NCBI GenBank assembly: GCA_014871385.1
Contig: CM026426.1
Coordinates: 31,517,386-31,581,385, forward strand
Source: Ceratodon purpureus
Taxonomy: Eukaryota > Streptophyta > Bryopsida > Pseudoditrichales > Ditrichaceae
Direction of reading: 5' to 3'
DNA: 64,000 bases
In this document: positions 1 through 64,000 of the stretch, piece by piece
How the letters are laid out: the number at the start of each line of letters is the position of its first letter
Numbering within the stretch: the stretch's first letter is position 1
The notes under the pieces: generated by a model
Seen by the model: only the letters and a program-made list of their open reading frames with translations
What the model was told of the DNA's origin: nothing
Databases searched by the model: none
Made by a program: the position numbers and the translations under genes

Positions 1-1371
1 TGCTACCACTCCAACCGAGTACGCATCGGCAGCCTGCATATATAGATGCCTCCTCCTTAGAGTTTCATATGAGGTCTCCGAATTTGGCTTACCATAAGTG
101 TACCACAACTCCGGAGCGACAAAAGTACCACATTCCTTGAAGGCAGCCGTACGCGCCTCAGCAGTTGGGTAACCGTACCTTGAAGGAGTTGTCTCACACA
201 CCCGACTTGCAAGGCTCCAATCGCATACTCCAATGTAAACTTCGCTCACTTTATCCTCTGGGAAGTGAAGCAAGACGTTTCCCGCGGAGATGTCATTATG
301 CTGCAAATACCCCTTATGGACCCGGTCCATAATACAGATCAGTGCCCAAGCTAGCTTGGCCCTATGGGTGCGGAAGGCCTTAACACGGTCACGTGTTTCC
401 ATGGGCATATCGGTCTGCTTGTGGATGTTACGGTTCTGAGTACCCTCACCAATATTTGAATTGAACTTGTTCAGATAATTCTGGAGGTAATCCCCATTCC
501 ACCAAAGCGTGTAGGCTTCCATCATCCAGTCATTGACCGCAAAAAACTTAATAACGCCGGGATGGTCAATCCTGCAAACCATGGCTTCTATTGATGTCTC
601 GTACCGCTTCTGGGTCTCGTCAGGAGCCTTGGACATCTTCCCCGCAAAGACACAAGTCTCAGGTATGGTTTGCATGCCAACAATACGTAATTTTCGGACT
701 TTACCATAACCGCCTTCCTTTGTGCCTGACAGCGGAACCAACTTGACCCCTCTTGGAACTCCAACCACTGCTCCCCACAAGAACTTCTCCATTGCGCTTT
801 TCAGTCCAGCTTCAAGCCATGGCCTCACCCTTGTCCTATTACTCGAGAGTCTCGTGCACGAATCTTGGACATATTTGAGCTTCTCTATCTCCTCCTTCTG
901 CGCCCGCGAGTAGCCCTCCTTCGGCTTCTTGTTGACACACTCAAAGACATGCACAATGTTTGTAGTGTTTGTTGTTATTTGTTGCTCCATCCACTTAGGG
1001 AAATGAAAGTAATGAATACAATCATTATATCTCTCGGAACTGTCCAGCTTCTTCCACAAATACTCTTCCAACTCGGTCTTCAAGTTCTTAATTCTGGTCT
1101 CCCCCTTGTCAACGTATGTACGGGTAATCATCTCCCGTTTCCAACATTCGTACCACTCCAATGTTAGCACTCGAACGAAGTCCTGGTACCGCTGAGGTGG
1201 GAAGTCCGGGTCCTTGTCATTCGCCCGTTTTTGATTCTTCTTTCCCGATGAGCTCGATGACGGGTTTGAGCCAGTATGAGATGGTGCTGTGGAGGTTGCT
1301 ACCACCTCATCTACAGGAGCATCAAGATCTAAGTAGGCGAGACGTTTCCCGGATCCACAAGAGACCGACAT
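1..1371 (-). CDS. Protein kinase-like gene, 3' part cut off by the window edge
   Basis: An uninterrupted frame of 457 codons starts at ATG 1371 and is still open at base 1. The first ~60 residues are Ser-rich and basic; residues ~60-230 are an unassigned charged domain. A kinase-like fold follows: a glycine loop (GTKEGGYGKV), a beta-3 lysine in VFAGKM, a helix-C-like stretch with IDHPGVIKF, a catalytic loop HNDISAGN, CDW in place of DFG, and GTFVAPEL as the APE motif. The catalytic Asp, the Asn and the metal-binding Asp are kept, but HRDLK has become HNDIS and DFG has become DWS. This could be a divergent active kinase or a pseudokinase. I do not recognise the subfamily. The start is the first ATG, and a shared promoter module lies 170 bp upstream. 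Confidence 0.82.
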   Translation of the reverse strand, partial: MSVSCGSGKRLAYLDLDAPVDEVVATSTAPSHTGSNPSSSSSGKKNQKRANDKDPDFPPQRYQDFVRVLTLEWYECWKREMITRTYVDKGETRIKNLKTELEEYLWKKLDSSERYNDCIHYFHFPKWMEQQITTNTTNIVHVFECVNKKPKEGYSRAQKEEIEKLKYVQDSCTRLSSNRTRVRPWLEAGLKSAMEKFLWGAVVGVPRGVKLVPLSGTKEGGYGKVRKLRIVGMQTIPETCVFAGKMSKAPDETQKRYETSIEAMVCRIDHPGVIKFFAVNDWMMEAYTLWWNGDYLQNYLNKFNSNIGEGTQNRNIHKQTDMPMETRDRVKAFRTHRAKLAWALICIMDRVHKGYLQHNDISAGNVLLHFPEDKVSEVYIGVCDWSLASRVCETTPSRYGYPTAEARTAAFKECGTFVAPELWYTYGKPNSETSYETLRRRHLYMQAADAYSVGVVA

Positions 1372-1543
1372 AATTAGAATAATGAACTTGATACACAATA
1401 AAAAAAACAAAAGTTCCCCCCCACCCAATCTGGTTGCTCCTACTTCCTGCAGTACCAAGCAGAGCACGTGGAGTCACGAGCTAGGACAAGGAGCCACCTG
1501 GAAGAGGAGACTTTGAAAAGTAGAAAATCAGGGTTAAGGGGCG

Positions 1544-1551
1544 CCTTTAAT
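1544..1551 (-). promoter_or_regulatory. TATA-like box of the kinase-like gene
   Basis: On the minus strand the sequence reads ATTAAAGG, about 175 bp before the kinase ATG and about 10 bp from the GC-rich array. It occupies the place held by clear TATA boxes in the neighbouring genes. It is a weak match taken alone; position is the main support. Confidence 0.35.
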
Positions 1552-1560
1552 GCTCCCCTC

Positions 1561-1935
1561 GGATGATCGCGCCCGTAAGCGCGTACACGCGCGCGTACAG
1601 GGCCTCCACACGCGCCCGTCCGCGTGCGCCCGTCCGCACGCGCCCGTCCACCGCGTTCGCACGGGGGACTGCCCGCGCCCGTGCCCGCATGTGCGCGCCC
1701 GTCAGCCCACATCGGGCGCGCCCGACGCTGCAGGCGCCCGTGCCCGCGTGCTCGTGCCTGTAACCCTGCGCGCGCCGGTTATCTGTACGCGCGAGCACGC
1801 TTCACGCGCCCGTGACCGTGCACGCGCCCGTCTCCGCGCACGCGCCCGACTCCGTGCACTCGCCCGCCTTCTTGTACGCGCCCGTCCCCGTGCACGCGCC
1901 CGTCCCCGTGCACGCGCCCGGATATGCAGCGTTAT
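1561..1935. repeat. CpG-dense short-motif array 1
   Basis: About 375 bp built from degenerate 10-13 bp units around CGCGCCCGT, often spaced by CGCA or CCGTGCA. Long open frames here on both strands are composition artefacts (poly Arg/Ala). The array lies directly upstream of the TATA-like box of the kinase-like gene. Its motif orientation is opposite to that of arrays 2-5. High CpG density argues against long-term cytosine methylation. Confidence 0.8.
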
Positions 1936-2258
1936 ATACACTGTACAGGTTCGGTTACGGTATACGCGTATATTGAACAGAAAAAAAAAAAAATCACTGC
2001 GAAATTACTCAATGGAAATATATTAACCGCATTTAGCGCTCAAAAAATAATACAGAGCACAACCATACAATTCCTTCGAGTGAGAGATAATGAACTAGGT
2101 TGACTCTAAGTAACAATATAAGTCTACGTAATAAGAAGGTGCTACCAAAAAAAAAAAAAAAACATTAAGAATAACATAGTATTTTTTTTGGGTTTTTAGC
2201 CGGTAGATTATATGGTTAGATTTACTGCTACTTCATGCGCTAAAAAAGTGATCACAGT
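1936..2258. other. AT-rich spacer with A runs
   Basis: No gene seen. It holds two A homopolymers (near 1981 and 2149) and separates array 1 from the end of the hAT-like gene. Confidence 0.6.
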
Positions 2259-4281
2259 CTAGACTCTCCTTGCTTTGCGGGGCTTCTTCTTGCGTGAAGA
2301 TTGTCTTTTCTGAGCCAAAGTGGGCCCCAATTCGTGCCGGATTATCACATCTTCGTCATCTGGCGCCTCATCACAATCCGGGTCTTCCTCCTCTGAGTGC
2401 TCGTTGTCACCTTCATCCTCAGGAGCTCCGACCACTGGAGCTCATACCTCTCCTTCCACCTCTGATGTAATATTGCGCACTTGCATGGAAAATTCACCCG
2501 TATCGCCATCTCTGGCACTTACTAGGCGCTTCATAGGCCTCTCCTTTCCGGAATTACCGATGGCTGTGATGCCATCCTCACTGATTACGCGTGTGCGAAC
2601 AACCCGAGTTCCAGAAGATGGCCCCCCTTCAGTGTACCCTGTATAGAATGGGAAGGGATCAGGTCGGGTTCTTTTGCTTGACTTTCGTGTTCCTCCACGG
2701 GGTTCTTGTGATGGTGGTTTTCTAACAACCTTGTCTGTGGACTTCTTTGCACCACATTGGGCCACATTCTGTACGGCGTCTATAGCTGGCGCCACGGCGA
2801 CTTGGTTGGCGCCACGGCAACTCGATCATCTCTTTCATAAGAACGGCAAATGGAATTCCCATTTGGCCACCCACCTGACGAAACACCCGATTGAGAGCCG
2901 CCTTTGCTTCTCCTATGGCTTGTAAGCCCTTATGCGTTCTGGTCCAAGGGTTCAAGAGCGCCGCGGCATAATGAAGATCGGTGTGCATCATGTCCCATCT
3001 ACGGTCGAACCGCATCTCCATCCTTGTTGCCATGACCGGTGGGAAAAAGCAAGGGGGTCCTCGGAGACTGTACACGTGATCCTTTAGGTTGCTCATTGTA
3101 ACCCATGCCTTGCCCATTGCCGGGTGGTTTCCATCGAAGGTTCTGAGAGCTACCAGGGCTGGTTTTGCCAGGTGCTTGAAGTTGTCACACTGATGCCAGA
3201 ACCCATCATCACGAATTGTTTGTCGCTCTGGGCTTGCGCGTGCATGATTAGGCACCCCCTCGGTTTGGTTAAATAAACCGTCGACATACTCCAACCACTC
3301 CGGTGCCATGACCACTTGCTCCAAAGCAAATTTAACCTCCATAAGGCGCTCTATCATCAGATAGTTACAAGCGAATCTGGTTTCAGCGGGAACCACCAAG
3401 GACAACTTCGGTTCAAATTTGCGGAAAAGGGCCATGGGAACATGATGTCTCCGAATGTAATGACACACGTGTTTAGCCTTGGCGACCAAATCCTTCACAA
3501 AGACTTCCTTGCCCCAGTCCTCCATAAGCAGATCTAGAATATGGGCACAACATCCCTGCTTGTACATGTGAGGAAACTCCTCTAGGATATTATCCATGGC
3601 GCCAAGCATGTTGGCTGCATTGTCCGTGCAAATCTGGACAACATTCTGAGGGCCAATTTCTTGAATATACTTCTTCATCTCCCTCGCAATGTATCCCATT
3701 GACTTCTTCTCGCCAGTCGTATCAACAGACCAAAGAAATACATCGCCTGCCGGACATACTAGCATGACATTCATCAACGGTCGGCGATTCACATTATCCC
3801 AACCATCGGAGCATATGGTAGCCCCGTATAACTCAGTTGAGGTTTTCGTACGTTCATCAATCTTTGCCTTGATTAACTTCTTTTTTTCCTTGATGTGCGT
3901 TGTTCGCATCGCGTTATAGGAAGGAGGATTGTAGTCAAATCCGGCAGCCGCCGTTGTGCTCACCGCCTTAATAAATGCTGGGTGCTTGGCCACGTTGAAT
4001 GCGACGTTGGCTTCGTAAAAGAAGGATGACCACAACATGTCCAACTCCTTTTGCTAAGAGATCTGGAGTGCTTCACTCATGTCCTCTTGCCGCAAGCTCC
4101 TAGTGGTATTCGAACCGGCCCTACTAGGTGCAGCACCGGAGACATTTCGGTCCTCTTCGGTATCATTGTACGAGTGATCGGATCCACCGTACAGAGTGCC
4201 GTGTGTAGAAGCACTGGAACACGGACGTTGAACTGACGCGGAGTATATTGGCCTCATACCGTCCATCTCCTCCTGTATCTA
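2259..4281 (-). pseudogene. hAT-type (DUF659) transposase gene, decayed
   Basis: The core frame 4053-2722 encodes a DUF659/hAT-like protein: ICSDGWDNVNRRPLMN, then GPQNVVQICTDNAANMLGA, then GCCAHILDLLMEDWGK, and further on a DLHYAAALLNPW block near the C-terminal third. This matches plant DUF659 proteins, which derive from hAT DNA transposases. Upstream coding (4054-4281) is in the same frame behind a TAG at 4054-4056. Downstream, near 2790, the frame slips by one base into a charged tail (to 2259), which itself holds a TGA at 2442-2444. The typical hAT C-terminal dimerisation motif was not found. A splice acceptor-like CTCTTAG lies just before 4281. No terminal repeats were recognised, so whether it is a transposon copy or a domesticated gene is open. 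TATA box and array 2 lie upstream. Confidence 0.75.
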
Positions 4282-4700
4282 AGAGCCGGGAATCTTTCCA
4301 GCGCAAAACTGAAACTTCCTCTTCACTACGGTAGGTGCCTTTTGGCATACCCTCGAGAGATTAGGCTGGTCGCAACCATAATGTTGAAGGCACCTAGACT
4401 TCACGTACGAAAGACTTCGTGTTGGCCTTCAACCGGTTCAACTGCTTCAACCAGTTCCATAGTGAATGATTAGGGAAGTATCGGGACTAATAGGATGAGT
4501 AGTACCAAAAGATTATTATCTGATATAACTTAGTGTGTCTGAAAAGTGCTTGACACATTGATTTATGGAGAGAAGAATTTTTACATTCCCCCCACCCAAA
4601 CCAAGTGTCTCCTCAAGCTAACAGTTTCAAGCAAGGAGCCCTCAAGGAGACCCAGGACATGAAACACGCAAGAAGGTAAGGTGGATGTCAAATCAAGGGA
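4282..4700. other. 5' flank of the hAT-like gene
   Basis: May hold further 5' exons; none could be fixed. Near 4584 it carries the string CCCCCCACCCAA, which recurs at about 1415 in front of the kinase-like gene. Confidence 0.4.
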
Positions 4701-4704
4701 GCAG

Positions 4705-4712
4705 TTTATATA
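4705..4712 (-). promoter_or_regulatory. TATA box of the hAT-like gene
   Basis: A perfect TATATAAA on the minus strand, 13 bp from array 2 and followed by CTGCTCCC. It lies about 420 bp before the last recognised coding exon, so a 5' UTR or first exon would lie between. Confidence 0.6.
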
Positions 4713-4724
4713 CTGCCGCCCTCG

Positions 4725-5112
4725 ATCGGGCGAGTACTGTCCGGACGGGCGCGATCGAACGGGCGCGTGCGCACCGATCTATCGGGCGCTCTCCGACGCG
4801 AACGGGCGGGCGCAGATGGATGCGCGCGATTGCAGGCACGCCTGACAGAGCTCACACGCGCGCGCGCACGGGGCGTAGTTGGGGACGGGCGCAAGCAGGC
4901 GCGCGCAAGCGCGAGCAGGCGCCCGCGAGCGCTCGCGCGCGAACGGTTGGGCGCGAGCAGGGCGCGCGCTGTTGGGCGCGCACGCGTACGTACGGGCGCG
5001 GGCGCGCGTGTGCGCGCGTGCGCGTGGGCAGGTTCATTGGGACGACCGCGGACGCGATCGCGCGGGCGCGTGCAGGCGCGGTCAGTCGGGCGCAATCAAA
5101 CAGTCGCGCGCA
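4725..5112. repeat. CpG-dense short-motif array 2
   Basis: About 390 bp of GGGCGCGAGCAG, GGGCGCGTGCA and related units on the plus strand. It contains no believable coding sequence. It sits directly upstream of the TATATAAA box of the hAT-like gene. Confidence 0.8.
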
Positions 5113-5510
5113 GTGAAGTTTAAAAGTCAGAAGTTCCAAAAAAATAAAAATAAGAAAAGTTAAGGGAGAGAATGGATTACACAAAAATATAATACATTAG
5201 TATGGGAGATTGGAGTAACCAAAAGAAAAAAAAAAATTAAAAAAAATTAACGAATAGGCATTCGAATTATGTAATAAAGTTAACCACGGAGAAAGAAAAT
5301 CTCATGGCGAACATTAATAACCACCTTGTCAAATCAGCGGCTGGAGGTGCACTTATAGAAAGCAAAGCGATAGCTGAATTTTTGTTCACATCTAATTTAG
5401 TTGGGAGGTTTGGGTGGTGGGGTCACCATGATGAAGTGTTCACATCCTTCTGAGGTGATATGTTGGGTTTTGGCGCACGGGCACGATGTGGGGGTTAACG
5501 GGCAGGTTGG

Positions 5511-5542
<32 letters not shown>

Positions 5543-5813
5543 AGTGCTACCTCACAATGCACATGCGGTCGTCTCTCTCCTTCATTTCTTCATGTTCTCC
5601 GTGTGCACAGAGCTCCGCTTAGTTGCGAGGTTCAGCGAAGGGAATTTGTCTCTGCCGTACCATTTACCACGAACGTCTTCTCCACCGATTGCCATGTCTT
5701 CTGCTACATTTGAAACAATGGTTATTGACGAAGCATCAGCTGAACTCAACCGCTTAGAGGATCTTCAGGTGACTCTATGTCAACCTGAAGATTTACTAGC
5801 TTTAGTATAGCAT
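5113..5813. other. Spacer without a recognised gene
   Basis: AT-rich to about 5400, then the poly-G run, then a short open stretch (5544-5810, plus) with no recognisable domain. Confidence 0.45.
5514..5542. repeat. G29 homopolymer
   Basis: An unbroken run of about 29 G on the plus strand within an otherwise mixed sequence. The exact length is likely to be uncertain in any assembly. Confidence 0.7.
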
Positions 5814-6104
5814 AAAAATGAACGGACGAAATGAGAGAAGGAATTAAATGAAAGCGTAGTGTTCAAAGAAGAGGAAAAAATAAAAATAAAAAAAATTAAA
5901 GAGCGTAGGAGTATTGGATAAAAATAAGGCGGGAGGATGGGGTTGAGGTGGAATTATAAAAATGAACGGACGAAATGAGAGAAGGAATTAAATGAAAGCG
6001 TAGTGTTCAAAAAAGGGGAAAAAAAAAAAAAAAAAAACAATTAAAGAGTGTAGGAATATTAAATAAAAACAAGGGGATAGGATGGGAGAGTGGTGGAATT
6101 ATAA
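5814..6104. repeat. Two-copy tandem repeat, unit about 145 bp
   Basis: Copy 1 begins AAAAATGAACGGACGAAATG near 5814 and copy 2 near 5957. They are almost identical for the first 65 bp, diverge in an A-rich stretch, and both end GGAATTATAA. Confidence 0.8.
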
Positions 6105-6127
6105 AAATTATTTGAGTGATGTTGTTG

Positions 6128-6732
6128 GAGTGCTCGGGCGCGTGCAAAACGGGCGCAAGCACTGATGGGCGCGAGCGCGTGAGGGCGCGTGCAAATGGAA
6201 AGAGGGAGTTCGGGCGGAGAAATTAGTTCCATGATACGGTTGCAGTGCTCGCGCGGGAGTATTGACGGGCGCGAGCAGTCGGGCGCGTGCAAGATCGGGC
6301 TCGAGCGGAACGCGGGAGACATTGTGGGGGGAGAATGAGTTTCAGAATTTGGTATCCGTGCGCGTGCGGTTGGTTTGACAGATGCGATCGAGACGAGCGA
6401 GCGGTTAGGGGCGCGTGCACATGGAAAAGGGAGTTTGGGGAGAAAAATTAGTTCCATGATAAGGTTGCAGTGCTCGGGCGCGTGCAATGTCGGGCGCGAG
6501 CAGTCGGGCGCGTGCAAAATCGGGCGCGAGCGGAACGAAGGAGACACTGTCGAGTGTTCCACATTTCGGTATCCGTTCGCGCGCTGTTGGTGCGACGGGC
6601 GCGAGCAGTTCGCGCGCGCGCGAACGGGCGCAATCCTGGGTTTACTCTCGCTGGGGGCAGGTTTGTGCGCGCGCGGATACGCACACTACGGGCACGCGCA
6701 AACGCACGCGTGCATGCGGGCGGGTTCAGAGT
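6128..6732. repeat. CpG-dense short-motif array 3, with internal duplication
   Basis: Units such as TCGGGCGCGTGCAAA and CGGGCGCGAGCAG, same orientation as array 2. It contains a direct duplication of about 170 bp (about 6185-6360 and 6412-6585) marked by GAAATTAGTTCCATGAT / GAAAAATTAGTTCCATGAT. Unlike the other arrays, no coding gene follows on its minus-strand side. Confidence 0.78.
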
Positions 6733-7177
6733 TCAAATCCATGTAACATAAAATTTAGTCCATAAGTTAAATACACTTACAAAAACTTAAGTTTTCTTAC
6801 CGTGACTTAAATCCATTGACCATATTAAACATTTTAGTGTGCAAGAGAGATATTGACACGCTTATCATACGATGGTAGGAGGAGAGACAACGGGCGGAAT
6901 GAATAACATGATTGGCAATCAAAAAAGGGAGGCCAATGTATTATGTAGGGAGAATAAAAGTGTCTTGGGAACCACGCAAAGACTTCGGAAAGAAAATTAT
7001 CATCCATTGTATGAGTTTTACAAACATTAAACATGTGAATGTAATCCTATACCTATCCAATTCCCTATGCCTTCTACATGTATTTGTATTCCGATATCTT
7101 TTTACAAAACGTGGTCTTCACTCATAGATCTCCACGACGTCACATGCACGGTGCAGAGGAACTCGATCCACAAGAGC
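6733..7177. other. 3' flank of the RING gene
   Basis: AT-rich, with no recognised gene or repeat. Confidence 0.4.
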
Positions 7178-9684
7178 TCAAGAGCTACCGGCTGCACTAC
7201 TTTCTGCCCCATCGTTGGCGATGAGTTTCCGCTTCGCAGAACGGGTTCTCCTCGCTATGCCATCTCCTCCAAGCATTGCTTCCATGAAGTTGTTGTTGCG
7301 CATCCAACGGAGCACTGTTAGGGTCTCCGGAGTATGTTGCACACATAGGAAATCCACGGCTTGAGTCGTGAACAATATATCCCATTCAGATTCCGCGGTT
7401 TGTAACTCATTAGCGATCTGGAGATCCTGTTCAGTCATTTCGTGCAACTCCTCGCGCTGATCCGCAACCAACTTCCCCTTGGAATTCCACTTAAATCCAA
7501 GAGGATGGGGGCCGTACTGGAATGTACGAGTTTCAATATCCCAGTGCCCATGTAGCACTTGGTAGAAGAAATTCCTCCTTCCCTCGAGTTCGTCCTCCGT
7601 CCCACCCTTGATGAGTTCGTGGCAGATCCTTACAATCTCCGCGGGATCCTGGTCCCACCTCCACTGATCGCTCATTTGTTTAACATAGGACTGGTGCATT
7701 CCCATAAGCCAATTCCAAATCAAGTCCTCACCCCACTTGTCCGGAAAGTCAGGAGTATTTTCCTTATTTTGCTCCCAATGCGGTGGCATCCAGGTTGCTA
7801 AGCCGAACTGCTCATAAAAACGCTTGTGTAAGGGGGCCTTACATACTGCACACCGCCGACGTATCAAGGCATGGGAAATCAAGCATTGTGGATGATACAT
7901 GCAGTGACAGGATCCCAATGACCAGCCCCCCTCTAGCCCAAATGAATTGTAACAAACGGGACACTTGGTTCCATCCAACACATACTTTTGTGGATTGGGC
8001 CAGAGCAATCTTGCCTGTGTATTCTCCTCTCTCTTCTCATTGGATTTTGCGGTCTTGTACTCCCACTCCAACTGCGTCCAATCTATTTCCTTACGAATCA
8101 TCGGTATGTCGTCAGGGAACAATTCATCTGGATCTGCCCACGAGGTAAGTCCGAAATCTCTCTTGGAGTTAAGCTGGAGGTAGTCGCGGTCAATCTTTTT
8201 GAACTCACTGTACATCTGTCTGTGGCGGTCGACGTTCATGATGCATGCAATTTTCCATTGGTAGTACTGTCTGCTCATCTGGATCAGATACTTTCTCAGC
8301 ATCCCGTTGGTAGCTTGCAATTCGGAGACAGTGGGTACCGATGGCTGCTGAAATCCCAAAGAGTCCTCCGTCTCTTGAGAATCCACGAACATGATTTGCC
8401 GCTGGGGGGGTGCATCACTTGACTTGATGATGCGAATGGGATGATTGGCTTACGGGGAACTCGGACCGGGATATCTTCCAGAAGACCGTGCGTGGCCGAT
8501 TCAATGATGGCATTCACGTCTTCCTCGTTCATTCCAGGGCTACCAGGGATTGGAGCTTGGCTTGCCTCGAGTACGTAAGTCAGAGTCCTTGCAGATCTAA
8601 GTTGCGAAATCTCTTCATTCTGCTTCCGTATAATCTCATTCATCCTATCAGCTTCTTCGTACAAGTTCTGGATAGTCTTCTCCATCTTAGAAATTATTGC
8701 ATTTTTTCCTTCCAGCTCCTTCTGCAATGCATCGCCTTGCGGGCCCTGGGCATCAGCGGCGGCTATTGTAGCCTCCAACTCATCTGCAAACCCAGTGTCA
8801 TCATCTTCTATTACATCACTCGGGCCCGCAATCTGTGGATTCAATACATGAGGAGCTACATCAACATTGCTCGGGCCCGCAATCTGTGGAACTAATATAG
8901 GAGGAGCAACATCAACATTGCTCGGGCCCTCGACGATTGCTGGAGGACCCTGATGAGGAATACCCGGTCCAGTAGGATTTGCAGGCGGTGCACGATTCCT
9001 CGTCAACAAACAGGCAGCTAGCTCAGGATCCTTCTTTTTTAACCGTGTGATTCTAGCACTAGCCGCTGCTCTTGTTTGTGACTGATGGGGACGGTCTACC
9101 GTACCATCAGAATCATTATCCGCTTCTGAGTCACTCCAATCAACAGGCGCATGATCCTCAGGATCATCCAAGTATTCCCAGTCCACATCTGGAAATTTTA
9201 GGACCCCTGTAGGTATCACCATCTCTCGTGGACGCTGCTGGATGCTAGGAGTCAACCGTATGGTCCTCCAATCCACCTGCCTATGAAGCATTACCTCGGC
9301 ATATACCATTCTACAAATAAAGAGCGGAACCTCGTTTCTATCGTTCATCGCTCGGTTGTATAGAACCTGCCACACCTCCAAACACCGCCTCCCGAACTGA
9401 CGATTCTTGCAATATTTCATGTTCGCCTTGTTTGAAGTACGATTTTTATTATGGCGGTGCAACGGGAATAACTTCCCAATGTGGCACCATTCAATGAATT
9501 GTTCACACGTTGCTAGACTCCACGATTGCGGTGCAGCTGCCCACCCTCTGAATGCCAGCTTTGCAGGATTCATTAAGACGTGAACCCTCTTATGTTGGAG
9601 GCTTCCATGCCTGACCCGTCCTGCATCCTTCTGCTTTTTCCTCTGCTCTCCCGCCGTAGGCTGATTTGGTCCTCGCCGTTCCAT
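7178..9684 (-). CDS. Large coiled-coil RING finger protein (one apparent frameshift)
   Basis: Two overlapping minus frames (9684-8296 and 8392-7178) read as one gene of about 830 residues. Order: basic N-terminus; an unassigned ~110-residue domain (CEQFIEWCHIGK to MLHRQVDWRTI); an acidic Pro-rich linker with two GPSNVDVAP repeats; a coiled coil (EGKNAIISKMEKTIQNL and on); a second charged region; then a RING-like zinc finger CPVCYNSF, SCHCMYHPQC, CAVC; and a C-terminal domain ending in TGA. A RING suggests an E3 ubiquitin ligase role; the substrate is unknown. The frames join at a run of seven C (minus strand, plus 8404-8410), where eight would keep the frame. That may be a sequencing slip or a real mutation. 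ATG 9684 was chosen; an upstream ATG at 9762 is possible. Confidence 0.72.
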
Positions 9685-9873
9685 AGCTGCTCGAGGTAGA
9701 CCGTTCTTCGAAGTCTTCCAAAAGTGCAAAATTAAAAGCCTACGACTACCCCAAAACCTCAATCACATTTACATATTATAAACATTTACAAATGTACCAC
9801 ACAAACACCATAGAGTTCTGGAGAACTAAAGCAAAGACACGTGTCAGAGTGCTGGGACCCACCTGAGTACCAT

Positions 9874-9967
9874 GCAATCAGCTACCCGGGGGCTGTTGAA
9901 GGCAAGGTGCTCAAAGGTGGGGGGAGTGCAAAATGAGGGGGCAAATCGCCCTTTTATAGTCACGGGC
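9874..9967 (-). promoter_or_regulatory. Promoter/leader block, copy 1
   Basis: About 94 bp alignable with 10,871-10,967: both run from CAGCTACCC, GGGCTGTTGAAGGCAA, a G-rich stretch, to the TATA position and TCACGGG. It is shared between two otherwise different genes. Confidence 0.75.
9951..9958 (-). promoter_or_regulatory. TATA box of the RING gene
   Basis: TATAAAAG on the minus strand, 4 bp from the first unit of array 4 and about 270 bp before ATG 9684. The surrounding leader (9874-9967) is repeated in front of the next gene. Confidence 0.6.
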
Positions 9968-10312
9968 GCTAGGGAACGGGCGCAAACACACTGCTACGGG
10001 CGCGAGCAGAAACCCCACGAGCGCGCGTGGGCACCGACGGCGGGGTTTCGGCCGTGTATACCTCTGCGCCCGCGCGGGTATCAACAGGCGCGAGCGGTTC
10101 CGTGGCGGGTTTTACCGCGCGCGAGCGGGTAGCGACTTGGTCTTCGTCGGGCGCGCGCGGGCGTCGTCCGGGTACCAAAGGGGCGCGCGCGCGGACGTCG
10201 ATGCGGACGCGCGGATATTATTTGGGCACGATCCGAATTGCACGGGCGCGACCGTCGGGCGCGAACGCTGGATGGACAGGCGCGACCACTGGTCCAGGAC
10301 GGGCGCCACCAC
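9962..10312. repeat. CpG-dense short-motif array 4
   Basis: GGGCGCGAGCAG-type units on the plus strand over about 350 bp, directly upstream of the RING gene TATA box. Confidence 0.8.
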
Positions 10313-10421
10313 AAACTAGAACACTATTAAAAATCAGAGTAACCAAAGAGAACTTGCAAATTCAAACTTAAAAAAAATACTTTATTTATTTTGAAAATTT
10401 ATCACTTCATTGTAATGTCAA

Positions 10422-10826
10422 TTACAGTGCCATGCACTCTAGGTACTGGTCCTCTAGGTCTTTCAAGTGCGTCTCAAAATGGTTTGTTTGAGCACTAGAG
10501 ACAATATTGGAGACACAAAGTATTGCCATCTCCTTCTTCAGTTCCTTGATGAGATCGCCAATCTCACAGTCAAGTTCTTCGACAGTCGCTTCGGTTGCCA
10601 ACTGCTCTTCAATGGTTGGAGGCAGAGGGCGCCCATTCTCTGCGTAGGCCACCAATTTGTCACGGCGAGAGATCCAATCCTCGAAGAACTGAATCAGTTG
10701 ACGGAGTCGCTCCAGCATTGACCAAATAACTGTGTCCGTTCGCTGAGCAATGCCCGGTGGGGTGGCACCATTTGTTACACTCATGTACGACCTGATTTGT
10801 TGGCAATTGCAGGCGTTGGAATTCAT
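10422..10826 (-). CDS. Small coiled-coil protein, unknown
   Basis: A frame of 134 residues from ATG 10,826 to TAA. The N-terminus is Asn/Cys-rich (MNSNACNCQQ). The rest is helical and acidic, with likely coiled-coil segments (RLRQLIQFFEDWISRR and EIGDLIKELKKEM). It has its own copy of the leader block and its own array, as the RING gene does. No family was recognised. It could be a short gene in its own right or the surviving part of a longer one. Confidence 0.5.
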   Translation of the reverse strand: MNSNACNCQQIRSYMSVTNGATPPGIAQRTDTVIWSMLERLRQLIQFFEDWISRRDKLVAYAENGRPLPPTIEEQLATEATVEELDCEIGDLIKELKKEMAILCVSNIVSSAQTNHFETHLKDLEDQYLECMAL

Positions 10827-10870
10827 GTTGGACGGTACAGCGATTGTTGAGAAATCCACCGTAACACTAA

Positions 10871-10967
10871 GCAGTCAGCTACCCTTGGGCTGTTGAAGGC
10901 AAAATGCACAAAGTGGGGGGGGGGTGCGAATCAGTGGAGGAGGGTGGCAATTTCTACTCACGGGGCC
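10871..10967 (-). promoter_or_regulatory. Promoter/leader block, copy 2, with degenerate TATA
   Basis: Counterpart of 9874-9967. At the aligned TATA position (10,950-10,957) the minus strand reads AGTAGAAATT, so the box is degraded. A run of ten G is present where copy 1 has six. Confidence 0.7.
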
Positions 10968-11284
10968 GACAGTGTGGGCGTGAGCAGGTTGGGCGCGCGC
11001 AGGCTGGTACGGGCGCGAGCACGTTCATCCTAAGCTACAGGCGCGCGCGACCCTGATCGGGCGAGGGTAATCAGGCACGATCACTGTGAGCGCGCGAGAC
11101 AGACGACGGGCGCGATCACTACGAGCGCGTGAGACAGACGACGGGCGCGGGCGACCCTGATCGGGCAAGGGTAATCGGTCGCGATCACAGCGCGCGCGCG
11201 AGACTGACGACGGGCGCGATCAACCACATATGACAGGCGCAAGCAAGCGCAAAGACGCCCGCGGACACGACAACGGGCGCCAAC
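10965..11284. repeat. CpG-dense short-motif array 5
   Basis: GGGCGCG units mixed with longer sub-repeats (GAGCGCGTGAGACAGACGACGGGCGCG type, about 45-60 bp spacing, near 11,087, 11,123 and 11,195). It lies upstream of the small coiled-coil gene. Confidence 0.78.
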
Positions 11285-11475
11285 CATGGTAAACAGTAGT
11301 AAACTGTCAGGACAGTAATTTTGCTCGCGGTCGGAAGCCCGTCCGATAAGCGTCCGTCCGATAACCGTCCGTCACGTTCGTCACGTGACTACACGACAAT
11401 TATATGGCCCGTCCGTCCATTATGACAACCCTGATTCATACATGGTTTTCTATATTTCTACAATCTATAACTAAC

Positions 11476-13630
11476 TCATAAAGGTAAATAGAATATAAGA
11501 AAACGCAAGAGAGTGAGTTGAGAAATAACTCCGGGGGGATAAGAGGACAGCTGAATTATTCTGGAGCTTGGAGTGTTGGGGAAGTGGTAATTGGTTCCAA
11601 CGAGTAGACGAGTCTGAAGATTAATAGTGACGCTGGGGTGGGCCCAAGCCCAGAGAGGATGAACCTGTTTCGTGCCCCTGGTTTTGCAATAACGTGACAC
11701 GGTGCGAAATGCGAGTTCAGCCCAGTCCACTTCTTCCCCAGTGTTATACTCATAAATCAGAGCCTGGGCAAATGCAAGTCCAAAGTCGTTATTTGCACGT
11801 TTCTCCACTTGATGAACCCGAAGCCAAAGCCATTGCAATCTTTCGTTGAAAAAGGTACAGTGGGGGTTGAGTCTGTAGCCGTTGTTCGATCGATCTCCAC
11901 CACAATGAAACATTATCTTGCATTCTTTTTTGCTGACATGTTGCTCAGTCAGTATGCTACCGGGGATGAGTCTAGTCGCATTCAGCTTGGTGACGTGTTT
12001 GAACCAACCCTTCTCGGGATAGTAGAAAGTCTCCATGTTGATGTCGTTTGAAGCCCTGAAATAGTGTAAGAAACAGAGGCAACGAATACTGTAAGAAATC
12101 AGAGAATTCATTTCATCGAGTTAGGACATTGACATCAGAAGTATCATTCGCATGTAAAGTATTCAACTGCGAAAGATAGGATAGGAACCTAGCTAGGATA
12201 TACTAGACCGTGAATTAGGACATGAAAGAAAAGACTAGATCCTAGCCAGGAAATACTTTGACAGTAAGGAACGTGGAAATAAAGGCTACGGAATCTGGTG
12301 ACAGGAGTTGAGTAATCTAGAACAGGAGTTACGGGTGCTGGAAAAGGACTAAGGAAAATGTGAACATCTCCTACACTGGAATTCTAAGGACTTAGGAAAT
12401 GAAGACCGCATTCAGGGATACAAGTCCAAACCTTGGCAAGGAAAAAGGAACGCTAATTGTGAAAAGGGTATGCTCAGGAAAAAGGACCGCAAACCACGAC
12501 TACAAAGGAACAGTAGGAAGTGAGAAGGAGGTGACTTCCTAGGATGAAACCAGCAACTCCAACACAAAAACCGGAACCAGTAAATAAAAAATGAAAGCCA
12601 GGAGATCGACATCAAAACAAGGACATTGATAGAAAGGAACAAAACCTGAAAAGGAGGAAGAGTATTGCATACTCCTTGCAAACTGTGGAGGATGCTCGAC
12701 CCGGACAATGTTTCCAGCGAGTACACCGGAACAGGACCACCAGTGCAAATTCAGGCGTTTCTAACGAAAATTCATATCAGGAGCAAGGAATGGCTACTGG
12801 ACACGACAATGGTTTACTGATGCTAATTCTGATCTCCTACTTTATGTACTGTTTTCCTATTGCATCACATTAGACCCGGAAGTACAGAGATTTCCACGCT
12901 CAAATCTCCTTGGAAGGTCACAGCTAAAGAACTTCTTCTCCAAAGCGCATAACCTCAAAGGAAAACTTAACATGTGGACTTACAAACTCACCTTTGAAAT
13001 CCTTGAACTCTTTGATGACTAGGAGCTGAAGCATTTGGTGAACAGTGGAGAAATGCGTGACTCCAGACCCTGCCAACGATGACAGTGAAGGAAAAAGGTA
13101 AGTGTTTCTCAAAATGAAAGCACTATAACACAAGGATCGTGGCCCAAAAGCAATACATCTTCAATGCGAATGATACACAGAGCTCAAGGTCCTGGAAATA
13201 CTAACATGAATCACTTGGAATCAAACACAACCTGGAGAGCACTAACCAAGCACACCACAACAAGAACAACAATGTCGCCAAGAACTTCAGCTCCTTTCCA
13301 AGATTCCAAAGAGAGAGACGACCACGGAATAATGGATGCCGACACCCAAAGTGTCGCATCCAATTAATTCTGCCACGGCTTGGGCTGTCCATTGACCCGT
13401 ACCTCCTTCTAGCCCAACATCCAAGTGCAATGATTAGAACCAAATCCTAGGAATGAAGTGAAACCCAAAAACCAGCGATTCAAGTGCAAATGAAGTACAA
13501 ATTAAATGTGAAAGTTTTGAAAATCGGCTTCCATGTACCTGTCCACCATGGCATGCGGAATCTCTGGTAAGGTTTGTAAAACACACAGACCACGAGAAAT
13601 CAGAAGTAGTGGCCTCCGAAATGATCCCAT
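11476..13630 (-). CDS. Three-exon gene, unknown, sharing a domain with the RING gene
   Basis: Proposed exons are 13,630-13,539, 13,069-12,992 and 12,055-11,476, about 249 residues, ending in TGA. Splice sites are GGACAG|GTACAT, TTGGCAG|G, CAAAG|GTGAGT and TATTTCAG|G. All junctions are in the same phase (AG|G), which is the main support. Exon 3 encodes FYYPEKGWFKHV, then a block ending RLQWLWLRVHQVEKR and TGEEVDWAEL. That block resembles the N-terminal domain of the RING gene (RCLEVWQVLYNRAMN, LHRQVDWRTI). The function is unknown. No GC-rich array was seen upstream. First exon and start are the least certain parts. Confidence 0.5.
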
Positions 13631-14242
13631 GGTACCAAACTCACACAAACACCTATTCCTTGGGGCTTGATGCCTAACTGTAATCTTTAGAAAACTCACA
13701 CGAACAGTTTGAATCTAGCAAACAATTTGCACAACAAACCCACAAACCTCTCTCACAATTAGCTAAAACACTTAGAGAATCTAGTGCGTCCAAAACCCAA
13801 CAAAGACTCTGAGAAACAACTAAACAAAACCCTAGGGAGAGAGAACGGCGTGTACAAGGAACCCTACTGCGTGGAATCCAGGGAAACCAATTGGGGGGGA
13901 AGATGAACCGGGTATTGGGGGGAAGACGAACCGGATATTACCCAGGTGTTGTCTAAGTACTAGGATGGTACCGGCAGAGTATATATCGGGTATCACATGG
14001 ACATGGACGTTGTAGTGAGGCTGGTGCGCCAAAAAAAAACGCGGGAACACAGTGGGACCATCTGATTGGCCCACGAGTACGCGGGAGATACAGGTGGCAG
14101 TTCCTAATTAGAGGGACGACATGGCGGGAAATTTAGGAAAAGAAATAAATATTCCCAAAGGTTAAGAAAACATAGATAAATATGTAATAATTTGATTGGC
14201 CAGGAAATAAAATATTATTTTAATTACAAATATAAATTGTAA

Positions 14243-14297
<55 letters not shown>

Positions 14298-15590
14298 ACG
14301 CAAAGAATGACACCAAATTCCCAATTACTTTGCAAAAGACACATGTGAAAATATTATATTGGCTATAAAATAGAATATACTTTCGTATATTATATTCCTT
14401 TAAATAGTGATGTAGGTGGACAATAGAAGACGAATATAGAGCGCCAACGATGACATCATACCCCGCAATGTCTTCACAAAAAATAAACAATGATGACATC
14501 ATACCCTCGGAAGCAATAATAAAAATAAAATAAAATAAAAATAAAAAAGACACATGTGATAATTAGATTGGCTTTAGATAGAATATATTCTTATTGAGTA
14601 ATTTAGTTGGACAATACACTAAGAAAATATAGAGTTAATAATGAAATCATATTCCCCTTGTTATATAAGAAAAAAAAAAACAAACTGAGGTGGCAAAATT
14701 AGAGTGGCTCGTAATTAAAATAATCCTTCAAATAGTATCATAGGTAAATAACATAAAAATATTACCAAGTGTCGAGGTTGATAAACGACTGTATAAATAA
14801 TTGTAAAATTAGACAATATTGGTACATACGCCCATAATTAGAGTCACATAATTCTAGGTTTGTTCTTAGAAAGTAGTAACGATATTTATAACTAAGAGAA
14901 TTGAGAAGTCAAAAAGAGGAACAACATAATCCTGTTATGGATTCTTATGTTATTCTTAAGTTTTGTAAGGTCATTTTTTGTATACTGTGAAACAAATAAA
15001 TACAATTTGGATTAATACATTAAGCAAATCTGAGTGCACTATTGGTCACTGGTTTTATACTGAAAAGTTATCCACTCGAAATGATAGTTACATACACTGA
15101 TTTCTCGAAATGTACCCATTGTCAATAATTTGATGTCATGGTAGACATCCAAAATAGTAAATCTCGGTTTCGGCAAAATCAGTATATCATTTCAAGGAAG
15201 GAGCAGTAAGGAATCTACGACACGCATAGATTTGAACACACTGTTGACTTTCTTCGATCCTACCTTAAACCAAGTTTAGATTGAAGTTATCCCATATTGA
15301 TTGCAAGGTAACCCAGCTGCGGTAATATAATGGATTTTTACTATTACTCTCTTGTCAGTTGGCAACCGAATCCTGGTTCAGAGTTGGGACGAGAGAAATC
15401 AAGTGGAGTGACGTACGTCGCCCCAGACTGTGCGGGGACCGGTTCCAACATGACACAATACAAAACTAAATAGGAGCCGGTTCATGTACGCGTGAGGACC
15501 ATTTTTTAAAAATCATGTGCACTCCCTTTTTGCCTAAACAGACTCTTTTCCTAATTTGGTGACTTTTTATCTTTTACACACATAGTCAGC
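13631..15590. other. Spacer, AT-rich
   Basis: No believable gene. It includes a TA microsatellite and short A/T-rich low-complexity stretches. Confidence 0.5.
14244..14295. repeat. (TA)n microsatellite
   Basis: About 26 uninterrupted TA dinucleotides. Confidence 0.95.
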
Positions 15591-15605
15591 CGGAAGGAAA
15601 TAGCA

Positions 15606-17672
15606 GTGGATGTAGCAAAAGTGATAGTCATGTTGGCCCTTCTTGCTCCCACCAACCTCTGGGAACTCAGAGGATTTCTGGGGTGTGTGGGATACTACCG
15701 GAGGTTCATTGAAAACTATCCACGGTTGGCAATGCCACTGACGGAGCTGCTCAAGAAGGAAGAAGAGTACCTTTGGACAGAAATCCGTCAACAGGCCTTT
15801 GAAGAATTGAAGAGACGGTTGGTCACAGCCCCTATACTAGCACCACCGGACTGGTCGAAATCTTTCCATGTCACTTTGGATGCCTCCGGTTGGTGTGTGG
15901 GAGCTATTCTATGGCAATTGGATGACGAGGGCCGGGAAAGGCCCATCTATTATGCCAGCCGGCAGATGAATCCGACCGAGAAGAATTATACGACAACCGA
16001 ACGGGAGGCTCTAGCCGTCATTTATGCGTGCAAGAAGTTTCGCCATTACCTATTGGGGTACAAAGTCATCTTCCATACGGATCATGACTCGCTGAAGTAT
16101 CTAGTCAACAAACCGGACCTGTCCGGAAGGTTGGCCAGGTGGATATTACTTCTTCAGGAGTTCAACTACGAAGTTATTGTCAAATCCGGGAAGTCTAACC
16201 TCAATGCAGATTACTTGTCGCGACAACGGGGAAAAGAGAGCAAGGAGGAGATATCTTCAGAGTTTCCGGATGAATTTCCGGAAGAATACCCGGTTGGTAC
16301 CAGTATACAGGATATACCGGACCCCCGCGACCTTCCGGTCGTAGGAGAGACGTCTTCCGTCTACCGAATTCAGGAGGACGAAGGGGAGGACCAGGATCTT
16401 CAGCGGATTAAGAACTATCTCCAGACTCAGAGGTATCTGGAAGGACTGAGTAGGGAGGAGAAAAGTGTGTTTCAGCACCGGGTGGCACCGTACTTTCTAG
16501 TCGGAGAATTGCTTTTCAAACTAGGGGCGGATGAAAAACTCCGACGCTGCCTAGAACCCATCTATTGCCGGAAGGTCATCCGGGCTCTGCACGATGGACC
16601 GGCCGGAGGACACTATGCATCCGTCATCACCGTACAGAAGATCCGCGAGGCCGGATACTGGTGGCCACACCTTCACCGGGATGTTCATCAATTTATAAAA
16701 GAATGCGACCCCTGCCAACGGATAGGAGCTCCGGCCGTGCGGCATCACTGGCCGCTAACTCCCATTGTCCCCCTAGCACCGTTTGAAAAATGGGGAGTGG
16801 ATTTTATTGGGCCAATTCAACCTTTAGGCACTCAGAGGCACCGGTACATCATTTTGGCGACGGACTACGCCACAAAGTGGGTAGAAGCCAGGGCCACTTG
16901 GAAGAATGATGCCAAGACATCCGCCCGGTTCATATTCGAAAGGATAATGATGCGATTTGGCCATCCGTTGGAGATAGTGAGCGACCGGGGAACACATTTC
17001 CTGAACGAAGTGGTGGCCGGTCTGACCAACCAGTACGAGGTCAAACACCGGAAGACCACACCGTACAATCCTAAGGCAAACGGATTGACGGAACGTGCCA
17101 ACGGAATAATTTGTAAGATTCTGACCAAAGTAGTGACCTCACATAAGACGGACTGGGACCGGAAACTGACCTCAGCCGTCTATGCGTACAACACGGCGCA
17201 CAAGAGTACGACCGGACGGACTCCGTATTATCTGGTATACGGACAGGAGGTACTTCAGTCCATCGAAACGGAAGTAGAGACGTTGAGGGTGCTCGCAGCC
17301 AACCACGGAGATAAAACGGATGCACTCGACCACCGTCTACAGGTCATCGACCGGATGGAGGAAGACCGGATGGAGGCATTAGAACGGACAAAGGAGGTCC
17401 AAGCAAAAAGGAAGGAAGTGTATGACAAGCGAATCACAATGGATAAAGGAATCGAAGAAGGAGGATTGGTTCTAGTCTATGACAGCCGGTACAAGAATTT
17501 TCCGGGTAAGTTACATACTCGCTGGATGGGACCGTTCCGGGTTGATAAGATTTATTCCAATGGGTCATTACAACTTTCAGATCTAGAAGGCTATCCAATG
17601 TACACTAGGGTGAATGGATCCCGGGTCAAACTGTACAGACCAGATGACGTTCGCGAGGACGCTCACGGGTGA
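15606..17672 (+). mobile_element. Element C: RT end, RNase H, integrase
   Basis: 688 codons, ending in TGA. RT thumb (LRGFLGCVGYYRRFI); RNase H (VTLDASGWCVGAIL, TTEREALAVIYA, FHTDHDSLKYL); the integrase HHCC finger (HDGPAGGH, then CDPCQRIG); the integrase catalytic core (WGVDFIG, IVSDRGTHF, and Glu in NGLTERANG); and a C-terminal RWMGPFRV block. The catalytic protease and palm parts of the polyprotein are not in the window. Confidence 0.9.
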
Positions 17673-17683
17673 AAAAGGGGTAA

Positions 17684-18265
17684 TGTGGAAAGTGATTTCC
17701 ACGGTTGGCACACCAGAATACTAATTCCGGTAGGAAAATGATAAAAATTTAAAAATTTTACGTTAGAAATACGGAAGTACTAAGCCGATAAGTGAAACAA
17801 CCGGTTAAGACGGTTGGCCGAATAAATAAGAGACCGGAAGGTCAGCCGGGTGAGATCCGGTCGTCTGCGGTGGAGGAGAGCGGGTACAGTCCGTATGACA
17901 GAACCCTAACACGGCAGACTTAAGGATAACCACCAAAAGGTACAACGCACACGGGGAGAATGGCTGCAACCATTAAAACGCCGCCGGTCGCCACCGTCCA
18001 ATGATGAAGGGCTACAACAGTCCGTCATGATGAGCTACGAACGGGTGGGCGTGAGGGCAGGTATAAAAGGAGGAAGAACAGCCGTGCTCCTCCTTTCTCT
18101 TTGTCATTTTGTGGCACGCCGGGTCCTTGCGTTCTAAGGCGGAGGGCGCAATTAGGGTTGGACGGTAGGAGAGAGACGGTGAGATGGAAGTGTTTCCGTT
18201 AGGCAAGAGATTGTGGTGAGGATCGTGCGTGCAGGTGTTACCGGAGTGACGGAGAGGAGGACTTA
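17684..18265 (+). mobile_element. Element C: probable LTR
   Basis: Starts TGTGGAAAG just after the polypurine stretch GAAAAAGGGG. It contains a TATA box, TATAAAAGG, at 18,062. The left end is fairly clear. The right end is uncertain (about 18,106-18,265), because no partner copy is available to compare. Confidence 0.45.
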
Positions 18266-18309
18266 GCAGAAATGGTAGAAAGGGGAAGGAACCAGCGGAG
18301 GAAGGACAG

Positions 18310-19689
18310 TTGTTCAGGGTACAAGGGGTAATGCCGTTGATGCCGGCAGAGGAGAGGGAGAGGGAGCTCCTCCGGACCGCTTTAGAATCTATGGGTTGTG
18401 AGGTCCTACTGGACAAGGCATGGGGTTGGAAGCATGCCCTTCCGGCCCAGGAGATCCTCATCAAGAATCCCGAGAATAGAGGAACCATCCGGGGAGAGCC
18501 GGATAAGTGGACTGCACAACTCTGGAGGGATACGTATGGTTTCAAGAACTCTGGAGAGGTCTCGACACCGGAGACCCGGGAGTTCATATACCGGTATCTC
18601 AAGGGGTCCGGAGATCCGAGAGAAGGATGGGAGCTGGAGGACATCGCGAATCCGGAGGCCCGGAGAGTCGTAGGGTTTATGAACCCTATTTTCCATCCGG
18701 AAAAGCCCAAACGGATAACCATCAAGTGGGCGTCCGTTTTCATTGGGGCCATGATCGGTGAATTCACGGTAGACTGGGGCGTCATGATGAAGACGATAGT
18801 CGACCGGCAGGTAGCCAATCTCCGGAAGACCAAGAAGCAGGCCACATGCCTTCCGTCTTTCCTCATTCACCTCTACCGTCACAAGGGGCTGTTGAGTCCT
18901 AAGGAGATCCGGGAGTACGATGAGATCACAAGCTATCAGCAGTTCGCTGAACCGGAAGAAGTGTCCGATCAGGACGATGATGATGATGTTATCGAGGTCT
19001 CCCCCACGCCGGCTAAGAGACCCCGTCCCAGCCCAGAGAAGGGACAGCCATCCGGATCACCTCGGACCCCCACACCAGCCAAGCGAACCTTGAACACGGA
19101 GGTCCAACAGCCCACCGGACCACCGGAGCACACCGGGGATCCGTACCAGGACTTAGTTAACCTATCCGAGCAGGCGTCAACGTATGCTCGGTTCCTACAG
19201 TCGACTAGGCAGGCGGAGGGCCGGTTGGCTAGGGAGGTAATGTCCATTACGGAAACGGACCGGTTGGAGGATTGCCTGAGTATTCTTCGCAAGCACCGGG
19301 ACTTGGCCAGTCTCCAGAACAAGCACATGGACTGGCTAAAGAAGTACCGGGAGAGGAATCAGAAGCTCGAGCAGGAGGTGCTTGATGCGCGGAAGGATTA
19401 CAGTGACGCCCGTGACCGGGCAGTCGAGGCCATCCGGCCGGTCGCCGAGATCAAGGCCACTTTAGCTCTTCCGGTAGATGTCGCCAATCAGTGCGCCGTT
19501 TACCAAGCCTTCTTGACCCGTCAACCGGATCCGACTGTCAAGAAGATTATAAAGTTCATGCACGACCGGACGCAGGTGATGAAGGACACTTGGACGCAGA
19601 TGAAGAACCTGGTGGAGATCCTCGGTTCCGCAGAGGCCGGTCCGTCATCTGAGCCATCGACAGGACCAGTGAAGAGGGGCAGCGGCTAG
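18310..19689 (+). mobile_element. Element C: gag-position ORF
   Basis: 459 codons. The N-terminal globular part contains KRITIKWASVFIGAMIGEF and PSFLIHLYRHKGLLS, loosely reminiscent of plant transposon-associated domains. An acidic, Pro-rich linker (DQDDDDDVIEVSPTP) and a coiled coil (YRERNQKLEQEVLDARKD) follow. There is no zinc knuckle. Composition matches the pol frame, so it very likely belongs to the same element family. Gag identity is inferred from its place after an LTR. Confidence 0.5.
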
Positions 19690-20740
19690 GAGAAGGAGGA
19701 GGCGCTCAAGCCAACGATAAGCAGCAGCAGCCCGAAAGAAGACCGCAACATTAGAACCAAGGGCGACAGCAGCACCACAGTCAGGCTACACTACTAGGAA
19801 CTTCAGCATTTCTTCCGAGTTTTCAATTTAGCTTAGATAGTTTCCCAGGATGTGATGATTCAGTGAGAGAAAAACTAGAACAGTGGAGAAGAATTAGAGG
19901 GTTAAAGAGGGAGAAAAGAAGAAATAAAAAAAAAAGCAAACAGAATTTAGGAAGATAGTTCAAGTAAAAAGAGAGGGAATAGATCAGGAAAGGCAGGCGG
20001 AGCAAAGGGGTCAGCTGCAGGACCTAGGAAACTGCCGAGGGAATAGAACTAGGGGACATATTTTAACTTTCAGGGATTGGGGAGGAGAAGAATCAGTCGA
20101 GGAAGGGATCGACTAGCCAAGACAACAGGGCAGAGACGTGAAGAAAACAAGAATGGCAACCAGCGGAGGCACCAGCCGCAAGGATACCATACAGGCAGTC
20201 AGACCGGGAGTAAAGGGTACCCTGCATAACTACATGGCGAAGACTGGAGCGAGGGCAGAACAAGAGCAGGAGGAGGTTCGGCCTGAACAAGGGGAGATCC
20301 GGTGAGAACAGATGGAAGCCTGACCAGGACAGGGGGAGATCTGGCCAGGGCAGGAGGAGATACAACCGGCAGAAGGGGAAGTACCGCCACTTCAGACACA
20401 GGAGGCACTAGTAGAAGACTCAGACAGTGGACCATCTCGACAGTGGAGCAGGCCAGGTGACTTCGGGCCATTGGAGGATAGCAACAGGACCAGCTGCGGG
20501 ACCAGCACCAGTAGTCTCCGGAGATTCAGCGACAGAAAGATTGTCATTGTATTGGCAAAGGGTAGCGGCGTTGGTTGCTCAGATGTTGTCATAGGTGGAA
20601 TCCGTCAATGTATCGCTATTATTAGGGAAAATCCGGGGTCTCCAAAAGGCCTTGTAAGACAGCCCAGGTTAGGTGAGCTTCCTGCCCAAACAGCCCTCTG
20701 CTGCTGTCAGCACGAGGAGCGAACGCTACCTGCAGCGGTC

Positions 20741-22024
20741 TGACAGGGTTCGGAACGGTGCTGCGTGGCAGGGGATTGCCTTGTTGGCGCCGAGGTGTCG
20801 ACGGTGGTCGAAGAGCGCCAAGGAGTGGAATTTATTGCTCTGCGAATAATAAACTCCCTTGATCCGTTGCCTCAATCCATGGTTTCTTTGACTTGTTGCC
20901 ACAACGGTTCAGGCGTAATGGCGCCACCAGCTCTACGCCGTTCAGCGCCAAGAAAACAGGGCACGTAGTTCTGCTTCAAGCAATTTGATTATGCCACTAT
21001 GACACGAACAATTCAATTTGATTTGCTCCAAATGACGATGGCGCCCGAAATCGATGGTGCAAAATTGAGTTTCAGAATAATGTATTTCTGGCGTCCGCTA
21101 GCAGCAACGGCGCCGAAGGCTCGTTCTTAGTCGGCGATACTAGCTTCATCAAAAGGATGCAAATTTGATGTACTTGTGGGAAAGGTGAGTTGCCACGGTA
21201 AACTTTTGTGGGGTGTTTGTAGGTTAATGGGTTTTAGGAATTTGAAATTCTGTGCCATCAGACCTTGTTGCCACAATGGTTTCTAACATTGTAGGTTTCT
21301 AGGTCAAAGGTGTGGCCCGTGTTTCACCGAACTATATTAGAAGTAGTTGTGATTGTAAATTTGGTCGTCCGACAATAATTATAACAGTTTAGAGAGTTTG
21401 TTCACATTTTTTTTGGGCATTGGAGGTATCCGAGAATCATATGTGTATCCGAGAATTCAATGAATCCATTTGCATTCATTGGATTCATCCGAGAATTTGC
21501 ATTCATTGAATTCATCCAAGAGTTCATTGAATTCATAAGCCATGGAGAGCAGGGTCTCCAAGGATATACATACAGGCTGATGTATCATTGTATACATGGT
21601 CCTACATAGGAGGAGACGTGGATCTAGTTGAGACAGCTGAGTGAAGAAGTGCTTCTGCTTAGAGGCAAAGCTATGGCTAGCAACTCAAGGGTGGCTGAAG
21701 AGCTCCAAATAGAGAGTATGTGTTGTGTTGAGTTTTAGAAAACATGCACAGATTTGCGGGCTGAATTACAGGCCCGCCGCAATTTCCATGCCCAAAGGGT
21801 GGAGCAATTGGAGTCCGTGTGCGGAGTCTCCAAGAAGACGTTGAGCGCTGCCAGCGGAGGGCCAACTTTGAAAAGGAGACCCCATGGGCATGTGACGTAG
21901 GGCTCACGCTCTTAGCAGGATTCACGTGTTGAAACTTGGATCAGGTGGAACAAAAGCAAGAATGAAGCTTATACGGACAGTGGTGCAACTAGATGTGTTG
22001 TAGTCTGCTGTCAACAGAAACCGA
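20741..22024. other. Decayed sequence, nothing recognised
   Basis: GGCGCC-containing fragments near 20,780-21,120 and a short ATTCATTGAATTC-type repetition near 21,450-21,540. The 5' exons of gene P may start within it. Confidence 0.4.
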
Positions 22025-22990
22025 GTGGAGCGTCGGCGCCAACGCATGTGGGGGGATAAAGAGTCCCAAAGTAGAACCGCAGTAGCAGTAACTCGAATTT
22101 TGTCAAGGCATGAAGGTGTAGCCCTCACTTCTCAGCCTGCAATGGCACATATTCAGTCAGAGATTGTGAACAATTTGCTTAAATCGATTGGTAAGAGTAT
22201 TGGATCGGACAAAATTCTTGCTGCTTGCAACCAGGCAGGGGTTTCCCATCAGGGATATGATGCTATCTACAAAGTTATGAAGGCTCCCATTGCTAATCTC
22301 AACAAAAAAGTGAGCGGCAGTATTTTGCCAAGCCCCTATCATGTGAAACTACTTTGGCAGGAGTTAAATGCAAACTTGCCATAGTATATAGGCGAATACT
22401 ACCATGGTGAAGGTTGATTAACGCTGCCAGCAAGTTCTAAGAAGAACAAATCATCTGAGGACATGGTAAAAGAAGTCGTCTTGACTGAGAAGAATTCCTT
22501 TTTCACAAACCTTGAGGTGGTCCAAAGAAGCATAGTGATCTTCTACGGAATCATCGAAGAAGGTGTGTTTCTTCTATCGGTAATGTAAGCACCGCACTTT
22601 GTTGTTTTCAGAGTTTGCTGTCAGCAGGTGCATTTATCGAGAAAATTGTGCCCTGACAACCAATTGCTATGTTTCCACAGAGTTGAGAGGGGCACCGCTG
22701 GTATTTGTCATGAAATTGGACGAGGCTAAGATTGCGGATGGCAAGAAATTTGAACGTGTCAGCATCACGTTGATGAATAGGGCACTCAACACAAACATTC
22801 AGAAGGACTATGCCCTGTTTTTTTCAGTGCAATCGGAGCAAGAAATTTGGCCAGTTGCAACCTTTCAAGTGGAAAGGAGACCTACGAAGTTCTATCCTGG
22901 ATATTTGGGAGATCCAAGTTTCCAGCTGTGATTTCAGCATAGTTGAATGGCCAGAAACTTCAAGTCCCTAAAGTTGGTGAATTCCATGCG
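22025..22990 (+). pseudogene. Gene P, 5' part: transposase-like family, split by element A
   Basis: Coding pieces: 22,025-22,384 (SIGSDKILAACNQAGVSHQG, LPSPYHVKLLWQEL); about 22,440-22,560 (NSFFTNLEVVQRSIVIF, ending at a donor GAAG|GTGTGT); and from about 22,611 after TTGTTTTCAG (LRGAPLVFVMKLDEAK, ERVSITLMNRALN, SVQSEQEIWPVATFQ). The last piece runs to the edge of the LTR element at 22,990. Related coding resumes at 47,788 in the same strand and sense. I believe it belongs to a large, repeat-like transposase-related family, but the family name is not known to me. It is decayed, with in-frame stops (one TAG near 22,944) and a frame slip. Confidence 0.55.
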
Positions 22991-22995
22991 GAGTG

Positions 22996-23631
22996 TGTTA
23001 AAGGATGATTTTACTACACCCTGAAATTCTATTTTGCCCCAACTAAGTATTCTGAAAACCCAAGAAAAATTTGAGTACCCACCTAGCTTTTACTGATTCT
23101 ACTATCCTGCCCTTGGACTGTACTAGGAAAACCCGACTTCCACCCCCTTACAGTAATCAATGCAACACCTCCACTCTCAATTCTCACTGAAACCCTAGCA
23201 TTCAATGGACACCATCATTATTAATTCCAAAGCTCTTTTAACATTACTCTTCAAAAGTACAATGATCCTGGCCTTGATTAGGTCTGTGCTGATACGGTAT
23301 TATCTCCTAACTCCCAAGCTCCTAATTCTAACCTCCATAGCCTCAAGAAAGCTCAAAAGAGTGTGAGAGAGTGAGAGAGAGTGAGAGCCGCCACAGCCTC
23401 CCTCCTCACAACCCTAGTTGCCTTCATCCATCCAAACCCTAGTTGCCTTCATCCATCCGTCCATTTATCATCCAAGTCAAAAGTTCATCCGATTTTCAAA
23501 ACTTCATCCAAAATATAGTAACTGTGAAGTAAGCAATAACATACTGTTTTACAGCTCACCCTAGGTTACTGTACTTGCTCTCTTAATTACTGTTCTTGCT
23601 CCTAGCTAAAGAGTAAAATATACCATCAACA
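22996..23631 (-). mobile_element. Element A, 3' LTR
   Basis: 636 bp. On the plus strand it starts TGTTAAAGG and ends ATCAACA, giving TG...CA on the element strand. A polypurine tract follows at 23,632-23,646. Confidence 0.85.
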
Positions 23632-23915
23632 TTATCCCCCTTTTAGTCTGCATCTGCCCTCAAAGGCTCCGGTTTTTATGTAGTTAACCAAAAAAATAAA
23701 AAGTGTCAAAAGATTTAAAAAAAGTCTTCTAATGGTCCTTCCAGTGTTCTACTTAAATCTACTTCCTAGCCACTAGTAGGTGTCGTCTTGATGGCTGCCA
23801 CAATTGATTCTCCTAGTGTCTTTGCTGGTCCTGGTGGTGTGGCTTTTGTCTGAATCGGAACTCCTGGTGTCTCCTCCGCTGTGTGGACTGTGGCTGGAAC
23901 TAGTGCTGGTAGGGT

Positions 23916-23919
23916 TGAG
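23916..23919. repeat. Probable target-site duplication TGAG, left copy
   Basis: TGAG here and at 36,886-36,889 flank transposon B exactly at matching distance from its inverted ends. Four bases could match by chance; the TIRs and interrupted host element add weight. Confidence 0.6.
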
Positions 23920-23920
23920 G

Positions 23921-23940
23921 GGTGTAAGTAGGCTAGACTC
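23921..23940 (+). repeat. Transposon B left terminal inverted repeat
   Basis: Begins GGTGTAAGTAGGCTAG. It pairs with 36,865-36,884 in inverted orientation with one mismatch. Confidence 0.8.
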
Positions 23941-24519
23941 TATACGTTTTTGAGTCACAGTGCCATTTTCGAAGACAGGTTCAGTTTGCACTTGATATCG
24001 CTTGAACTGAGAAGTTTATTTTCCCATATTTTTTTTTATTAACTAGACATGTTTCATGTAAAGATCCTGTGTGCATTGTCGCTTTCTTGAAAAACCACGT
24101 TCAGTGGGAGAAATTTGTACTTTTAGTATAGTTAGTAAAATGTCACAGGGTGCGTGTTCATACAAAAGTACAAATTTCTGTATCTTGGGAAGTTAAAGTA
24201 CTTTTTTTTTTCGGCAATGAAGATAAGGAGGGGAAGTGGCTTGGAATCTACTCTCACTGTCAAGTCTGCCACTCACAACTGGCAGAAATCTTAGAAACAA
24301 GTTAGTTTTGGTTTGCAATCGATATCTGGTAGGAAAATGAAGCTTTTTTCAATCGGATTGAAGATTCTAGATGCGAGCAGCTAGTTCTAGATTGTCTTTT
24401 GGTTGATTTCAGAAAAAGTAAAATTTACTGTTACTTATGTTTAGGCGCATGATTCTGTCATTTTGATACCCTGAGTACTCTTAGTATATGTTTGTACTCT
24501 GGTCGGAGGAATATGACTT

Positions 24520-24668
24520 AAATGCGCATCCTGGATATTACAGGAAATTCTACGCATCCTGGTTATTACTAACAAACAATGCGCATCCTGGGTATCACTC
24601 AGAAATCAATGCGCATCCTAACGTTTTACTGACAAATCTACGCATCTTGGGTATTAGGGACAAATCAA
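24520..24668. repeat. Subterminal tandem repeat, five units
   Basis: Five degenerate units of about 29-32 bp, each with (A/G)CGCATC(C/T)TGG followed by TATTACT and ACAAATC-like sequence. The position near the transposon end could mean a transposase-binding array. Confidence 0.8.
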
Positions 24669-24901
24669 TTCCTCTTGGACGCCGGTCCTTGGCGACGCCG
24701 CCACTACATCCTTGGCCACGTCATCGTCGTCTCTCTTAGTCCCTCGTCTGCTGGCGCGTCCGGGGTGTTGTGTGATTCTGTGCGTTCTAGGTTGTTATCG
24801 AAGCTTTCCTTGTGTTTGTAATTTTGTCAATCTTTTTTGCAGTGGAGAACTGACGCTCATGGATTCAGAAGTTGTTTGTCTTTGTCCTTGAAATGTGAAA
24901 A

Positions 24902-27900
24902 ATGGTGACGTCTACAGAACGCCCAGTTGTTCTGGTTCAGAAACTTATTACATCATATTTCACTGCAAGTGCTCCTATTGAGTCGGGTTCTCGTAGTTTG
25001 AGGTTGATTAGTGAGAGCAGTGACTCCGGATACGTTTTTTGTTTAAAAACTCCTGTTTCTAAGCAAGGAAATATAGCATTTAATCTAGGAGAGTGCAACA
25101 GAAAGGACGGGTCAAGAAGGCGTGTTCTATTTGGTACCTCACAGTTAGCAATGTATTCCAGCAGTCCCTTCTTTGTTGCAAATTCTCTTTCTTCTGTGAG
25201 ACTTCCCTGTGAGTCTTCAAGTGATAGGTGCTCATTTGTTTCGGCCAGGACGTGAGAAGGTCAATTTACGAGGGTGAGTTACATGACATTCTCATGAAAC
25301 AATGTTGATTTTTCTGGCCAACTTCTTTCTCCATGCATAGGTTACATTGGATCTTGTTAGTTTCGCAACTTTTGAACCACGTACTCTGGTTTCTAGTAGA
25401 CGATTGATGTCTGCATGCCTTTGAACTGTATGTTATTTTGTCCTGGAATGGGTAACGTCGCTAAGAGACAAAGGGTGCGAAATGGCATCAATCGCCCGGG
25501 TCCAGCAGCTAGGGCCACTACAGCTCGCTTCCATGAAGAGCAGCGCACTTTGGAGACTGAGAACGCAAGAGAAAGGAAATCTCGCCAAAGATCACGAGAC
25601 ACAGAAAGACACAAGGAAGCTCTTATTTTAGCGTCTACAGCACTCGATGTTGAGGTGGACGATAGTCTATCAGTGAGAGAATTGAACTGAATCTCACTTT
25701 GTGTAGCGCAGTATTTAGTTTAGGAGTTGAGATGCTGTCCCGGTCCCCAGAGTAGGAGATATGTTGTGGAGAGGGTATTGCGCCATAACACTGTATTGCC
25801 GTTGCTACCTGAGTACTATGCTCCGCCACAAGAAGCCAAGGCCATTCATTCGTTCATTGAGAACTTTAAGAATGAGTTGCAATTAGTAAAGGTGGCTAAC
25901 TCCAACGAGTTGTTAGCCAGGAAGAGTGCTCTATTGGATGCAGCAGTTAGCTTGGGAATTGATGGTGTGAGACCATTGTCCCGTGCTTTGGAAACGTTAG
26001 AACTAAGCATCAATATTGCTTTGAATAGAAGGATTCAGGCCGCTGATACTGAGGAAACGGTGTTAGGTCTTCGCTTACATCGCAAGAAGAGAGAGGGTCT
26101 CTCTGACTACGTCAAAGATTGCATCGAGCTATCGTGGAATGCCCAGACTAAGGTATCCTCAAACAGAAAGGACTTTATCAAACACAAAGTAGGTCGAAAA
26201 GATTGGGCTGAGCCTCATTCGACTCATTATCTATGTGATTGTCAGGTATGTTGATTCTCAGGTACTGTTTAGTCTTTGTTATTATCCCCCTGTTCTGGAG
26301 TCCTAATACAGTGGACCAAAACCTGATACACTTTTCAAGTCGTCCTGAGGAAGTGCTACTTTTTGTATAAATAGTGTTTTATAGTGATTAAAAGATGGAC
26401 ACACTTAGAGAAACCAGTGAGCGTTAGGAGCTGTCTAGTACATCCGGTATTTGGAGTACAATATTAGCCCGGGCCACTAGTATTCCTAAGAATGTGCAGA
26501 ATTGTTCTTATAGTAGTTAAAGGTGTTAATGTATAGCCCGAAGCACTTTGTTCAACTATTGTACAATGCGGAAGTTTGAGCTTGTACATTTTTTACTTCG
26601 AACCTCGAAGGCAGTGTAGAAAAACAAGTCAAGTAGGTGCTCATGTACTTTATGTTGCTAGTTAAGTACCCTGAGTACATATGGCATCGTCAAATATAAA
26701 TGGTACTAGGATGCGCCTGTACTTATGAACAGTTGATGGTAAAGTTTAGAAGAAACTACCAATTTATGTACTTAGTGTATGTATCCAATGTACTATTGTA
26801 GTCTGTCCACTTAGAAACCCAAAGCTGCGAATACAAACCGGAACACATGCATCACTTATAGTACATTGTGGTGATACTTTCTGTACAATTAGTATGTTTC
26901 GTAACTTTGTTATGTACATGGTTTACAAAAAGGTCCTAATTGTACCTATTGTGCATCCTCTTGAGTTTTGCAGACCTCGTTCTTCTTGTGGTTCAAGGAA
27001 GTTCACCCGGAGTGTAGTGTGCGGCAGAGAGCATTTGAGAGGCTGAAGCCGTGGTGGGTGCGGAAATTGAAGGAGAGAAATACATGTTGCTGTATTTACC
27101 ACGTCCAGATGGAGTTCATGAAGATTGGACTGAGGAATCCGCGAGACAAACTGCGAGGGCTACGCGTTCACTGTGTTTGTGTTTGTGTTATTTGCAAAGG
27201 CGATGCAGAGGAGATTTGCCGTGCTGCTGACCACATTTTTGAGCGGATAAACTTATTATGGGAAGCATGTGTGTGTCCGAAAGGAGAGTTTAATGTGTGG
27301 CATAAACTGGAATGCCCTATGGGAGATTGTTCTAGCTGTGGTTTTCATTTGCTCTCATTTTGTCCTCTTGAGAAGTCTGTTTCTAACACATTTTCCTTGA
27401 AGTGGAAGTGTTTCGAGTACTACCAAGTGGGAGTGGACACTCGGACTGGAAAAGCCAAGAAAAGAATTTGGGAGGCTTTCAACGAGACACCGGCACATGA
27501 ATTTTTATCATACATGGAGAAAACCGTCACTACCTTCATCACGCACAACTTCAAAGCTCGATGGCAAGATGAGCAATGCCAGCTGATGATGAAGAATGTG
27601 CCTGAGGAAGTTGTTGTGTCCCACATTGACTTTGCTGAAAATTATAGCTTTGCCATCCAGAATGAGGTGCAAAGCTTGTATTATTTCAGCACAAGTGTGA
27701 CCATATTAGTTCACATTACAATGTGGAAAGAAGGAGACCAGACTTTGAAGCAGACGCACTTTTCTATCTCTGATGACAAATCCCACGATTCTGCTTTTGT
27801 ACAGCATTGCATGATGTTGCATTGGGATTGGCTAATTGACTCTGGATTAACAGCGGAGGAGCATTGGGTCTACAGTGACGGTTGTAGTGCACAATTTAAG

Positions 27901-28569
27901 TGTGCAACAGCTATGTACTTTGTGGCACGGTACCCTGGGCTTACTGGAGGGTGCAAAATGAATTGGAACTTCTTTGAATCCGCTTATGGAAAGGGTGAAT
28001 GGGATGGTGCACGGGTTGTTGTGAAGAGGGCCTTGGCTGCCGAGCAAATCACGAATCCATTGAGGCCCCTGCGAAATGCAGCCGAAGTGGTGGATTTCCT
28101 CGAGGAGAAGTATACAGAACGTGTACCAAGCTCATATGCGCGAGCTACAACTCCCCCTCTTTCTCGTGTTTTTTCGTTGGTTGGAGATACAGCTGTAGAT
28201 CATGTACATAATAGTATCAAGTGCCATACTTTGCCAGGCTCCAAAAGTCTTTATTCTATTTTAGGCTTCTCCATAACAGACCCTACTCTGCTTAGGACTC
28301 GTGAGTTGTCATGCTTTTGTATCCCATGTATAGATGGTGAATGGACTGATTGTGAGAACTCAGCACATGTGCAGGAATGGCGGATTCAAAGGTTGCTACC
28401 CTTTAGCGTTGCTACTGTAGCTCAACAAATCGAAGATATGGACGATGAAGCAAATTGGGTGTATGATGGTATTTTAGAAGAGTTTGGCGATTTGATAGAA
28501 ATTGGTGACAACTTCATGATACCTGCAGAAGAAGGTAACGAAGATGGGGTGGAATATTACATTCTCTAG
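24902..28569 (+). CDS. Transposase gene of transposon B (multi-exon)
   Basis: Phase-consistent exons: about 25,415-25,672 (possible start MGNVAKRQRV), 25,724-26,245 and 26,974-28,569, with junctions TCA|GTGAGA..TTTAG|GAG and CAG|GTATGT..TTTTGCAG|ACC. A frame at 24,902-25,251, ending GAC|GTGAGA, is a possible first exon, but its phase does not fit the next. The last exon starts with a Cys-rich zinc-type region (VHCVCVCVICKG, CPMGDCSSCGFHLLSFC). An RNase H-like DDE core follows: Asp in SHIDFAENY (exon residue 219), Asp in YSDGCSAQFK (302) and Glu in NFFESAYGKGEWDGA (335). Similar proteins occur in many animal genomes as transposase-like genes. No internal stop was found; it ends in TAG. Confidence 0.72.
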
Positions 28570-28930
28570 TGTGTGGCCAAGAAGTTTGTGTTACAAGAGT
28601 CCATGACTTGTCCGTGGGGGGGGGGGAGGGGTATTTAGTGCTGGAGATGCTGTGATTTGAGCAAAATATTTCAAGAAGTATGGGCGTGGAGAGGAGACGT
28701 ACGTGCTTTGTGACAAGGCAGTTCATGCTCATGTAGAGGCTCATCTGGTTCGTGCTTGCAAGTTTACTATGATTCGTGCTTCCCATAGGGTAAAGGGAAC
28801 CCCTGTATACAAGGTGTCCACTGAAACACAACAGATATGTGAAGAAGCCTTACGGGAGTGGTGGGCATTTAATGGTGATTAAGTATGTTCCATTGATCAG
28901 TTTAGGAGGTCCTTCCGAAGGTTGTTTCTT

Positions 28931-29052
28931 TTGGTTAGAAGTATCTGTAGATACTGTGTAGGTTTTGGTCGAAGGATTGGTTAGAAGTATCTGTAGATAT
29001 TGTGTAGGTTTTGGTTGAAGGGTTGGTTAAAAGTATCTCTAGATACTGTGTG
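28931..29052. repeat. 46-bp tandem repeat, about 2.6 copies
   Basis: Units beginning TTGGTTAGAAGTATCTGTAG at 28,931, 28,977 and 29,023, just past the transposase 3' end. Confidence 0.85.
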
Positions 29053-29418
29053 AACCATGAGTATTAACAAATAGTTGTGAGTTTTTAAACTCACTTTCAT
29101 TTGTAATGGTTTCCTATCTGAACCTGTAGTTGCTCTTTGATTCAGTTATTTGTATGTGAGACTTAGAAGTTGTTAACATAGAATGACTCCTTTTTCAGTT
29201 ATTGAAGGTGTGGTATATGGGTGAGGACTAGGACTTACTGTATTGCTCGAGTGCTATGTTTTGAGGAGCCAGAACTTCAAATTTTAATAAGTTCCTGAGT
29301 TGTCAAAATTATGGTTCGAGGGCTCTCTCGGCTGCCAAGACATCTTGAGTTGTCAAGTTTTAATAAGTTCCTCAGTTCCTGAGTACATGTACATTAAGTA
29401 CATTTTGTACATTTACCG
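29053..29418. other. Convergent 3' region between transposase and SET gene
   Basis: No gene seen. It lies between two genes that face each other, so terminators or poly(A) signals of both are expected here. GTACATGTAC-type short repeats lie near 29,382-29,411. Confidence 0.4.
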
Positions 29419-31849
29419 CTAGAATATTACTACCTCTAAAAGCCTGACAGCACGAGTTCTAAGCCATCTGGTCCTACGTGGCTTAGGTGGATATCGGGTT
29501 GATCTTCGCTGATACAAGGTTGGCAACACCTTGTCCTTGCACAAGATACTGTTACACCTACAATGAAAGACAGATTGTGATGGTCCGTTGTGTTTGAAAC
29601 ATGTGCCGTAATCCCACGTCAACTCTTCTCCAACTTCAATGATACGATTCGAAAAGAAGGCCACATGATAGCAGTGGCGATCGACACTCTCAATTGAAAC
29701 ATGTACGTCCACCAGATTCGGATCCCCACACCTGCAATGTCCAGGGACAAGAGTCAGTCCTAGCAAAGAAGTAGAACACAAAGAAACAACAAAAAATGCA
29801 AAATGTATTGTACCTGTGGTTCAAAAATCTGGCCACGTTTCCGAAGTGAGTGGAATCCAAGCACAAAGCACTACTGTCATCTACCTTTTGCTCAGTAGCC
29901 CAGTCCGCATCAACTGCCATACTATAGGTAAGAGAGCCATCTGCCCGCTCATTTCTAACAATGAGTTCAGCATTGGTTAAAATCTCGCCTGTCAATTTGA
30001 AAACAAATTCGCCTTTGGGTATACGCTCAGCTGCTCGAATCCCCCATCCCGTTAGGGCTGTATGAAAGACCTCTAACTGGACCTTCATGCCCTGCTGAAC
30101 AACACGATTGCCAAAGTCACTACTGCACGTGCACTTAACATTACATTCTTTAAGGAAAATACTAGGAACATGACCCTCGCATATTTCCACACCCCTAATA
30201 CATGGGGCACCCTTCTTACAGAAACGTGCATCGCTCTTGTTGCCCCCCTCGATGAACTCATCTGCCAGCCTTCCTCCAAGGTATGCACTCTGACCGCCAA
30301 CATTTGCTTGGCATGAACAGGCAGCATCCGCACCGATGCAACTGTTGGAACATTGACAATAGTCCCCAGGTCGCAGGCTATCAAGTGTCTGAGGTACCAT
30401 TGCTTTATCAAAAATTACACTATTCTGCATGTACTGAAAATAAGGCAAATCAAGATCATTAGAAAGCAACTCGGACAGGAGTCTTCTCCTGCCCCTTAGA
30501 CAAATCTTCAGCATCATACCAAGTTTCACCCTGATTATTATCACATCCCAACAACCAAGCTTCCCACGTCTTATTCCAAGCAAAAAACTGAATCAATGTC
30601 TTAAAAAATACCAATGAATACACGAAGTGTGTTAGATTGACATTCAAATGAAGCCTTGGTATGAGGGAGGGATCCTCACAATCTGTTGTATTAAAAAAAA
30701 GAAAAACGCACAGTAAGAGCTCACCATTGCAGCTCAGTGGACCAAATCCCAACTATAAATGCACTGAAAAAAAAAACCACTGCTCTAGACCTATTTTGTA
30801 GTGGCACCCCTCGCCTGTTTCTGCGAGGAAGTGCCACCTACCTTTTGACCCTTTCTCTTCTTCACTGTGACCTTGGTAACCACTTCTGCCTCACCTTCCT
30901 AAGCAGTACGTGATCTGGTCTTTTGACTTGTGTCTGAAACTGGACCCGGACTATCGGTACCCCGAGGAAGCTCTGATAAGTCCTTCAAAGTCCTCTTCCC
31001 TATGGAGTACAGATTCTCAGGGGCGACCATATTTTCTGGTTCTAAATCATCTAACTCTTTCTGCTCCTTTTCACTCCTTGCCTTGACCTCCCGTGGTGAT
31101 GTCAACGCTGGTTTAGGGAGTAGCTCTTATCCCGCCTCCACTGCCGTAGCTGGGGCCTCGACTGCCACCGCTGTGGTGTGAACCTCCTTCGAGACTGGCA
31201 ATTCTTCAACCAAACGCTCAAGCGTAGAAGCCTTTGGCGTTGTAGCCTCCACCTGCTGCACCCTATCCCCCAACCCTTCTCCAATGATGTCCTCAAAGTC
31301 CTCTTTGCTTTTGACTGCAATCCCTTTTCGTCGCTACCCTACCAAGCATTGAGATCCTGATTTGGACACCACCGGGCTTCTACCTCCACCTCTCTCTAGC
31401 TCGATCGCAATCCCAATCGCCAATCCCTCCTTTTCCCCAGAAGGAGCTCTCGAAAGTCCTAACTAGGGCCTAGGACGCTCCTAAATGTGAAATCTAGCGC
31501 TGCCATGGCTGCTCTCCAATGAAGTCATGCCACAGTCTTTGAACTCTGCCCCCTCACATTCTGAAATCTCTAGTTGAGAGTCCTCCTGGCCTTGTAGCGT
31601 AGGGTCTTGCAGACTCAAATTTGTCTCCAGTTCTTGCTTTTCCCCTTGTGTAGCATCCTTGGAATCAACGTCATTCTCTTCAATGATATTTGAAAGGTAC
31701 AATAACACAATCACATGATACCTTACTGTACCCCGAATACAAAGAAGCCTCACCACAAAAAAGAACAGAAATAGACATGAAGCAATAAAAATGTACAAAG
31801 TATAGAAATGTACAAAGACTTGCACCACAGAAAGTATAGGAATGTACAT
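29419..31849 (-). pseudogene. SUVR4-like histone-lysine methyltransferase, cargo of transposon B
   Basis: The C-terminal half is clear: pre-SET cysteines (CQCSNSCIGADAACSC, CKKGAPC), then GWGIRAAERIPKGEFVF, GEILTNAELIVRN and RFLNHR at 30,433-29,814. After an intron (CACAG|GTACAA .. CATTGCAG|G), the next exon at 29,731-29,419 gives a CGDPN continuation, EELTWDYG and the post-SET CRCNSILC. This matches plant SUVR H3K9-type enzymes. The last pre-SET zinc ligand is Phe (SSDFGNRVV). A frame slip or splice lies near 30,470. The N-terminal frame (31,849-30,842, acidic, ending at donor AAAAG|GTAGGT) has TAG at 31,481, 31,463, 31,334 and 30,899, and TAA at 31,127. It is probably inactive, unless introns or readthrough explain these. 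Confidence 0.75.
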
Positions 31850-32070
31850 TCAAGGAATAGAAATGTATAAGAAATAGAAATGTATAAAGAATAGAAATGT
31901 ACTAAGCCAAAAGGATGTACTGAAAATACAGATGTACTCCCCATAACGCACTCTAAGTAATCTCAAAACAACACTGTACTAAAAAACGAAAACGTACTTA
32001 GAATACCACTGTAGAAAGATTACCAATGTACTCAGAATACCAATGAACTAAGAATACAAAGCGTACAACT
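31790..32070. repeat. Degenerate GTAC-rich short repeats
   Basis: Repeated AATGTAC, ATAGAAATGTA and GAATACCAATGTAC elements spaced 12-20 bp, between the SET and RING genes. Similar GTAC richness is seen in the transposase intron (26,290-26,960). Confidence 0.6.
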
Positions 32071-32099
32071 AGTAAATAAAGTTCTATAGTATTTCTGTT

Positions 32100-34532
32100 T
32101 CATGAAAGTAGTGGTTTAGTAGTACTAGGCCTAGGGAGCGTGAAGTACCCGTTGTACTCAGAAACCAACCGTTCAATATTGTTTTCCTTAAGCACCTAAG
32201 AAACAAAGTACAAAGTACATAGAAAATACCTGTTGTAGGTCCTCCCAGTACGTTCTTGTTTATGGATCCTGTAGTCAGCAAAAAAAGAGTATGTCAATGA
32301 AAGTCCTCAAAGTATCCTTATAGAACAGAAGTGCCTAACCACAACTAGCAAGTACTAATCGTCTACATGCGGTGCAAATGGTGCATCATGTGTGGACTTT
32401 TAGCAGGGCAGAGAATACAAAACATAGCCTCTAATTATCTAATAGGGAACATGTACAAGTCGTAATGTACAAAGAATTCAGGGAAGGAACAGAATCACAT
32501 GAATTACATAAGAAGTAGAAACCCTGAAAGCAAAAACCATAAGTGTACATGAATTCACACGATTTGAAACACATATCCAAAGCCTCGGTTAAAACCCAAA
32601 CTTACCAATTGCCGGTAACTTGGACCTAGCTTGGTCTATTCTGTCCTTCATAATTCTCTTCCTCTCTTCAGCCAACCCAAGCGTTAATTCCCTTTGTGAT
32701 AGCTCTGCATCAGGCTCTCCCCAACCAAAGCTTTGATGCTACGCTGGATGAGACAACTTGAAGCAACCCTCAGCCATACACTTGCAATTTTGAGAAAAAA
32801 CAACTGAAGCACAAAAGGGATGATACAAATGCTTGCACGAGGATACTACAATGTCACTCTGAGGAAATGGGAATGAACACAAACTGCAAGTAGTGATTCT
32901 AATAAACTTGCTGTCATCCCAAAAATCACGTGATGGCGAAGGACGGTCCCCGAGAGAGTACACCATTGGCCATGGTAAGCAGTTCAATGTACTCCTTTCT
33001 GCCGTCAGCTAAAATTTTTCCGCTGCTAGAGCATTGAATTGTAGCTGGCTCGTTTCCAAGCTTCTTGTCAATGACGCCATGGCAGCTTCAGCCTTCCCGA
33101 GCTCCACTCTTGCGGCTTTCACCTAAGCAGCCTCCTCCTCCATCTGCTCTTGAATTCCTTCCATCTTTATCATTTTTTTGAATGTGTCTTTGCCTGATTC
33201 CTGAAGTGTCTTGATGAATGCCTTCTTCTGCACCTCCTGCTTCTGTAAGGAAAGCAAGCCCTAATCAGATTGCTTGCAATTCAGCGAACATTCTTCAAGC
33301 CTCTGTCTTGCCTCCTTCTTCAAGCCCCGAAGGTGTTGCTGCTCCAAATGAATTGCCTCCATCAGCTATCTCACTTCTAGCAAGCGCTCGTCAAGAACCT
33401 CCTTTTTCAGAACCAAACCTGTGAATGCCCCTCCAGCAGTCTCTTGCACGCAAACCCCTGAAGCCATCTTGGACTCCTTGCCCGCACCATTGCAATCACC
33501 GGTCGAGACAGCTGTGGAGAGACGTCGCGACTTCATTGCATTTCCCCTCTCCTGAGAGCCATCGAGCAGGGCCCTCTTCTTCCCGTTGCTTTCCTCCTCC
33601 CTCTCCGTCTTCACCCTGAATTCCCGCCACTCCTTGCCTCGCACATCCAACTTTTTCTTCCCCTCCGCAGTGATGGACGCAGCCATGGCTTTCTTCAGTT
33701 CTTCGAGCTTTTGTCGGTCCAAGGTGTATCGACTGCGCTGCCCCTTGTTAGTCTCCTCCCCAAACGCACACCAGTTCACCCTACCGCAACCTTCTTCGTA
33801 CTCAAGCGCCACCCCTTCTGCAAAATGAATTGTAACAAGATTTAGTGTTTCATCCTCTCCATGCTGATAGAGGATTGGGTGCAAATACCTCACTCTTTGT
33901 ACAACCTCCTGCACATTGCAATCACCCCACGCATACCCAGCCCTACCCAATTCCCAATATGGCTTCCTAAAGAGCTTCCTCAAAGTCTCTGCAAGGATAG
34001 TGTTCTTGCAAAAGTGATGGGGGTTCTCGCCTTCGTCCTCAAGTGCAAACTCCGTCTTGAAATCGATCTTCTTCAGCTGTCGGGGAGGCTTCTTCAATCG
34101 CGCGATTTTGTCCTCAACGTCCTCAACAGACCTATATACCTTGAGCGGTCGATCCTTCCCCTTCTCCTTCGTCTTTGCAGTAGTTCTCTCACCCCCGACT
34201 TGCAGCTCCCTCAACTCCCCCTCATTACCGCTTGGCACACCCGATCTCCCTGAACGCGCCGCTAAGCTGCTGGACTTCGACCGCTGCTCTTCAGACTTCA
34301 GAGGAGCTTCGCCGACGCTCCCAGAATCCCAATTCCCCTCCTTTGCTTGCGCACCTCGCTGGTTCTCTTCTTCAATTGCTGAAACTACAGCGCCTTCTTC
34401 GGGGCTCCCCAATGCGCGCTTCCCCTCCAGCCCTTGCGCATCCTCGAGGTCCTCGTTCTCCACAACTCCCACCTTCTGTTTTGGGCGCACACGCCCCATT
34501 TCGATACTCCCTTGCAACTGCCCTAAACCCAC
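32100..34532 (-). CDS. Coiled-coil/RING-like gene, cargo of transposon B, five in-frame TAG
   Basis: One frame runs from ATG 34,532 to a donor at 32,606 (AATTG|GTAAG), with no TAA, TGA or frameshift over about 640 codons. TAG codons lie at 33,366, 33,261, 33,123, 33,009 and 32,739. Order: acidic/basic N-terminus; a globular domain (EFALEDEGENPHHFCKNT, YLHPILYQHGEDETLNLV, CGRVNWCAFGEE); a Gln-rich coiled coil; and a RING-like finger (CSLCSF, SSCKHLYHPFC, CKCMAEGC). Small 3' exons are likely: 32,269-32,231 (after GACTACAG) and about 32,190-32,100, ending TGA. Layout parallels the RING gene at 7178-9684, so an E3-like role is possible. Confidence 0.6.
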
Positions 34533-34864
34533 AATACCGAAACCAAACTCTCGAACCTACAAGCAGCACGTCGTCACAAGTTTAGAAACCAAAGTGGCGC
34601 GAAGGCAATACAATTCTCGCTTCTCCAACGAGAGAGACGACGGTGACCGGGGATCACCAGTCACTCTACTTTGAGACTACTAGGGTAACCGGTGGGCAGC
34701 GGTCACCTAAACCTGCAGAACTGGTCATCTAAGTAGATGTGACACATAGGCTCCAATCCCTCACCTAAACTTTCACATTCTGAAATGATGATTTCTGCAA
34801 AAGATCAAGTCCATTTTCTAAAAAGTTTTTAATGGTGGCCCAATTTAATCAAAAACTGACACTC
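34533..34864. other. 5' flank of the transposon B RING gene
   Basis: Likely promoter and leader. No CpG array of the 1-11 kb type was found here. Confidence 0.4.
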
Positions 34865-35990
34865 AGAAATTAAAAAATGGAAATCACAAATATAAAAATG
34901 AAGATTAAAAATCAAAAAAATGAAGATCAAAAATTAGAAAATGAAAATAAAAGGAAATAATATGAAAATCAATAATCAAAAAATCAAGATCAAAAAATAG
35001 AAAAAGAACATCAAGAATAAAAAAAATGAATATAAGAAATACAAATAAGAAAACAAAAAATAACAAAAGAAAGTCAGAAATTAGAAAATGAAGATCAGAA
35101 ACACAAAAACAAAGATCAAAAATCAAAAAATGACTACGTCAAAATCAAACAATGAAGAATAAAAATTCAAATGAGGAAGATGAAAAATCAAAAAATGAAG
35201 ATCAAAAAATAAGAAAATGAAGATGAACAATAATAAATGGAGAACAAATTTGAAAAAGTGAAGATAAAAATTCATAAAATTTAAAATAGTACACCTACAC
35301 TTCCAACAAATAGTATTAAACTTGAGAGCTTGCATTGATTTATATACCTTACATATGAGAGTTTGAAGTTTATCAAATTCCACAATTAGTGAAACTAAGT
35401 TGTATAATTAGTGAAAGTGAAGTGAATTCAAAATATAAATGAATTCTATGAAAGGGCCTGGTAATAAATATACTATTAAATTTAAAATTCATCAAAATTT
35501 AGAATTCACTTAGTTCCACTATAATTGTAGAAGTCTCAAAACTTCAAATTCTCATGTGTAAAGTGTATAAATGAATGCAAGCTCCTAGGTTAAATATTAT
35601 TTGTTAGAAGTATAGGAGTTTTATGTTTAATTTCTTGATTTTTGATCTTCATTTTTGGATATTTGTTCATCAATTTTTTTTTTGCTCATCTTCATTTTTT
35701 TATTTTTTGATCTTCCTTTTTTTGATCTGCGATCTTCTCTTTTGGATTTTTGACAAAACAATAAGACCAATCCCAAATCTCTGATTTTTAAATAATCTTC
35801 AATCTATGATACTCAATCTTTAATCTATGATACTCAATCTTAATCTATGATCTTTAATTTTTAGTCTATGATTTTTGATCTTTAATCTTGATTTTTAATC
35901 TTCTATCTATGATTTTTAATCTTCAATGTATGATTTTCTTTCTTCAATCTATGATTTATATTCTTTTTATTAACATGTACCTTATAAACA
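34865..35990. repeat. Long inverted repeat (foldback), AT-rich
   Basis: Left arm about 34,865-35,400, made of AAAATGAAGATCAAAAATC-like units, ends in a unique stretch with GAGAGCTTGCATTGATTTAT. The right arm, about 35,500-35,990, carries the reverse complement (TAAATGAATGCAAGCTCCTA, then TTTTTGATCTTCATTTTT units). The loop is about 100 bp. This is probably a foldback or MITE-like insertion in transposon B. Confidence 0.7.
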
Positions 35991-36083
35991 AAACAAATTA
36001 CTAATGAATAGATCCCTCTATTAATATAAGCTATATTGAAATTCTTTAAATTTGTTTTGATTTTTAATCTTCATAATTTAGAT

Positions 36084-36150
36084 CTGACGGACTAGGGGGC
36101 TTGGGAGGAGATCTGACGGACCAGGGCGCTTGGGAGGAGATCTCACGGTG
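36084..36150. repeat. Short tandem repeat GATCTGACGGA..GGGAGGA
   Basis: Two clear units (near 36,082 and 36,110) and the start of a third, about 29 bp each. Confidence 0.65.
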
Positions 36151-36377
36151 GAGGTGGTGGGGGAAGCAGAGAATATTTTGACATTATAAGGTTTAATGAC
36201 AATTGAAATCCAAGGCCACGAAGTTTAATTCTCATCTGAAGGACTGGGCACCTGGAGAGGAGATCCAACGGTGGAAGTGCTCGGGGAAGTACAAAGCACA
36301 TCATAATTGAAAAGTTTGTTGAACAGTCCCCAGAACAAAGTGGACACTGCTTTATTCGCATTGTAGGAGATTCTTAC

Positions 36378-36736
36378 ATACCCATGCTCATGATTCAATT
36401 TCAGCCCTAGATCAATCCAACTGTTTGTCAGAGACAAAGTACCGCAATTAATTAATTCATTTCTCTCAAATATGTCGCTCCATGGCTGTTGCACAAGGTG
36501 GATCAAAATTAATCAGCGTGCCAGAACTTCATTCCCATATGCCAGAACTTCAATCACATCTTCTAATGTCCATGCTTTCGATTCAATTTGAGCCCTCGAT
36601 CAATCCAGCTCTTTGGCAGTGACAAAGTTGAGCGATTAACTAACTCATCTGCAACAGATATGTCTAAACCTGGGGCACGGGACGCTGGATCAAACTTAAT
36701 CAGCCTGCCAGAACTTCAATCCCATTTGCTTAGGTT
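36378..36736. repeat. Direct repeat, unit 187 bp, two copies
   Basis: Units starting near 36,381 and 36,568, both with GATTCAATTT, AGCCCT.GATCAATCCA and TGCCAGAACTTCA. They lie just inside the right end of transposon B. Confidence 0.75.
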
Positions 36737-36864
36737 CAGGGATCTCATTGGCACATTATTTTAGACCAATATCAACGGCCGAGATCAATTCTGTAGAAGT
36801 ACCTTCTGCACTATTTTGTACACTAGGTTCTAAACTGTACAAAGGGATTTTGCCAAAACTGCTT

Positions 36865-36884
36865 GAGTCTAGCATACTTACACC
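36865..36884 (-). repeat. Transposon B right terminal inverted repeat
   Basis: On the minus strand it begins GGTGTAAGTATGCTAG. Partner of 23,921-23,940. Confidence 0.8.
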
Positions 36885-36885
36885 G

Positions 36886-36889
36886 TGAG
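36886..36889. repeat. Probable target-site duplication TGAG, right copy
   Basis: Matches 23,916-23,919. Confidence 0.6.
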
Positions 36890-39800
36890 CTCGAATCTAG
36901 TCCTTGTGCTAACAATGGTGAAACTTGTCCTGGTGCTGAGGATGTAGGGTCTGATGTCGGTCCTATTGCTGTCAATGTTGGTTCTCCTACCACCGTCACT
37001 CGTTCTTCTGTCCATCTTCTCCTCCAGTTCCTGATGTTAGGCCAGTAATGCCTCGTAAGTCGGCTGCCGTCCATCTTGCTGCTCTTGCATCTGCTTAATG
37101 CGGGCAGTCTCTGAGGGCACTGCTTGCATTCACTCCACTAGGTGCCCAAGTTGGATAGCTACCTCTGTTTTTGCTGCGCCCGTGGATCTGAATGCTCCTC
37201 CGAGGTTCCTTGGCGCTAGCATCTCAGTATCAAGGATCTCTCTCACCTCCGGTCTCTGCTCTTCTGCTAACGGACAGCGCTCCTGTTCCCTCCACTGGGA
37301 TCTAGATCTGTTTGGAGAGTCCCGATTTTTTCCTTCCTGGTGTGAGGTCCTCATGGTCAGTAAGGTCTTGGATGCTTCGACTGGTGTCTCCCCCTCGGGT
37401 ACCTGCTTCCCTTTATGGGCTTGCTTTTGAGACCGGGTGTTCAGTGTCCGTCTTGCATCCCAGTTGATAGCTCCTTGTTCCACCTCCTCTGCTTCTTTGG
37501 AATCCAGAGATTTCGAGGAGCAATCCTTTTACTTGGGGCGGCGCTCTTGCTTCCTCAGTCTCTTTAGGGTTGCGCCTTGGTCTCTTGGAGTCCCTGAGGT
37601 TGGATGTCTTTTCCTCTTCTTTCCCCTCGCATTTCTTGGCTGTCCAGATGATGAGGATGACTGATGCTCCCTTCCCACCTTCTGGTCCACTGCTTCTTTT
37701 TCAAGGGTCTTACCTCCTTCTCCCCTAGATCCCTCTCCACTGATTAGATCAGGTGGTAGCTCACCTACTGTCCGCACGTGTGTCGGGTCTGGTTGGCCTT
37801 CACTTCCATCATCAATCTCCTCTTCACATGGATGAACTGGACCACGTTCCACATATTCTTCTTCATCCGGTAACCAGGTTGTTGAGCAGGGCATCAATCA
37901 AGTCTGCTCCCTTGATTTCCCTGTTCTCGCTGGTATAAACTGGGATCAGCATCTTCCTGAGGCTGAAGAGTATCAACAGTGCTCAGCTGTGGTCTCCACA
38001 CTTTACTGCCTGATACATGTTCTCTAATAGTTTGTTGCTGGCATAGACGAACTTCTTCTTGACACACATGATCTCCACTAGAGCTTTAACTCGATCTTGA
38101 TAATCCTCCGTGAAGCCCTTAATCCTGGTCACGTCAATATTGTGGTCGGCCTTGGTCAATCCGAACATCTTCATATACTTGGGGTCCAAGTCCGTGCTGG
38201 CCTTCGGGATCATAGAAGTTTTGGCTCCTTCTATCCCTAGAGCCTACTGGATCGTCCATGCCGTGATCTCTACTGGTATCCTTCTAACAGTAGCTCTGAT
38301 AGGTGTAGTGTATTTAGACTTCTCTCCCTTCACGTACTGGAAATCTTCCACAAAATCCGACACCAACTCTGATCGGGGGACTGACCAGGCGTATTTGTAG
38401 AAGGCCCCCAAACTGACCCTCTCCGCCCATACGTCATCCTTCAATTCCCTCCAACCTTGCCAATACTCAAGAGGGATGAAAGTGAGCTGAATCGACGTTG
38501 TTCTCTTCTTCTCCAACACGATCTTCTTTTGTGCCCTTATTAAGGCCTCCGTCAGTTTTCTTCTGCTGCCTCCTCCTGCGTTCTGAATTTCCTCCGTGCC
38601 TGGTCGTGTTCATGATCCTAATTGCTGGTCTCCTTCTAGTGTCACCTAAGATGGCGGCGGTGGTAAGTCCCCTCCTTCCGCCTGGATCTCCATCTATTTG
38701 GGTTCCTCCACTGTCCCGGTCCTGGTCATGTAGCTGTGCAGGGTCTCCTTCGCTCCTGGTCTGCTCGGTGGTGTAACCTCCTTGTGACTGGAGCCTCCAC
38801 TGATCACCATGTCTATCCTCTTCTCTCTTTCTCTCGGCTGGACTATTTCTTCCTCTACCGTATTTTTTTTGCCAATCCCCAAAGTAAGGATCGGCCTTTG
38901 ACTTCTATTGTCTTGACTACTATCCGGATTATTCTCTTGGTCTCTCTGTCTTTCCTGCCCTTCTAATTCAGTTCTCTTCTTTGTAACTCGGACTATCCCC
39001 CCATTCCCTTTTTGGTTCTTCCTTTTATTTTTTCCTTTGTTCTCTTTCAAAAACCCTAATCAATCTCCATTGCTCTATCTTTTCCCTAATTGGACTGCTA
39101 TGTCCCAAAACTCTATCTACTTCAAACTGAAACCCCCTCCAAAAGTTCGGAGTTGTAAGAGTCAACTGGTTGTGCTCATTCTGTCGTGGTTGAACTTGGT
39201 GCAGCTGTCTTTGTCCTGATGTCCGAAGCTGCTTCCAGCTTCCGGTGCAGTTGTCTTCTTTCTCTTCTAGCGGCTGCCCCGTCAATGCTCATCCAGTCAT
39301 CCGAGCTGCTCTCTCTTCCTGCCCTTCGCGGCTTCGTCTCTGGTCGCGGTCGATCTCCTCTCCTCTGCTACTGGTTTGAGCACTATTGCCGCCTAGTGTT
39401 TTGTCCCCTCTCCAGCCGCAATGCTCCTTTGCCCACTGCTGCCGCTGTTTCTCATCCAACTTCTTCCAATGCTCCTCCTCTTCCAGCTCCCATCGGTGAT
39501 CTTCCTCAAGTCGATGTCGCTCGTCCTCCAATCGCCGTCGCTATTCACTAAGGTTTAGCGCCGCCTCTCCTTTTGGCCTTGAGTTCACTGGGCCGCCAAC
39601 TTGTTCCTTCCCTTTTGCCACTTGCTCTCTCGCCCTTCCTTCGTGCTGCTGGTTTCTCCTTCCTTGGTAAGTGACTGTGCCTTGATACTCTTTCCCTGGT
39701 TGCTGTTTTCCTTCCCTACTACTCTGCTGCTGTACCTGTTCTTCTTCCTGTTTAAATAAGGGTATCACCTCTAGTACCTCGCATCCTATCATTTTAATAC

Positions 39801-40150
39801 TGTTCTTTGTCTCAGCTCTCTCTTCCCTATTGTCTTTTTCTCCTATTTTTTCTTTTTGTTTTAATTTTTTAATTTCCTCTTTTTTCTTATTTTTTTAATT
39901 TCCTTTATTTTTTCAATTTCCTCCTTCATGTTTCCTTCCTTTGTCTACTGTCCCTTCTCTTGGTTAACTTATTGTTCCCGGTTCTCTTCTTGGTCTTGAT
40001 TTTCTTCTTTTCTTTTGTCCTTTTTATTTACTGCCTCCCAGCTTCTCATTTTGCTGTCCACCTGGTCCTCTGTAGCTGTTTCATTTGACCCTACCTGGCC
40101 ACTATCCCTCTTTTGATCTTTGACTTGTCCTCTGGTCAACTGTCCTGGTG
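36890..40150 (-). mobile_element. Element A: third coding region
   Basis: Downstream of integrase on the element strand. Charged, Gln/Glu-rich low-complexity coding is followed by a conserved-looking part (FIPLEYWQGWRELKDDVW, YKYAWSVPRSELVSDF, MFGLTKADHNIDVTRIKGF) and a Pro/Ser-rich tail cut by transposon B near 36,886. The remaining end lies at 23,640-23,915. It is not a usual Ty3 protein. The function is unknown, and it is broken in several places. Confidence 0.5.
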
Positions 40151-43100
40151 TTCAGGTTTCTACCCATGCTTTGTCATAAAACCTATAAGGTTTTAATTTA
40201 TTAATGTTGACCAACACAGGGTTTGGTTGAAAGTTTTTTACCTGAACCAGCAGAGCGATATTGTTGGGGAGTCTGTACTAGACCCTATAAGGTCCAAACC
40301 ATCGAATTTTGAATTTCCCTACGTACTCCTTGTGGCCTTTGGGATACCAAAGTACATAATCCCCCACTTGGAAATCTTTTCTCTTGTAGTGATGCTGGCT
40401 CTATAATGCTCTGTTCCATTGTCTGATCTCTACTGCTTCTCAGGCCTCCTGTCTTAAGGTATCCATTTGCTCCAAATCTGCAATCTTGGCTCTCAACACT
40501 TGTGTTCGTATATATTCGATTTTGGAGTTGGTCCTCCCGGTCGCTTCGATGTACTCTTTTGCCATTATTGGATGCAATCCATAGACTGGTTGGAATGATG
40601 TATACCCTGTTGTCAATTTATAGGAATGCCGGTACGATAGTAGGTTAGTATGAAGGTGCTCATCCCAATGTGTTCTCCTTTCGTTGACAATTTCGTTCTC
40701 CAATACTTTCATCCCATATCATAGATGGTTTTGCTGCCATACTGGCCACCAAGGTCGCTAGACCAATATTGGCCATGCCTCCCACTCGCTGACACCTGTG
40801 ACATGCCTTACAGTACTCCAAAACATCCCGATGTATTGCTGGCCACCAGTACTCGGCGTCCAAAAATTTTCAAGTGGTGATATCTTGCAAAAAATGACCT
40901 CCAGCTACCCCATTGCGCATCTCCTTCATCACTATCTCTGCCTGAACTAGGTCTAGTACCCTCTTGACCACGAGATCATGTCCCCTCTTGTTTAGATTTC
41001 CCTAGACCAGTGTATAGGGCAGTCACTTCAAAATTAATTTCCGCTTCTCCTCCTTGGACAAATCTTGTCGCACATCACCACATTTTAGGTAATTACGAAC
41101 ATCATCTAACCATTCTGGTTTAACATAAAACAAACTTGCATCCTTGGTCTGGTCCTCAATATTAGTTGTTGGTTCTCCATTGGGCAGCCTAGACACCGCA
41201 TTTGTCACTATGTGATTTTTCTCTGGCTTATACACCTCTATAAAGTCATACTCTCGAAACAGCAGTAGCCATCTTGCTATCCTTCCCAATACATGCGGCT
41301 TATTGACCAGATACACCAATGCCATATGGTCAACATAGAAAACAAATTTATTTCCTAGCAGATAATGCCTATACTCGTTCAGAGCATAAACCATAGCTAA
41401 AGCCTCCCTTTCAGTAGTACTATAGTTCCTCTCAGCAGAATTCAGCAGTCTACTGGCATAAGAAATGGGCTGGTCACACTTCCCTGTTGGATTTTGGGCC
41501 AGCATCACTCCTAGTGCTATATTCGAAGCATCCGTATGCACATGGAACTCCAGGTCCCATCTTGGTGCAATGAGAATTGGCGCATTCTGGTATTGCTCCT
41601 TGATTTTCTTCCATGCCTGCTCACACAGGTCTTTCTCATGAGCCTGGTGATTGGCTCCATGATATGTGCGTACGACTTAATGTAGCACCTGTTAAACTGG
41701 GCAAAACCGTTAAAAACCTGCACATCGTGGGCTTTTCTTGCTTGGGCATCTTCTCCACTGCTTCAAACTTTTTTGGATTTGGAAATTTCCCTTCCTTAGA
41801 CACCACATGGCCCAATATGATACCAGAGAAGATGAGTAATAAGTTCTTCTGAGGGTTCAAACTTATACCATACTCACGGCATTTCTCAAAACACTTCTTT
41901 AGCTTGTGCAGGTGACTTATAATGTCACTGTACACACTGAAATCATCTAAAAACAATTTCATAAAATCACCAATGAAATCACGAAAGGCTTTGTTTACTG
42001 CCCTCTGGTATGTGGGAGGTGCGTTTTTCAGCCCAAAAGGCATGACTATCCACACAAATGCTCCCCAGTCCGTTACAAAAGCAGTCTTGTGCCGGTCCTC
42101 TGGTGCTATCTGAATCTGGTGGTACCCGGAGTACCCATCCAGAAACGAATACATCTCATGTCCTGCCACAGAATCCAACACTTCCTCAGTAAATGGTAAT
42201 GGATATAGGTCCTTTTTAATGGCAGTATTTTGTTTACGGAAGTCAATACAATTTCTCAACTTTCCATTCTTCTAAAGAACAATAACAATTGGAGATAATG
42301 GCATGTAGCATCCTGTACTCGTGTAATGAATTCGGCCTGGAGCAGTTTATCCAAATCCTGCTTCAGAATACTGGTGTAATTTGGATACATTCGATATCTG
42401 GCCTGATGGGATGGTGGTATATCCTTCTTGTGTTTAAACCTGTGCTGCGCAATCGAACGTGGAATACCCTTCAGGCCCTTATATGTCCAGGCAACCACAT
42501 CCTTGAACTCCCTGATAAGGCCTCTGCCTCACTCGCTTGTTCCTGAATAATGTCCGCGTTAATCTTCAAGTACTAGGGTTTCTCCTCAGTTCTAAGATTA
42601 ATCTTGTATAATTGCTCCGACTCTGGTAAGGTCTAGGTAGCATTCTTAAGTTTCATCACCTTCTCTCGGGCTGGTGTCTTATCCACTTCAATATCGCCTT
42701 CTTCAAAGTTGTAGAAATGGTCTAGGTAGGCTCGCTCAGGTCTCTCCTCCTATTCCTGGTCCTGGTCATTGTTTTGGTCCTTGTTCTACTCCATACAGGA
42801 AAGAGTGACGATTCCAACGGCCAGTAAGTCCTACTCACTAGCTAACGACATGGCTTCCTTCGCATCAGTCAATCCCTCAATAAAATTATAGCAGACTAGA
42901 ACTTCAGGTAATTTAGGAACTGGGCCATTTCCGCTGACTGATTGAGATGGTTTTTAAGGTGCCATTACCTCTGATAGTGACCAGGTTGTTACCCCAATCG
43001 TGATTTACTTTAGCATCAATTAATCAGGGTCTGCCTAGCAACATAATATAAGCCTCATTGACTTCTTTATTTTTTATAACAGTCAAGGTAATAAGGTAAG

Positions 43101-43533
43101 GAATACCGTGGATGTGAATTTTCACATTACGTATCATTCCCACCGGGTTGACAACTGTGTGGTCCGCCATTCTCAATCTGTAAGGAGGAGGTTGTGGGTC
43201 CTTGAGTCCCAATCTTTTACGCTCCTCTTCAGTTTTCAGGTTTACACCTGATCCCCCATCCAATTGGAAGTTCTCCAAAGTCCCATTGCCCACCTGTACA
43301 GTCAACATTGGCAATTCTCTGTCAATATCTATAGCCAGATTGCCTATTAAATCAGTCTTACCTGGATGACTGGTCGTTGGTTTCTTGCTTAGTGTTGGCT
43401 CTGGCTGAGTGTCCTGGTCTAGTACTATTTCCGGAAACACGTGGGCCTTTACAAATTCTGTCAAGTTGGGAGCCATCTTCAACAATTGATCCAACGATCC
43501 CGTGATCGGACTGTCTAAAATTTTCCTTCCCAC
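40151..43533 (-). mobile_element. Element A: protease, RT, RNase H, integrase
   Basis: Recognisable parts, in element order: retropepsin-like region (LDGGSGVN, MLLGRP) at 43,533-43,024; RT (CIDFRKQN, FLDGYSGYHQI, FAV/FGLKNAPPTYQ) at about 42,500-41,640; RNase H (MHTDASNIALGVML, TTEREALAMVYA, VYLVNKPHVLGRIARW) at 41,541-41,023; integrase zinc finger (CKACHRCQRVGG) near 40,790; and integrase C-terminal half at 40,712-40,440. Ty3/gypsy order. Broken in many places. Confidence 0.85.
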
Positions 43534-46500
43534 CAGAGTTGCATAGTACTACTCTTGAGGGTCTAATGTATTGGTCTCCTCTTGGACTTCCAATTCCTGC
43601 TGAATTGTCTTGGAATTGTAATCTAGAGTGTCAGAGTCTGGAAATCCTGCCCACTCATTATTCAGTACCTTGCCTTCTCCTTCCTTTTCTGCTATTTTCA
43701 AGGTATTCTTGTCTTTCTCTGCTTCTGCCTTCTCCTGCTCCTCTCGAAGCTGTATTTCCTTCAAGGCTTCCAGCATAGACTTCCGGATTCTTTCTTCTTC
43801 TTCCTAGTCCTCCTTCGTTCTTGCTTTTCTTGGTTCAGGTTCCCTCGGTTCATCTTGGATAGGTAACAGTCATGCCTTTACGCGCTGGGCCCTGGTCATA
43901 GTAGCTACCTCCACTAATTCTTCTGGTTCCTTTATTAACTCAATCTCCACATTGCTTAGGTGGTGGTCATGTTTTTTGTTGGTCTTCTCCTGGTCTGCCA
44001 AAAATTGATCCCATTGTGCCTTCTTGGGGCAGTTCCAGCTCGTGTGGTCTGCTCCTTCACACAAAAAGCAACACGCTGGTTGATCACCATAACTCCTCTG
44101 TTGACTACTGCCTGCCCTCGGGTTTGGTGGTCTCTGATATCCTTGACTGTAATTGTAAGTTGCTGCAGGTTTCAAAGCAGATACTTCATTTACACACTCA
44201 GGTTCCTGCCCTTCCATCTTCGCACCTGACCCCCTTTGGTTTGTTGGATTGTACCAATAGTTAGCATTGTCATGGCCAAGTTTATTGCAGATACCACACG
44301 CTTTCTTTGGAGCCTCTTGGCCTAATATCTTCCTGGTCACTATGGCTGCCTTACTGCTGGTCTCCACCTTCTTGACTTCAATCTTGGTGGGTTCACCACT
44401 AGAATCTGTGCAGTTCTCCTTGCACTTTAGGGCTGCATCCACGAGCTCTGTCAGACTCTTTCCTGGTGCTACACTGGTCATAATCTTGATATACTCTAGC
44501 AATTCTGCTCTAAAATTTGTGATTTGAAAGCCTTCTTCTGGATCAAAGTATTGTAGACATTTAATTAATGTCATGAATCAGTCATTGTAATCCTGTACTT
44601 TCTCTCTCTCTCTCTCTCCATGTTTCTCCATTGTGCCATAGGGTCCTGTCAAATTGCCTAATATGGGCATCTGGATTCGTCCCTTCTTTGAATTTGGAGT
44701 AAATCAGCGGTTTCCTCTGTGCCACAAGAACTGACAATGTCACTGGTGGTACTCTTGGTCTAGCAACTCGTGGGTAAGTTGGTAGGTTGTGCCTCACTAA
44801 ATAACTGCTGTCGGCTGTATCAACTGTTACCCCTATTCCCGCAGGTGGTCTAGTATCATAAGGCATTCTTCTCATTATCTCTGCTGCTCTTTGATATCCA
44901 GTTCCTGTATGAAAGACTCCTGCCCCCATTTCTGCTCCTCCATTTCTGCACTTTTGTAAACTTCTGGCCGATACTTGTCACTTGTGAGGTGATCCACGTA
45001 TGTTGGATGTACTCTTCCTCCTCTTATTAAGCTCGTCCAAGTCCTCGAGGTCGGGAAATGGTTTGCCACCAATCTCGCTGATATAGCAGGCGTCGTATAG
45101 GGTACTCTCATCACTTCTGCTTTCCTTTATTGACCTGGTTTCTGCCCTTGGACCACTGAATGGTCATACCCTGCCTACAGATTCGTCCTTGGTTGAGCAT
45201 GGAGTTTCTCGCTTTCCTGCCTCAGTATCTCCTACCACCTGTATAGGGTCGCTTGGCGGGTAGCTTCTTTCATCTCCTCCTCTTTCTTCTTCTGGTCCTC
45301 CAATCTTTGTGCTTCTTGAAATAAACGCAGAGCCTCCTGTCTTAGAAAATCCCGCTGCATTGCTTCTTTTCTTTTAGCAGCCTGCTTCATTTCCTCCCTC
45401 CTTTGAGCCTCCTTCTAGGTCCTAAGAGCCTCCTGCCTCTATTTCTCCAAGTCCTGCTCTTCAAGTCTCTTCGTTTCTTGCCATAGCTTCATGGCTTCCT
45501 TCAATTTAATCTCCTCCCAATTCGTTTCCTCCCAAGCTTCCATTGTTTCTTTGAATCTGGCTGCTTGGCCCAGCTCCTCCATCTGCCTTCTATAGACTTC
45601 CTCTATTGCTTGCTCGTTTCTTTGCTCTCTCTCTGCTTGCCTTTTTGCCTGTTGTCGAGCCCTAAACACCTCCAATTGTCTTATATCCTCTTCTTCTTCT
45701 GCTATCTCTACTCCTTGAAACTGCTCTTGTGCAAAATGTACCACTGGTCTCCTAGGGTTTACTGGTGTTGGCTTACTAGTCTTGTACATTTCTAACAGTA
45801 ATGCTGCTCCTTCCGGGACCTGTTCTGAATTCAAATCTGGTCCAATTTCTTCTTTAGCGTCTCCAAGGTCTCCACCAAATCACCTAGTGTCTTCTCTCCT
45901 GGATTTGGCATGTCTGGTCAGCTGCCTCCTTTCTTCTCCTCCTCTTGGTAATGGTCATACACTGATGCCATTTTCATTTGGATGTTCCAGCAATGCTGTG
46001 TGTCTCCATCACTTGGCCTTGGAAATTCTCTCCTGCTGGTCTTGGACGATAGTAGGCTCCGTTCATACTTCTGAATTTCCTCCTCTTCATCCTGTTAGTT
46101 CTAGAAGCTTGGGCCAGGTTCTTTCATTGCTGACCCTGCCCTCCTGCTTACTACTAGTAATGTCTCCTAGCTCAAATTTTCTCCTACCAGGTCCATGTCT
46201 ATGAGGTCCTTGGTTCTCCCCCTGGCTATACTTTCCTCTCAACTAAGTTTTCCTCCCATGTGTTTACCTATTTGTGATGCTGCTCTTTGCTCCCTGAGTT
46301 CGTACCTTGCCAACCTTTCTGCTGCTTCTCTTCTAGCTATCCTCTCCTTGTCCCACCCAAGGTGTTCTCTATCCATTATAGTGCAGTTTGTTGCTCTTCC
46401 CTTGTTACTCTCTAGTCAGCTGCTCTTTTGATTTGACAGGTGCTTCCAGTAGCAGAGTCTGCTTCTTCAAAACTCCTGAGTAGGTGCTGTAGGCTCCTGT

Positions 46501-46910
46501 CCTCAACCCTCCTCTGGTCCGTTGAATGCTAGTCCTCTTGCTTCTTGGTCTCTATCCAGTCCAATCCTTTGCCACCCTTCCACTTCGATTTGTTTGAGGC
46601 TTGTCAGTCTTTACTGTCCTACCTTAGATACAGGTTTGCTGCTGGTTTTTTAATTTCCATTCATTTTTGTTTTAAGTTTTCAATTTTTTCCATACCCATT
46701 TTTTTTCTTAAATTCCTTCATGTTTTTTCTAACTTCTTACTGCTGTTTTCATTTTTACCCACACTTTTGCATCTCCACTGCTTTTTACCGTCCTCTCATT
46801 GCTAGTAACTTTTCCATTTTTTACTCGTACGTTTTTACAACGAACTTTTTACGCAAGCTACAGTTCCTTTCCTTGCTGCCTCAATTCAACGGTAGTTTGA
46901 GGCATACCTG
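43534..46910 (-). mobile_element. Element A: gag region
   Basis: Two zinc-knuckle motifs (CFLCEGADHTSWNC near 44,040 and CGICNKLGHDNANY near 44,270), preceded on the element strand by capsid-like and Glu/Gln/Lys-rich coiled-coil coding at 44,600-45,840. Upstream to 46,910 is decayed coding or leader. Broken. Confidence 0.75.
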
Positions 46911-47177
46911 AATACTGGCAACTATCCTCCCTCTACTTTGGAGCTATTTACAATTCCTATTGTCACGTTGACTCCTTGATATTGGCTCCCTACCACGAGA
47001 TTCTAGAGTTTGATCCCCTCAGCCTCGGAATGTGCTCTTGCTGCACCATTGTGGTGGTCCTCGAGCAGTTATCCCCTTCTTCGGCCACTATGCCTATCCT
47101 CAGTTTTACCACTGTCCTCGTACTGTGCAGGGTTGCAGCGAGAGCCACCTAGTTCGGACTTAATGCATGGTCGCTAA
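46911..47177 (-). mobile_element. Element A: leader between 5' LTR and gag
   Basis: No clear coding. A primer-binding site starting with TGG right after the LTR could not be identified. Confidence 0.4.
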
Positions 47178-47787
47178 TGTTAAAGGGTGATTTTACTAGA
47201 CCTTGAAATTCTATTTGCCCCAACTAAGTATTCTGAAAACCCAAAAAAATTTGAGTATCCACCTAGCTTTTACTGATTTTACTATCCTACCCTTGGACTG
47301 TACTAGAAAAATCTGAATCCCACTCCCTTACAGTAATCAATGCAACACCTCCACTCTCAATTCTCACTGAAACCCTAGCATTCAATGCACACCATCATTA
47401 TTAATCCCGAAGCTCTTTTAACATTACTCTTCAAAAGTACAATGATCCTGGCCCTGATTTGGTCTGTCCGGGTACCGTATCAGCTCCTAACTCCCAAGCT
47501 TCTGATCCTAACCTCCATAGCCTCAGAAAAGCTCAAGAGAGTGAAAGAGAGTGAGAGCCACCACGGCCTCACTCCTCACAACCCCCTCCAAGCCCTAGCC
47601 GCCTTCATCCATCCATCCATTTATCATCCAAGTCAAAAGTTCATCCAATTGTCAAAACTTCATCCAAAATATAGTAACTGTGAAGTAAGCAATAACATAC
47701 TGTTTTACTGCTCACCCTAAGTTACTGTACCTGCTCTCTTAATTACTGTTCTTGCTCCTAGCTAAAGGATAAAAAATCTTGTTAATG
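47178..47787 (-). mobile_element. Element A, 5' LTR
   Basis: 610 bp, about 90% like the left LTR by eye. It starts TGTTAAAGG on the plus strand. The target duplication GAGTG follows directly at 47,788-47,792. Confidence 0.85.
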
Positions 47788-49206
47788 GAGTGGCACCTTG
47801 TCGCGGACATGAAGACAATCAAGTGTATGTACGAGCTTCAAACTGGGCCTTCGTGTGCAATGAACTGCATATACTACGAGCAGAAGAGGGTTAACCCTGC
47901 CGTAGGGACAGCAAGTCAGGCAAACGGTGCCATTAGAAAACGTACTAAACCCAACTGGGTGGGAGGATTGTTTGCCAACTTTGTGGCACTTGAACCTTGT
48001 GACATGCGCGCACATACAATGTGGCGGTCTATCTTGCCCATTCCATTGTATAGAATGCACATTTGTGCACTACATGCCTAGGTTTGATTAACGGAGAAAA
48101 TTGTACATCAGCATATCATTTAGGTCTGGAATATAGAAGATTAAAGACTCAGGGCTATAGCAATAGAGCATATGGAGAAGTCCTTGTCAGCCATCAAGGC
48201 TCATGGTGGGAACGTGGAGATTAGAAAAGGTCTAAAGGTGAGTGGCAGCACGGAGAATATGCCACAGAAACCATCTTTCACTAGGGTTGTTGCGAGCAGA
48301 CTTTTCAGACCAAGTGTTTGGTCTGGCAACGACAAGGCCTGGAATGACATATGTCAAGCAGAGAGTAATAATAGTCGCACTGGTGCAGATCGTCGTGCAA
48401 GGGCTGCTATGTGGCAAGCCTTTGAAGAGGTTCTACTATATTTTAGCGGTTTGGTGTTGACAGCAAAACAACAACTTTAGTTCAAAGGAAAGATAGAAAC
48501 GTGGGAAGCAACATTCTTGGAGGCCTTTGGAGAGGAGCATGTTTCCCATTACATGATGAGTTCTATGCCGGTTTTTAAGATTATTTAGGGGTTGATGGCA
48601 GAGCTTACTTTCTTCAATTCTCCAACCCCCATTTAACATTGTTTTGCATGTATGTACTGTTGACAGCATGTACTTGTGAGGCATGGCAATTGGTTTGTGG
48701 AGGAATACGGTAGTCTGTCCGTCTAAAGTTGCCAGGGTATGGAGAAATCTCATCATCAAGCGAAGGCATGAAATCAAGCGCATACAGCTCATGGTGGTGG
48801 CAAAGAGCGCATCTGTGTTATTTTGCAACAATTGCAGCATTGGTACCAATATATACAACATCAGTAGAACAAGAAACTAGAGTGCACCAAAGTTCTCAAT
48901 ACCTTGATTGATGAAGCAAGGTTGGCGGCTACGTGTAGAAGGCGCAAGCAATGGCATCAACCAAGTGCTGCAAGGGCGTTGGAGAATTGGCGATCTAGAC
49001 GACTGCGTGTTGGCAACGCTTGGATGTATGATGATTCCGTTGGAGGTGGTGGGCGCGACGATGTGTAATCATTAAATTCTGCCAATGAAGAGGACCCCGA
49101 GGAGGCTGGCAACAATGTCGACCTTGAGGAAGGTAGCAACTTCATTGACGGTAAGGACGCTGGTAACAACGTGGACAGTGACAACGCTAGCAACAACCAT
49201 GTGTGA
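47788..49206 (+). pseudogene. Gene P, 3' part: transposase-like family
   Basis: Coding starts right at the LTR edge: WHLVADMKTIKCMYELQTG, CAMNCIYYEQKR (47,790-48,080), as in transposase-like proteins with a conserved HL.AD.K block and paired cysteines. A later frame gives KAWNDICQAESNNSR and MWQAFEEVLLYFSGL (48,300-48,480), then FKGKIETWEATFLEAF; another gives CQGMEKSHHQAK and HTAHGGGKERI (48,730-48,810). The tail is acidic with AGNNVD repeats and ends TGA at 49,204-49,206. A donor-like CTAAAG|GTGAGT lies at 48,237. It is decayed, with several in-frame stops of all three kinds. It was probably already dead or died with the insertion of element A. Confidence 0.55.
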
Positions 49207-49690
49207 ATTGAGTGCAACGCGTTCTAAACTCAATATATAGACATGTAGAATGTGGCTGCCAACAATGTTTTCATTTAGCTAGGGTAGACCATGGTTATCT
49301 TCTAAACATGTTTTATGGGTTGCTTCTACAATAGCCATATATGGATAGATTTATCAAATTTTTTTTGGATTTTTTTTAATAATTCACTAAAGTGTCTAAT
49401 CCATGCAATTGTTAATCTCCATAATGAGGGATCGTGAGGTAGGTAGCAACTCCACCGACAATGAAGACGCTGGCAACAATGTGGATAGTGACGAAGCTCC
49501 CAACATCCGTGTGTGAATTGAGTGAAATGCGTTTTAGTAATTATGTTGTGGCCATGTAGAATGCGGCTGCCAACAAGGTTTTCATTTACATAGGTTAGAC
49601 CATGGTTCTCTTCCAAACATATATTCTGGGTAATTCACTAGAATGACCAATCCATGCAATTATTTCTCTCCATAATGAGGAATTCAATGA
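49127..49690. repeat. Direct duplication of the gene P tail
   Basis: About 49,127-49,432 and 49,436-49,690 share the AGNNVD-coding end, the sequence GTGTGAATTGAGTG, ATGTAGAATG.GGCTGCCAACAA and a flank with CAATCCATGCAATT. Tandem, about 300 and 250 bp. Confidence 0.7.
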
Positions 49691-50439
49691 ATGTGTCTTA
49701 GTAATCATATATAATACTCACCCTTAAATTTTAATTTTAATTTTTGAGGCGATTTTCCTTGAATCCACATCAAATGGAGAAGTGAGGTGTAAGGCCATAG
49801 CAATTGAGGTCAATGTGAGGTTCTCACCAACTCCTTAAGATCTCCTTAATAAACGTTGCTTAAGAGTCTCAACCCCCCCTTAAAGCACCTTGTCCACGTG
49901 GCAGGTCGTTGACTCCAGCAAGACTGACCGGAACTGTCTTCTTTGGCCTTATTCTCCTCCTGGATATGTCGGACTCCTTTGCTGTTCTCCGCCTCTCTCT
50001 TCTTTGGCCGTTCTCTTGCTTCTAGCAAGCGTCCTTGCGGTAGCCTTGACAAGGCAGTGTTGTTGCTGCAATGGAGTTTGTCACGATCACGCACCCCCTT
50101 CGTGCCGTTGGGAACCGCGGCAGGTTCAAAGCTGCGGAGCGCCATCATCGACTTGTGCGGAGGGGGCCATGGGGATTAATGAGTGCGAGAAGCTCTAGCG
50201 TGAGGAGCAAGCGGTGGAGGAGGGGGCCGTGGTGACTCTCCGGCGGGTGGAGCTGCAGCGTGAGGCGCGGGTCAGGAGAATTGGCAAGAGGAGCGGGTGG
50301 AGCTGCAGCGCGAGGAGAAGGGTGGAGCAGTTGTAAGGTCAGCAGGGGGGAGCCAGTAAGGAGGAGCGGGGTGCGCTGTGAGGAGCGTTTGTCTGCTGTG
50401 TAGAGCAGGGTGCGCTGCGAGGAGCGAAGGAAGGAGTTG
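49691..50439. other. Spacer, then GAGGAGC-rich low-complexity DNA
   Basis: No gene recognised to 50,190. From 50,190 it is a purine-rich degenerate repeat (GGTGGAGCTGCAGCG type) that runs into the next gene. Confidence 0.4.
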
Positions 50440-52896
50440 CAGCGCCGGCAGAAAGGGGGAGGTGCGACTGAAGGAGCTGCGACGAAAGGAGACGTGGCGC
50501 AAGGAGCTGGGCACAAGGGAGCTGCGGCGCAAGGGGCCGCAAGCTACACGTCTTCACGCGCTGACAGTGAAGGAGCTGCGAGGTAAGTTGCCAACCCATT
50601 GCTTGTTTTTCTTCTCATCTCCTTTTTGTTGTTGAATTGGACCGTATCGGCCATGGCAAAGTTGTGAGGGGTTGTTGAGCCATGGCCAACAAGGTCCTCG
50701 GTTTTGTAGGATTTTTGAGTAACAATATAACTACTCTAATGCGTAAGAATATTCACTTGTCAGCTGCCATACGCGATCTCAATGTGAAATCCGTTGTTTT
50801 TGCATTACCAGCGCCAGGGATGTTGAGCCGCAGGAAGAAGAAGGTTGGTGCTTCTCGAGAGGAGGATGACATCGATCAAGGGGTGAAGAGAGACAACCTG
50901 GAGGTTGCTGACAGCAAGAACAACCCCCTGGTGGAGACCCCGTGGTGGAGATGCCGTGGGACAAGCCGTTTGACATCCAGGCCTTACATCCTGCACTCAT
51001 GGGTCAGGTCCACCGCCTCGCCCCATTTTTGCTGGGTAGGTAGACAGCTGACTACAACGAAGACTTCTTCCACCGCTCCTTGGGCCTCTCCAACACTGGC
51101 TGCAAGTTCTCGGACCTCAATAGCAACAAGCACTGCAAGAAGTCGGCGTTTATCAAGGCATGGCCGGAGCGGTCGCCTGAGCGGCACCACGTTGCTGATT
51201 GTAAGGATGGAGAGGCCGTGAGGACTTACTTGCAGATTGACCGGAAGATTTATGGAGGTGACCCCAACAATGGCGCATTTGGGACTTCTTTCCTTTGAGT
51301 GTGCCACTTGTTCTTTGAGGAGGGCTAGGACGTCAACTTTGCCCAGAAGGCAGAAGTCTTATAGAAGGTTTTGAGAAGCAGGCTGCAAGGTATTTGATGA
51401 AGCTTTCACCGGCGGCCTTGAAGGAGCAGATCCAAGCCATCATCAACTTCTTTGTTGGCCACATCTTTGGCGGTGCTGGTAGCAAGGGCAAGGGCGCAGC
51501 TGAAAATGAACTGCTTAGTGGCCAGACAGTTAGAGCCACGACCAAGGCACTCAAGACCTTGGAGGCGAAGAAGGTGAGAGCTTGTTGATCCCTGCCCGCA
51601 CCAGCAAAGACCATTGAGGAGAAGAAGTACAAGCCACCTGCCGATGCCTACACGGAGCAGCCAGTGATTGCTTCGGATCCGAAGCAGGTTCTAGAGCAGC
51701 AGCGCGTGAAGAAGAAGTTGTTGGAGGCCGCACTTGTGAAGATGGAGGCTAATTGGGAGGGCGTGAAGACCTTTTTGGCAAAGCACCAGGCCTTCATGAT
51801 GAAGAAGGAGGACGAAGAGTCCAAGTTCTATGAGAACGTTGCAGTCACCCGTGCTGCTAGCAAGGAGGCCGCAGCTGCTAGCAACTACACCGAGATGAGG
51901 CGCTTCTGTCAGATGGCCCGTTTAGGCCAAGACAAGCTGGCTCTTGCAAGCAGAGCAACTCAAGAGGCCGAGGCGCGGATTGATAGAGTACTCCAGAAGT
52001 TGGCGGACATGGAAGCCGATGAGGAGAAACGCCATGCTGAGATTGACGAGATGGCTGCAGAGATCTCGGCCTTGGAGTTGGCATCAGCATTCTTGAGACC
52101 GAAGAAAGTGCTGGCACAGTACCCATGGGAGTTTTGAGTCCCGCCAATAGCCCTGAATGACCCTTACACTTTCTGAGAGCGTTACTTCGTTGACACCTAA
52201 TGCGTACCTCTAACTTGTGGCTGCTTGGCACATCCTCATTGTATGTTTGAAGTTGTTTTCTCCCAGGATGCCCAATGTCGCCGTTGCGAGCGCAGTATGA
52301 CCGACTGGTGGCTTGGATAGTGGAGCTTCGAACTTGACTCCTAGGCCGTGGAGGATCTACGCCTCACTAAGGAGATTCTAATGTCCGAGCTTGCTTCACC
52401 ACTTGCTGGCAACAAGAGGCCCGCTCCCCCCACCGTGCCCATGCTTTCATATAAGAAACCGAAGATTGGCGCTGGAGACTCCCCTAGCGTGTCAAACGTT
52501 GCCACCAAACAGCCCGCTCCTGCCAAAGCCCATCCAAATTTGTTGGCACATGCCTTAGCCACCCTCCTTTTGTTGCCAAATGGCACCTACAACCCTCTGT
52601 TCTCAAGTTTCTACTACTCCTTGCTAATTTAGGTTTGTTGGCACCAAATGCAGAGGAGGTCAACCCCGATGAAGACACACTGGCGTTTGACGATGTGGAG
52701 CCTAGGCAAGTCACTCCTCATGAGACCCACGCTGATGACGGCGGAGATGGATGTGGCTCCGACACCACCATGCAAGGAGCAGGTGGAGGTGAGAACATTG
52801 AGGACGACGCCAACATGGAAGGATTGTTGAGTCTTGTTGAGGCAATCGCTAGTGATGCAAGAGTGGAACAGATGCCCACGTTGTTTTGCGCATAGG
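50440..52896 (+). pseudogene. Unknown nuclear-type coiled-coil gene, decayed
   Basis: A first exon rich in LKELRRKE-like repeats ends at a good donor (CTGCGAG|GTAAGTT, 50,581). Next: 50,682-51,300 with MPWDKPFDIQALHPALMGQ, LGLSNTGCKFSDLNSNKHC and DGEAVRTYLQIDRKIYGGD. Then 51,394-52,137, a long charged coiled coil (KQVLEQQRVKKKLLEAALVK, RVLQKLADMEADEEKRHAE). Later pieces (52,348-52,896) have a basic, NLS-like stretch (LSYKKPKIG) and an acidic tail. Breaks: a frame slip near 50,935, a TAG near 51,045 and a TGA near 51,586. I do not recognise the family. Confidence 0.45.
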
Positions 52897-54522
52897 ACTT
52901 TGTTACCCCTCTAGACAGCCTCGAAGCGGCACTAGAGTCAAAGACAGCAAAGAAGTAAACATCAGCAACAACGAGGAGTCATAGGAGATAATTCAGTGTA
53001 GAGCAGGGTATAAAGTCAGGGACAGCCGAGGAGCAGTCGGTTGTCTTAGTAGATTGTAGTACTGTAGCTCGACTCTAGACACACCATGATACTTTCCTCT
53101 TTTTGTAATGTTGTGTGGACTCCCACTAAGAACTCCTAATTTCTGCTCATACTCCTCTCCACTCTTGCTTATCGGCCTGTTGCAAGCTTTTGCTATGCTT
53201 GATGTTATGTTGCTCCTTGTCTATCCAAAAGACTAACTTCGGAGACGTCTAAGCCAACTCTGTTCCTTCCTCGCGGCCATGGCTCACACTCCCCCTTGCC
53301 CTCGGCCATTGACGTCCAGACACTAGGACACCTTTTGTCACAGTCTTATCCTATGACCAAGCTACTGTCCCTGCTACCAAGGACTACTGTTACCTTCCTC
53401 CCTTGCTCCTTCCCTTGACTTCCTTTGGTGTCCAAGTTCTGACTCTCCTAGACCGTGTCTTTCACTCACTCCATCCAGAATTCCAGCTGACGGATTTCTT
53501 GAGCGCTGCCAGCATTGTTTTGGTTTAGAGTACGCGCATTGTTTTGTAGGCAGGGATTTCAGAACTCCGCTTGAGTTTGTTGGCAACGATGTGAGCAAGG
53601 GACTGTTATCGTCCAGCCACCTCAGGCTTTTCTCAAGTTCAAAACAATTTTTATCTCGAAACTCAAACTCTTTGAAAGAAATAGGATTCTTTAAATTTTT
53701 TCATTTTTATTTTATTTTTTATTTGCAACTTTGGAAGAGCATGTAGGAACCATAGTCTTGCATGTCTATTCAGCTCATTACCCCCCTGTCCGACAGTCTT
53801 CTAAGCAATCTCCTCTTTTGCGTTGGCAACAAGTCCACACCTTAGCCGTCACTGTGAGTTCAAAGCAAAGCTTACTTACAGTCATGGACTGCCCCAAAAT
53901 TGTGAATTCTTAATCTTAATGGACTAATTTTTTAATTGCAACCGTTACCTAATGTTTGAACTTTATTCACCCACATCCATGAAGCTAGATTCACACTTGC
54001 AAATTTAAGTTCTTTAGAAGTCGATGCTGTTATCATCACTGAAAGCAAGAAAATTTGAAAGTCCTTCAAATTTTCCATATACTATAATCTGGGGTAGCTC
54101 CACGGACAAATTTGGTGACAAAATATTAATAGAGGAAGTCCTACACAAAGCAGAGAATGATAAGCGCAACCACCACCTGAACTCTCTTTCGACATGGTAA
54201 ACAACCTGATGAGTTCTCATGTACTCTAACTACTCATCCCCAAATCACTTATCCTACAGCTCCACAATCTTGATCTTTTTGGGAACCGTAACCTCAGTAC
54301 CTGTGAGGTGTCTCTCATGACGTTGGTTGATCTCCACCTAACAAATCATGCCAGTTTTGTTTGCTAATAGCAAGAAGTCCAACGATGTCTACCAAAAACA
54401 CCAGCACTTAGTTTTTGGTGCTGCTAGCAAAATTTCAACCATGAGTAAACAAAAATTAGACCCTCTTTCTTTCCATACAGAAAGTAAGGTGTCCAACCAT
54501 GTGCACCAAAACATACCCTAGT
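52897..54522. other. Spacer without a recognised gene
   Basis: Mixed composition. Short open frames only, no domain. Confidence 0.45.
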
Positions 54523-55640
54523 TTAACACTCTTCGCTGGCAACAGTGAGTAGAACTTCATGTATCAAAAACCCAGGGAATGCTGCAACAATTTCGGGCAA
54601 ACAACAAGATGTATTTGTTAGGAGTCGTACCTTTTTCTCACGAACACCGGTGGCATCTATCACAACCGTGTTGTACTGGCCACGTATGTCATCTCTAAGC
54701 GTCATTGCAATTTTGTGCCACATGTGGGATACTGGCCAAGCCTTGCCAACTTCAAATGTTGGCAGCAGGTTCCCTCTAAACATACAAGACACTTCCACCA
54801 TCTCCTCTTCTAGTAGGTGGTCAATCGCTTCCCAGTTATTGTTGGCAGCTTCCTTATACCTTGTATACATGAACTTGGTGTAAAATGTTTGTCTTCCCAC
54901 ATGATAGCAGAAAACAATGTTGGACCTGTTGGCAATGCACTTTATGACATCTTGGCCAATGTGGAACTTCTTGTTCCACCTTGGCTTCATCAGATTGCTT
55001 AGCAGAGCCTCACATGGACTATTCAAAACAAACAATGTAGATGTCTGCCTAATGATGTCAGCAGCTACCGCAAACAAATCAACCATAATATGGATTGGCA
55101 TAAACCATTGCTCGTGGACGAAGTTGCTTCTAGTTGTTGCTTTCATAGCATTTGCAAAATCAAAAGTGACCCTTGTCCTAAACATCGCAGATGTGTGCAT
55201 GTCTGGCAAAGGCCACTCCACATCCTTGAATCCTGGAAGCGGGAGTGCTTCTACCTTCCCGTACAGCGTGTCACTTGTTGGAGGCAAATACAGACCACCA
55301 AGGAAGAATGTACCTATGTCCAGCAACTCCGCGCGGCTTTGTCAATTCACTGGTGCCTCCCCAATCTTGGCATGGAGCACAAGAATGGGACCAATGATAG
55401 ATGTAGGGTGCACCAAATCCTCTGAATGCGACACATATAGGTAATTTGCCATGCATGAACTAGTTGCTGCCACCGCGGGATCCAAGCGTAGATGCCGTGG
55501 CTGATATGCATGTTGCACAAGCACCTTATTGAGGTTGCATGATCCATGCACAGTGGAAGTCCAGGAGAAATCTCTGATCTCCGCTATGAAGGCGCCTCAA
55601 AAATTTCTCCACCATGTCGCCTTGCCTCTCTACCTCAAGG
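54523..55640 (-). pseudogene. Unknown conserved-looking gene, decayed
   Basis: The frame 55,326-54,523 (267 codons) reads like a globular protein: FKDVEWPLPDMHTSAMFRT, WFMPIHIMVDLFAVAADI, FVLNSPCEALLSNLMKPRW, DVIKCIANRSNIVFCYHVG, YNTVVIDATGVREKKVRL. The same frame continues upstream across one TGA (near 55,341) to about 55,550 (LRLDPAVAATSSCMANYLY). A shifted frame continues to 55,640 (FLRRLHSGDQRFLLDFHC). I cannot assign a function. The look of the protein suggests a repeated lineage-specific family. Confidence 0.45.
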
Positions 55641-57300
55641 CCTATCCAACAATAGTTGCAGCATAACCCATGAATCACAATTCAACCTCATGGGGATCTA
55701 GTTGCCCTCTACGTCTTGAGTGTTATGCAGGATGACACTCTGTATGAGGGAATTTGACCGACTAGCCATGTCATTTCAATGCAAAAAATATTCGATAGTG
55801 ATTTCAAAAACTTACAGATTTTGTTGTCGCTGGCAACATCCGCAAAGGCTACGTGCTATCAACACACCCTCCACCATCACGAACTGCTAATTACAACTTC
55901 CAGGGCGTCGCAGGCATGATTCAAGCTACCGGCAGCTTCATCCCTAAACCCCAATTATGAACTGAGGCGATTTCTCCAACCTATATGGATGCAAGTTCGC
56001 TGGCAGCAATCTGGAGACCACTACAGGTGAACCCTAAATTTCTATTGCACAATGCATGACCACCCAAACCCAAACTCGATCAACTTGATGACCCTTTTTG
56101 AGGCTTTTAACGCTCCATCCTGGTTGACAATGCAACCGCGACAACTCTCTCACAAGAAGGCCAGTTTCGAATGATCGTTGGCAGCATTTCAACCTCAACA
56201 CCTTGTGCACCTTGCATCTCAAAGGTGGAGCAGCAACTCGATTCAGGTAGGTGGCCAAACTGCGCCAGTTTTGTAGGATTTCATAAAGCCCACCACCGCT
56301 GACAGCCTTGTGTCTGCTTGGGTTTTGTGTGCTGCGGAGGCTTTTCTTGTCAGCTCCGACAACACACACGCGAAGGAGCACACGCCCTTCGTTGCTACTA
56401 CTGCCCAGACCCCCCAAACACCAATTTGGCGACCTTGTGGCACCACTGGTGCCAGAAGATAAAGTGCACGGGCTGGCCTAAATTTTTAGGCACGTGAGAA
56501 ATCCAAAGGCCTTTTGGAGACCCCAGATTTCCCCTTATGTTTAGTCCATTGAAATATGTACAAGGCAAACTCTCTTTTCAAAAAAGAAATTTGCGGTAAT
56601 GATTTTGCTATACCAATAAAGCTGCAAAAAATAAAGATTGCACATGAGTAGCAACAGTAAAATCATATACTTAGTCATAAAAAAGATTCAAAGTGCAAAG
56701 GTTCAGTAACAATGGAGCTATAGTTTTTGAGCAAGAACAAGAATTAGTAACAACAAATAAAAGCAGTTGTAACAACAAATAAAAGCAATTGCAACAACGA
56801 AAGCGAGTGCAACAACCGAAGTAAGTGGAAGATCACTACTGCGCCAGAATGATGTAATGAGGAGGAAGGAGGTGCTTCAATAACCTCCTTCCTAATTTTT
56901 CTTAAACTTAGGAATTTTGTAGATTTAATGAAAAACAAATTCCGCCTACTTTGATCTTTACGATTTGTCAAATGAAGAAAAATCAACGGTCCAATTTTGG
57001 TATGTGAATAGTATGTTAAATTAATTTAAGATCTTACAACTAAATCTAGTAATTAAATATTATAATTAAGATATATCAAATTTAAAATAAAACATAGTCA
57101 AATTTGACATTTTTGCTTCGAAAACACCAAAGAACTTAAGAGTTAAATGTTCTCATGGAAGTTCTCATGCAAATCAACCTGCCATCACATTTGTGCACAT
57201 ATTTTTGAATGTGTCAGATGTCGGACGTTGCGTAACCAGATCCAAACTGAGCTCCAAATCGTGCCAGAGTCGATCTTAACGAAGTTAATTATCGCGTGAC
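55641..57300. other. Spacer without a recognised gene
   Basis: May hold 5' remnants of the gene at 54,523-55,640. The region 56,560-57,200 is AT-rich. Confidence 0.4.
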
Positions 57301-57728
57301 CTAAGTCATTTGGCAGTATACATTATGCAGATTAATATTGGCATTTAGTCTGTCCAGGGTATTCTGATGAAGTTTTGCTGCACGTTTGATGATTCTGACC
57401 AGTGCAATGGCTTGGCAACGGAGTGGAAAATATCTCATCCTGAGAAACATTGTGGCTGAAGGTGTGTCGAATTCTTCGCTCATACCTTCGGCGTTTGTGC
57501 CATCCATCATCCAGACAAGAGCATTGCCCGGGAGCTTGCATCAATGCAAGAGACATGTCCATCATCGCTTGCAGAGTGCCTTGGATGCTGCAAAGTATGT
57601 GATGACCAATTGAACTCCCAGTGTATGGTCGCAAATCTGTGTTTCTTGCATTGCTTTCCTTCACGGTTTCCATCCCAGGGACAAGAAAATTGGGCGCCAG
57701 GCTCAGTAGCACATCTTCGAAAACTCAC
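57301..57728 (-). pseudogene. Unknown coding exon(s), one frame slip
   Basis: Reads LAPNFLVPGMETVKES, GSSIGHHILCSIQGTLQAM, then shifts frame near 57,520 to ALVWMMDGTNAEGMSEEF, FLRMRYFPLRCQAIALVRI, ending TAG at 57,301. The protein-like text on both sides of the slip favours a real gene or a recent remnant. It lies head-to-head with the Coa1-like gene, 150 bp apart. No family recognised. Confidence 0.4.
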
Positions 57729-57876
57729 AGAATATAATTCTTGTCATTTGCAATAATTAGAGCGCAGGATAATGAAGCACAGATGGAATATAAAACTCAA
57801 ACGGGTGCAGGCGTGCTCTCGCAGGACCAATGTGGCGAGAGTGCCGTCGTTGTTGCCGTTACGTGCACGGGGGGAG

Positions 57877-58343
57877 ATGAGTTTTTGTGCGAAGTTTACG
57901 TCGGCGGTGGTACTCGGAGCGATGGGAATCAGCGGCGTGAGCATCTACGACGACTATCTCATCTTCCAGCAAGTGAGCAAGTCAGTCGCCGAACATTGTG
58001 CCATCAACATCCTCACGATTGTAAGATCTGTTTTGAAATGTCGATTATTAGTCACGATCGGATACCTGTGATGAAACCCTAATTTTCTCGGATTATGAAA
58101 ATGGAGCACGTGAGCAGGAAGGCTTTGGCTAAGGCGAACGTGGATTCGGAGTTTAAAGCGATTGTTGGGGAGAATATCGACCAGGGACCTTGGTATGAGG
58201 CTAGTATGACAGTCGACCATGAAGGTCACTCGGCTGCGTGCAGTTTTCCTGTCTCCGGGAGCTTGTGCAGCGCCAACATCCACCTCCGAGCGGTTCGGTA
58301 CGAAGGTAGTGCATGCCTTGCCCTTACAAGTCCCTATCAGAAT
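57877..58343 (+). CDS. Coa1/Tim21-like small membrane protein, 3' end not resolved
   Basis: Exon 1 (57,877-57,972) encodes MSFCAKFTSAVVLGAMGISG, a hydrophobic N-terminal segment, ending IFQQ|GTGAGC. Exon 2 (58,107-58,343) begins HVSRKALAKANVDSEF and continues GPWYEASMTVDHEGHSA, CSFPVSG, ANIHLRAVRYEG. This resembles plant proteins of the cytochrome oxidase assembly factor Coa1/Tim21-like family (RGPWYNASLAV, SFPV.G), expected in an organelle membrane. The intron is 134 bp and phase 0. The usual end of the family (Trp-rich, about 30-40 residues more) is not evident. A possible third exon follows TTCTTGCAG at about 58,490. It may be intact or 3'-truncated. Confidence 0.6.
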
Positions 58344-60320
58344 GTAAATTGTGCGCTTATCTTTTTCTTTTCTTCTGAAACAAATAAAGCGACGACTTCG
58401 GTCAGAATACAATCAATACAAGCAGTCCCATATGCAGAATTGTTAAAAACTAGTAGTGTATGGAATGCGTCTCAGAATTGTTCTTGCAGACTGGGCCAAG
58501 TCGAGAGGAGAAGCATCCTTTCTTGGCCAAAACTTTGTTGAGAGGAGAAGCCTTTTGGCTGAAAATGTGTATAAAAATAATCCACGTGAAGCCTTAGTGT
58601 GAAAGCCCAAAGGAGAAGTCCATAAGGCCAAGACTTATGATCCAAATATCATAATATTTATAGAAAATTGAAAAAAAATAAAAAAAATCTGAAAAAAATA
58701 GGGAAGGTGTAAAAACTAATGAAAATTTTGTGGAAAAGATTTTGGTAAAATATACATTCTTATGACAAAGTTATGACTAATTGAAGTTCAGCTTGTTTTT
58801 CGACCAATATTTGTGTAACGCCAATGATTGTCAAAAGATTCATTAATGAAGCATAACAAGGCTTGTGCACCATGACCATCTCTTAACCCCTAACTATCCT
58901 TAAAACCCAAAATGGGTTTTAGTGGTTCCCGCAGGAGAAAAATTCAGCCAACTTTGACCATTATGATATCACAAATGCAAAAAAATCGACGGTTCAAATT
59001 TGGTACATAAGTAGAACTTCAAGTTAACTTTGAGATCCTACGGTTGGATTTTCTAAATAATTCTTAGATTGAGCTTTTTAGGGCCTGCGGTAGAAGAAGG
59101 TCAAATTTTGTGATTTAGGCACTTTTGCATCAAGGAAATTTAGGGGTTAATAACCCAAGAGCCTTCTCTCATTGGGCACATTTTATTGAAAAAAAAAGTT
59201 CGACCTCTCAATGGAAGTTCAAGTTAAGCCTTTTCCTCAGAGCACCAGAAGCGGCTTTGCCAAGGGCTCCCGCCAACGATGCATGGAGGGCCTGTTGCCA
59301 AAACCGCCCTCCAATGCGCTTCGCACCCCTCCCTCCAAATAGCTCAGACTCGCCATTGAACCTCCGGTCTCATAAAAATTACAATTTTGTAGGGTAAATA
59401 TGTCCTTCCGGTAAGCCAAGTTATTGACATGTTCAAATTGGGATGATTTGGTCAACACGCACATGGCAAACCTTTGACGTAAGCAACCACTACAGCTTTG
59501 CCACGAGGGCATGAGGAGTTGAACCCGGTATCCCTTTATAGAAGCCTATTGGGCTGCCTTCCCGAAATACTCTCTCTAGGTGTAGGTGATCTCCCGTCAA
59601 GCTCCATTGCGGGAATAGATTGATAGGAGAGGATTGTTGATGCCCTCAACCCAAACTTTGCTCGAGACGCCGAACTCTTGTCGCTATAATTTCCTAAAAG
59701 TGCGGCCACCTAAGCTTTTTTTTTGCCAATGTTCTTTGGACTTTGGCCTGTAGTGTGAAGGCTGAGAGGAGGAACTTTGTACATTTCTATATTTTCAATG
59801 GTCGAAAGCTCCAACTGTGGAGTCCTTAAGTGTGGATACTGCATTGAAGTTTTAATTTTTGTTTTATTGCACTTGTTGTCTTCGTGGGTGCAGAGACGAA
59901 CAGCTTTGCATCCTACTTCGTGTTGCCTGGGTCAGGAGAGTGGGAGTTGGTGGTTTTGGAGGCTTTGATGCATCGGCCAGGATCCGGAGATCAACAAAAT
60001 CCCGAGAGAATTGATCTGTTAAAAAGTGACGAAGCTGCTCCAGGATGTGCAAGATAATGAGTCAACTTGTGATGGTACGTCTCATTTTTATTCCGGAATC
60101 AAAAACATGCTGCTGAGTGATTCAATGATGACCTTGAAATTTTTAGATTTTCAGAAGCAATACTAATTGAACTTATGTGTCAGGCTGAGCACACCGGAGT
60201 CAGTTTCATTGGCATGCACCATATTGATGGGTTATTGAGAGTTCTCTTCCGCTTTGAGTTAGAATAGACCAGATCAATATTAGCCCCTAAACTCCCACAC
60301 AACTAAAATGTGGTTGCATG

Positions 60321-60374
60321 CTAGTTTAGGGCAGGGTCCTAGTTTAGGGCAGGGTCCTAGTTTAGGGCAGGGTC
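60321..60374. repeat. 18-bp tandem repeat, three perfect copies
   Basis: CTAGTTTAGGGCAGGGTC three times in a row. Confidence 0.95.
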
Positions 60375-60617
60375 CCATAGTGTCAAAATTAATTATTAAA
60401 TTATGAGATTTTGTATTTGGATTCTCTAGGTCATTATGTACATGTCAAGCTTTGTTTCATAAAATTCCAATATGTAATGCAAAAATTATGAATGGTTGAA
60501 GGTTTTAAGTTCCAACGCAGTTAGCCACAATAAATTTCAAATATATTTTTAAAAAATAAATAAAAATATCATCATTTGGATAATCATTATGCATTAATAG
60601 TTGTTATAATGATATTA

Positions 60618-61302
60618 ATGTTATGCATTAATAGTTGTTTTAAAACTATTTGGATAATCAAAACTATGTTGAGAAGAGAAGCGAGTTTTTTTAAATTTGT
60701 TTGTTACCATTCAACAATTCTTCATAATAAATTATCAACAATAGTGGCGTATAATGATTTCAAAATTAAGTCAACATCTTTTATAAATTTACACACGCTT
60801 AATTAAACCAAGAACATGTTTTACTTTTACAATTATTCCCCTTATAAGATGATATTTTTAAATTTATTTACTTTTACGCCCTTATAGAACTCAAGAAGGC
60901 AATATTAGGAGTTGTAAGATAGGAATACGAGTGCCTTAAATGAACCAAATTAAAAGAAGATTTTATATTTAAAGCTATAAAGTTTAAATCAAACATGAAG
61001 CATTCAAGGCTGTACATCAAAAATTAGTTTTTTCCTCTAAGATAATTACATATAGACATGTTTTTCATTCTTTTGCGTATGTGATGTGATTAGGATAGTT
61101 TAATTTTTTTTAAATTGACAAGTAAATGATATTTAGGGCCATTGAAAATTTTCTCGGCTAAATACATTTCAACAACATTTCAAAGAAAGTGAGTGATCTT
61201 CTAGATGCCATGATACTTGTATACACATATTAGCCTCCAACATCTTTGACCCTTTGCATAGCAGTTGAAAAAGTTTAAAACAACTATTAACGCATAACAT
61301 TC
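60618..61302. repeat. Separated inverted repeat, arms about 25 bp
   Basis: ATGTTATGCATTAATAGTTG at 60,618 is repeated in inverted orientation at about 61,277-61,302 with one or two changes. A partial third copy lies near 60,587. Possibly a MITE remnant. Confidence 0.45.
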
Positions 61303-62180
61303 CAATATAGATGAAATTTGATATTTGAATATTGGTCGCATTGTATGATTTTGTTGAAGTGGAAAAAGAAAATTTGAAAACCAAGCACAAACAAAAATTT
61401 GTATTATCAATGCCATTTACTTGGTCAATGCATGTTGTATGCTTAAACAAAATATTTAACAGGATTATTCTTAGAATCTTTATTGCATATATTTCCCTTG
61501 TTGTTTATCGTGCATCAAATATTTAGAAACATAACTATTCATTAGAAGACTTAATTCTTTACATATGGATGATTATATATTAATCACTTTAAGTATATTG
61601 ACTTTAGGTTGCTTTATCAATTTATGTTCAAAAATTAAGTCATGTTCTTTTTATGTAATCTAATAAAGAAATAAGTGCTTGATGAAGCCTTTATATACAA
61701 AACTATAGGTAACGTTGTCCTAATAGAAAATTAAATGGCTTATAAAGCCTTTGTGCATATAGAATGCAAAGTATATTGAAGGACTTCTAATGTTTTTCTA
61801 AACGGTAATGGTATTTGTCTAAATAATTAGAGAGGAAAAAATATTTATAAATTTTTTTAATGTTTCTATTGAAAATAATATTGTACACAAATAATTGATT
61901 TTGAGCCTAAGATCTCGTTTTGAAAATTAAATCTATAGACAATAAGTTATTTTGTAAATTTTCTAGAATTAAAATAAAAAATTCATTAGTGCCAATATGC
62001 TCCAAGGATGCTGCCATGTTAAATTATACCAATTAATGAGCGACTCTATAGGGTATCATTTGCCATTTTTCTTGCAGGTTTCAAGAAAGTACCTACATCA
62101 ATAGGACAAAAGAAGTAACATTAATTACATATTTCTAAAACATATACATAATTTTTTATATTTAATTATAAATAAAATAC

Positions 62181-62258
62181 ATGCTAAAAGACCGTAATAT
62201 AACAACATGCTAAAAGACCGTAATATAACAACATGCTAAAAGAGTGTAATATAACAGT
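62181..62258. repeat. 26-bp tandem repeat, three copies
   Basis: ATGCTAAAAGACCGTAATAT-AACAAC units at 62,181, 62,207 and 62,233, the last with two changes. Confidence 0.95.
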
Positions 62259-62465
62259 TTGTTATTTTTAAAAAGACTCAAATATATGCACAAGAATCAA
62301 GTCAACAAATAAAAATGAAAAGTTACCTTGTTAAAGTTTGTCCAAGTTCTTGCAGGTCATATTCTTCAATCTTTTTACTACAATCCAGACCTTTCCGCTT
62401 CTGCCATGAATTGAAACAATTGCGGCACGAGGTTTCATTTCTTTCAAAACAATTCGTGTCGTCGT

Positions 62466-62951
62466 TTAGCACTCACTTAAGCAATTCATCATCGACTTCA
62501 AGAAATTCTTCAGTACCATCACAAAGTGTACTTTGAGAAACGCAGTGACAATATCGTATGAAGATCTAGCCGCAGTGTTAATATCAGGAACAACACTAAC
62601 TGCATTTATATCAGTAGTGCTAACAAGAACATTTGTTGCTGTAGCAGAAATTTCAGCATGATCTGAAGCAGATACATCCACAGATCCACTATCAACATTG
62701 ACAACCATTTTAAAATCAGAAACATGAACTACAGAAGTTGTGTTAACAAATACAATTTTGAGTGCTTCCGTAACGCAGACAAGTTGACCAACTGTGAAGA
62801 AGAAAAACCTGAAGAATGACCAGACACTATTAAGGGCCGATTGGGAACAATCTACAGTGTTTCGGCGTCTCAAAATGACCTTGGGAGGACTACTAGGACT
62901 AGATATAGGCTGACTAAGCAAATTAAAAGACAGAATATCTTCCTGTAGCAA
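62466..62951 (-). CDS. Candidate coding exon, unknown
   Basis: Open for 161 codons with a protein-like middle (LSQPISSPSSPPKVILRRRN, NSVWSFFR) and a Val/Ser/Thr-rich second half (VNVDSGSVDVSASDHAE). No domain recognised. Could be one exon of a larger gene or chance. Confidence 0.25.
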   Translation of the reverse strand: MLQEDILSFNLLSQPISSPSSPPKVILRRRNTVDCSQSALNSVWSFFRFFFFTVGQLVCVTEALKIVFVNTTSVVHVSDFKMVVNVDSGSVDVSASDHAEISATATNVLVSTTDINAVSVVPDINTAARSSYDIVTAFLKVHFVMVLKNFLKSMMNCLSEC

Positions 62952-64000
62952 TGATGGAACAAACTTCTGTTAGCTAGGATCAGACATAGAGATATTGCAA
63001 AAGGGGGAGTCTAGTCTTGGTAGGCTGAGAGGCGTGGTTTTAGACAGCCCCGGGTTTAGGCCAAGGAAAACACGATCACCAGGACTAACTGTCTTGGTAC
63101 CAGGACTTGGTTCGTTAGTGGAGGCGAGATTTAGTCATGGTATGTATTGGTAACGAAGGGGGAGCAACCCTCGAGGCTGTCGAGCTCTCTACAAATTAGA
63201 GTCCGTATGAGTCCTTGGTCTCCGTGGAGAAGATGGATAGAGAAGAGTGCAAGAGATTATTCAAGACAACAAGCACGCGAGCGAGATGAGAGTACTTAGA
63301 GGATTAGGGTTAGGCAAGTAGAGGGGCGAAGCAAGGGAAAGGTGACACAAGCAAACAATTAGCTGAAAGGAGGAGTCTGTGTATTACAAAATGAGAATAT
63401 CAGCGTTACAGAGCACCAAGAGTAATGGATACAAAACGGTGACCACGCTTGCTGCGACTCAACTCTACTACCAAAATTACAAGAGTGTAAGCCCTGGCCG
63501 TAGCTACCCTGTTTATACTTGCGGTTTTCCTCTATGTCCTGGCCATGTTGCTACTTTCTAGCAGCAATTGCTACTTCTCTATCAGTCTTCACCGCTCTTT
63601 GTTTCCTTGGTAGCCATGGCTGTGGTTTTGTAACAACTTCTCATTGGAACTTGCACCTTTTGTTATATCTTTTGCTTTTCCGTCTCCCTATAATTGCTGA
63701 AAGAACATAACAAACAAACCAAAAAAGGAAAAAAAAAAAAAAAAAAACTACGAAACCTTACCAGCACACGAACACACCTTTGTTAACAGATAATGATTAC
63801 AAAAATGATATCAAGAAAAAGAGTTTTCCAATGTTCACGTAAAAAAAATTGGTCTTGAAACAAAAAGTAACGTAAGTACATATTGATATGCAGATCAAAG
63901 TCAAAGTCTCAACACGTTGTGGATATAGTATTGTGTTGAAAAATTGACTATGATCTGCAAGTAATACTACAAAACTTCAATCAAAACTAAAACTAAAACA
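62952..64000. other. No gene recognised
   Basis: Mixed sequence with an A18 run near 63,730. Confidence 0.4.

Follow-up and report, generated by a model that had tools for sequence, protein, structure and literature searches.

We analyzed a window of 64,000 nucleotides from the moss Ceratodon purpureus (GCA_014871385.1, contig CM026426.1), in which a transposon unit of 12,966 bp (~13 kb; positions 23920-36885) interrupts an LTR retroelement. The unit is bounded by terminal inverted repeats, on the left at 23920..23940 of the plus strand (20-bp core 23921-23940) and on the right at 36865..36885 of the minus strand (20-bp core 36865-36884), and the two 20-bp ends are identical at 19 of 20 bases. 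Searching the window with the end pattern, allowing up to three mismatches, returned only these two ends (0.01 chance matches expected), and the pattern did not occur twice in any of 100 shuffles. The sequence TGAG can be read directly outside both ends (23916..23919 and 36886..36889), abutting the unit, which has what characterizes a TIR DNA transposon, inverted ends with a target-site duplication on either side. A search for the same ends in viral contigs gave no match.

The interrupted retroelement extends on the minus strand from about 22996 to 47786. It has a pair of LTRs (22996-23618 and 47178-47774; 554 of 623 positions identical), the hexamer GGAGTG outside both of them (22990-22995 and 47787-47792), and reverse transcriptase and RNase H on the minus strand; by eye, TGA stops interrupt its pol. 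The inverted ends, the TGAG duplication and the position between the two LTRs define a single insertion, and the retroelement is older than the transposon. These results confirm the description of the boundaries in the first-pass annotation of this DNA, which had noted a single mismatch between the 20-base ends, an interrupted host LTR element and, as probable, the TGAG duplication. Rejoining the two flanks gives a 133-aa minus-strand frame across the junction, together with a 97-aa minus-strand frame and plus-strand frames of 74 and 61 aa. We dropped the 133-aa frame as support for a clean insertion because chance joins do as well: the same length was reached in 594 of 2999 joins made after sliding the right break, and at 710 of 2000 positions drawn at random from the host element.

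On the plus strand, the position and the order of motifs point to a multi-exon gene for a putative transposase. A possible N-terminal exon (open frame at 24899..25255) and a probable exon with a basic product (25400..25687) are followed by an exon at 25724..26245 (frame open to 26254), which ends at a CAG/GTATGT donor. The predicted intron at 26246..26973 has the borders GTATGT...TTTTGCAG, as read from the sequence, and leads to the main exon (26974..28569, ending in TAG; 534-aa frame from 26965). On inspection, the acidic residues in HIDFAENY, YSDGCSAQFK and FFES/KGEWDG of the main exon follow the order of an RNase H-like DDE domain. Further downstream, a 73-aa open frame in a different phase (28661..28879) is probably the decayed C-terminus, and by eye TGA stops also interrupt the end of the transposase.

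No relatives of this transposase were found in Pfam, PDB, phages, plasmids, or viral and prokaryote contigs as scanned. The main exon (534 aa) and the 176-aa and 118-aa frames had no Pfam match up to an E-value of 1, in a single-sequence scan that may miss a far relative, and tblastn against plasmids and phages gave nothing at E 0.01. The motif patterns matched 3 loci and 4 loci in viral contigs and at least 119 stretches in genome contigs; we consider these to be chance matches, since tblastn of the main exon against the 126 collected loci was empty at E 0.1. A pattern-based search for relatives matched one viral-contig and 17 genome-contig stretches, none of which was confirmed. The AlphaFold model of the main exon from the single sequence had a pLDDT of 32.8 and was unusable. 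The earlier suggestion of a DDE-like transposase on the plus strand is suggested by the D-D-D/E order and the position of the gene; it found no database relative.

The SET gene on the minus strand is genuine and of the Su(var)3-9 type, with Pre-SET and SET domains and catalytic motifs. Its last exon (29419..29731) encodes the second half of SET and a post-SET-like CxC...C, and is separated by an 82-bp GT-AG intron (29732..29813) from the exon with the Pre-SET and the first half of SET (29814..30592). Splicing raised the SET score from 44.9 to 74.3 bits (cut-off 22.4), with an E-value of 1.2e-20 over the full profile (105/105), while the Pre-SET was borderline, lying on either side of its cut-off of 29.1 (29.9 bits before splicing, 28.6 after). 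The spliced gene matched G9a/EHMT2 with E=1.9e-34, with the motifs NH-C-DPN, GWG and EEL-x-x-DYG aligned; NHRC.DxN and EEL-W-DYG are spellings of SUVRs. The profiles and the EHMT2 match bear out the SET-domain enzyme proposed for this strand, and this copy retains an open catalytic part, whereas several stops lie in the adjoining parts. Upstream, at 30794..31677, is a putative low-complexity leader with in-frame stops (4 TAG and 1 TAA). The SUVR1/2/4 group is probably the closest to this gene. The WIYLD domain is a mark of SUVR4; none was detected in the nine window fragments scanned, in which the decayed leader was covered piecewise.

A coiled-coil/RING-like frame lies further along the same strand (32592..34499; 635 codons with 5 in-frame TAG; coiled-coil assigned by eye). 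Its RING-like zinc-binding segment at 32742..33008 matched zf-RING_16 (E 0.00095) and zf-RING_2 (E 0.003), both below cut-off; the best match, zf-RING_16, reached 19.2 bits against a Pfam cut-off of 27.4, and every matched RING model fell below its curated cut-off. The RING-like gene of the first-pass annotation therefore keeps its name on sub-threshold matches, as a weak label. A GTAAGT donor at 32605 of the minus strand, just ahead of the end of the RING frame, could be spliced to position 31677 in the SET leader without loss of frame, across a possible intron (31678..32605) that contains 17-bp tandem units. GTAAGT occurs three times on the minus strand of the whole element, once as this donor and once inside the right end. 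Both parts of the cargo are on the minus strand within the unit, as had been proposed, but instead of two genes they may form one RING-SET gene, as the in-frame join suggests.

The five TAG and the absence of TAA and TGA in the 635 codons of the coiled-coil/RING frame prompted us to consider recoding of TAG as Gln, which we rejected. A neighbouring pol frame stays open for 705 codons, 16 of them CAG, a soft argument since this frame was chosen stop-to-stop, and the TGA stops seen by eye in the host pol and at the transposase end also speak against recoding. We attribute the in-frame TAGs to CAG codons whose methylated cytosine was deaminated. The observed/expected CpG ratio is 0.59 for the element and 0.42 for the LTR-host sequence outside it. 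Another RING-like gene in the window (7178-8449) aligned with the RING-like part at a BLASTP E of 0.002 over 45 residues, and comparisons with neighbouring frames gave 0.17 for one pair and 4.4 or worse for three; we claim no kinship from these. The stops in the RING-SET frame indicate that this copy has decayed, and together with the broken C-terminus of the transposase they suggest that it is now probably dead.

Tandem repeats of 29 bp are found close to both ends of the unit, with 3.4 copies at 24521..24619 and 2.4 copies at 36080..36148, and an AT-rich palindromic and tandem patch at 34847..35965 is possibly a small nested element. The predicted transposase intron and the gap between the RING and SET parts are both rich in GTAC, a word chosen post hoc (16 GTAC against a mean of 5.2, and 22 against a mean of 5.7, in 200 shuffles). 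GTAC richness could be general to the introns of this host. In gene sense, the intron and the gap have 23 9-mers in common (mean 6.1 and maximum 16 in 200 shuffles), a number to be read with the fact that the shuffles do not preserve the GTAC count and that the 9-mer sharing partly repeats the GTAC excess; in the opposite direction they have nine, a value equalled by 28 of 200 shuffles. The shared GTAC-rich sense 9-mers hint that the cargo and the transposase evolved as one unit.

Our preferred reading, to which we assign a probability of about 0.58, is that the unit is a decayed copy of a large cut-and-paste transposon with a plus-strand transposase and a minus-strand Su(var)3-9-type gene, perhaps a RING-SET gene, whose product may have acted on chromatin. 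A large transposon whose inverted ends measure 20 bp would have inserted into the older LTR retroelement, duplicating 4 bp of the target and bringing as cargo a gene for a histone methyltransferase of the Su(var)3-9 kind. This gene may start with the coiled-coil/RING-like part, in which case a single transcript would carry RING and SET and give one RING-SET protein. The enzyme would have acted on chromatin at the element or at its targets. It could have deposited H3K9 methylation or a related mark there, or competed with the silencing complexes of the host, and in this way have tuned the silencing of the element itself or its choice of target. Counted against this reading are the single copy known, the transposase without relatives, the sub-cut-off RING and the failure to find a WIYLD.

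The cargo could instead be a useless passenger, if a TIR transposon on a single occasion acquired, introns included, a SUVR gene of its host and possibly a distinct RING gene. Such transduplication occurs in MULEs and CACTA elements. The retained SET intron implies that the gene arrived as genomic DNA, and passive capture also agrees with the stops through which the leader and the RING part are decaying, with the single copy known and with the weak RING label. We nevertheless consider it somewhat unlikely, since the catalytic part of SET is fully open with its core motifs despite the stops in the flanking parts, and the GTAC-rich sense-oriented patches that the transposase intron shares with the cargo gap hint, with the above reservations on GTAC, at a joint history. 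We regard it as very improbable that two TIR-like ends with no relation to each other enclose a piece of host gene, or that SET and RING were brought by later nested insertions. The single copy and the possibly nested AT-rich palindromic patch at 34.8-36.0 kb would fit this, and the rejoined-flank frame lends a clean empty site no support, but the ends (0.01 expected), the TGAG duplication and the place between two LTRs amount to one insertion, and none of the 25 longest of 219 inverted-repeat pairs in 22.9-48 kb brackets the SET-RING part alone.

A bolder form of the preferred reading, compatible with it, is a single transposon-coded machine in which the RING would ubiquitinate a histone or another chromatin protein and the SET part would then methylate H3K9, as SUVR4 does with ubiquitin. 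The in-frame join of RING to the SET leader at the GTAAGT donor speaks for such a machine, as do passages of a review (PMC7218100) in which SUVR4 binds ubiquitin through its N-terminal WIYLD and ubiquitin alters its H3K9 methylation product in vitro, with the two passages in conflict on which product accompanies ubiquitin. Against it, no WIYLD was found, the RING is sub-cut-off and the joined transcript is a prediction, and we think it quite doubtful. Also improbable is a plant or plant-like transposon family outside Harbinger/MuDR with a standing fused coiled-coil/RING-SET protein, a transposon-coded and ubiquitin-linked H3K9 methyltransferase that would set the chromatin of its own copies or landing sites.

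H3K9 methylation is the mark that normally silences transposons, and the best-known anti-silencing measures of transposons remove or block marks. If the preferred reading is true, a transposon with an H3K9-writing-type enzyme would serve to test what an element gains by marking chromatin: restraint of its own activity, a choice of targets or a decoy that diverts host complexes. If RING and SET are one protein, it would also put the proposed link of ubiquitin to SUVR4-type methylation to the test. Plant Vandal anti-silencing proteins and fungal TET/JBP are named as transposon counter-measures in passages of PMC12730594.

The idea of a SET-carrying transposon already has a precedent in oomycetes, as the same source describes SET histone lysine methyltransferase genes in Phytophthora transposons of the HarbingerS and MuDR families (Kojima and Jurka, Repbase Reports 2014, cited in PMC12730594). 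Compared by that description, the likeness is a DNA transposon with a SET methyltransferase gene; those elements have oomycete hosts and Harbinger or MuDR transposases, whereas the present unit has a duplication of 4 bp and, in addition, a coiled-coil/RING part. The first-pass annotation knew of no family with such a gene set. Among the matches listed in a literature search of titles and abstract starts, outside Repbase Reports and most subscription journals, no DNA transposon of plants was described as carrying a SUVR-type SET gene or as encoding a fusion of RING and SET. The unit shares with the Harbinger elements a SET gene inside the element, but no Harbinger-type DDE transposase was detected (no Pfam match at E 1). 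MuDR/MULE elements have a MULE transposase and an 8-9 bp duplication; here there was no Pfam match at E 1 and the duplication, TGAG, is 4 bp. The unit looks like a SET-bearing variant in a transposon lineage other than Harbinger/MuDR.

This lineage is probably of plants and possibly Sola-like. Sola elements are TIR elements with a 4-bp duplication and a DDE transposase; the unit has TIRs in common with them, and TGAG on both sides matches their duplication. Sola elements are not known to carry SET or RING genes. Passages of PMC9033089 list Sola1 for Physcomitrella and report it from Capsicum as well. The SET gene has the same Pre-SET, SET and post-SET-like layout that passages of PMC7218100 and PMC4260354 give for plant SUVR1/2/4, but unlike these it has no detected WIYLD, lies within transposon ends and follows a coiled-coil/RING-like frame. 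TET/JBP genes are carried by fungal transposons, and several unrelated transposon lineages have an epigenetic enzyme, as passages of PMC12730594 describe; their cargo is likewise epigenetic, but it is a DNA dioxygenase rather than a histone methyltransferase, and the hosts are fungi. The PDB matches of the SET gene included 3bo5 (SETMAR of primates). In SETMAR, a mariner landed next to a host SET gene and was then domesticated; a SET enzyme is joined with a DNA transposon in both cases, but here SET is inside the mobile unit.

The candidate transposon (23920-36885; 12,966 bp) is bounded by 20-bp terminal inverted copies (23921-23940 and 36865-36884) that match at 19 of 20 positions. The pattern of both ends, allowing up to three mismatches, occurs at just two sites in the 64-kb window (0.01 expected by chance), and none of 100 shuffled sequences had two sites. 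TGAG abuts the unit on its outer side at both ends. Since the left and right ends disagree at the unit's outermost base, the mobile unit may start one base further inward; even then, the target duplication is best read as 4 bp. The unit lies between two direct repeats (22996-23618 and 47178-47774; 554 of 623 positions identical), which are the LTRs of a retroelement with RT (41636-42271) and RNase H (41023-41676) on the minus strand, and GGAGTG is found outside both LTRs (22990-22995 and 47787-47792). The case for insertion is based on the inverted ends, the TGAG pair and the location between the two LTRs. When the unit and one TGAG were removed and frames were read across the junction, two minus frames (133 and 97 aa) and two plus frames (74 and 61 aa) crossed it. 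With slid break points, 594 of 2999 joins reached 133 aa, as did 710 of 2000 random places in the host element; given these controls and the other junction frames, the 133-aa frame is no evidence of insertion.

The observed/expected CpG ratio was 0.92 in 1-22990, 0.42 in the LTR host element (36886-47790) and 0.59 in the transposon, a contrast between neighbouring stretches consistent with differing ages or methylation histories. Within the transposon, AT-rich 21-bp repeats form an imperfect palindrome at 34847-35965 (GC 0.23-0.24 over 35001-36000), which may be a nested small element. Elsewhere on the plus strand, a 479-aa open frame of unknown kind (18250-19689), perhaps an extra retroelement gene, directly follows a Gypsy-type pol (15555-17672). 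On the minus strand, 2722-4053 matches DUF659 (E 7.2e-36), a domain of plant hAT-type transposases.

Four plus-strand open frames of the transposon (24899-25255, 25400-25687, 25724-26254 and 26965-28569) fit one multi-exon gene, a putative transposase, with a 728-bp intron (26246-26973) bordered by GTATGT and TTTTGCAG. By inspection, acidic residues of the main exon fall in HIDFAENY, YSDGCSAQFK and FFES/KGEWDG, in RNase H-type transposase order; this motif set is known from plant and animal transposase-like proteins that are uncharacterised. The exon matched no Pfam family at E 1 and no PDB entry at E 5, and no transposase relatives were found in phages, plasmids, or viral and prokaryote contigs among the stretches scanned. 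The gene's end looks broken, with a TAG stop followed by a frame in another phase preceded by TGA. The 4-bp duplication makes Sola the first guess for the superfamily; Sola1 is entered for the moss Physcomitrella in PMC9033089.

On the minus strand, the cargo includes a frame (29690-30592) matching SET (1.7e-11) and Pre-SET (8.5e-7), parted from the remainder of the gene by an 82-bp GT-AG intron (29732-29813). After splicing, SET covers 105 of 105 profile positions (74.3 bits), and its best solved relative is EHMT2/G9a (1.9e-34), in an alignment that pairs NH-C-DPN, GWG and EEL-x-x-DYG. Pre-SET is borderline, scoring 29.9 bits before splicing and 28.6 after it, for a cut-off of 29.1. The first-pass annotation had raised the question of whether the SET gene is open in any copy, and in the present copy the catalytic part is indeed open. 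The leader of the gene (31677 to 30794) is decayed, as it holds four TAG and one TAA in frame, and a frame change is suspected immediately upstream of Pre-SET. From the spellings NHRC and LTWDYG, we presume a likeness to SUVR1/2/4; the WIYLD domain was not found in the fragments scanned.

Upstream in the same orientation runs a coiled-coil/RING-like frame (34499 to 32592, minus; 635 codons, five TAG), whose 32742-33008 portion matches several RING models, each below its cut-off (best 19.2 against 27.4 bits). GTAAGT occurs three times on the minus strand of the element, once inside the right end itself and once at 32605, shortly before the TAA of the RING-like frame, where it could serve as a donor. 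Three of the seven acceptors tried in 31640-31760 (31725, 31677 and 31644) stay in open frame into the SET leader; about one in three is expected by chance, so the acceptor side adds little and the donor is the stronger point. From these sequence signals, a single RING-SET gene is plausible, with a probability of about one half. Outside the transposon, a second coiled-coil-looking minus frame (7178-9762) includes a segment resembling RING (zf-RING_2, E 0.0026, below the cut-off).

The transposase intron and the RING-SET gap (31678-32605) are both rich in GTAC, a word picked after inspecting the sequence: 16 copies in the intron and 22 in the gap, for which 200 shuffles averaged 5.2 and 5.7, respectively, and peaked at 12 in both cases, and 75 in the whole element (mean 28.4, maximum 36 in 40 shuffles). 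The gap also contains a degenerate 17-bp tandem unit (31784-31906) and a related unit (32000-32057). With both read gene-sense, intron and gap have 23 9-mers in common (200 shuffles averaged 6.1 and peaked at 16), against 9 for sense versus antisense, equalled by 28 of 200 shuffles; 8-mers number 61 (0 of 200) and 33 (8 of 200), respectively, and 7-mers exceed all 200 shuffles in either direction, although these shared words partly restate the GTAC excess, since GTAC was chosen post hoc and its number is not kept in the shuffles. Most simply, intron and gap would both be introns of a single unit that has long evolved together; a host-wide intron habit would explain the shared GTAC-rich make-up too.

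Judging from its anatomy, the element most likely moved by cut-and-paste, using the putative transposase encoded on plus. From what its family does, the cargo, a protein of the H3K9-methyltransferase kind, would most likely have altered chromatin, either at the element itself or where it lands. SUVR4 reportedly binds ubiquitin by WIYLD, and its H3K9 methylation product shifts with ubiquitin in vitro (PMC7218100). SUVR1 and SUVR2 are reported to be inactive in vitro, and SUVR2 to function in silencing even when its catalytic residues are missing (PMC4260354). By analogy with these two, a non-catalytic role of the cargo is also conceivable.

A plant DNA transposon carrying SET was not found in the titles and abstract openings of the part of the literature matches covered. 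As a kind, SET-carrying DNA transposons are already known, namely HarbingerS and MuDR of Phytophthora (PMC12730594). From these the present element, as represented by one copy, differs in the length of its duplication, in matching neither Harbinger nor MULE, and in its additional RING-like part.
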